33,080 nt of DNA from Nitrospirota bacterium (GTDB lineage Bacteria; Nitrospirota; Leptospirillia; Leptospirillales; Leptospirillaceae), in contig JAJYYA010000032.1 in assembly GCA_021801345.1 (NCBI GenBank), positions 1 through 33,080 on the forward strand. Direction: 5' to 3'. Under the pieces are notes generated by a model, which worked only from the letters and a program-made list of their open reading frames with translations, searched no databases and had not been told where the DNA came from. Shown piece after piece: positions 1 to 33,080 of the stretch. The position numbers were made by a program, and so were the translations under genes. How positions within the stretch are numbered: position 1 is the stretch's first letter; each line of letters opens with the position of its first letter.

Positions 1-782
1 CCTCGCCGCTTCCGACCTTCTATACCGAGGATCTGATCGAGGAGAAGATCGAAGACGGCTCCGCCGCCCGAGACTTTCTCGACATTCTTCACGGCCGGCT
101 CTATCCTCTCCTGTATGAAGTGTGGGAAAAAAATCGTCTTTCGCTCAGGGCTTTCGAAAAGGGCGAGAAAGAGATCGAAAATCTCTTTCATGTTTTTACG
201 GGGCTCTCCCTTCCGGTCTTTCGGGAGATCGACCCTCTGGCCTCGACCGCCCTCCGCTATGCGGGGATCCTGACCCAGCATCCCCGGTCGGCCAAAGGGC
301 TCGAGTCCATCCTTTCGGATGTCCTAGACGGTGCTCCCGTCAATATCGAGCAGTGCGTCGAGCGTCGCGTCGCTCTTCCCGACGACCAGCGCCTGATTTT
401 GGGCTCCGAACTCTCTTTGGGAGAGGAAACCGTTCTGGGCGACCGGGTCACCAACCGGACAAATCAGCTCCTGATACGGATCGGACCCGTCGACAATGCC
501 GCCTTCGAAGCCCTTCTTCCCGGCCGGGAAAACCTTCGGAAGGTCGCCTTCTGGACAGACTTCTATCTGCTCGATCCGCTCCTGGCGGAGATAGAAATTC
601 TTCTGTCGGACAGCGATCCCAGCCCGGTTCGGCTGGGGGCGGAGACCCGAAATCGTCTGGGGCTTGACGCCTGGCTCGAATGGGGCGCCTATACGAGGGA
701 AAAAAGCGTTTTTGTCAGGATCGACCCCGTATTGTCGGTCCAGGAGGAGATCACCATGAAAACCGCGGGAGTTTCGAGATGA
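1..782 (+). CDS. tssG: T6SS baseplate protein TssG (5' end outside window)
   Basis: This is the C-terminal part, about 259 residues, of TssG, a cytoplasmic T6SS baseplate wedge subunit that works with TssE, TssF and TssK. The reading frame is open from position 3; the family is usually about 330-350 residues, so some 80 residues lie upstream. Visible family features are the LPTFYTEDLI segment at the window edge, the DFLDILHGRL segment, the LSLPVFREI stretch, and a C-terminal half with the GDRVTNRTNQLLIRIGP and WTDFYLL segments. The TGA stop at 780-782 overlaps the ATG of the next gene (ATGA), implying translational coupling. An in-frame ATG at 756 follows a good AGGAGG but would give only eight residues, so I do not treat it as a gene. 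The family call rests on recognised sequence style and on context. Confidence 0.9.
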   Translation, partial: SPLPTFYTEDLIEEKIEDGSAARDFLDILHGRLYPLLYEVWEKNRLSLRAFEKGEKEIENLFHVFTGLSLPVFREIDPLASTALRYAGILTQHPRSAKGLESILSDVLDGAPVNIEQCVERRVALPDDQRLILGSELSLGEETVLGDRVTNRTNQLLIRIGPVDNAAFEALLPGRENLRKVAFWTDFYLLDPLLAEIEILLSDSDPSPVRLGAETRNRLGLDAWLEWGAYTREKSVFVRIDPVLSVQEEITMKTAGVSR

Positions 783-3451
783 TCATTGCCGATCTGAAAC
801 CGTTGTTTCGCCGCATGTCCCCCGTTCTCACGCGGGCGGTCGAGCAGGGAGCGGGGCTTTGTCTTTCCCGGACCCATTACGAAATCACGCCCGAGCACGT
901 TCTCATGTCTCTTCTGGACCATCCTGACTCGGACGTGATGAAGGTTCTCGTCGCGGAAGGAATCGAGCCGTCGGGTCTCCGGAGGGAGATGTCCAATGCC
1001 CTCGACGACCTCAAGAGTGGAAACGGTGGTCGGCCGGTCTTCTCCCCCCTCCTCATCGAGCTTCTCCAGGACGCGCACCTCATCGCCTCTCTCAACAGAA
1101 ACGAGTCCCACACCCGTTCCGGAGTCTTCCTTCAGGCCTTCATCAACCGCCTTTCGGCTTACTCTTCGGGGCGCCCCTCGAAGTCTCTGGAAAGGATCGG
1201 GAAGGAGCGCCTCAAGGAGCAGTTCGACACGCTCTCGTCGGGCTCGAGCGAAATCGTGGGGGGCGGGAAGGAGTCGGAAAAGGGCGAGTCCGAGGAGGGG
1301 ACGGCGATTGGCCGTTTTTGCGAAGACTTTACGGAGAAGGCCAGGAAGGGACGGATCGATCCGGTCTTCGGCCGCGATGCCGAGGTCCGGCAGATCATCG
1401 ACATCCTTTCTCGCCGGCGAAAGAACAATCCTATCTGCGTGGGCGATCCGGGGGTCGGCAAGACCGCTATCGTCGAAAGTCTGGCCCTTCGTATCGTCGA
1501 GGGGGACGTTCCCGAATCGATGTCCAAGGTTCGTCTTTTGGGTCTTGACATGGGGGCGCTCGAGGCCGGAGCCGGGGTCAAGGGCGAGTTCGAAAACCGC
1601 TTAAAGGGCGTGATAAACGAGATCAAGGCCTCGTCCGTGCCGGTCATCCTCTTTATCGACGAGGCCCACACGCTGATCGGGGCCGGCGGAGCCCAGGGAG
1701 GCGGGGACGCCGCAAACCTCCTGAAGCCGGCCTTGGCCCGGGGAGAGCTTCGGACCATTGCCGCCACGACCTGGGCGGAGTACAAAAAATACTTCGAAAA
1801 AGATGCGGCCCTGGCTCGAAGGTTCCAGCCCGTCAAGCTCGACGAGCCCTCCGTCGAGACGGCGATCCTCATCCTCCGGGGACTCAAGGCCCATTACGAG
1901 GCGGTCCATCACGTCACCATCCGGGACGACGCCCTTGTGGCGGCAGCCACTCTGTCCGACCGGTACCTCACCGGCCGGAAGCTTCCCGACAAGGCGGTGG
2001 ATCTTCTTGACACCAGTGCGGCCCGGATCCGGATCTCGCAGTCCTCAAAGCCCGAGAAGGTCGAAGGACTCGAGCGGCGCATTCAGGCTCTCGAGCGGGA
2101 AAAAGGCGGACTTGTGCGGGACCGGACCTTCGGCCACCTCGTGTCGGACGATCGGATCGAGGCGATCGAGGCGGAGCTCAAGGGGCTCGAAAAGGATCTT
2201 TCGAGCGTCCGGGAGCGTTGGGAAAAGGAAAAGACGGCCGTTTCGGAACTTTTGGCCCACCGGGAGGATCCTCGCAGAGAAGGCCCCGAGAGAGAGACCT
2301 GGATGAAGGAGCTTCGGGCCAAGGAGGCAGCGGTCCGGGCGATCCAGGGGGATCATCCCATGATCCATTTCGAGGTCGATCCGGAGACGGTCGCCCGGGT
2401 GGTCTCGAACTGGACCGGCATCCCTCTGGGCAAACTCATGAGGGAGCAGGCGCAAACGGTGATGAAGCTCCAGGAAACCCTGGGCGAGCGCGTACTGGGA
2501 CAGGAGCCGGCCCTGGCCCGGGTCGGGGAGATCATCCGCAACTCCCGGGCGGGTTTCAAGGCGCCCAACCAGCCCGTCGGGATCTTTCTCCTGGTCGGAC
2601 CTTCGGGGGTCGGCAAGACCGAGACGGCACTCTCCGTCGCAGATATTCTCTTCGGCGACGAAAAGGCCACGGTCAGCATCAACATGAGCGAGTTCCAGGA
2701 GAAGCACCAGGCGAGCCGACTGATCGGATCCCCTCCCGGGTACGTGGGGTACGGAGAAGGAGGGGTCCTGACGGAAGCAGTTCGTCAGAGGCCATACTCC
2801 GTCGTGCTCTTAGACGAGGTGGAAAAGGCCCATCCCGACATCCTGAACATGTTCTATCAGGTCTTCGACAAGGGGGTCCTCTCCGATGGGGAGGGCAAGG
2901 AGATCGATTTTTCCAACACGGTGATCTTCCTGACGAGCAACTTGGCCTCCGAGAAGCTCTCCGCCTACGCACTGGAGCATCCGGAGGCGGGGTACGAGGA
3001 GTTGGTGAACCTCATCCGGCCCGACCTGTCGCGGCACTTCAAGCCGGCCCTTCTCGCCCGAATGACGATCGTCCCCTATCTTCCCCTTCGAGGGGAGGCC
3101 CTGGGACGGATCGTCCGTCTCAAGACGAAAAGGCTTTCCCGCTCCTTCGTCGCGAACAACGGGGTGGAGATCGTCTTCGAGGACTCGCTCGTCGAGCATG
3201 TCGCGACCCAGTGCGAGACCTCCGAGGCCGGGGCCCGCAATATCGACTATCTTCTCCAGAGCCGGATCCTCCCTGAAATCTCCCGCGAACTGATCGGCCG
3301 TCTGGTCGAAGGGACCCTGGAAGGACCGGTCCGGGTCGGGATCGCCGCCGACGGAACCACCGTTATCGGAACGGGCGACGGCCAGGAGAGCGGGAATCAG
3401 AAGACCGGGGAAGGAAAGCCGGCCCGTAAGAACAAGAGGAAGAACCCATGA
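779..3451 (+). CDS. tssH: T6SS sheath-disassembly AAA+ ATPase ClpV/TssH
   Basis: This 890-residue Hsp100-type AAA+ unfoldase would extract and recycle the contracted TssBC sheath in the cytoplasm. I chose ATG 779 because it overlaps the tssG stop and begins MIIADLKPLFRRMSP, a typical start of the ClpV N-domain; the frame is open upstream but that part lies inside tssG. Domains in order are a double ClpN helical domain (about 1-150), the first AAA domain with Walker A GDPGVGKT near residue 222 and Walker B ILFIDEAH near 290, a coiled middle domain (about 400-520), the second AAA domain with Walker A GPSGVGKT near 606 and VVLLDEVEKAH, and a C-terminal D2-small domain. Both ATPase sites look intact. 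The last 25 residues are lysine-rich and probably disordered. The stop overlaps the vgrG start. Confidence 0.97.
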   Translation: MIIADLKPLFRRMSPVLTRAVEQGAGLCLSRTHYEITPEHVLMSLLDHPDSDVMKVLVAEGIEPSGLRREMSNALDDLKSGNGGRPVFSPLLIELLQDAHLIASLNRNESHTRSGVFLQAFINRLSAYSSGRPSKSLERIGKERLKEQFDTLSSGSSEIVGGGKESEKGESEEGTAIGRFCEDFTEKARKGRIDPVFGRDAEVRQIIDILSRRRKNNPICVGDPGVGKTAIVESLALRIVEGDVPESMSKVRLLGLDMGALEAGAGVKGEFENRLKGVINEIKASSVPVILFIDEAHTLIGAGGAQGGGDAANLLKPALARGELRTIAATTWAEYKKYFEKDAALARRFQPVKLDEPSVETAILILRGLKAHYEAVHHVTIRDDALVAAATLSDRYLTGRKLPDKAVDLLDTSAARIRISQSSKPEKVEGLERRIQALEREKGGLVRDRTFGHLVSDDRIEAIEAELKGLEKDLSSVRERWEKEKTAVSELLAHREDPRREGPERETWMKELRAKEAAVRAIQGDHPMIHFEVDPETVARVVSNWTGIPLGKLMREQAQTVMKLQETLGERVLGQEPALARVGEIIRNSRAGFKAPNQPVGIFLLVGPSGVGKTETALSVADILFGDEKATVSINMSEFQEKHQASRLIGSPPGYVGYGEGGVLTEAVRQRPYSVVLLDEVEKAHPDILNMFYQVFDKGVLSDGEGKEIDFSNTVIFLTSNLASEKLSAYALEHPEAGYEELVNLIRPDLSRHFKPALLARMTIVPYLPLRGEALGRIVRLKTKRLSRSFVANNGVEIVFEDSLVEHVATQCETSEAGARNIDYLLQSRILPEISRELIGRLVEGTLEGPVRVGIAADGTTVIGTGDGQESGNQKTGEGKPARKNKRKNP

Positions 3452-4941
3452 GCGCCACGAATGCCCCGCAAGCCGGTGATGTCACCTTCAGTTTGACTAT
3501 TTCCGGCCTTCCTCCGGAGGCGTTGCGTGTGGTGGCCTTTTCTGGCGAAGAGCGGCTGAACGGGGATTATGGCTTCCAAATGACGATTCTCTCCCGCCAG
3601 AACCAGCTGAGGCCGAAGGATCTCATCGGCCGCGACGCCTCATTTGTCCTCGAGTCGCGGAGGGAGGGCCTGCCCGTGAGAATGCCCTACCACGGGATGA
3701 TCGGAGAGTTCACGATTCACCGTCAGGTCTTCGAGGAGACGGAGTACAGGGCGACGCTCGTGCCCCGGATCGCGGCGCTGAATCTAGCGGAGCACTCGGA
3801 GATCTACACCCTCGAGAAGGATATTCCGGGGATTCTCGAGGAGGTTCTGAAGGCGGCGGGATTCACCTCCCAGGACTACCAGTTCAAGATCGTCGACGGC
3901 GGTCGGCCGCGTTCCTTTGTCTGCCAGTACCGGGAAACCCCCCGCCAGTTTATCGACCGATGGGCCGAGAGGGAGGGGATCGTCTACTACTTCGACCACT
4001 CGGGGGAAAAAGAGCGGGTGATCTTTTACGACCAGCCCCACCAGAAGCCCGCCTGGACAAAGACCCTGACCTACCGCCCTCCGGGAGAGCTCGACATCGG
4101 ATTTAAGGACGACTCCCTGATCGAGTTCCACGAAACGGCCCGTCCGGTACCCGGAAATGTGGTGGTCCAGGACTTCAACTATCGGAAGGCGAACCTTGAA
4201 ATCCGCGAGGAGGCGGTTCTCGACCCGCGCTCGGAAACCCTGCTCCAAGAATACGGGGGCAATCTCCGGACCAATGCCGACGCGAAGCGTCAGTCCAAGA
4301 TCCTCTCCGAGATCCTTCGGTGTCGGGCACAGACCTATTCCGGAACGAGCTCCGCAATGGAGGTCAGGTCGGGCACGACCATTCAGGTCCAGAGCCATTT
4401 CCGGGAGGAGATGAACGCTTCGTTCTATGTCGTGCGGGCCCGCTTCGAGGGATCGATGATGGAAGCCTCATCCCAATCAGAGTCGCCTCTGAAACAGGGG
4501 CGATTCACCACCTTTTTTGACGCGCTTCCCTCGGAGACTCCCTTTCGTCCCGAACGCAGGACCCTCTGGCCCCGGATCCCGGGCGTCGTCCAGGCGATCA
4601 TCGAGGCGGAAGGATCGGGAAAATTATCGGAGATCAACGAGTATGGGGAATACAAGGTTCGCTTCCCCTTTGCGCTCACGAAAAAGAAGACCCAGAAGGG
4701 ATCGGGGTGGGTTCGGCTCTCCACCCCTCTCGCGGGATCCGACAATGGGATCCACTTTCCCCTTCACAAGGATACCGAGGTTCTTGTGGCCTTTCTAGGC
4801 GGGGATCCGGATCAGCCGGTGATTGTGGGAGCCTTGCATAACTCGGAAGGCCGAAATCTTGTCTCGAACAAAAATCCGGAGATGAACATTATCCGGTCGG
4901 CCGGGGGGCATTTCATCATGTTCAACGACGGAAATCTCTGA
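3448..4941 (+). CDS. vgrG: Short VgrG/TssI spike protein, core only
   Basis: This 497-residue VgrG forms the trimeric puncturing spike on the Hcp tube. Residues about 10-370 are the gp27-like hub, with recognisable segments such as FIDRWAEREGIVYYF near 170-185. Residues about 375-470 are the gp5-like OB fold, with LWPRIPGVVQAII, GSGWVRLSTPLAG, TEVLVAFLGGDPDQPVIVGALHN. The protein stops at GGHFIMFNDGNL, just where most VgrGs enter the DUF2345-type beta-helical needle. It is therefore shorter than the usual 600 or more residues. The next gene, in the same frame 57 bases later, codes for a beta-rich repeat protein that could supply the missing needle. The start overlaps the clpV stop by four bases. 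No C-terminal effector extension is present. Confidence 0.95.
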   Translation: MSATNAPQAGDVTFSLTISGLPPEALRVVAFSGEERLNGDYGFQMTILSRQNQLRPKDLIGRDASFVLESRREGLPVRMPYHGMIGEFTIHRQVFEETEYRATLVPRIAALNLAEHSEIYTLEKDIPGILEEVLKAAGFTSQDYQFKIVDGGRPRSFVCQYRETPRQFIDRWAEREGIVYYFDHSGEKERVIFYDQPHQKPAWTKTLTYRPPGELDIGFKDDSLIEFHETARPVPGNVVVQDFNYRKANLEIREEAVLDPRSETLLQEYGGNLRTNADAKRQSKILSEILRCRAQTYSGTSSAMEVRSGTTIQVQSHFREEMNASFYVVRARFEGSMMEASSQSESPLKQGRFTTFFDALPSETPFRPERRTLWPRIPGVVQAIIEAEGSGKLSEINEYGEYKVRFPFALTKKKTQKGSGWVRLSTPLAGSDNGIHFPLHKDTEVLVAFLGGDPDQPVIVGALHNSEGRNLVSNKNPEMNIIRSAGGHFIMFNDGNL

Positions 4942-4998
4942 CCGAGTCACCCACAGTTCCCTTCTATGGGGGGGAATCCAGAACCATGAGGAGGCAGC

Positions 4999-5784
4999 AT
5001 GAGCGGCATCAACCCGAACGCAGACAATATCGAAACATCAAATACCAACGGGATCGTCGGTTTTTCCAGTTCCTATATCAGCCTTCAGGCGGTCGACGGA
5101 ATCTATCTGAACGGGATCGGGCCGGACAATACCGCCTCCAAGGATCTTCCCAAGGAGATCACGGACAATAAGGGGAATTTCTACATCTCGGGCCAAAACG
5201 GAGAGGCGGTTATCAAGTCCGTGGATACCGGCTCGATTCATTTGAACAGCCAAAACGGAAATGTCGATATCAATGTTCCAAGCGGATCCTTTAACACCAA
5301 TGTTCAGACTTTCAACGGTTTCGTCGTGGGGGACAGCGTCTCAAAAACCAATGGAAACATCACCTCCATTGTCGAACAGAGTTCCAATTCCATCGTCCTG
5401 GGAGCTTCGACTTCCACGGTTGTGGGTCTTTCAAACTCGGTTATTGGCGGAGACAGCAACTCCTTAGTATTAGGGGTAAATTCCCAGACGACAGCCGGCG
5501 AGGCACTTAATATCAACCTCGGGCTTCTTCAAGGAGTCGTCTTGGGCAATAATCTGTCGATGACTCTTGGACAATCCGAGCAAATTACTTTAGGTCCCTC
5601 TTTAAGTATTACAATAGGCCCCTCCACCTCTTTTTCAAACGCTGACTTCAAGTTAACGCCTGCGCAATTTAAGGAAATTGGAGCGGATATTAAAAATCAA
5701 GCAACCTCTATCAAAAGTTGTGCGACAGACATAAAAGATAGCGCCTCAGCAATATGGACCTCGGTCATGACCATTTTTCCATGA
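4999..5784 (+). CDS. Beta-rich repeat protein, probable detached VgrG needle
   Basis: I know no named family for this 261-residue protein. Residues about 60-100 (ISGQNGEAVIKSVDTGSIHL, then NGNVDINVPSG) resemble the alternating polar/hydrophobic strands of the VgrG DUF2345 region. Residues about 125-220 are a run of 7- to 9-residue units such as SNSIVLGAS, SNSVIGGDS, SNSLVLGVN, SEQITLGPS and LSITIGPS, the pattern of a trimeric beta-prism or phage spike. The last 45 residues look helical. It has its own AGGAGG site 5-6 bases before ATG 4999 and no signal peptide. It follows the truncated vgrG in the same frame, with two TGA codons (4939 and 4987) between them. I infer a separately encoded spike extension; an effector or a chaperone substrate is also possible. 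Its second half falls to about 40% GC. Confidence 0.7.
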   Translation: MSGINPNADNIETSNTNGIVGFSSSYISLQAVDGIYLNGIGPDNTASKDLPKEITDNKGNFYISGQNGEAVIKSVDTGSIHLNSQNGNVDINVPSGSFNTNVQTFNGFVVGDSVSKTNGNITSIVEQSSNSIVLGASTSTVVGLSNSVIGGDSNSLVLGVNSQTTAGEALNINLGLLQGVVLGNNLSMTLGQSEQITLGPSLSITIGPSTSFSNADFKLTPAQFKEIGADIKNQATSIKSCATDIKDSASAIWTSVMTIFP

Positions 5785-5833
5785 AGGACAGGATGATACT
5801 CATTTTCCTCTCTTCCGCAGGAACATCTTTCCC

Positions 5834-8716
5834 ATGAGAATCATTAAGCCTATTCTCTTGGGCTTTCTCTCAAAGCCTTATAAAAGGCATGGGAATCAAC
5901 TGGCTTTGACGGGGCTATGGGCATTTCTCTTTTCCAACCCCGATGTTCCGCTTACCGAGCAGGAAATGTGGAAGACAGTGGCCCCTCTCTTTCCTGAGAA
6001 CACTCCTTGGGACGAGGGCGTGCCCAAGGAGAGGGGTGAGGTGCTCCTTGTGGGAGATTGCCATGCCATGAAGGGGATCCCTGTCCCCAAACGGCAAGTG
6101 AGCCTTCGAATCGGTCCGGTAGCCAAATCTCTCGATGTTTATGGCAACAGGGTCTGGAATCGGGACCGTGGGTTCCTTCGCAAGAGTGATCCGCAGCCAT
6201 TTCTCTCCATGCCGGTCGATTTTGCCCATGCATTCGGAGGTCCGGGATATGGTCAGAATCCAATCGGAATGGGGTGTGAAGATTCTGCCAATGGAGATCT
6301 CAAACCACTTCCCAATATCGAAGACCCTACCAATCCCATTTTGTCACCAGAGGACCGGCCGGCACCCGCAGGGTTCGGTCCCCTTGGAATGATTTGGACT
6401 CACCGATACAGTAAGATCGGAAAGTATCAACCTGGTGAACTCGGAAAAGATCCTCCGCCACTCCCGGCCAACACAGACTGGACTTTTTTCAACCAGGCGC
6501 TACCCGACCAATGGCTTCCAGGGATGTGGGGCGGAGGAGAAGACTTCTCACTCTCCGGATTCCATCCTGACCTTGAAACTCAGACAGGCCATGTTCCCCG
6601 GGTTCGAGTTCGAAGCTTTGTTACCTTCCGGCAGGGACATACGCTCGAACCCGTCCTGTCCCCGGAAACGCTCTGGCTCTTTCCATGCCTCTCGATGGGG
6701 ATAATGATCCACAGGGGAACGCTTCCTATCGAATCCGACGACGCTTCCGAGATCGCCTCCATTCTTCTCGGAGTCGAAGATCCTGGAGAGAATCGCTCCA
6801 TGGATCACTATCTCGCCGTAAAATCCCGTCGGGAAGAGAAAAACTCCAAGGATATTTCCCGCTTCCAAGAAACCCCGCTCCTCCCCAAGCGACTCGAGAA
6901 CGATCCCAGAGCAAACCTTTTGGATCCGACCTATCTGTTGGGAAACTCTCTTGAAAGTCCATTCGAGACGAGAAAGATACTCGCACAGAAAATGGACGAG
7001 GTTCAGGAAAAAGTTGATTCTCTCCGAAGCTCCCTCTCCAAGATTCCTCCCCCTCCCGAAGGATCTTCCTCCGACATCACAAAGACTTTTCAGGACCAAT
7101 TGGAGAAAGAAACCCAGAGCTTCAAAAAAAGTAAAGAACAGATCGCGACCTCTCCTCCAACATCACAGAGTATCTTGAAAAACATCCAGCAAGAAGGCGA
7201 GAGGCTGAAAGATGTTGCCAATGATGTCGATGCATTGAAGCAGAATATGGCCCACAAGATCGAAGCGACTATCAACAGATTTCCTTCGGAGGGACTGAAG
7301 AACCTGGGAAAAACCCGGGAGGAGATTCTCTCGAGGGTCGCGAATCTTAAAGGCGGCTCCCAAAGTCCCTCCGAAATTCCCCCTCCCCCTAAAGATCAGT
7401 CTTCTTTTGAGAATCTGTTTTCAAAAGATCGGATCGTTGCCCTCTTGCAGTCCGAGCGAGACCGAATCGGAGCATCCTTCCCGGATGGAATACAACTCTC
7501 CCCCGAAGCATCGGAGAAGCTTTTAAAGCTAGACGCCTCCATCGAATCGCTTAAATCCAACGTTAACAACATGGAAAACAGAGAGCCTCCGTCCAATATG
7601 AAGGGTCTGATTCGGATATTGCACTACTTTTCCCCACCGGAGCCCAATTCTTCCATTGCCACGGATCTTAGAAGGTCTGTCGAGGAAGAGCTTGTTCGCA
7701 CCCGACATTTCCGGAACCGTAATCTGAGGGGCGCGGACCTTTCAGGACTTGACCTATCGAGAGCCGACTTTTCTGATGCTGACGTGATTGGAGTTAACTT
7801 CACAGGATCTAACCTGTCGGGGACTCAATTCACCGGAGCCTGGGCAACCTATGCCAACTTCTCCCAATGCCTCCTCGACCGGTCAGACTTTTCCGGAGCC
7901 AACCTCGGATGCGCCGATCTGTCCACCGCCAGAGGTATAGGCACCTCATTCAGAGACGCCTTCCTTTCGGGAGCACTCCTGATCGATACGACCTTTTCCG
8001 AGGGAGATTTTTCGGGGGCAGAGTTCTTTCATACCGTCTTCAGACGCTCAAAGATTCACAAAAGCATTTTTGCCCACGTGAAGTTTCTCCGAGCGGGAGA
8101 TATTCCCTTCCCGCCTCAGGGAACACCAGATGAAAGTCCTGATACCAAAACACGATTTTTGATCGAAGAATTAGATTTTTCAGGCTCAGACTTTACAAAA
8201 GTTCTTTTCATGAACGTCGACTTCATCCGATCAAATCTGTCGGAATGCCGCTTGGATCAGGCCATCTTTCTGGAGTGCACAGGTCCGGGAACCCACTTTG
8301 ACAAAGCCAGCCTCATAAAATCCACCTTCCCAAAATCCACCGACTTCAAAGAATCCTCCTTTCAGAAAGCCGATCTTTCAAGGGCCAATTTCCGGGGAGT
8401 CAACCTTGAGAAGAGCGACTTTCGCGGAGCGACGCTGGTCGGGATGGATGGTTCAGATGGCACGTTCCGAGGAGCCCTCCTCTCCGGAACCCGAGCCACC
8501 AAGTCTCGGTTCATGAAAGCCGACCTCCGAGACGTTGACGCCCGGGGAGGAGACTTCAGAGAAGCCCTTTTTCTCAAGTCCGATCTGCGAGGGGCCATCT
8601 TCTCCCATGCCTCTCTCTACAAGGCGGGATTTATCGGCGCCCAGATCGATGCCACGACCTTCTGGGATCATGCCCTGATCGGCAAGACAACCCTCGTCCA
8701 GGAAAAGACTCCATGA
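5834..8716 (+). CDS. DUF2169-pentapeptide repeat fusion, T6SS adaptor-like
   Basis: This 960-residue protein has three parts. Residues about 1-340 match DUF2169: VGDCHAMKGIPVPKR, then SLDVYGNRVWNRD, DFAHAFGGPGYGQNPIGMG, LKPLPNIEDP, PAPAGFGPLGMIW, and DWTFFNQALPDQW. Residues about 375-600 are charged and probably coiled, with proline-rich linkers (IPPPPEGS, EIPPPPKDQ). Residues about 615-950 are pentapeptide repeats, A(D/N)LSG type, for example LRGADLSGLDLSRADF, expected to form a right-handed beta-helix. DUF2169 proteins elsewhere (for example the Agrobacterium Tde2 locus) act as adaptors that load PAAR/DUF4150-linked cargo on VgrG; a similar role here is inference. No catalytic motif is evident. 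The stop overlaps the next start (ATGA). The gene is poorer in GC than the T6SS core genes. Confidence 0.85.
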   Translation: MRIIKPILLGFLSKPYKRHGNQLALTGLWAFLFSNPDVPLTEQEMWKTVAPLFPENTPWDEGVPKERGEVLLVGDCHAMKGIPVPKRQVSLRIGPVAKSLDVYGNRVWNRDRGFLRKSDPQPFLSMPVDFAHAFGGPGYGQNPIGMGCEDSANGDLKPLPNIEDPTNPILSPEDRPAPAGFGPLGMIWTHRYSKIGKYQPGELGKDPPPLPANTDWTFFNQALPDQWLPGMWGGGEDFSLSGFHPDLETQTGHVPRVRVRSFVTFRQGHTLEPVLSPETLWLFPCLSMGIMIHRGTLPIESDDASEIASILLGVEDPGENRSMDHYLAVKSRREEKNSKDISRFQETPLLPKRLENDPRANLLDPTYLLGNSLESPFETRKILAQKMDEVQEKVDSLRSSLSKIPPPPEGSSSDITKTFQDQLEKETQSFKKSKEQIATSPPTSQSILKNIQQEGERLKDVANDVDALKQNMAHKIEATINRFPSEGLKNLGKTREEILSRVANLKGGSQSPSEIPPPPKDQSSFENLFSKDRIVALLQSERDRIGASFPDGIQLSPEASEKLLKLDASIESLKSNVNNMENREPPSNMKGLIRILHYFSPPEPNSSIATDLRRSVEEELVRTRHFRNRNLRGADLSGLDLSRADFSDADVIGVNFTGSNLSGTQFTGAWATYANFSQCLLDRSDFSGANLGCADLSTARGIGTSFRDAFLSGALLIDTTFSEGDFSGAEFFHTVFRRSKIHKSIFAHVKFLRAGDIPFPPQGTPDESPDTKTRFLIEELDFSGSDFTKVLFMNVDFIRSNLSECRLDQAIFLECTGPGTHFDKASLIKSTFPKSTDFKESSFQKADLSRANFRGVNLEKSDFRGATLVGMDGSDGTFRGALLSGTRATKSRFMKADLRDVDARGGDFREALFLKSDLRGAIFSHASLYKAGFIGAQIDATTFWDHALIGKTTLVQEKTP

Positions 8717-9786
8717 GATCCGTCAGTGTTTCGGAGATTCTTCAATTGATTACAACCGGCCTTCCCGTCCAAGATTGCGATTTCTCGGGACTTGACCTTT
8801 CCGGTGTTAATCTTTCAAGGGCAATCTTTCTCAATTGCAAAGCCTCAGAGACGCAATTTTCCGAGGTAACGGCTCAAGGAGCGCTTTTCAAAGGGTGTGA
8901 ACTGAACAGAACAATTTGGACACGAGCCAGACTCCTGAAAACCGTATTTCTCGATTGTATTTTTTTGGAAGGACTTTTAAGTGAAATTGACGGAACCGCG
9001 GCTCGCTGGGTCTCCACACAACTTTCCAAGACCCGATTTGAACATGCGAACCTTGAGCGTGCCTCATTTATTAAAGGATCCTTTGAAAATACCATTTTTA
9101 CCGAGTCAAACCTTGAAAAAACATCTTTTGTGGAAGGGACGTTCGAGAACACGAATTTCTCTAGGGCCCGTCTTGTCAAAACCGTTTATATCAATCCAGA
9201 CCTCTCCAACTCCCTCTTTGCCGGAGCCACCTTCGACAACCCGATCTTCGTCAAGGCGAACCTGTCGGGCCTCAACTTCTCCGGGATGCAGCTTCCCAAG
9301 ATCCAGGCCAGCGGATGCGACCTCTCCGGGACGCGCTGGATCGGCTCCGACGTCTCCCTGGGGAACTTCTACCAGTCCAACCTGACGGGGGCCGACTTCA
9401 CCCGGGCCATCGGAGAAAAAGCTCTTTTCACCGAGTCCACTCTTACCGATGTTTCGGCTCCCGGAGCGCGCCTATCGATGGCCTCCTTTCAGAAGGTCGA
9501 TGCCTCCGGCGCAAATTTCTCGGGGGCCGACCTCTCGTTTTCTCCCTGGACCGGAGCCCGGTGCCTGCAGTCCGACTTTTCGAATGCGAACCTGGCCTTT
9601 TCCGATTTTTCCCACGCCGACTTGTCCTCCGCCACCTTCCAGGGGGCCAGCCTCGGCCGCTCGACCTTCCATCGCGCCAAGGAGTCCACCGCCGACTTTA
9701 CGGGCTCGACGAGGACCCTTGCCCGAGCGGAAGATCCAGAGCGCGGGGAGGCCGAAGACTTTCAGCCCAGAACTTTTGAATCATAG
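8713..9786 (+). CDS. Pentapeptide repeat protein in the T6SS cassette
   Basis: This 357-residue protein is almost wholly pentapeptide repeat, beginning near residue 20 (CDFSGLDLSGVNLSRAIF) and continuing to about residue 335 (ADFTGSTRTLAR). About 60 repeat units would give a square beta-solenoid of some 15 coils. There is no signal peptide or membrane segment. It is translationally coupled to the DUF2169 gene by an ATGA overlap, and the two solenoids may form a pair. Pentapeptide proteins can be DNA mimics, scaffolds or secreted effectors; the sequence does not decide between these. The gene is a compositional mosaic: the first 150 codons or so are AT-rich (about 32% GC at 9061-9120), while from about 9200 it matches the GC-rich T6SS genes (60% at 9241-9300). 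Confidence 0.85.
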   Translation: MRSVSVSEILQLITTGLPVQDCDFSGLDLSGVNLSRAIFLNCKASETQFSEVTAQGALFKGCELNRTIWTRARLLKTVFLDCIFLEGLLSEIDGTAARWVSTQLSKTRFEHANLERASFIKGSFENTIFTESNLEKTSFVEGTFENTNFSRARLVKTVYINPDLSNSLFAGATFDNPIFVKANLSGLNFSGMQLPKIQASGCDLSGTRWIGSDVSLGNFYQSNLTGADFTRAIGEKALFTESTLTDVSAPGARLSMASFQKVDASGANFSGADLSFSPWTGARCLQSDFSNANLAFSDFSHADLSSATFQGASLGRSTFHRAKESTADFTGSTRTLARAEDPERGEAEDFQPRTFES

Positions 9787-9794
9787 GAGGTCCC

Positions 9795-10454
9795 ATGAGT
9801 CCTGAACTTCTTTCCGCTCCTCCCGAGACGCAAACTTTTCTCCGGATGGGTCTTGTGACGCGCTTTTCCCAGAATAGTGTTGAGGTTGCGCTAGACGGGG
9901 AAATCCACACGGCCATCCGCACCTCCGGTTGCGTGGTGGATCCCCGGCCAGGGGATCTGGTTGTTCTTTTCGTTCCGGAGGGCCATCTTCCCGTCGTCCT
10001 CGCGATCGTCGATGCGGGGAAAGTGGCTGAATCCTCTCCCAGAACCATGCGGTTTCCCGAGGGCCTCGTCATGAATGTTTCGGGTCATCCCTTGACCCTG
10101 AACGCCCAGGAGGGTCTCGAGATCGACTCCCCGGAAACACTTATCCGGAGCGGACGACTTTCGGGTCAGTTTTCTGAGTGCGAGGTCGTCTCCGGCACAT
10201 TGACGCTAACAGGGGGAGTTCTCTCACTTATCGGAGAGACGGTCAGACACGTCGCCAAGTCTCTTGAACGGGTGGCCCAATGGCTTCACGACCGGGCCCA
10301 TGGGTCGATCCGGGAGATCGAGACCCTCGACCGGCATACCTCCGGAGAGACGACGATCGAGTCGGACTCCCTCGTCTCGATCCAGTCCAAAACCACGCTT
10401 GTCGCAAGCGAGGAGCTCGTGAAGATCGACTCCGACCAGATCCATCTCGGATAG
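9795..10454 (+). CDS. DUF3540 protein with OB-like fold, T6SS cassette
   Basis: This 219-residue protein fits the DUF3540 family often found beside DUF2169 and DUF4150 genes in T6SS loci. Residues about 15-80 (GLVTRFSQNSVEVALDGEIH, then GCVVDPRPGDLVVLFVPEG, LPVVLAIVDAG) look like a small OB or baseplate-hub fold comparable to the gp5 part of VgrG. Residues about 95-170 contain strand patterns (LTLNAQEGLEIDSPETLI, GTLTLTGGVLSLIG) leading into a helix (VRHVAKSLERVAQWLHDRAH). The C-terminus (TTIESDSLVSIQSKTTLV, VKIDSDQIHLG) is again beta-helical, like a DUF2345 needle. A strong AGGAGG site lies just before ATG 9795. I infer a spike accessory or VgrG-like connector to the DUF4150 tip; its exact molecular function is unknown. 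Confidence 0.8.
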   Translation: MSPELLSAPPETQTFLRMGLVTRFSQNSVEVALDGEIHTAIRTSGCVVDPRPGDLVVLFVPEGHLPVVLAIVDAGKVAESSPRTMRFPEGLVMNVSGHPLTLNAQEGLEIDSPETLIRSGRLSGQFSECEVVSGTLTLTGGVLSLIGETVRHVAKSLERVAQWLHDRAHGSIREIETLDRHTSGETTIESDSLVSIQSKTTLVASEELVKIDSDQIHLG

Positions 10455-10472
10455 AACAAAAAGGAGATCCCT

Positions 10473-10868
10473 ATGTTTGCCAACTGTCAGATGGGGGGGA
10501 TGTCGCTGGGGTTTCCCGACGTCTGCAACACGCCCGTATTGGGGGTGCCCGTTCCGATACCCTACCCCAATATCTCGACCAACCCGATGGGGATTCCGCC
10601 GGTTCCCAACATCCTCTTCGGGGGGGCTCCCGCCCAGAATCTCCTGACCGAGGTTCCCCTCACCCAGGGGGACGATGCGGGGCTCGAGGGGGGAATCCTC
10701 TGCGGAATGGACATGGGACCCGCCCGATGCATCGACGGCTCCTTCACGGTCCTCGTGGGAGGGGCTCCGGCCACGCGCCTCACCTCTGTGACCCTCCAGA
10801 ACATGATCAACGCACCGGGAGTCTGCCTGGTTCCCGCGCAGCTTACCGTTCTTATGTTAGCCCCCTAG
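10473..10868 (+). CDS. DUF4150 PAAR-like spike tip protein
   Basis: This 131-residue protein matches DUF4150, a PAAR-like family that caps VgrG and sharpens the T6SS spike. Recognisable segments are the N-terminal MFANCQMGGMSLGFPDVCNT, the PVPIPYPNIS motif, the LTQGDDAGLEGG segment (commonly STGDEAG..GG) and the closing S/T-rich and NAPG stretches. The protein consists of the tip domain alone: no toxin domain is fused at either end. If it carries cargo, this must bind non-covalently, perhaps through the DUF2169 fusion protein upstream. It has an AGGAG site before ATG 10473 and lies 18 bases after the DUF3540 gene and 25 bases before tssJ, so it is part of the operon. Confidence 0.9.
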   Translation: MFANCQMGGMSLGFPDVCNTPVLGVPVPIPYPNISTNPMGIPPVPNILFGGAPAQNLLTEVPLTQGDDAGLEGGILCGMDMGPARCIDGSFTVLVGGAPATRLTSVTLQNMINAPGVCLVPAQLTVLMLAP

Positions 10869-10893
10869 GGATAGATTAAGGAGTGACGCTTTC

Positions 10894-11541
10894 ATGAAAA
10901 CACGAACCATGTCCGTCCGACCGGGCCGGCTGTTTGCGGTTCTGATCTTGGCGGGCCTGATGGGACTTGCCTCCTGCACCTCCGTCCACACCGAGACAAG
11001 TCCGAACGAAGGCGTCCAGAAGAAGGTCCACTGGTCCTTCAAGAAACGGGCCGTGACTCTCGACGTTTATGCCGATCTCGATCTCAACCTCTCGGACAAA
11101 CGGCCTCATACGCTGGTCGTCGGGATCATGGAGTTTCAGGATCCGAACGCCTTTCTGGCTCTGGTCCAGGATCCGGACCGGGCCATGGAGACTTTGGCGG
11201 CGGGGAAGAAAAGGACAGGAATTCTCGGAATGTGGCGATTTATTGTCCCTCCCGGCGCCCATCAGTTGCTGGCGGTCGACCGGATGCACCATGCGAAGTA
11301 CCTGGGGGTGATTGCGGGGTATTCCGACTACTCATTGAAGAAGGACATCCTCCTTCGTCCCTTTCCTGTCACAGTCGAACGCTCTGGTGTCATATTCCGG
11401 AGCAACCATTACCGTCCGGCTCCGACGTTCGTTTCCATCTGGCTGGGGAGCCGACACTTGCTGGGGATGGCGATTTTTGACCACCGAAAGAAGGCCGAAA
11501 GGATGAACAGACATCGTTCGGCCACCATGAAGCCCCTTTGA
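10894..11541 (+). CDS. tssJ: T6SS outer-membrane lipoprotein TssJ
   Basis: This 215-residue lipoprotein would anchor the TssJLM trans-envelope complex to the outer membrane and bind the periplasmic end of TssM. A lipoprotein signal runs from residue 1 to 27 (hydrophobic FAVLILAGLMGLA) with the lipobox LASC and acyl-accepting Cys28; the next residues are Thr-Ser, with no Asp sorting signal for inner-membrane retention. The mature part has the strand pattern of the SciN/TssJ beta-sandwich (AVTLDVYADLDLNL, HTLVVGIMEFQDPNAFLAL, YLGVIAGYSDYS). It is longer than the typical 150-180 residues, mainly by a basic C-terminal tail. The start is supported by AAGGAG before ATG 10894. It lies between the spike cassette and tssK, the usual place for tssJ. 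Confidence 0.93.
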   Translation: MKTRTMSVRPGRLFAVLILAGLMGLASCTSVHTETSPNEGVQKKVHWSFKKRAVTLDVYADLDLNLSDKRPHTLVVGIMEFQDPNAFLALVQDPDRAMETLAAGKKRTGILGMWRFIVPPGAHQLLAVDRMHHAKYLGVIAGYSDYSLKKDILLRPFPVTVERSGVIFRSNHYRPAPTFVSIWLGSRHLLGMAIFDHRKKAERMNRHRSATMKPL

Positions 11542-11575
11542 CGATCACTGAGGAGACGGAAGGAGTCATCGCATC

Positions 11576-12958
11576 ATGAAATCCCTGAAACCGATCTACT
11601 GGCATCAAGGGCTCTTCCTTCAGCCCCAGCACTTTCAGCTGACGGACCTTTTGCAGCAGGCTCTGGCCCGCCCCTACCTCGACGTAACGATTCCCTTCGG
11701 GTGGGGGGTTCGGGAAATCGACATCCAGGCCTCGGCCCTTTCTAGGGGGACAGGTCACGTCAACGCCTTCAGCGCGGTCTTTCAGGACGGGACCTATGTA
11801 CAGTTTCCGGGAAATGCCGTTATTTTGCCCAGATCCTTCGAAAAGGACTGGACCTATCGGGACCGTCCGCTCACGATCTACGCGGGACTCCGGCGATTTG
11901 AGGAGAACGCCTCCAACGTCACCACCATCGGAAGCCTCGATGCGGAAGGGGGGGAGACCCGGTTTGTCACCCTTCCCGACCCCGAAGAGGTTCGGGATCT
12001 TTACGGGAACGGACCCGATGCCCTGGTCAAGAGTCTTTATTTCAACATCCGCCTGTTCTGGGACAGCGAGATCCAGCACCTCGACTCGTACAACCTGATC
12101 CCAGTCGCCCAGGTCCTGTGGGACGGGGGGGCGATCAAGGTCAGTCCCACGTTCATTCCTCCCGCCCTTTCCCTGTCGGCTTCCCGGACCCTTTCGGGGC
12201 TGGCCCAGGAGATCCGGAACGAGTGCGCGAGCCGCGCCCGGCAACTCGAAGAGTTCAAGAGCTCCGGCGAGGAGCGGGGGGAGGGCTCCGAGGGGGGGAA
12301 TATCACCTATCTGCTCGCCCTTCGGACATTGAACCGCTACGTTCCCCTTCTCTATCAATACACCGAAAGCGATCCTCTTCACCCCTGGCATCTCTACGGG
12401 GTCCTGAGACAGATGATCGGAGAGCTCAGCACCTTCTCGAGCAGCATCAATCTCTTCGGAGAGTCCGACGTCTTTAAGGAACCCCTTCCGCCTTACGTCC
12501 ACGAGGATATCTGGGGGTGCATGAGCAGAGCCCAAAGCGTTCTCTTCACGCTTCTCAACAGTCTGACGATCGGGGCCGACCTTCTCGTGCGCCTCGAGGC
12601 GAAAGGCGACGCCTTCCAGGCCACCCTTTCCCAGTCCTTCTTCTCTCCCCGGACGCGGTATTACCTCGCCATCCGGACCGAGGAGGACGCCGGAACGCTC
12701 CTCTCCTCCTTCATGGACACCGCCAAGGTGGGTACGCCCTCCCTTATGGACACGCTGATTCGTCGTGCGCTTCCGGGCGTCGAGCTGTCTCCGATGAGCG
12801 GGCCTCCCTCCGGACTTCCCAGGAGGCTTAATACCCATTATTTCCGGATCGAAACCCGCGACAATGTCTGGGATTCCATCCGGCAGGAGGAGGCGATCCA
12901 GATATTCTGGCCGACAGCCCCCACCGGAACCACCATCGATCTGATCGGAGTGAAATGA
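11576..12958 (+). CDS. tssK: T6SS baseplate-membrane connector TssK
   Basis: This 460-residue cytoplasmic protein matches TssK (ImpJ/VasE), which links the baseplate to the TssJLM membrane complex and is related to phage receptor-binding proteins. The signature start is clear: KPIYWHQGLFLQPQHFQLTD, the conserved WHEGMFLRPQHFQ-type motif. The central part contains long helices (LSGLAQEIRNECASRARQLE) and LRTLNRYVPLLYQYTE, followed by HPWHLYGVLRQMIGEL, which is also typical. The C-terminal head, with LPRRLNTHYFRIET and the ending WDSIRQEEAIQIFWP, would contact TssL/TssM. Length is normal for the family (about 440-460). ATG 11576 is preceded by GGAAGGAG. Its stop overlaps the tssL start by four bases. 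Confidence 0.96.
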   Translation: MKSLKPIYWHQGLFLQPQHFQLTDLLQQALARPYLDVTIPFGWGVREIDIQASALSRGTGHVNAFSAVFQDGTYVQFPGNAVILPRSFEKDWTYRDRPLTIYAGLRRFEENASNVTTIGSLDAEGGETRFVTLPDPEEVRDLYGNGPDALVKSLYFNIRLFWDSEIQHLDSYNLIPVAQVLWDGGAIKVSPTFIPPALSLSASRTLSGLAQEIRNECASRARQLEEFKSSGEERGEGSEGGNITYLLALRTLNRYVPLLYQYTESDPLHPWHLYGVLRQMIGELSTFSSSINLFGESDVFKEPLPPYVHEDIWGCMSRAQSVLFTLLNSLTIGADLLVRLEAKGDAFQATLSQSFFSPRTRYYLAIRTEEDAGTLLSSFMDTAKVGTPSLMDTLIRRALPGVELSPMSGPPSGLPRRLNTHYFRIETRDNVWDSIRQEEAIQIFWPTAPTGTTIDLIGVK

Positions 12959-13632
12959 TGGGCGCTCTTTCCGACTACTACGTTCCCATCGCCGCCTGGG
13001 TCAAGGACCGGCTTCTGGCAGGAACGCTGGCCTCTCCGATCGAGGTCAAAGCCGAGATCACCTCCCGGATCGAGAAGGCGCGGCGGGCAACCCAGGAAGA
13101 CGGAATCGAGGAGAAGCTCTTCGAGGCCGGTCTCTTCCCCGTCGTCGTCTGGATCGACGAAAGTCTCATGTGTTCCGACTGGCCTGGAGCGAACGAATGG
13201 AGATCGATGCTCCTTCAGAAGGCTCATTTCAATATCGTCAACGGGGGGGTTGAATTTTTCCGGAGGCTGAACGCGCTGGGTCCCGAGCCGACCGACCGGG
13301 AGGTCCTGGCCGTCTATTATATGGCTCTCCATCTCGGCTTTCAGGGGCAATACGGGATGAAGGGCGGGGACAATTCTTCCATACAGGTTCGTCAGCGTCT
13401 TCAGAATCTCCTTGAACCGGCGCGCCTCTCGGAGGGGGAGTCCCTTTTTCCCGGCGTTCTTCCGGCTTCCATGGCGCTTTCCGATGCAGGATCATACGTC
13501 CGGAACCGAAACCGCCGGCTTAGGACGATTCTCCTTTGGGGTACGCCTCCGGGAATCCTTCTGATTCTCTTTTTGGTCTTTGATCGGATCATCCATCAGA
13601 TGGTTCAAAACGTACTCATTCATCTTTATTGA
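12955..13632 (+). CDS. tssL: T6SS inner-membrane protein TssL (DotU-like)
   Basis: This 225-residue protein matches the DotU/IcmH-type TssL, an inner-membrane component with its main domain in the cytoplasm, which recruits TssK. Residues about 1-180 form the helical cytoplasmic domain, with the conserved FPVVVWIDESLMCSDWPGAN stretch, then NVYEFFRRLNAL-like and EVLAVYYMALHLGFQGQYG segments. One membrane anchor lies near residues 188-208 (ILLWGTPPGILLILFLVF) with only about 15 residues after it. There is no fused OmpA/peptidoglycan-binding domain, so cell-wall anchoring, if any, comes from another protein. The ATG overlaps the tssK stop, and tssM starts 19 bases after the TGA. Confidence 0.95.
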   Translation: MMGALSDYYVPIAAWVKDRLLAGTLASPIEVKAEITSRIEKARRATQEDGIEEKLFEAGLFPVVVWIDESLMCSDWPGANEWRSMLLQKAHFNIVNGGVEFFRRLNALGPEPTDREVLAVYYMALHLGFQGQYGMKGGDNSSIQVRQRLQNLLEPARLSEGESLFPGVLPASMALSDAGSYVRNRNRRLRTILLWGTPPGILLILFLVFDRIIHQMVQNVLIHLY

Positions 13633-13651
13633 TTCCGGAGGACTGGGCTCC

Positions 13652-16600
13652 ATGCTAAAGAAGATTCTGAAGCCCCTTTTTTCCCTGATTCTGGCCATTG
13701 CCCTCTTTGCCTTGGTCTGGTTGGGGGGAATATGGGCCCATTGGCCGATCCAGGTGTCGATTCCCGTCGCCTTTGTGGTCGTCGTGCTGTTTTTTTCCGC
13801 TCGCCGGATCGTTCGTTTCGTCCAGAGGAAGGTCGCCCAGGCAAAGCTGAGACGCTCCGCCATGACAGACCGCAAGTCGGGGCGCCTTCTGGCGATCCAG
13901 AGCCTGTGGAAGACGGCAAAAAGGAATGTCCAGGGAGAGGGAGGACTCCTGTCGAACCCCCTGTCCACGCTTCCCTTCTACCTCGTCCTTGGAAGCAGCG
14001 GCTCGGGGAAGACGACGGTCCTTCTGAACGCCAATATTCCGATCCGTTTCCGGACGGTCGCCCGGGAGGAGATCCCCCCCCCGACCGACACCATCGAACT
14101 CATGCTCGAGGACAAGGCGATTCTCCTCGACACCTCCGGCCGCTATGTCTCGCTCGACCCCGCGGAGGACGCCTCCGCGGAGTGGTCGATGATCCTTGGC
14201 CTCCTTCATCGCACCCGTCTGAGGGAGCCGTTCAACGGAGTCGTTGTGACGCTTTCGGTCGAGGAGCTCTGGACGCTCGATCCGGTCAAGTTGTCGCAGC
14301 TCTCCCAGAATGTCCGGCAGAGGATCGACTCGCTGATTCGGACGCTTCATGTGAGCTTCCCGGTCTACATCATGATCACCAAGCTTGACCTGTTGGGGGG
14401 CTTCAGGCCTTACCTCAACTCCATCCCGATCTCCCAGACCGGCGAGATGATGGGGGTTCTCTCAAGCCCGTCCGAATCTTGGGAGGAGACCTTGAGCCGC
14501 GGAATTCAGGAGGTGACCGAAAGGGTCAAGTCCCTGATGTTCCGTCGGGCGGAGGCGCCGCAGACCGACCCCGAAGCGCTGGTCTTCCCGCTTGAAATTG
14601 CGGCTCTCGAGCCTCTGTTGGAGCCTTTTTTCAAGGGGTTGTTCGAACCCTCTCCCTACCTCCATCTCCCGAAGTTCAGAGGCTTCTTCTTCTCGAGCGG
14701 CATCTTTGGAACTCCGAAATTTTCCCAGATTCTCGGCCACGACTTTGCCAAGGGACGAGTCGGCGAGGTGGAGATCATCGATCGCTCCGGGACGGCTCTT
14801 CCCGCAAAGACCTCTTCCAAGGCCGGATCGCTTCCCTCTCTTCCGGGAAGCGCCATTGGTTCTGGAGGGCTTGTGAAGGGGGCTGGGAAGGGCTTTTCCC
14901 TGCTGTCGGGAGCCTTTCTCAAAGACTTCTTTACCCGTCGCCTTCCGGAAGACAGGGACCTGGCCGTTCCCACCGGTCTGATCGCCCGATGGCGCCAGAT
15001 GTCGACGAACATCTTTCTCATGGGATGGTACGGCGCGTCCCTGGCGGTAGGAACCTACCTCGTCCTGTCCTACGTCAACGCCGCCGAGACGATCAAGGTG
15101 ATGGTCTCGCGCCAGCCGGCATCGATCAGCGTCAAGGGGGATCTCCACCAGAACATGGAGAGCATGGAGCGCTACCGGAGCCTGATCGACTGGATGGGGC
15201 AGAGGGACGCCAGCCTCTCCTCCCGCCTGCTGGCCTTTTCGCTCGAGACCGGGAGGCTTGAAGAGGCAATGAAGCACCGCTTCGACAGGGAGTTCGAGAC
15301 CGCCATTCTCCCGCAGCTGAACCTCACTTTGCGCACCAAGGTGAGAAGCCTTCTCGACGACGACCCGGACCATCGGCTTGCAGATTATGTGGACATCCTC
15401 GTTCGAAGGATCAACCTCATCAAAGACCGTGTCTCGGGAACCTCCTTTGCCGCCCTCAAGACCCGGCCTCAGCCGGGAAGCCAGGACATCGTGGATCTCG
15501 ACCCCTCGATTTCTCCCCAGGAGGCGATGCACTTTTCCGAAATCTACTTAGCCTACATCTCCTGGGCTCCCGTGGATCCGGTCCGCCAGAACCTCGACTC
15601 TCTCCAGTCTCTTCTTCTGGAGGTCGAGCAGACCCTTCCGGACTTCCATTGGCTGGCAGACTGGGTCAACGCCCGGGACGATGTCGACCGGGTCACGCTG
15701 GCGACCTTCTGGAAGGGATCCGTCAAGGACGCAGGCGACCATGTCGTTCTCCCCGCCTATACCAACAACGGAATGAAGAGGATCGAAGGGTTTCTCGCGG
15801 AGGTCCGCAAGGCCAGCCCGGAGACCTTTCCGATCGGCCATTCCACAAAAAAGTTTCTGTCCTGGTACCGCTTCCGGAAGGAGGTGGCGTGGTTCGACTA
15901 TATCCGAGGATTCTCGCACGGAGAGGATACGCTGGGGGATCTCCTCCAATGGAAGTCGGTCTTTCAGAGTCTTCCGGGATCCAAAAGCCCTTATCTCCTT
16001 CTTGCCAAGCGGCTCGACAGCGAGTTTCCCAAGACAAAGGACGACTCTCGCCGGCCATGGCGGGTTCTCCTCAGGGAGTATCTCCAGATCGCCAAATACC
16101 GGGGGCCAAGTTCGAACTTCATTTCCAGGATCCGAAGCTATGCCGCGGCCTTCAATGAATCCGGCCAGGCGGGCATCCACGGAGGAGCCGGGGTGGGTCA
16201 GCGGCAGATGAAGTCGTTGATCACTGCCGGCCAGGCCTACGCCCTTTATTCCTCGAGCCTTTCCGCGGCTGTGGCCGAGGGGATCCAGGGCCGGGGTCAC
16301 GACCTGAAGCTGGCGGGGGAATATTACGCCTATTCCCGTGCCGGATCGAAAAAAACTCCGGTGTTGATCGCGACCTCCGGCGCTCTCGATACGCTTCGCC
16401 AAAATCTCCTCACTCAGAACGATCCGGAGGAGAGTATTCTGTGGAGCCTTATCTCCGGCCCCTTCCAAACCGCCCTCGACATGATTGACAGGGAGGCGGC
16501 CTGCGCGATCCAGGACAAGTGGCTGGACAAGGTGGTCTCTCCTGCCCAGGCGACTCTTTCCAAGCGGGACCTCGACCACTTCCTGCTGGGGCAGGGGGGG

Positions 16601-17521
16601 ACGATTCCGGCGTTCATGGACAAGACCATGGCGCCCTTTGTCCGGAGAACCCCCTCCGGATACTCGCTCGTGGTTCGCGACAGGAGGTCTGTGGCCCTCA
16701 GGCCTTCGTTCATTCTCTTTATCAACGATGCCATCAACTCCAAGCGGTCTCTCGATTTGACCCAGAAGCGAAACGAAATCGTGAAAAAGAAGCGGCACCT
16801 CGACTTGGTGAACCTTCGCCAGTCTCTCGGGAAGCAAGAGCAGAGCGACCAAAAAAAGATCCTTTCCATGGCCAAGACCAAGTTTCCCGTGGTGATAAAG
16901 GCCCTCCCGACCGACGTGAATCCCGAGTCGCTCGCACGTCCCTATCTTACGCGGCTCACGCTGGCATGCGCGGAGAAAACGCATCTTCTGAACAATCTTA
17001 ACCTGCCGGTCAGAAGGTCCTGGGAATGGTCCTCGCTCACCTGCGGAAAGACCTCCCTTGAAATTCGTCTCGGCAACCTCATCCTGACCCGGGACTACAC
17101 CGGCGGCAACGGATTCATCCAGTTTCTCCAGCAGTTCTACCAGGGGAGCCTGACGCTGACGCCTGCCGACTTTCCTCTCAAGAAGAAGGCACTCGAGAAT
17201 CTTCGGGTCACCTACCTGACCATCCACTACCAGTTCAAAGGGATCCACTCCCTTCTGATCAGCTACCAGGACTACCTTCAGGCGAAGCAGTCTTTGGACA
17301 AGGTCAAGGAGAAGATCGCGCGGATCGATCAGGAGCTGGCCATTCAGGACACCAACGGGCTCGATGACCAGAAGGCGGCATTGCAAACTTTGCCGTTTGC
17401 CATGGAGCAGGTTCCGACGAACATTGCCCTGTGTCTGCCCGGAGAGAGCTCCGGGGCTTCCCCCGAAAGCGGGGGAGGAGTCACGCCCGAACCAAACACA
17501 ACCGAAGGGAGTGGAACATGA
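13652..17521 (+). CDS. tssM: T6SS inner-membrane channel protein TssM (IcmF)
   Basis: This 1289-residue protein is the IcmF-type TssM that spans the inner membrane and periplasm to meet TssJ. I chose ATG 13652, preceded by GGAGGA at 13637-13642, since the longer open frame overlaps tssL. Two membrane helices lie at residues about 6-52 (LFSLILAIALFALVWLGGI and IQVSIPVAFVVVVLFF). The cytoplasmic NTPase-like domain has an intact Walker A, GSSGSGKTT, near 113-121, and LLDTSGRYVS near 160. A third membrane helix lies near 450-475 (IFLMGWYGASLAVGTYLVL). The rest is the large periplasmic helical region, then the C-terminal TssJ-binding beta domain. Near residue 1220 (DYLQAKQSLDKVKEKIARID) there is a coiled segment. 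The length is normal for the family. The last residues are Ser/Gly/Thr-rich and the stop overlaps tssA. Confidence 0.96.
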   Translation: MLKKILKPLFSLILAIALFALVWLGGIWAHWPIQVSIPVAFVVVVLFFSARRIVRFVQRKVAQAKLRRSAMTDRKSGRLLAIQSLWKTAKRNVQGEGGLLSNPLSTLPFYLVLGSSGSGKTTVLLNANIPIRFRTVAREEIPPPTDTIELMLEDKAILLDTSGRYVSLDPAEDASAEWSMILGLLHRTRLREPFNGVVVTLSVEELWTLDPVKLSQLSQNVRQRIDSLIRTLHVSFPVYIMITKLDLLGGFRPYLNSIPISQTGEMMGVLSSPSESWEETLSRGIQEVTERVKSLMFRRAEAPQTDPEALVFPLEIAALEPLLEPFFKGLFEPSPYLHLPKFRGFFFSSGIFGTPKFSQILGHDFAKGRVGEVEIIDRSGTALPAKTSSKAGSLPSLPGSAIGSGGLVKGAGKGFSLLSGAFLKDFFTRRLPEDRDLAVPTGLIARWRQMSTNIFLMGWYGASLAVGTYLVLSYVNAAETIKVMVSRQPASISVKGDLHQNMESMERYRSLIDWMGQRDASLSSRLLAFSLETGRLEEAMKHRFDREFETAILPQLNLTLRTKVRSLLDDDPDHRLADYVDILVRRINLIKDRVSGTSFAALKTRPQPGSQDIVDLDPSISPQEAMHFSEIYLAYISWAPVDPVRQNLDSLQSLLLEVEQTLPDFHWLADWVNARDDVDRVTLATFWKGSVKDAGDHVVLPAYTNNGMKRIEGFLAEVRKASPETFPIGHSTKKFLSWYRFRKEVAWFDYIRGFSHGEDTLGDLLQWKSVFQSLPGSKSPYLLLAKRLDSEFPKTKDDSRRPWRVLLREYLQIAKYRGPSSNFISRIRSYAAAFNESGQAGIHGGAGVGQRQMKSLITAGQAYALYSSSLSAAVAEGIQGRGHDLKLAGEYYAYSRAGSKKTPVLIATSGALDTLRQNLLTQNDPEESILWSLISGPFQTALDMIDREAACAIQDKWLDKVVSPAQATLSKRDLDHFLLGQGGTIPAFMDKTMAPFVRRTPSGYSLVVRDRRSVALRPSFILFINDAINSKRSLDLTQKRNEIVKKKRHLDLVNLRQSLGKQEQSDQKKILSMAKTKFPVVIKALPTDVNPESLARPYLTRLTLACAEKTHLLNNLNLPVRRSWEWSSLTCGKTSLEIRLGNLILTRDYTGGNGFIQFLQQFYQGSLTLTPADFPLKKKALENLRVTYLTIHYQFKGIHSLLISYQDYLQAKQSLDKVKEKIARIDQELAIQDTNGLDDQKAALQTLPFAMEQVPTNIALCLPGESSGASPESGGGVTPEPNTTEGSGT

Positions 17522-19086
17522 CAGGAGCCGAACTAGGACGTTCTCCGATACGACCGGACGCTCCGGCCGGAGACGACATACGCGACCAGGACATCTTCCT
17601 GGATCTCCAGGCGGAGATGAACCGCTCTCAGTCCATTTCCTCGGGAGCCTCGGGGGTGACCGACTGGGCCAATGTCCAAAAGATGGCCACCTCGATTCTC
17701 GAAGGAAAGAGCAAGGATCTGCTTGTGGCGGCCTATCTCTCTGTGGCGATGGCCCGAAAAAACGGACCGCCGGGGGTCATGGAGGGGATTTCCCTTCTAG
17801 GTGCGATGGTGGCCGAGCATTGGGACGGGCTTTTCCCCCCCCTCGGCCGCATTCGTGCCCGGAGAAACGCCTTTACCTGGTGGATGACCCAGATGCAGGA
17901 GATCCTGCCCTCGCTCTCCTCTCCCGAACTTTCGCCTGAGGCGATGGAGGCGGGAGTGAAGGCGATCCGCGAGCTCAACTCGACACTGGGAGACAAGGAT
18001 CCGGAAGGTCCTTCGCTGTCGACCCTGTATCCCCTTATTCAGGGGCTTCCGGTCGCTCTTCCTTCCGCCCCGGCCAAGCCCGCCTCCCCCGATTCTTCCT
18101 CTACCGCTTCCCCGTCCCCGGCATCTTCGGTTTCGTCGGGCACCACAACGGAATCCTCTTCCGGCAACAGCTTTTCCATTTCCGAAGAGGGAGATCCGGT
18201 CCTTGCCCTGGAGCAGATTTCTCCGGCCCTTTTGTCTCTCGCCGAGCGCCTCCAGGACGCGGACCCGGAAGATGGCCGCGCCCTTTCCCTTTCCCGGATG
18301 ATTCTCTGGGAAGGAATCCGGGAAATGCCCTATAGCGAGGGCGGGACGACCCGAATTCCGGCGCCTCCTCCCCATATTCTTTCTGCCCTGGAAGCCCAGA
18401 GCAACTCCGGCTCCGAGGAGGATTTTCTCCGTTTTCTCCTTGCCCGTCAGGCGGACTCGCCCTTCTGGTTCGATCTCTCTTTTCAGGCCGGTCGCATTCT
18501 CGAAGGCCGGGGCCCCAATGGGGCCGGCGGGGCGCAGGCCCTTCGTGGCGCTCTTCGGGCCCTCATCGCACGCCTTCCCGGAATCGAAAGCCTCTCCTTT
18601 TCTGGGGGGGAAGTGCCCTTCCTCTCCGAAGAGGGCCGTGCCTGGGTCGCTCAGGGGGGGGGCTCTCAGGAGGCCGAAGGGGAGGACGGAGGAGCGAAGA
18701 AGTCGACCGGAGCCCTGTCGAAGGTGCGCGCCGCCCTGTCGGACGGAAGGCTCTTCGAGGCCTGCGACCTCTTCGAGGAAATCCGAAGAAAGGAGCCGTC
18801 TCCCCGGGGCCGCTTTCTCCTGAACCTCGAGCTTCTCTCGGCGGTCGAACAGATGGGACGGGAGTTTCCGGTCCTTTCCCTGGCGAACGTCATTTTGGAG
18901 GAGATCGACCGGTTCCGCCTCGATCTCTGGGAGCCGGCTCTGGCCGCCAAGGCTCTTCCGGTGCTGTGCGGGATATTCCAGTCGATCGGGGACGAGACGC
19001 TTCGACGCCGGGCCGAGGAGCTTTCCGTTCGCCTGGCCTCCCTCGACATGACTGGGGCCGTTCGGGCGTTCCAGAACGCCCGGTGA
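17518..19086 (+). CDS. tssA: T6SS TssA protein, VasJ/ImpA type
   Basis: This 522-residue protein is a TssA, which primes and caps tube-sheath assembly in the cytoplasm. ATG 17518 overlaps the tssM stop (ATGA). The N-terminal ImpA_N domain (about 10-165) is clear: an acidic PAGDDIRDQDIFLDLQAEM, then WANVQKMATSILEGKSKDL and AEHWDGLFPPLGRIRARRNA, matching the conserved WD..FP....R...R segment. A Ser/Pro/Thr-rich linker follows (about 185-225). The C-terminal half is helical, with LARQADSPFWFDLSFQAGRI and a closing LWEPALAAKALPVLCGIF, typical of the VasJ-like branch. The FQ-rich C-terminal hub seen in other TssA classes is not evident. Confidence 0.9.
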   Translation: MTGAELGRSPIRPDAPAGDDIRDQDIFLDLQAEMNRSQSISSGASGVTDWANVQKMATSILEGKSKDLLVAAYLSVAMARKNGPPGVMEGISLLGAMVAEHWDGLFPPLGRIRARRNAFTWWMTQMQEILPSLSSPELSPEAMEAGVKAIRELNSTLGDKDPEGPSLSTLYPLIQGLPVALPSAPAKPASPDSSSTASPSPASSVSSGTTTESSSGNSFSISEEGDPVLALEQISPALLSLAERLQDADPEDGRALSLSRMILWEGIREMPYSEGGTTRIPAPPPHILSALEAQSNSGSEEDFLRFLLARQADSPFWFDLSFQAGRILEGRGPNGAGGAQALRGALRALIARLPGIESLSFSGGEVPFLSEEGRAWVAQGGGSQEAEGEDGGAKKSTGALSKVRAALSDGRLFEACDLFEEIRRKEPSPRGRFLLNLELLSAVEQMGREFPVLSLANVILEEIDRFRLDLWEPALAAKALPVLCGIFQSIGDETLRRRAEELSVRLASLDMTGAVRAFQNAR

Positions 19087-19100
19087 CAAAGGGTCCGTCC

Positions 19101-19181
19101 ATGATCTTTGAGGAGGACGCCTTGTACGCGTCTTCCATCGGGAACACTGCCTGGCGGGCAAGAGGAGCCTCCCGATGGTAA
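19101..19181 (+). CDS. Possible 26-residue leader-like small ORF
   Basis: A short frame starts at ATG 19101, 14 bases after the tssA stop, and ends with TAA at 19179-19181, overlapping ATG 19175 of the next gene. The peptide begins MIFEEDALYASSIG and has no recognisable domain. No good Shine-Dalgarno sequence precedes it (only GGGTCCGTCC). The overlap would suit translational coupling to the downstream gene, but an 81-base frame can occur by chance, so the call is weak. Confidence 0.2.
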   Translation: MIFEEDALYASSIGNTAWRARGASRW

Positions 19182-19531
19182 CCAAACCCCCTCTTGTGCG
19201 AGAGAGCGATCAGTCGAAGGAGGGCGACGCGGCCGCCCGCGAACTCTTTCTCGCTCTCCGGAGATCCTTCTACCAGGAGCTGGCCAGGCTTCTCCGGATG
19301 CGGACCGACATGAGTCTCAGCGACCTCATCGCCGTGCTGGAGAACACCGGGAAGTACCCGCGATCCATCCTCCAGGAGATCGCCAAGAAACTTCGGGAAG
19401 GAGAGGCCTCCTTTTCCGTGGCGATTCGGGAGTATGCGCCGCTTCGGGACTTCGTCATTCTCAATCTGTCGGACAAGCGTGCCTGTCCATTAGAGGACAC
19501 GCTCGCATTTCTCGTGGACTTCCCCGAATGA
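19175..19531 (+). CDS. Small protein with GspF/PilC-like helical domain
   Basis: This 118-residue protein follows tssA and appears to end the T6SS operon. It has no signal peptide or membrane helix and looks wholly helical. From residue about 27 on (LRRSFYQELARLLRMRTDMS, then LSDLIAVLENTG, ILQEIAKKLREGEASFSVAI, and LEDTLAFLVDFPE) its pattern resembles one cytoplasmic domain of GspF/PilC, where rQLa.ll.aG, l..i...l.eG.sls.Al and leeaL..la.f.e recur at similar spacing. The residue 'GE' commonly seen before the last helix is replaced by DKRACP. I infer a lone, soluble T2SSF-like domain; it could also be an unrelated helical T6SS accessory. It has an AGAGGAG site before ATG 19175. Confidence 0.5.
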   Translation: MVTKPPLVRESDQSKEGDAAARELFLALRRSFYQELARLLRMRTDMSLSDLIAVLENTGKYPRSILQEIAKKLREGEASFSVAIREYAPLRDFVILNLSDKRACPLEDTLAFLVDFPE

Positions 19532-19822
19532 ATGCCCCCTCGTAAACAGGGAAGGGGAGGGAGGATCGATCTCTGACCTTGGGTCGCAAGGTGCGGCAAG
19601 TGTCATGGGGGCCGATTCGCGGTTTTTCATTGCACACAGACCCTGACGCATGCGGGAAGATTCGCCGAAAGGCCTGTCTGTCTCGTTCGAATACACTTAT
19701 TGTCCTGGGTTCTGGGGCCATTCCTGGCCGCGATCTCCGGGAAAGAGAGACACGCTGTTGATTTTCGCATCAATTTTATCGGGTCTATTGGGCATCCTCC
19801 CTCCGTGCGCGGAGGAAAAACC
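19532..19822 (+). other. Intergenic region between T6SS operon and TPS genes
   Basis: This 291-base stretch separates the last T6SS-operon gene from tpsB. I see no convincing coding sequence; the open frame running through its second half joins tpsB but lacks a start that is better than ATG 19823. No clear rho-independent terminator is visible. A short inverted repeat, TTGAT at 19758-19762 and ATCAA at 19769-19773, lies about 50 bases before tpsB and could be an operator half-pair, but it is too short to be sure. A tpsB promoter may be here, but no good -35/-10 pair stands out. Confidence 0.5.
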
Positions 19823-21958
19823 ATGAAGACGCGATTTCTACTGACGACAGGTTTTTCTCTGACACTCCTGGTTCTGTGCCTGTCCGCTCCGACGGCTGTC
19901 CGGGCGGGGGGATGCGTCTCGACGGGCTCGCTGGGGGATGTTCTGATGAACTGCCCGCCTCCTGCCGTCAAAGCCCCGAAGCCCGCTGCGAAAAAGGCGC
20001 CCTCCGACCATTTCAGAAAAAACTGGATTCTCCATATCCGCGTTCCGCAGGGAGACTGGCATTCCGCCGTCCGTTCGGGCGTGGCCGGCTGGGTGGCTCA
20101 AAGGCTCTTTCCTCATCCGACGGCGGAGGAGCAGGCGCTCCTGAACAGGGAGATCCAGAATCTGACCCGGATGGGATTTCCTGTCGAGGCGAAAAAACAG
20201 TCGGATCTGATCGCCAGGGTCAAGGTGACCGCCGAAACATTGAACCGCATTGCCGCCCGTCTTAAAAAGGCCGTTGAGGCAAAACATCTCGCCTACCATG
20301 TCTCCCGGGTGATGGTCACGGGGGGAACGGGAAAGGAAAATCGGTTTGTCGCTGCTCAAATTCCGGTTCCGAAGTCCGGGATCGTCGCGTCGGACCAGAT
20401 GTCCCAAAAGCTCTACGACATCTCCCAGGTCCCGGGATTCTCCCGGGCGGACGGAATGATGGTCCCGGCGATCGCCACCCGGAACCTGACCTTTTCCCTG
20501 CCGCATATCCTGACCGTCCACAGTGACAAAAAAGATTGGGCGCGGGATATCCGAAGGCAGATGGTCCTTCTCGTCGCCGATCTTCTGATCGACACGAAGA
20601 ACCCGCTGGGGAAAAAGATTGCCGAGACGCTTGCCCGGAGGCTGTCGCGGGTCCCCTGGCCGAATCTTGTGATCCGAAAGGAGAAGAAGGACTCCTACCA
20701 CGTCGAAATCTCGCCGCTCCTGCTGAACACACTCAAGAACGTTCTCCTCCAGGCTGCGGCCTTGGGCAGGGTTCCGGAGACGGTTCCCCTGCTGGATCGC
20801 GCGGGCCAGTTGTCGACCGGTAACCTTTTTGCCCCCCTGCCCGCCGCATCGGAGTACGACGACTTTCTTGTCCGCATCACGCCGGTTCCGACTTTTTCAG
20901 GATCGCAGATCGAGATCGACAATTATGGATACGCCCCGACCGGCGCGCTCGTCTTGAATGCCATCGGAAATGTCAACAATGCCCTGGTCGCGGGGGGGCT
21001 TTTCACAGTCACCGCCTCGACGACCTTCGGAGGCATGAATTCGGGGATGGTGAGCGCCTCCCTTCCGATCGGGCTTTATCTCCGGACCGGGGTGGACTTC
21101 AGCGCGATGACCTACACCCTCGGGATGGGCATTTCTCCTTGGGGCCACGGAACGGATGTCGCCGCTCTCACAGCCTTGGGGGTGAGCGGGAGCAACGACT
21201 CCGGGGACCTGTGGATCGACCAGAACCTTGTCCACACCGAGGACAAAACGCTTGTCCTCAAGGAGACGCTCTTTCTCAAGCAGTTCAAGGACAACTACTC
21301 TCCGACGGTCCAGAACGACCGGAACATCGTGGGGGGGGCCTTGGACCTGTCGGGCTCGCGGTCCATCGGGAGGCTCACCGCCTCGTTCGACCTCTCCGGG
21401 ACCGAATACAGTCTCTCCCAGGGAAGTGCCTCGAGTCCCCTGAATCCCTACTATTCCGATACGCCGGGCCTGCAGAGCTATCTCTCCGGCAACGGACAGA
21501 TCGGCTTTGCCTTCACTCCGAAATATTCCCTGGTTCTGGGGACGATAGACCAGCAATATATCGGGGGAGGGACCCTCGACCCGATGCTTCAGGCCACCCT
21601 TGGAGGGGTCTCGAACGTGATGGCGCTCCCCACCGCCGCCCTCTTCGGAAACAATCTCTACGCCGGGACGCTGACCTTCACCCGTACGGACGACATCGAT
21701 GCCGGGGGCTTCTCCACTTCAGGCTTCTTCGACATAGGCGAGGTCTCGGGGGTTAGCACCAACTATCTCGCCATGGGGCCCGGAGTCGAGGAGGCCTTCA
21801 ACGCCCCCCACTTTTTTGCCAAGATCGACGTGGCGGCTCCGGTGGGGGCCCTTCCGATTGAGGGTTTGGGAAATACGATCACGGCGCTCGCCGGAGGGAA
21901 CATCGCCCAGGGGGGGATCCCGATCCAGCTGTGGCTGTCGGTCGGGGTGAGGGATTAG
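19823..21958 (+). CDS. TpsB-like outer-membrane transporter (ShlB/FhaC type)
   Basis: This 711-residue protein is probably the outer-membrane partner of the TPS pair, exporting the TpsA product of the next gene. ATG 19823 follows GGAGG at 19811-19815 and opens a signal peptide (MKTRFLLTTGFSLTLLVLCL, cleavage after about residue 28). An unusual Lys/Pro-rich and helical region follows (about 35-180). A POTRA_2/ShlB-like part may start near 195 (KLYDISQVPGFSRADGMMVP), similar to the LndlPG...l.PG signature. From about 363 (IEIDNYGYAPTGALVLNAI) the sequence reads as a ShlB-type barrel: alternating strands, Gly/Ser turns, and a C-terminal aromatic-poor last strand. It is much longer than the usual 550-600 residues and divergent, so family membership rests partly on its place beside tpsA. 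Confidence 0.75.
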   Translation: MKTRFLLTTGFSLTLLVLCLSAPTAVRAGGCVSTGSLGDVLMNCPPPAVKAPKPAAKKAPSDHFRKNWILHIRVPQGDWHSAVRSGVAGWVAQRLFPHPTAEEQALLNREIQNLTRMGFPVEAKKQSDLIARVKVTAETLNRIAARLKKAVEAKHLAYHVSRVMVTGGTGKENRFVAAQIPVPKSGIVASDQMSQKLYDISQVPGFSRADGMMVPAIATRNLTFSLPHILTVHSDKKDWARDIRRQMVLLVADLLIDTKNPLGKKIAETLARRLSRVPWPNLVIRKEKKDSYHVEISPLLLNTLKNVLLQAAALGRVPETVPLLDRAGQLSTGNLFAPLPAASEYDDFLVRITPVPTFSGSQIEIDNYGYAPTGALVLNAIGNVNNALVAGGLFTVTASTTFGGMNSGMVSASLPIGLYLRTGVDFSAMTYTLGMGISPWGHGTDVAALTALGVSGSNDSGDLWIDQNLVHTEDKTLVLKETLFLKQFKDNYSPTVQNDRNIVGGALDLSGSRSIGRLTASFDLSGTEYSLSQGSASSPLNPYYSDTPGLQSYLSGNGQIGFAFTPKYSLVLGTIDQQYIGGGTLDPMLQATLGGVSNVMALPTAALFGNNLYAGTLTFTRTDDIDAGGFSTSGFFDIGEVSGVSTNYLAMGPGVEEAFNAPHFFAKIDVAAPVGALPIEGLGNTITALAGGNIAQGGIPIQLWLSVGVRD

Positions 21959-22163
21959 GAAATAAAGGCCATACGCGAAAATAAGGATCCATGAAAGACC
22001 CTCCCGGCCGCAACCCGATAACTTACAGACGACCACCATCCATCGCTTCGTTATTTTTGACCCTGTGTCCGGCGATTGGCCCATGATCCGAGCGGTCATG
22101 GCTGAGCCCGTTCGAGCCCGGAGGTTTCTGAAACATCATTTTAGAGTCGCGATTGTTTCCGTT

Positions 22164-22193
22164 GTGACAATATGATAGATAATTAAATATAAT
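22164..22193 (+). promoter_or_regulatory. Candidate sigma-70-type promoter of tpsA
   Basis: GTGACA at 22164-22169 (five of six matches to the -35 consensus) and TATAAT at 22188-22193 (perfect -10) are separated by 18 bases in an AT-rich block. The predicted start of transcription would be near 22200, giving a leader of about 190 bases. TATGAT at 22171 is a weaker alternative -10. This would let tpsA be transcribed independently of tpsB. Confidence 0.55.
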
Positions 22194-22208
22194 TTAATAA
22201 ATTATATT
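22186..22208. promoter_or_regulatory. Perfect AT palindrome covering the tpsA -10 box, possible operator
   Basis: Arms AATATAATTT (22186-22195) and AAATTATATT (22199-22208) are exact reverse complements around the spacer AAT. The palindrome includes the -10 TATAAT, so a dimeric protein bound here would compete with RNA polymerase. It does not match the Fur consensus well. Since all bases are A or T, chance is less unlikely than for a mixed sequence, but twenty paired positions without a mismatch is notable. Confidence 0.5.
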
Positions 22209-22389
22209 AGCTGGCGTGGCACGGTAAGGAATACGGATCCACTAATGGAGAGTCATTGGTGGAAAGAAACTCTTGACTCCAGTCAATGGAGCTCTCGTCC
22301 GGGACCGGATTCGAACGGAACGCTTTTTCCAATATTCGGGACTCTCCGCAAGGGGATTTCCCCCACAAGTCACCACAGGAGTCTTTCCC

Positions 22390-25300
22390 ATGAAAAGACA
22401 ATCTGCCATTTTCCGCAAGCCCCCCACCCTCATCCGAAAGGTCCTGTCCGGGATTCTTTCGGTGGCGATCGTGGTCGGGCCCTTTCCGATGATGGGGGGA
22501 AAGAGTGCCTCCGCCCTTCCCCGCGGCGGGTCGGTGACCAGGGGCGGCGCGACTCTTTCCTACAGCACCGCCAGGCTCCTGATCAGACAGTCGACCTCCC
22601 GGGCAAGCTTTTCCTGGGGAAGCTACAACGTCAAGAGCGGGCAGAGCGTCGTCTACCGGACGCCGGGTTCGTCGTCGGTCTCCATGAACTTCATCGGCGG
22701 GACTACCCCCGCAATGATCATGGGATCGATCAAGTCCAACGGGATTCTCGAGTTCATGGACTCAAACGGGCTGATCTTCGGACGTGGGAGCGTCGTCTCG
22801 GCGGCCGGCGTCATGGCCTTCGGATCGAAAACTCCTTGGGGGACTCCCACCGGGGCCGTGAATAATGCCGGCACGATCACGGCAAGTTCCGGCCAGACTG
22901 TGGCTCTCGTCGGTACGCAGGTCTCCAATTCCGGGACGATCATCGCTCCCGGAGGGACGGTCGTCCTGGGCGCGGGGGCGACCGTGACTCCGATTACGTC
23001 GACTCGGACCTCCTCCTTTTCGGTCGCGACGACGGGCGGGGGAACGGTCACGAACTCCGGAGTCATCTCGGCGGAGACGGAAGGAGGGCAAACCGGCAAT
23101 ATCGTGCTCAAGAGCGGCATGGAGTCCGGGACGACGACTCTCACCGGGACCTCCGTGCTCGACGCCTCAGCTCCCAATGGCGGAAACGGGGGGGCAATCG
23201 AAACCTCCGGAAGCCGGGTGAACGTGGCGACAGGGGCCCTGGTCACGACCGAGGCTCCTTACGGCACCACCGGCACCTGGCTCATGGATCCCGTCTCCTT
23301 CTATATCGGGATGAACATGACGGGAACGGCCAGCAATACGGCCGGGAACCACTTGACCTATGAAGACATTTCCGGAACGACCCTTGCCTCAGCTCTCGGG
23401 ACAAGCAATGTTGTGATCGACTCGACACAGGGGGTTAATGGCACTCTCGGGAATATCTATGTCAACGACGCGATCATATGGAACAGTGCCAACAAACTGA
23501 CCCTGAATGCCGTCAACAATATTGAGGTCAATAAGGCCATTACAAACTCCGGCACCGGGGGGATCACCCTCTATGCCGACAACATGAGCCTGGTGGGAAC
23601 CACAACGAACACAACGGGGGGGGGTGTCCCGTCCGGGAATGGGGTGGTCGCGGTCAATACGAACGGGTCGCTTTCGACCAAGGGAGCTCTTCACATCTAT
23701 ACCAACCCGACGAACTACTGTACAAGCGGGGCCGAGACCGCCAATCCGGGCACGGCGGGAGGAAGCTACTCTAACCTCGGCACCGGAGGGACACTTCAGG
23801 CCTTCGAACTGGTGTCGACTTCCGGCGACCTCACATGGATTGACGGAAACCAGAACTCGATAACACTTGGGAACAACTACGCCTTAAACGCCAATCTCTC
23901 GCCTACCAGCTGGACCCCCTTGGGAAATTCGACGATCTCTTACAGCGGGATCCTTAACGGAAACGGCCATCTCGTAAGCGGCTATACGATCGGAACCTCT
24001 TCGGTAGCCGATGTCGGCTTCATCGGAGTTCTCAGTTCGAGTGGAATCGTCGAGAACCTGGGTGTTTCGGGGACGATTACTGCGAGTAATGCCTCCTATG
24101 TGGGCGGGATTGTGGGATGTAATGCCGGTCAGGTCGTCTCATCCTACAACAGTGGATCCGTCTCCGGGGGAACCGCACCCTCGGGAACGGCGGGAGCCAA
24201 CGGGACCAGTACATCAACTACCGGGGGGACTGGGGGCGCCGGCGGAAATGGGGGTGATATCGGAGGCGTCGCGGGAGCGAACTCCGGCACAGTCGAATAT
24301 TCCTACAATACGGGTTCCGTGACCGGCGCGTCCGGCGGAGGGGGAGGAGTCGGCGGGACGGGTTATGGATCCGGATCGGGGGGCGCTGGGGGAAGCGGCG
24401 GCGCCGGCGGAAATACCGGGGGCGTCGTGGGAACGAACTCCGGCACAGTCGAATATTCCTACAATACGGGTTCCGTGACCGGCGCGTCCGGTGGGGCAGG
24501 GGGATCCGGCGGTGCCGGCGGTTCGAGCGGATCGGGAGGGGCAGGAGGCTCCGGAGGGGCAGGAGGAAATAGCGGCGGGGTCGCGGGGGCAAACTCCGGC
24601 ACCGTCGCATACTCCTACGGCTATGGGAGCGTTACCGCTGGATCCCCCGGGGCGGGAGGCTCCGGCGGCACCGGATCGTCGACTGGTTCCACCGGAGCAT
24701 CCGGAGGGGCGGGTGGGACCGGTGGGGTCGTGGGGTCGAATACCGCCACGACGGTTACCTCGACCTACTATAATTCCTCGGCATTTACAGGGACTGGATA
24801 TGGAACAAGCACAAAGAACATCACGGTCGGGAGCATTTCGTCAAGCAATTTCGGAAGCCCCAGCTCCTACTCATGGACCTTTAACACCTGGTCTGGTTCG
24901 GGCTTCTCCTCTGCCTCAACCCCTTGGTATCTCGCCTCAACCGGTATGACAATGCCTGTGCTGGTCTCGGATATGTCAACCGACAGCATCGCAGCCAATA
25001 ACGCTTCCGCTGAATACTCGGGCTCGGCCTATTCGGGAACGCCGGGCGTCACCCAGAGCAATGCCCCCACCAGCGGAACGATCGGGTACTCCTATTCCAC
25101 TGCGAACCCTACCAATGCCGGAACCTACACGATAATGCCGACGATCAGCAGTGTTCCCGCCCCTCTCACTCAATCAGGGCTCGGCTCATTTTCTTTCGTC
25201 CTCGGATCTCTCACGATCGACAAGGCGAACCTGACCCTGTCGGGAACAGAGGTGTACAACGGAACGACGACAATGGCGGGGAGTGCGCTGACGGCGACAG

Positions 25301-28044
25301 GGGTGGCCGGACAGACCTTTACGGTGACCGGGACCGGAGCGGGAGACCTATCCACCGCGAACGTGCAGACAAACGCGGCACTGGCAAACGTGACCAATCT
25401 GACATTGGGAACGAGCGCGAACGGAGGGATCTCCACGAACTATAATCCGATTTCGGTGACAGGGAGCTCGGTCTCGGTCACTCCGGCGAACCTGACCCTG
25501 TCGGGAACCGAAGTGTACAACGGAACGACGACAATGGCGGGGAGTTCGCTGACGGCAACAGGGGTGGCCGGACAGACCTTTACGGTGACCGGGACCGGAG
25601 CGGGAGATTTGTCCACCGCGAACGTGCAGACAAACGCGGCACTGGCAAACGTGACCAACCTGACATTGGGGACGAGCACGAACGGAGGGATCTCCACGAA
25701 CTATAATCCGATTTCGGTGACAGGGAGCTCGGTCTCGGTCACTCCGGCACCCCTCACTCTCTCTACGAGCGTCTCTAAAGTCTATGACGGAACGACTGCC
25801 GCGAGCCTCTCGGGGAGCAATACGACTCTTGGGGGGATGGTTTCCGGCCAGACGACAGGGGCGGGACTGAACACGACGGTCACCGGGACGTTGTCCAGTA
25901 CGAACGTGGGATCGAACCTTGGGGGGACGGTCACCCTGTCCAACTCTGACCTGACCGGAAACACCACATTCACCACCGCCCTTGGGGCGGGAGACTACAC
26001 CCTTCCCACGACCTTCACTGGGGGGGCGATCACTCCGGTAACGCTTACGCTGACCACGACTGTTTCGAAGATTTATGACGGAACGCAAAGTGTGAGTCTG
26101 ACGGGAACTAATACGACCCTCGGGGGAGTTATCTCAAGCCAGACGGGGGCGGGGATTTCGAGTGCTACCGGGACGCTGTCCAGTGCGAACGTGGGAACGA
26201 ACCTCGGAGGAACGGTCACGCTGACCACGAGTAACCTGACCGGGAGTGCTTTCATTACAGCACTCGGGAATGGGGATTATATCCTCCCCACGAGCTTCAC
26301 TGGGGGGGGGATCACTCCGGCACCCCTCACTCTCTCTACGAGCGTCTCGAAAACCTATGACGGAACGACTGCCGCCAGTCTGACGGGGAGTAATACAACC
26401 CTTGGGGGGATAATTAACGGTCAAACAGGGGGACTGAACACGACGGTCACCGGGACGCTGTCCAGTGCGAACGTGGGAACGAACCTCGGAGGAACAGTCA
26501 CGCTATCAAATGGCGAGGTGTCAACGGCAGGCACCTCATTCGCCACGGCACTTTCGTATGGGGACTACACCCTCCCCACGACCTTCACCGGCGGGACCAT
26601 TACCCCGGCCACGTTTACCGTAACGGAGACTGCCACCCCGGCCTCGATGACCTACGGAAGTACGGTTCCGGCGCTTTCCGGAACGCTGTCAAGTGCTAGC
26701 CTTACCCCGGCGCAGATTGCGAGTTTCGTAACGGCCACCTGGAGCACGCCGGCTACGAGTACAAGCAATGTCGGGACCTATTCGATTAACCCCATCCTCA
26801 CATACGGAACAAACACGAACGGAACCCCCGTGATCGCGGCAGACTTCACGCTCACACCCGCGGCCGGAAATGCTTCGGCGATGACCGTGACTCCCGCTCC
26901 CTTGACGGTGACTCTCTCCTCCGTCAACAAGACATATGATGGCAGCTCCAATGCCTATGTCGTGGGGACGACAACTCTGGAGACGACGAATGGCCTGTCC
27001 CAGAGCATATCTCCGAACATCACGATTTCGGGGTTCGTCAACGGAAATTCCGCAACCTTCAACGGGACGACCGTTAGCTATGAAAGCGGTGGAAGCGCGG
27101 TCTCGAACGTGGGGAGCGGCTATTCGGTCTCAGTACCGATCGACTCAGGATCCTTCACACTCGGTAGCGGGACCTTACTCTCCAACTATTCGATTAACGG
27201 AACCCCGTTGACTGGTTCGAATGTCGCCACTGTCGCAGGCTCCGGCGCCATCAGGCAAGCGGCCTTGGAACTCTCTACTACGGCAACGAAAACATTCGAC
27301 GGGATGTCGGGGATCATCCTGACGCCGGCCACTACCACATTTTCAGGAGCCACCTCAGGACAGACCGTGGATTTGGCCGGTAATACTTCTGCCACACTTT
27401 CCTCTTCGAGCGTCGGATCGAACCTTGGAGGTTCGATCGCTCTCAATGCGGGGGATCTGACTGGGAATTCGGCCTTCCTTGCGGCTCTCAACGCAGGAGA
27501 CTATCTCCTTCCCTCGACATTTACGGGAGGGAGGGTGTTTTCCGCCTCGTCGAGCCCCATCATTCCTGCGGGACAGGTAAGCGTCTCGGAGGTGTCGATG
27601 GCGCAGAGCATTGCGAACGACGGGACAGGAAGCCAGGTTTCCTCTCTGCCTTCCTTCCCCCCTCCTCCGGTCGCGCATTTCGGGACGTCGCTTGGAGGGG
27701 GCTTGAATATGGGAGGCCTGACGGATGACTCCTCCAATATCTTCGATCTGAACACACAAAGCACTGCCGTTCAATCGAATTCCAACGATCAGACGATCTA
27801 CTCGATCGATTCGACCTATGTTCTTCCCGCCGAAAGTCAGTCTTTGAGTACCAGCTCAGAGGGGGAGAACGCTTCATCTCCAGGACAGGGGGGAGGGAAG
27901 ACTTCCGGCGAAGGCAAGTCCAGAGGGGCCGCATCCTTCAATTCGCTGACGGTGGCAGGGTCAAAGTCAGCCCCGTACTCGCTTCAGATTCCAATCTTCG
28001 ACAACTCCGTCGGATCGGTTTTTGAAAGCGAAGAAGCCCGGTAA
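22390..28044 (+). CDS. TpsA-type large repeat adhesin/exoprotein (filamentous haemagglutinin-like)
   Basis: This 1884-residue protein is the likely TPS substrate, exported across the outer membrane by the TpsB-like partner upstream. ATG 22390 follows AGGAG at 22377-22381 and opens a long signal peptide (about residues 1-41, ending near ASA-LPRGG). The TPS domain follows at about 42-300: LPRGGSVTRGGATLSYS, LLIRQSTSRASFSWGSYNV, and NGLIFGRGSVVSAAGVMAFG near 125, close to the haemagglutination-activity consensus. Residues about 578-785 are four GLUG-like units joined by Gly-rich segments. Residues 946-1119 are two nearly identical 87-residue units. Residues 1120-1406 hold three YDG-type units (VYDGTTAASL, IYDGTQSVSL, TYDGTTAASL), and further MBG/YDG-like domains continue to about 1720. 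The Ser/Gly-rich C-terminus has no toxin, LPXTG or CDI motif. An adhesive or biofilm role is inferred. Confidence 0.88.
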   Translation: MKRQSAIFRKPPTLIRKVLSGILSVAIVVGPFPMMGGKSASALPRGGSVTRGGATLSYSTARLLIRQSTSRASFSWGSYNVKSGQSVVYRTPGSSSVSMNFIGGTTPAMIMGSIKSNGILEFMDSNGLIFGRGSVVSAAGVMAFGSKTPWGTPTGAVNNAGTITASSGQTVALVGTQVSNSGTIIAPGGTVVLGAGATVTPITSTRTSSFSVATTGGGTVTNSGVISAETEGGQTGNIVLKSGMESGTTTLTGTSVLDASAPNGGNGGAIETSGSRVNVATGALVTTEAPYGTTGTWLMDPVSFYIGMNMTGTASNTAGNHLTYEDISGTTLASALGTSNVVIDSTQGVNGTLGNIYVNDAIIWNSANKLTLNAVNNIEVNKAITNSGTGGITLYADNMSLVGTTTNTTGGGVPSGNGVVAVNTNGSLSTKGALHIYTNPTNYCTSGAETANPGTAGGSYSNLGTGGTLQAFELVSTSGDLTWIDGNQNSITLGNNYALNANLSPTSWTPLGNSTISYSGILNGNGHLVSGYTIGTSSVADVGFIGVLSSSGIVENLGVSGTITASNASYVGGIVGCNAGQVVSSYNSGSVSGGTAPSGTAGANGTSTSTTGGTGGAGGNGGDIGGVAGANSGTVEYSYNTGSVTGASGGGGGVGGTGYGSGSGGAGGSGGAGGNTGGVVGTNSGTVEYSYNTGSVTGASGGAGGSGGAGGSSGSGGAGGSGGAGGNSGGVAGANSGTVAYSYGYGSVTAGSPGAGGSGGTGSSTGSTGASGGAGGTGGVVGSNTATTVTSTYYNSSAFTGTGYGTSTKNITVGSISSSNFGSPSSYSWTFNTWSGSGFSSASTPWYLASTGMTMPVLVSDMSTDSIAANNASAEYSGSAYSGTPGVTQSNAPTSGTIGYSYSTANPTNAGTYTIMPTISSVPAPLTQSGLGSFSFVLGSLTIDKANLTLSGTEVYNGTTTMAGSALTATGVAGQTFTVTGTGAGDLSTANVQTNAALANVTNLTLGTSANGGISTNYNPISVTGSSVSVTPANLTLSGTEVYNGTTTMAGSSLTATGVAGQTFTVTGTGAGDLSTANVQTNAALANVTNLTLGTSTNGGISTNYNPISVTGSSVSVTPAPLTLSTSVSKVYDGTTAASLSGSNTTLGGMVSGQTTGAGLNTTVTGTLSSTNVGSNLGGTVTLSNSDLTGNTTFTTALGAGDYTLPTTFTGGAITPVTLTLTTTVSKIYDGTQSVSLTGTNTTLGGVISSQTGAGISSATGTLSSANVGTNLGGTVTLTTSNLTGSAFITALGNGDYILPTSFTGGGITPAPLTLSTSVSKTYDGTTAASLTGSNTTLGGIINGQTGGLNTTVTGTLSSANVGTNLGGTVTLSNGEVSTAGTSFATALSYGDYTLPTTFTGGTITPATFTVTETATPASMTYGSTVPALSGTLSSASLTPAQIASFVTATWSTPATSTSNVGTYSINPILTYGTNTNGTPVIAADFTLTPAAGNASAMTVTPAPLTVTLSSVNKTYDGSSNAYVVGTTTLETTNGLSQSISPNITISGFVNGNSATFNGTTVSYESGGSAVSNVGSGYSVSVPIDSGSFTLGSGTLLSNYSINGTPLTGSNVATVAGSGAIRQAALELSTTATKTFDGMSGIILTPATTTFSGATSGQTVDLAGNTSATLSSSSVGSNLGGSIALNAGDLTGNSAFLAALNAGDYLLPSTFTGGRVFSASSSPIIPAGQVSVSEVSMAQSIANDGTGSQVSSLPSFPPPPVAHFGTSLGGGLNMGGLTDDSSNIFDLNTQSTAVQSNSNDQTIYSIDSTYVLPAESQSLSTSSEGENASSPGQGGGKTSGEGKSRGAASFNSLTVAGSKSAPYSLQIPIFDNSVGSVFESEEAR
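24121..24738 (+). repeat. Four GLUG-like, glycine-rich tandem units in tpsA
   Basis: Units begin at 24121, 24280, 24436 and 24592 with lengths 159, 156, 156 and 147 bases. Each starts with a short core such as NSGTVEYSYNTGSVTGAS and ends in a Gly-Ser-Ala run (GGAGGSGGAGG style). The second and third cores are nearly identical at the DNA level (24280-24340 and 24436-24496). The Gly-rich parts are GC-rich and vary between units, so slippage could change the length of the protein. Confidence 0.85.
25225..25746 (+). repeat. Two 261-bp tandem repeats in tpsA, about 96% identical
   Basis: The units 25225-25485 and 25486-25746 code for 87 residues each, beginning ANLTLSGTEVYNGTTTMAG. By direct comparison I find 10 base differences. 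Eight are silent; two change the protein (Ala to Ser and Ala to Thr). The unit is a diverged YDG-like domain (VYNGTT in place of VYDGTT). The identity points to a recent duplication kept under selection on the protein. Confidence 0.92.
25747..26607 (+). repeat. Three diverged YDG-type domain repeats in tpsA
   Basis: Units begin at 25747, 26038 and 26320 with lengths 291, 282 and 288 bases (97, 94 and 96 residues). They share LTLSTSVSKxYDGTTAASL starts, a central GTLSSxNVGxNLGGTVTL stretch, and end YxLPTxFTGGxITP. The first and third are closer to each other than to the second. A more distant copy occurs at about 27268-27540 (TKTFDGMSG, SSSVGSNLGGSIAL). Confidence 0.85.
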
Positions 28045-28297
28045 TATGGGCTTTGTGGCTGTCGTAGTATTCGAAGGGTAAGGAGGTTTATCCGGATGGG
28101 AGGGGGCAAGTGGATTTCCGGAGCGGTTTCATTGCCTTAAGGTCTGGGCCTCTCTTTCCCCGAGAGGGGAGTCCGGATCCTGAAAAGTGAGGGGCCACCG
28201 GAGACGTTCTCTATCGCTTGAAAAGAGGGTCGTGTCGGTTGGGAGCTTTTCAGAGCGGAGTCTCCGGTGTCGGGAGCGACAGGCGAAGAAATGGGGT
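28045..28297. terminator. Intergenic region with long nested inverted repeat between convergent genes
   Basis: The 253 bases between tpsA and the convergent regulator remnant have no gene. The main structure is an exact 10-bp inverted repeat, CACCGGAGAC at 28196-28205 and GTCTCCGGTG at 28260-28269. Inside its 54-base interior, CGCT-TGAAAAG pairs with CTTTTCA-G-AGCG apart from one bulged G, giving a stacked hairpin. A smaller hairpin, TCCCC/GGGGA, is at 28157-28170. There is no run of T after the stems, so this is not a classic terminator; a bidirectional stop, a structured RNA or a mobile-repeat remnant are possible. Confidence 0.5.
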
Positions 28298-29872
28298 TTA
28301 CAGGCAGGCTGTTCCCTGAGAGAGAAGGGTATTGCTTGAAATGCCGGCTGGCCGGGCTCTGAGGATGTCGGCTATCTTCTGGAGCATCCGGAGATCGTGA
28401 TCTTTAAACAGCGATTCGCAATGCCAGACGAGGGCATTGAGCCCCCTGGCGGACAAGTCTTCCATTGGATCCAAAAGTGAAAGGGCTTTTCCCGCGATCT
28501 GAGAAACGTCCCCAGTTTGAATCTGGGCCGCTTTCTCGAACAACAGATGGCCGAGATGAATCAGGAGCCTGAATTCCGTTTCGCATACGTTCGCGGGCGA
28601 CGGGAGAGCGGAAAGAAGGGTCAGCCCTTGCCTGAGGAACTGTTCCGCCTCGAAGAGACTCCCCTTTGACAACACGATCTCGTTCGCCTTTTCGTACCAC
28701 CTTGCCGCCTCTCCTTTCTCTCCGGCAAGATCGAAATGAAAGGCTACGATCTCAGGAGCATTGTCTGCCTGTACCGGAAAGTGTTCCCGAAGAGAAACGG
28801 CAATTTTTCGATGAAACTCCGATAGGGTTTTGGGGTGGAGCGAGCGCAGGAGGGTTTCCCTTACGAGTGGGCGTCGAAAGGCGAGGGTCGTTTTCCATCC
28901 GATTCCGGGAGAGGGGGATCTCTGGAGAATCTCCGAGCAAATGAGCAAGTCGAGGTTTTTTTCGAATGACTCCGGAGCCATCGGGAGAAGGGTCCGGAGG
29001 AGCTCGACGGGAACCTGGTCGCCGACAGCGGAGGCGAAAAGTGCGAGATTTCGGGCGCTTCCCAGTCGAACAAGTTTGGATTGGACGGTTTCCTCTATAG
29101 AGCCCAGTGTTCGTCGGTTTTTCCCGAGGGATTCGATGTGTTCTCTGGAGACTTCCTTGAGGTAAAGCGGAACTCCCTCTCCCAGAGAGGTAATTCGGAG
29201 CATGTCCTGCTCCGTCAGTCCGCACTCGCCTGAAATGGTGTGAATCATTTCTTTCGAGTGAATTTGCGACAGAGGATTGAGGCAAAGTTTCCCGGATGTG
29301 GGGATCAATGAAATCCATTCGGGACCCTCCCCGGACCGGAATGTCAGCATGAAAAAAATTCGCTTCGAAAGGGCCGGATCGCGAAGTATTGCGGCAAGAA
29401 TCTTTCCCGTTGAGAGATCGCACCAGTGGAGATCTTCCGCCAGAATGATGAGGGGGTGGCGTTGGGCCCAGACATTGAGAATCTTGACGAGGAGTTTCCG
29501 CATCTTTTGATCGCAAGGAAACGGAGGAGTCGGGGAACCGGAGCCGTCCGAAAGACTTGAAAAGGACAGGAGCGACCGAAGGAGATCGAAGGAGTCGGAG
29601 TCGGTATCGATTTCGAGGGATTGGGCGTAGTCCGACAACCTCCGCTCGCTCAGGGTCGGGTCCGATTCGCTGAGGGATCCGAAATCAGACCGAAGCATCT
29701 CCGATAAAGGAAAGAAAGGCCAGTTGCGGGCGTGAGGCAAGCATTCGATCGTCCGAAAATCAGCCCCGAACCGGACTCCGTCAAGAATGCAGGAATGGGC
29801 GATGGCGCTTTTTCCGACTCCCGCCTCGCCCTCCACCAAAAGGACGCCCCCCCGATTATTGGTATAAAGGTC
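28298..29872 (-). pseudogene. 3' fragment of split BTAD-cyclase-ATPase regulator (ATPase and TPR part)
   Basis: This is the downstream half of the regulator broken by the IS66-type element. The frame runs from the target-site copy at 29872 to a TGA-type stop at 28298-28300, about 522 residues. Walker A lies in LLVEGEAGVGKSA, Walker B in LIILAEDLHWCDLST; these define an AAA_16-like ATPase. Next come ATPase-lid segments and a helical, TPR-like region (YEKANEIVLSKGSLFEAEQF). Its first start codon now is only a TTG at 29839, inside the ATPase core, so a stable product is unlikely unless transcription from the element and a weak start supply one. The TPR tail ends soon after residue 490, shorter than relatives that continue for several hundred residues, so the end may also be eroded. 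It reads towards tpsA. Confidence 0.88.
29865..29872. repeat. Target-site duplication, left copy (TAAAGGTC)
   Basis: This 8-bp sequence directly adjoins the left end of the IS66-type element and repeats exactly at its right end. In the regulator's reading direction it belongs to the codons for Asp-Leu-Tyr. Confidence 0.93.
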
Positions 29873-31621
29873 GTAACTATTCAGGGGGTACCCCCCTCCA
29901 GATGATCAGTTTTTGACCACTGGACACCTATTTCTTGATGTGGTAGGGTGGTGGCATGGAGACGACACCACACCCCAGTACCGTCCCGAACGGTCCAGAA
30001 GTCTCTTCGGGCCCAGCGATCTCCTCCTTCAGGATCTTCACCCGGGAGGAACTTGAAGCGATCGCGCTCACAACACCGCTTGTCCTTGTCGACCTCGCTC
30101 TGGCCCAGGCGGCCCAGATCCAGGATCTTCTGGCGCGCGTGAGCGCCCTGGAAGAGCAACTGGCAAAAAACAGCCGCAACTCAAGCAAGCCTCCCTCCAC
30201 AGATGGCTATGCCAAACCGGCCCCCAAGAGTCTTCGGACGTCTTCGGGGAAGACGCCGGGAGGACAGACGGGGCATCCCGGACATACCCTCTCTCCGGTC
30301 GAGACGCCGGACAGGATTCTCGTCCATTTGCCGGAGAGCTGCCCCTGCGGGTATTCCGGAGCGTTTGAGGAGGATCCTGACTTGCCTGTCGACACGCGAC
30401 AGGTCCTGGATCTTCCTCCCCAGACACTGATCGCGACCGAGCATCGCTGTCCCGTCCGGCGCTGTCCCAAGTGCCGGAAGAGGATCCAGGCTCCCTTTCC
30501 GGCGGAAGCGGCCGTTCCCGTCCAATACGGCCCGAACTTCAAATCGTTTTTGGCTTATACCCACTCCGTCCAGCTCCTCCCTTTCGGGCGCATCTCCCAA
30601 ATGTGCCAGGATCTTTTCGGAGCTCCGGTCAGCCCCGCCACCATCCAGAACGCCCTGATCGACATGGACAAGGCGCTCGACGGGTTTTCGGAGGTTCTCG
30701 AACAGGAGATCCTCAAAGCCCCTCTCGCCCATGCGGACGAGACCGGAATCCGGGTTGCGTCCTCTCTCTCCTGGCTCCATGTCCTCTCCACGGCCGAACT
30801 GACCTGGTACGGGGTCCATGAAAAACGGGGAGGGGCCGCCCTCTCCGACTTCGACCTCCTCCCCCGCTTCCGGGGACGCCTCATCCACGACTGCTGGTCG
30901 CCCTACTTTGCCTTCGACATTCCCCATGGACTCTGCAACGCCCATCTCTGTCGGGAACTGGTCTTCGTGGACGAGGTTCTGGAGCAAGACTGGGCCCGGC
31001 CCCTCCGCCTCTTTCTCGTGGAGGTCCTTGACGCGTCCTATGCCCATCGGGCCGCCGGGACCGTCTTCTCCCCCGAAGCGCTCGCCTCCTTGAGCGCCCG
31101 CTACGACAAACTGATCGACAACGGGTGGAAGGAAAACCCCCTGGCCCCCGAGACCCCGAAGCGCCGGGGGAGGCCCAAAAAGACCAAGGCCCAGAACCTT
31201 CTCTCCCGACTTCAAACCCACAAGGAGAGCGTCCTTGCCTTCATGTACGACCTCTCGGTGCCGTTCACGAACAACCAGGCCGAGAGGGATTTGCGCATGC
31301 TCAAGGTCAAGCAGAAGATCTCCGGATCGTTCCGCACCATGGAAGGAGCCCGGCGGTTCGCAAGGATCCGTTCCTATATCTCGACCGCCACGAAGAACGG
31401 GAAGCACCTCCTCGACGCTCTCACCCAAGCCTTCCTCGGAAATCCCTTCCTCCCCTCACGGTCTCCCTGATCCCTTCGGGCTCGGGATGACCGGACTCTC
31501 AACCTTTCCAGAAGACGTCCGGGCGAAACTACTCCACTTCGAATTCAGACTCCAGAAGATCTTTTTCCCACCAACGGGACCGCTGCGTCTTTGAACGGTC
31601 ACCCTACCCCTGAATAGATAC
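29873..31621 (+). mobile_element. IS66-type insertion sequence, 1749 bp, with 8-bp target duplication
   Basis: The ends are imperfect inverted repeats: GTAACTATTCAGGGG at 29873-29887 and its complement CCCCTGAATAGATAC at 31607-31621 (14 of 15 match; ends begin GTA, as in IS66 elements). The flanks carry an 8-bp direct repeat TAAAGGTC at 29865-29872 and 31622-31629, the usual IS66 duplication size. It has one long ORF, as in the ISBst12-like IS66 branch, without the small accessory orfs of classic IS66. A perfect 12-bp palindrome, GGGGGTACCCCC, lies at 29884-29895 in the left end only. The intact ORF and exact duplication suggest a recent insertion. Confidence 0.95.
29956..31470 (+). CDS. IS66-family (ISBst12-like) DDE transposase
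   Basis: This 504-residue transposase would cut and join the ends of the element. Residues about 45-70 form a leucine-zipper-like helix ending in LAKNSRNSSKPPSTDGY, an IS66 hallmark. A zinc-binding region follows, with cysteines in CPCGYSG and CPVRRCPKCRKR. The catalytic triad is visible as D261 (HADETGIRV), D312 (IHDCWSPYF) and E443 (NNQAERDLRM). The basic KRRGRPKKTKAQ stretch near 395 is probably a DNA-binding insert, and the C-terminus (RSYISTATKNGKHLLDAL) is typical. No frameshift or premature stop is seen, so the protein is likely functional. The start at ATG 29956 is preceded only by a weak GGTGG site. Confidence 0.95.
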   Translation: METTPHPSTVPNGPEVSSGPAISSFRIFTREELEAIALTTPLVLVDLALAQAAQIQDLLARVSALEEQLAKNSRNSSKPPSTDGYAKPAPKSLRTSSGKTPGGQTGHPGHTLSPVETPDRILVHLPESCPCGYSGAFEEDPDLPVDTRQVLDLPPQTLIATEHRCPVRRCPKCRKRIQAPFPAEAAVPVQYGPNFKSFLAYTHSVQLLPFGRISQMCQDLFGAPVSPATIQNALIDMDKALDGFSEVLEQEILKAPLAHADETGIRVASSLSWLHVLSTAELTWYGVHEKRGGAALSDFDLLPRFRGRLIHDCWSPYFAFDIPHGLCNAHLCRELVFVDEVLEQDWARPLRLFLVEVLDASYAHRAAGTVFSPEALASLSARYDKLIDNGWKENPLAPETPKRRGRPKKTKAQNLLSRLQTHKESVLAFMYDLSVPFTNNQAERDLRMLKVKQKISGSFRTMEGARRFARIRSYISTATKNGKHLLDALTQAFLGNPFLPSRSP

Positions 31622-33072
31622 TAAAGGTCATGAAAAACTTGTCTTTCCGATTCTCTGCCAATAAGAACAGGGGGTTCCGGGAAGGGAGTCTTCTCCCGAC
31701 TGACGAATATCGAAAGCAGATATCCCGTCGTCTGCCGCTTGAAAAGCGTGATGGGCTTGGTGCTTGCTTGGGGAAAGAGTCCTCGGAGAGCATGGTAGGT
31801 GTCGGAGGAGACAAGAATGGAGTCCGGAGGGGCTTGCATGCAGAGGGCTGTTGCCGACTTTGAAACGGTTCCGACCGGGTCGGTCGAATTCGAGTCGGGG
31901 CTCTTGAGGACTCTGCCCGTATGCACTCCCCCTCGCAACTCGACATTTCTGAATCCGGTCTTCCGGGCTCCTTCAAAAATCTTTCCGATCTCCAGTGCCG
32001 CCTTGACGGCAAGGATGGAGGCGCGATCTGGCTCCCCGTCGGTTCCGAACCAGGCGAGAAAGCCGTAGTCGTTGATGCGACACTCGACGCTCCCGAACTT
32101 TTGAACGGTTTTCAGAAGAGGTTCAAAGAGTTGCGAGGTGTTCGATAGGGCTTCGCTGGAATCGGCCTGGTGAAGGTCGATCACGAGGGCGGTGACCTGG
32201 AGCCACTCGAGAACGGGAATCTCGTCGGAGTCGGAAGCTAAAGAGAGGGTTGCCTTAGGGGAAACGGCCGGTCCTTTCACAATCCTTTTGATAAGGTCTT
32301 TCGTCGAGGTATCTGGTTCTGCATCCAGTTCGGACTTGAGCGACTGACTGAGCTGAACATACCGTTTCTGCGCGGCACTGACATTTCCCATCTTTCCCAG
32401 GAGAGCGATCTGGGTTCGAGTGCGTTCCTCATCGAGCGGATCCATCTTGAGAAAGTGGTCGAGGAGACGAACGGCAACTCCTAGCCGATGTTCATTTTCT
32501 AAAAGTGCGACAATCCGGTCGATGGCCCACCGGCTTCGCTCAATGAGACCTTCCTGGACGGCGGTGATCCAGTTTTGAAGCTCCTCGCATTCCGGAAAGG
32601 AAAATCCTTCAAAAACGGGGCCTCGAATCGAAAGGAAGCTCCCGGTCATCTGCTCGCGACAGGATGGGCATTCCTTGGGATCGTGCAGGATATCGCAATC
32701 CTTGGGCGGATGGAAAAACCCTGAAGAGTCAAGATTTCGGAAAAGCGTGGGATTAAGCTGCACGCTTCGTTGCGTTGTGAGAATGACAGGCTCGGATTCG
32801 TCGGTCGAGAGTTTTCCTTTGAGAAGATGGAGGGATTGGCGAAGGCTGTTGTCGCCTTTTTTATCCAGCACTTCCGGCCAGAGAAGGTCGGAGAGATAGT
32901 TTCGGGTATGAGAGCGGTTCGACTCTACAAATAAATAGGATATGAGGGCCATAGAGGCTGTTGCAAAACTATAAGTTACTGTGGAGTATGAATTATTAAA
33001 AAGCTTACATAAGTTATTGCCAAATATAGCTACATAATATCCACAAGTATTTACTTGCATTATTTTCAACAA
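31621..33072 (-). pseudogene. 5' fragment of split BTAD-cyclase-ATPase regulator (DNA-binding part)
   Basis: This 483-codon fragment is the N-terminal half of the regulator, stopped by a TAG created at the insertion joint. The start is TTG 33072 or, more likely, ATG 33060; the frame stays open to the window end. Residues about 1-95 form an OmpR-like winged helix (MALISYLFVESNRSHTRNYL, LLWPEV, NSLRQSLHLLKGKL). A cysteine cluster (DCDILHDPKECPSC) and BTAD helices follow (about 100-250). Residues 290-455 are class III cyclase-like: the metal-binding Asp positions remain (VIDLHQAD and INDYGFLAWFG), but the usual N...R pair of the NLAARL motif is lost (TVSKSATALC), so catalysis is doubtful. The fragment ends VLIGRESERQVFHDL just before the ATPase. 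A truncated DNA-binding product remains possible. Confidence 0.88.
31622..31629. repeat. Target-site duplication, right copy (TAAAGGTC)
   Basis: This is the second exact copy of the 8-bp duplication, at the right end of the element. Its first two bases together with the last base of the element form, on the minus strand, the TAG codon that now ends the 5' regulator fragment. Confidence 0.93.

Positions 33073-33080: not shown

What the first reader, a model, noticed from the sequence alone, without database searches (positions are those of the whole stretch)
3448..5784. VgrG split into core and separate beta-spike protein, in the same frame
The VgrG ends at the point where family members enter the DUF2345 beta-needle. 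The next gene, 57 bases on and in the same reading frame, codes for a protein with DUF2345-like strands and a run of short G(A/P)S/N beta-units. Two TGA codons (4939 and 4987) separate them, and the second gene has its own AGGAGG and ATG. This suggests either an ancient split of a long VgrG or a two-part spike assembled from separate chains.
Basis: partly seen in the sequence, partly recalled or inferred. Interest (0 to 1): 0.7.

Follow-up and report, generated by a model that had tools for sequence, protein, structure and literature searches.

The report
Secretion spike built from two genes
A bacterial molecular crossbow that normally carries a one-piece spike here appears to make the spike's base and its needle from two neighbouring genes, an arrangement kept across a bacterial family, which may let the needle be duplicated or swapped separately from the base.

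Summary
Confirmed and extended. ORF 3448-4941 is a VgrG hub (Phage_GPD + OB) that stops 33 residues after the OB match. ORF 4999-5784 ("SPK") carries the missing needle signature: ten consecutive octads with Gly at position a, and a family profile matching phage T4 gp5C (E 1.6e-5). The pair sits in a Class III Tvp / Burkholderia T6SS-5-like cluster with the published gene order plus this extra gene. Of 21 family genomes, 10 have this VgrG; the same 10 have SPK, as the next gene each time. The shared reading frame is chance (4 of 10 pairs). A fused relative exists (L092), and fused VgrGs lie outside in midpoint-rooted trees, so a long VgrG was probably split, once or twice. Six Burkholderiaceae loci show a split at the same position, but their second protein is not detectably homologous to SPK. 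The SPK head tracks the hub; shaft and tip vary independently of it. "DUF2345" is not supported. The trimeric two-chain spike is inferred: single-chain structure predictions failed. One published sentence already reports split vgrG loci in Acinetobacter. New variant of a known kind.

The parts
3448..4941 (+). VgrG hub (gp27-like + OB domain), ends at the neck before the needle
   Evidence: Pfam/NCBIfam; PDB VgrG1 4mtk aligns to query residues 21-468 and chain residues 13-454 of 643
4942..4998 (+). intergenic gap with in-frame TGA at 4987-4989 and AGGAGG at 4989-4994
4999..5784 (+). SPK: separate needle protein, 261 aa
4999..5328 (+). SPK N-terminal module (residues 1-110), candidate hub-docking part; its identity tracks VgrG across relatives
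   Evidence: boundary approximate
5329..5640 (+). SPK octad shaft (residues 111-214), gp5C-like
   Evidence: residues 135-214 scored, 111-134 read by eye
5659..5781 (+). SPK C-terminal helix-like stretch (residues 221-259) and last residues, candidate PAAR-facing tip
   Evidence: (low confidence)
5834..8716 (+). TvpAB-like: DUF2169 + pentapeptide repeats
   Evidence: naming from PMC13373197
8713..9786 (+). TvpB-like pentapeptide-repeat protein
9795..10454 (+). TvpC-like: DUF3540
10473..10868 (+). PAAR-like (DUF4150/PIPY) tip protein
   Evidence: PF13665 Tox-PAAR-like
680..3451 (+). ClpV/TssH ATPase, immediately upstream of VgrG

Best explanation
This is a T6SS spike whose VgrG has been divided at the hub/needle border. 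The first gene makes the trimeric hub (gp27-like + OB). The second makes a trimeric beta-needle that sits on the hub without a peptide bond, as matured gp5C sits with gp5* in phage T4. The DUF2169/pentapeptide/DUF3540 (Tvp) set loads the PAAR-like tip onto the far end of SPK, so SPK rather than VgrG would take the place of the placeholder TvpC. Shown: domain content, octads, gp5C similarity, conserved linkage, a fused relative, gene order. Inferred: trimerisation, docking, secretion of SPK, and the TvpC-to-SPK handover.
For: Hub without needle domains and only one Phage_GPD match in the genome (73 contigs, 96.7% complete). The SPK family profile hits gp5 central-spike chains and gp5 chimeras at E 1.6e-5 to 4.8e-4; these are the top 14 of the 23 sequences reported up to E 10. 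Octads: 0 of 1000 and 0 of 300 shuffles. VgrG in 10 of 21 family genomes and SPK in the same 10; next gene in 10 of 10 loci. In L092 the tail of an 848-aa fused VgrG matches the SPK profile at 47.6 bits, against at most 9.1 in 1000 residue shuffles and 26.0 in 1000 octad-block shuffles, and 33.8 in 500 further block shuffles. Same order as published T6SS-5: clpV, vgrG, tagAB, tagB, tagC, PAAR-like, tssJ, K, L, M.
Against: No direct test of the complex. Single-chain AlphaFold2 of SPK gives mean pLDDT 48.1, pTM 0.29. SPK of the window passes no Pfam, PHROG or NCBIfam threshold; of 10 family members one touches Gp5_trimer_C, at E 0.013. Only 2 of the 10 scored octads of the window protein have N/D at position b. 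One of 10 family rows (L016) shows no Gly-8 excess, 310 of 1000 shuffles, though its best octad stretch has 7 of 9. Of 20 fused VgrG tails scored with the SPK profile only L092 stands far above its controls (L129 17.3 against 7.9, L133 9.7 against 7.4); the tail of L024, 23.3 bits, is reached by 9 of 500 octad-block shuffles and that of L025, 8.1 bits, by 169 of 500, so those two resemble SPK only as octad repeats. G014 has an extra SPK-like fragment on a contig stretch without hub or Tvp matches.
Confidence: 0.85

Rival explanations
1. SPK is a VgrG-associated cargo or accessory protein with beta-repeats, not the structural needle; the hub would be capped directly by the PAAR-like protein or another part.
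For: Genes directly after vgrG are often cargo (general knowledge). SPK shaft and tip vary strongly between strains: the last 45 residues are 13% identical in a whole-length alignment, the last 50 are 28% when aligned alone, where the hubs are 91% identical. An orphan SPK-like fragment exists in G014.
Against: Gp5C-type octads and profile match, a similar stretch inside a fused VgrG chain, and a hub lacking any needle domain as the only Phage_GPD match in the genome.
Confidence: 0.1
2. Decay: a long VgrG interrupted by stop codons, possibly rescued by stop read-through because the two frames agree.
For: The two ORFs are in frame in the window, with two TGA codons between them.
Against: Frames differ in 6 of 10 loci; gaps vary in length (36 to 84 nt in the five loci measured correctly); a purine-rich ribosome-binding-like run precedes the SPK start in 7 of 7 genes printed; the arrangement spans 4 genera, including a one-contig genome, G015.
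Confidence: 0.03
3. The second protein works as a placeholder or assembly factor like TvpC (DUF3540) and is not part of the fired spike.
For: TvpC is a predicted trimeric OB + prism mimic of VgrG that is replaced during assembly (PMC13373197, sections read).
Against: A DUF3540 gene is already present downstream, and SPK has no OB domain match; without SPK the hub would have no needle.
Confidence: 0.05

Closest known systems
Class III Tvp T6SS of Serratia marcescens (VgrG1, TvpAB, TvpB, TvpC, Paar1; PMC13373197, outline, section 4 parts 2-4 and section 13 part 1 read)
   Same: DUF2169+PPR, PPR, DUF3540 and DUF4150 genes in a VgrG cluster; long prism
   Different: There VgrG1 is one chain with a predicted 186 A prism; here hub and prism are separate genes. 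'split', 'truncated' and 'shorter VgrG' do not occur in that paper's main text.
Burkholderia T6SS-5 cluster (PMC6335564, passages) and the fused-VgrG cluster on Burkholderia savannae pMSMB0266
   Same: Order clpV-vgrG-tagAB-tagB-DUF3540-PAAR-like-tssJ-tssK-tssL (tssG before clpV on the plasmid)
   Different: vgrG of B. savannae is a single 2985-nt gene; no separate SPK.
Phage T4 gp5*/gp5C (PMC3004832, passages)
   Same: Octapeptide beta-helix that remains part of the spike as a separate chain: (gp27-gp5*-gp5C)3
   Different: T4 separates the chains by proteolysis of one precursor; here by two genes. gp27 is a separate protein there, and gp5* carries lysozyme.
Split vgrG loci in some Acinetobacter strains (PMC6838775, section 13 read)
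   Same: Separate N- and C-terminal VgrG domains reported
   Different: One sentence; no boundary, conservation or Tvp context given in that section.
[quoted passage not shown]
   Same: A VgrG without its C-terminal part, next to another gene
   Different: Passages speak of polymorphic toxin loci and of C-terminal regions after DUF2345, not of a separate needle gene; not pursued further.
gpD/gpV of P2-like phages (recalled)
   Same: Hub and spike encoded separately
   Different: There the OB domain lies with the spike; here it stays with the hub.

Membership tests
VgrG/TssI (T6SS spike) | gp27-like hub domain (Phage_GPD) | tested here: met
   E 4.1e-55
VgrG/TssI (T6SS spike) | gp5-like OB domain | tested here: met
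   PF04717 E 1.5e-11
VgrG/TssI (T6SS spike) | beta-needle in the same chain | tested here: not met
   chain ends 33 residues after the OB match, no Gp5_trimer_C/Gp5_C/DUF2345; both Gp5 domains present in the two fused relatives scanned, L024 and L025
gp5C/VgrG triple-stranded beta-needle (SPK) | octads with Gly at position a | tested here: met
   10 of 10 octads, 0 of 300 shuffles
gp5C/VgrG triple-stranded beta-needle (SPK) | sequence-profile similarity to solved gp5C | tested here: met
   E 1.6e-5 with the 10-row family profile
gp5C/VgrG triple-stranded beta-needle (SPK) | Pfam Gp5_C or Gp5_trimer_C above its cut-off | tested here: not met
   no such hit for the window protein; one of 10 relatives at E 0.013
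gp5C/VgrG triple-stranded beta-needle (SPK) | Asn/Asp at position b of the octad | tested here: inconclusive
   2 of 10 in the window; from 0 of 8 to 10 of 13 in relatives
gp5C/VgrG triple-stranded beta-needle (SPK) | trimeric prism | not testable with these tools
   only single chains can be modelled; pLDDT 48
DUF2345 | Pfam PF10106 match | tested here: not met
   no PF10106 hit for the window protein up to E 1, and none among the 25 families listed for the 10 relatives (45 matched, 20 not shown)
Class III Tvp system | DUF2169+PPR, PPR, DUF3540 and DUF4150-type genes | tested here: met
Class III Tvp system | VgrG with a long prism in one chain (as described in PMC13373197) | tested here: not met
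   prism-like protein in a separate gene
Class III Tvp system | TvpC pre-complex replaced by VgrG | not testable with these tools
   needs binding experiments or complex prediction

The most novel reading that the evidence does not exclude
The needle is an exchangeable cartridge: a pre-assembled SPK3-PAAR unit, handed over from TvpC by the Tvp chaperones, docks without a covalent link on a constant hub trimer, so one T6SS can carry and recombine several needles. In G003 two tandem needles share a tip but differ in head and shaft; between G003 and G011 the head is kept while shaft, tip and the whole Tvp block differ.
Probability: 0.4. Interest if true: 0.75.

Novelty: new variant of a known kind. 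Interest (0 to 1): 0.55.

Why it matters
VgrG is usually treated as one chain joining hub and needle. A conserved split at this border would show that the covalent link is dispensable for firing, provide a natural two-component system for studying how the needle docks and how TvpC is exchanged, and offer a route by which needles diversify independently of the baseplate-facing hub.

Tried and rejected
Read-through or decay of one gene: rejected because frames differ in 6 of 10 loci. DUF2345 label: not found. Structure by AlphaFold2 for SPK (A3, 8 rows; mean pLDDT 48.1) and for DUF3540 (A4, 6 rows; mean pLDDT 47.5): too poor, so no fold search was run. Homology between SPK and the Burkholderiaceae second protein: hhalign probability 0.6%; that protein's profile finds no PDB prism and among 20 fused VgrG tails only L130 (14.5 bits against 9.2) and L091 (8.3 against 7.2) exceed their controls, so it is called a needle only by position and repeat-like sequence. 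Single origin of the split: one clade with support 99/97 on 26 rows, but after adding 8 rows the label needs 2 changes and one origin appears in 8% of bootstrap trees, so one origin is not shown. Rows left out of both trees: partial or gapped hubs L020, L022, L023, L031, and L100, L102, L103, L104. Covariation of the SPK tip with Tvp proteins: rank correlation 0.45 with TvpAB, 0.32 with TvpC, 0.14 with TvpB over 28 non-independent pairs, too weak to claim. In one search the automatic head/shaft cut fell back to residue 112 for the window and for G014 (late for G014), and some hubs and one TvpAB were partial.
Full report
Observation. The two ORFs, the gap of 57 nt, the two TGA codons and the AGGAGG/ATG are as described. 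The first protein has the VgrG hub and OB domains and ends 33 residues after the OB match, without any needle domain; TIGR03361 is matched at model positions 2-449 of 513, and P. aeruginosa VgrG1 (4mtk) aligns over its residues 13-454 of 643. It is the only Phage_GPD match in the genome, a 73-contig assembly given as 96.7% complete.

The second protein (SPK). By itself it passes no Pfam, PHROG or NCBIfam threshold; its only PHROG is the weak 'baseplate hub subunit and tail lysozyme' family, E 0.078. A profile from 10 family members matches solved gp5 central-spike chains and gp5 chimeras at E 1.6e-5 to 4.8e-4; these are the first 14 of 23 sequences reported up to E 10. Gly recurs every 8 residues: 10 pairs at lag 8 against 2.7 expected, 0 of 1000 shuffles. 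Of the 10 family rows, 8 have at most 1 of 1000 shuffles reaching the value, one has 15 (L021), and one has 310 (L016, not significant). The best stretch in the window has 10 of 10 octads with Gly at position a; shuffles were scored at that one length only. T4 octads have Gly at a, Asn/Asp at b, Val at g (PMC3004832, passages); position b is only partly kept here. After the octads comes a helix-like stretch and a short end, the helix only from a low-confidence model and the sequence pattern.

Conservation. In the family (21 genomes held, 5 genera) the VgrG profile finds a match in 10 genomes (E 1e-10) and the SPK profile in the same 10 (E 1e-4). SPK is the next ORF after VgrG in 10 of 10 loci; in four of these only part of the hub is readable (L020, L023, L031 start inside it, and L022 has unread bases). 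G003 has two SPK genes in tandem. One exception to tight linkage: G014 has, besides its normal pair, an SPK-like fragment (70 residues, E 4.6e-8) on another contig, without hub or Tvp matches in the 12 kb looked at. The two genes are in the same frame in 4 of 10 loci (window, L019, L020, L022), so the shared frame has no meaning. Outside the family, 0 of 177 genomes of the phylum sample match the SPK profile at E 1e-4; at E 0.01 the single SPK sequence also touches the octads of long fused VgrGs in G052 and G069. Public record titles call six of the relatives 'Nitrospirae bacterium' MAGs; a Leptospirillum-like family is my guess, not tested.

Context. The genes TssG (partial), ClpV, VgrG, SPK, DUF2169+pentapeptide, pentapeptide, DUF3540, PAAR-like, TssJ, TssK, TssL, TssM, TssA follow the published Burkholderia T6SS-5 order from clpV to tssM with SPK added. 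The Tvp paper reports that DUF3540 (TvpC) is a predicted OB + beta-prism mimic of VgrG that holds the PAAR protein before VgrG replaces it, and that Class III VgrGs have longer prisms (PMC13373197, section 4 parts 2-4 and section 13 part 1). Three fused plasmid VgrGs (L128-L130) end in LIQLG, and DUF3540 ends in (I/V)HLG in 5 of 5 family rows and IDLG in L033, which fits a shared PAAR-facing end; SPK mostly ends in (I/M/V)x(I/L/V)F-like residues. This last comparison is by eye.

Fused and split relatives. In a 250-genome sample of the order of G198, 20 genomes match DUF3540. I fetched 18 regions from 16 of these genomes; of the other four, G198 was already in hand as L033, and G288, G255 and G408 were not fetched. 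A hub match is found in 16 of 18 regions (not L096, L097); in 15 of the 16 one open frame runs on from hub into a tail (790-1308 aa stop to stop, upstream included), and in L102 the hub lies in two frames. In L093 the hub lies downstream of DUF3540, so it may not belong to the same operon. G198 itself (L033) is split. In L092 the fused tail contains an SPK-like stretch (119-263 of the SPK profile) followed by the same kind of helix-like end: 47.6 bits against maxima of 9.1 and 26.0 in 1000 shuffles of each kind, and 33.8 in 500 further block shuffles. The tails of L024 and L025 do not pass the octad-block control (9 and 169 of 500 reach the score). Six loci from the family of G198 (L033, L034, L117, L118, L119, L120; L033 and L034 are titled Burkholderiaceae) have a short hub of 531-564 aa followed by a separate 390-481 aa protein and then Tvp genes; a seventh (L121) has lost the hub side to the contig end. 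This second protein has no detectable relation to SPK. Trees of hub cores, drawn with a midpoint root, put fused VgrGs outside; split hubs form one clade of 12 on 26 rows (99/97), but with eight further rows (two of them unlabelled because the contig ends) the fused Caballeronia/Burkholderia hubs join at the same node and one origin is found in only 8% of bootstraps. Recruitment was not even: split rows were found by similarity to the window or to L033, fused rows mainly by DUF3540.

Modularity. Between G003 and G011, ClpV 92%, VgrG 91% and TssK 92% are conserved, and so is the SPK head (87%), but the SPK shaft is 36% and the last 45 residues 13% (40% and 28% when the parts are aligned alone), TvpAB 45-56%, TvpB 47%, TvpC 39%, then PAAR-like 82% and TssJ 83%. 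The two needles of G003 share 87% of the last 45 residues but 58% of the head and 33% of the shaft. Over 28 genome pairs the head tracks VgrG (rank correlation 0.77; also 0.43-0.54 with the Tvp proteins), while shaft and tip do not track VgrG (0.29, 0.12); pairs are not independent. This fits a head that must fit the hub and a shaft/tip that is exchanged; it does not show matching between tip and Tvp set.

Mechanism and limits. Most likely a (hub)3-(needle)3 spike held non-covalently, as T4 (gp27-gp5*-gp5C)3 is after cleavage. Not shown: trimerisation, docking, secretion, handover. Single-chain models were too poor to use.

Literature. Searches for split/bipartite VgrG wording found one paper, with one sentence on split vgrG loci in Acinetobacter (section read). 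[quoted passage not shown] In the other searches I saw listings and opened only the papers named here; none of what I saw describes this hub/needle split, nor does a word search of the Tvp paper or of PMC11883445 (abstract and passages). Only open-licence PMC papers are held.

Noticed in passing
L017 8749-10714 (G003): Two tandem needle genes after one hub; they share the tip but differ in head and shaft.
   Followed up: partly
L017 versus L018/L135: Block of low identity from mid-SPK through TvpAB, TvpB and TvpC between clusters otherwise mostly 82-92% identical, suggesting cassette exchange.
   Followed up: partly
L026 2310-2522 (- strand, G014:C247): Orphan SPK-like fragment without hub or Tvp matches nearby; could be a stored or decayed needle.
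   Followed up: no
L120 2543-8725: Second needle-like gene lies after a first set of DUF2169/pentapeptide-like genes, as if needle plus Tvp genes were duplicated.
   Followed up: no
L096 3098-4813 (- strand): A 571-aa protein with only an OB match (PF04717) sits between pentapeptide genes and DUF3540; looks like another unusual VgrG-like arrangement.
   Followed up: no
window 22273-28044: 1923-aa ORF with YDG domains, adhesin-like, downstream of the T6SS genes.
   Followed up: no
window 19700-21958: 752-aa ORF without a Pfam match at E 0.001 between TssA and the YDG protein.
   Followed up: no
window 29956-31470: IS66-type transposase near the end of the window.
   Followed up: no

What the first reader, a model, noticed from the sequence alone, without database searches (positions are those of the whole stretch)
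28298..33072. IS66-type element splits a 1005-residue regulator; ancestor restored exactly
Removing 29873-31621 and one TAAAGGTC copy joins the two minus-strand frames without shift, giving ...VFHDL-YTNNRGGVLL-VEGEAGVGKS... through the junction to the Walker A. The intact ancestor would be about 1005 residues. The insertion lies just before the ATPase, so DNA binding and ATPase parts are now separate.
Basis: seen in the sequence. Interest (0 to 1): 0.65.

Follow-up and report, generated by a model that had tools for sequence, protein, structure and literature searches.

The report
Regulator gene broken by insertion sequences

Summary
A 1749-bp IS66-family element (single transposase ORF, ISBst12-like) lies at 29873-31621 with near-perfect ends and an exact 8-bp target duplication, TAAAGGTC. 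Joining the flanks restores one open frame. Eleven homologous genes in the same bacterial family cross this point with no gap.

The "exact 1005-residue ancestor" is wrong. The last 127 bases of the window (32954-33080) are the end of a second, multi-copy element, probably IS1182-like; identical or 97% identical sequence lies at two other contig ends. It removes the first 30-40 residues of the winged-helix domain. At the other end homology stops near 28361. About 300 residues (TPR region) present in every homologue are absent. The ancestor was therefore about 1270-1300 residues, and only about 960 remain, in two pieces.

The IS66 insertion is also not "just before" the ATPase. It lies inside the AAA_16 domain, 18 residues before the Walker A lysine.

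The gene was a SARP/BTAD + nucleotide-cyclase-like + STAND-ATPase + TPR regulator of PimR (SARP-LAL) architecture. Homologues often lie divergent to an adhesin-type locus. Best reading: an ordinary, fairly recent pseudogene.

The parts
29873..31621 (+). IS66-family insertion sequence, single-ORF (ISBst12-like) type, 1749 bp
   Evidence: Terminal repeats 14/15 and exact 8-bp flanking duplication; sibling copy on C56 with 8-bp duplication GGATGGAC
29956..31470 (+). IS66 transposase, 504 aa, intact open frame
   Evidence: NCBIfam NF033517 IS66 transposase 302 bits, above cut-off; Pfam DDE_Tnp_IS66, zf-IS66 and DUF6444
29865..29872 (.). Target-site duplication TAAAGGTC, left copy
31622..31629 (.). 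Target-site duplication TAAAGGTC, right copy; with the IS end it makes the stop codon TAG at 31623-31621 (minus strand)
31624..32952 (-). N-proximal regulator remnant: part of winged helix, BTAD, nucleotide-cyclase-like domain, and first ~20 positions of AAA_16 (443 residues that align to homologues)
   Evidence: Pfam BTAD and partial Trans_reg_C; alignment; AfsR, EmbR and nucleotide cyclase matches of the family profile
28298..29864 (-). C-proximal regulator remnant: Walker A onward in AAA_16, then helical/TPR-type region; homology stops near 28361, frame runs on about 20 codons to a stop at 28298
   Evidence: Pfam AAA_16 from profile position 22
32954..33080 (.). End of a second, multi-copy mobile element (probably IS1182-like; end GAGGCTGTTGCAAAA), cutting the 5' part of the regulator; contig stops inside it
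   Evidence: 100% identical at the end of C23 and 97% at the end of C10, with different flanks; a near-identical end borders an IS1182-type transposase fragment on C25
28045..28360 (.). Stretch between the adhesin stop codon and the end of regulator homology; holds no trace of the missing ~300 C-terminal residues
   Evidence: tblastn of homologue C-termini at E<=10 finds nothing between 28045 and 28360

Best explanation
A pseudogene of a large STAND-type transcriptional regulator (SARP/BTAD DNA-binding part, nucleotide-cyclase-like domain, AAA_16 ATPase, TPR tail; PimR/SARP-LAL-like order), inactivated by at least three separate lesions: an IS66-family insertion inside the ATPase domain, a second element end (probably IS1182-like) replacing the first 30-40 residues of the winged helix, and loss of about 300 C-terminal residues. 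Shown: the IS66 insertion and its footprint, the multi-copy nature of the 5' element end, the absence of both termini relative to homologues, and continuity in homologues. Inferred: that no functional protein is made; that the intact gene was an ATP-dependent transcription activator, possibly of a divergently placed adhesin locus; that the 5' element belongs to the IS1182 family.
For: IS66 ends, exact 8-bp duplication and restored frame; sibling copy with its own 8-bp duplication; transposase family hits. Published: IS66 elements generally give 8-bp duplications (PMC3916326); single-ORF ISBst12-group ISDge4 has ends GTGACTACTCAGCA/GTAACTGCTCAGCA and an 8-bp repeat (PMC12898284). Homologues with open frames of about 1180-1370 codons in the same family, gapless at the junction in 11 of 11. 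5' element. Missing C-terminus. Domains.
Against: The two remnants contain no other stop or frameshift over about 960 codons, so the damage is recent and residual function of a fragment cannot be excluded. The C-terminal loss rests on homologues at only about 30-36% identity; a natively short variant is possible, though none was seen. The contig is from a draft assembly whose reads were not available.
Confidence: 0.92

Rival explanations
1. The gene is split but functional: the upstream fragment (DNA binding + cyclase-like) and the downstream fragment (ATPase + helical part) are made separately and work together.
For: Both fragments remain free of stops; Walker A is intact in the downstream fragment.
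Against: The cut is inside the AAA_16 domain, 18 residues before the Walker A lysine. The only start in the downstream frame before Walker A is a TTG within the first strand of the fold. No promoter-like site was found. The winged helix lacks its first 30-40 residues and the TPR tail is gone.
Confidence: 0.04
2. Only the IS66 insertion is real damage; the 5' and 3' differences are assembly artefacts or native variation, so the ancestor was close to the reader's 1005 residues.
For: The window is at a contig end; no sister strain was available for comparison.
Against: The 5' 127 bases are multi-copy with different flanks at three contig ends, and homologues carry a normal winged-helix N-terminus there. 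All 11 homologues have about 290-360 more C-terminal residues.
Confidence: 0.04

Closest known systems
IS66 family, ISBst12 group (e.g. ISDge4 of Deinococcus geothermalis, PMC12898284)
   Same: Single transposase ORF, ends of the form GTAACT..CTCAG/TTCAG, 8-bp target duplication, insertion into a coding gene
   Different: Element is 1749 bp with a 504-aa transposase; no name given here; the best-covering plasmid-borne relatives are about 45% identical
PimR-type SARP-LAL regulators of Streptomyces (PMC3367932)
   Same: Order of parts: SARP/BTAD DNA-binding part, guanylate-cyclase-like region, AAA ATPase of large ATP-binding regulators
   Different: This copy is broken in three places; its relatives lie in another bacterial group, often beside adhesin-like genes rather than antibiotic clusters; cyclase activity and DNA targets untested
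AfsR (SARP-STAND-TPR regulator)
   Same: SARP part followed by a STAND ATPase and TPRs; AfsR structures match the family profile over part of the BTAD region
   Different: A nucleotide-cyclase-like domain sits between the SARP part and the ATPase here

Membership tests
IS66 insertion sequence family (ISBst12 group) | IS66 DDE transposase | tested here: met
   NF033517 302 bits against a cut-off of 180; PF03050 E=2.7e-46
IS66 insertion sequence family (ISBst12 group) | Terminal inverted repeats beginning GTAA/GTAT and an 8-bp target duplication | tested here: met
   14/15 repeats and exact TAAAGGTC; second copy with GGATGGAC
IS66 insertion sequence family (ISBst12 group) | Single ORF, no tnpA/tnpB | tested here: met
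   One 504-aa ORF fills 29956-31470 of the 1749-bp element; the other frames in it overlap this ORF or run antisense to it; not searched specifically with TnpA/TnpB profiles
SARP-LAL (PimR-type) regulators | N-terminal winged helix plus BTAD | tested here: met
   Remnant: BTAD E=7.2e-8 and partial Trans_reg_C; homologue L044 has both; the winged helix itself is truncated in this copy
SARP-LAL (PimR-type) regulators | Guanylate-cyclase-like region before the ATPase | tested here: met
   Family profile positions 290-457 match solved nucleotide cyclases, E=3e-8; weak in the single sequence, below the Pfam cut-off
SARP-LAL (PimR-type) regulators | AAA ATPase with Walker A | tested here: met
   AAA_16 and GEAGVGKS motif; split by the insertion
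SARP-LAL (PimR-type) regulators | Sequence-specific activation of a target promoter | not testable with these tools
   Needs binding and expression assays
IS1182 family (second element, 32954-33080) | IS1182 transposase in the same element | tested here: inconclusive
   Contig ends inside the element; assignment rests on a near-identical end (1 mismatch) beside a partial IS1182-type transposase on C25, which scores below the curated cut-off

The most novel reading that the evidence does not exclude
The split pieces still act as a two-part regulator, with the DNA-binding/cyclase piece uncoupled from ATPase control, changing expression of a nearby adhesin locus.
Probability: 0.03. Interest if true: 0.4.

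Novelty: new member of a known kind. Interest (0 to 1): 0.12.

Why it matters
Mostly as a correction: a clean insertion footprint does not prove that the rest of the gene is intact. It also records a family of PimR-like (SARP + cyclase-like + ATPase + TPR) regulators outside Streptomyces, several placed divergently from adhesin-type loci. That gives a testable regulator-target pairing in intact relatives.

Tried and rejected
Looked for an uninterrupted copy in the same genome and 40 relatives: no orthologue, only paralogues at no more than about 39% identity. The single scan of named genomes with the ATPase half returned one remote hit, Chitinophaga. Looked for the missing C-terminus in the window in all frames and elsewhere in the genome: the hits are other family members, several at contig ends, none recognisable as the lost piece. 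Looked for the body of the second element in the genus: only the three known ends. Looked for a sister locus at the 3' junction: G008 matches the adhesin end only, and its contig stops there. Promoter scan: nothing found. Short inverted repeats at 28196/28260 were seen but not explained.

Full report
What was checked. The window is the whole of contig C26 (33,080 bases) of a 2.6-Mb draft genome in 73 contigs. It runs 29873-31621 and is 1749 bp long. Its ends GTAACTATTCAGGGG and GTATCTATTCAGGGG match at 14 of 15 positions, and it is flanked by an exact direct repeat TAAAGGTC. An exact 8-bp repeat at boundaries fixed by the terminal repeats has a chance of about 1 in 65,000. A second, diverged copy on contig C56 (85% identical over its first 330 bases) has the same kind of ends and a different perfect 8-bp repeat, GGATGGAC, read from its two flanks. 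The transposase is an IS66 transposase by curated model. Eight-base duplications are usual for IS66 elements (PMC3916326). Single-ORF ISBst12-group elements with very similar ends are described (ISDge4, PMC12898284).

The junction. Joining the flanks in a script gives one stop-free frame through ...ERQVFHDL-Y-TNNRGGVLLVEGEAGVGKS.... The search of 41 genomes gave full-length homologues in the same genus and family at 36% identity or less. Eleven of them align over the junction region with no gap, for example LISREREMATLEEHWKNNQGGVLVVEGDAGIGKS. The cut is inside the AAA_16 domain: the downstream fragment matches the Pfam model only from position 22, the intact homologue L041 from position 1, and the Walker A lysine is 18 residues after the junction residue.

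The 5' end. Bases 32954-33080 are AT-rich, 100% identical to the end of contig C23 and 97% identical to the end of contig C10, and change to unrelated flanks at GAGGCTGTTGCAAAA. This is the end of a repeated mobile element at which the assembler stopped. A near-identical end on C25 (one mismatch) borders a partial transposase that best matches the IS1182 model, below its curated cut-off, so the IS1182 label is probable, not proven. Homology to regulators begins at MALISYLF (32952). Homologues with complete 5' ends have the usual beta-strand start of the winged helix before this point (for example MYRLRLFGPPDLLSEYQSLRAHKKHLALLSLLA).

The 3' end. Homology ends near residue 945 of the joined frame, about 28361. 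All eleven homologues continue for 290-360 residues (TPR region). tblastn with those C-termini at a very loose limit finds nothing between 28045 and 28360. The remaining space before the adhesin gene (stop at 28044) could encode at most about 105 residues, so most of the tail is physically missing. The cause was not found. A deletion is the simplest account, but an assembly error cannot be excluded without reads.

What the gene was. Pfam gives BTAD, partial Trans_reg_C and AAA_16. Intact homologues add TPRs. A profile of the family matches EmbR over positions 17-278, AfsR within the BTAD region, and nucleotide cyclases over 290-457. This is the order of parts described for PimR of Streptomyces (PMC3367932). 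In six family loci the regulator is divergent to genes related to window 19700-21958 and/or 22273-28044 (a filamentous-haemagglutinin-type adhesin): L040, L042, L044, L045, L046 and the same genome's C19 = L059. In L040 and L059 other ORFs lie in between. A role in controlling such a locus is a reasonable inference, untested. In the window itself the regulator faces the adhesin tail to tail, and whatever lay upstream is beyond the contig end.

Verdict. An ordinary IS-disrupted regulator with additional damage at both ends. The remnants carry no further stops, so the events are probably recent. A functional split protein is unlikely because the cut is inside the ATPase fold, the DNA-binding domain lacks its start, and the tail is gone.

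Host. Membership in the Leptospirillum group is my guess from the size of the complete relative G015 (2,559,538 bases), recalled and not tested.

Noticed in passing
window 120-19531: Type VI secretion gene cluster: TssG (start not checked), TssH/ClpV, VgrG, pentapeptide-repeat proteins, TssK, TssM and TssA by profile; TssJ, TssL and PAAR-like labels are from gene order only. Order conserved in G008:C55 and, in part, G005:C74.
   Followed up: partly
window 3448-5784: VgrG stops at 4941 and a separate 261-aa gene follows that looks like a VgrG tail; the same split is seen in G008:C55 and G005:C74, so it is conserved rather than a local frameshift.
   Followed up: partly
window 22273-28044: 1923-aa filamentous-haemagglutinin-type protein with YDG domains and a 264-bp repeat at 96% identity (25224-25748).
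   Followed up: no
window 19700-21958: 752-aa gene just before the adhesin, with no Pfam or NCBIfam match, but conserved beside the same adhesin type in several relatives; a candidate transporter partner.
   Followed up: no
L059 722-1208 and 3701-4185; L058 5657-6550: The 5' part of another regulator of this family is duplicated within contig C19 (96.5% over 487 bp), and C20 carries a copy 92% identical over 897 bp, so the family is being duplicated and broken in this genome.
   Followed up: partly
L049, L073, L075 (contigs C37, C35, C49): Three more regulators of this family run off contig ends, as expected for assembly breaks in paralogous or IS-interrupted genes.
   Followed up: no
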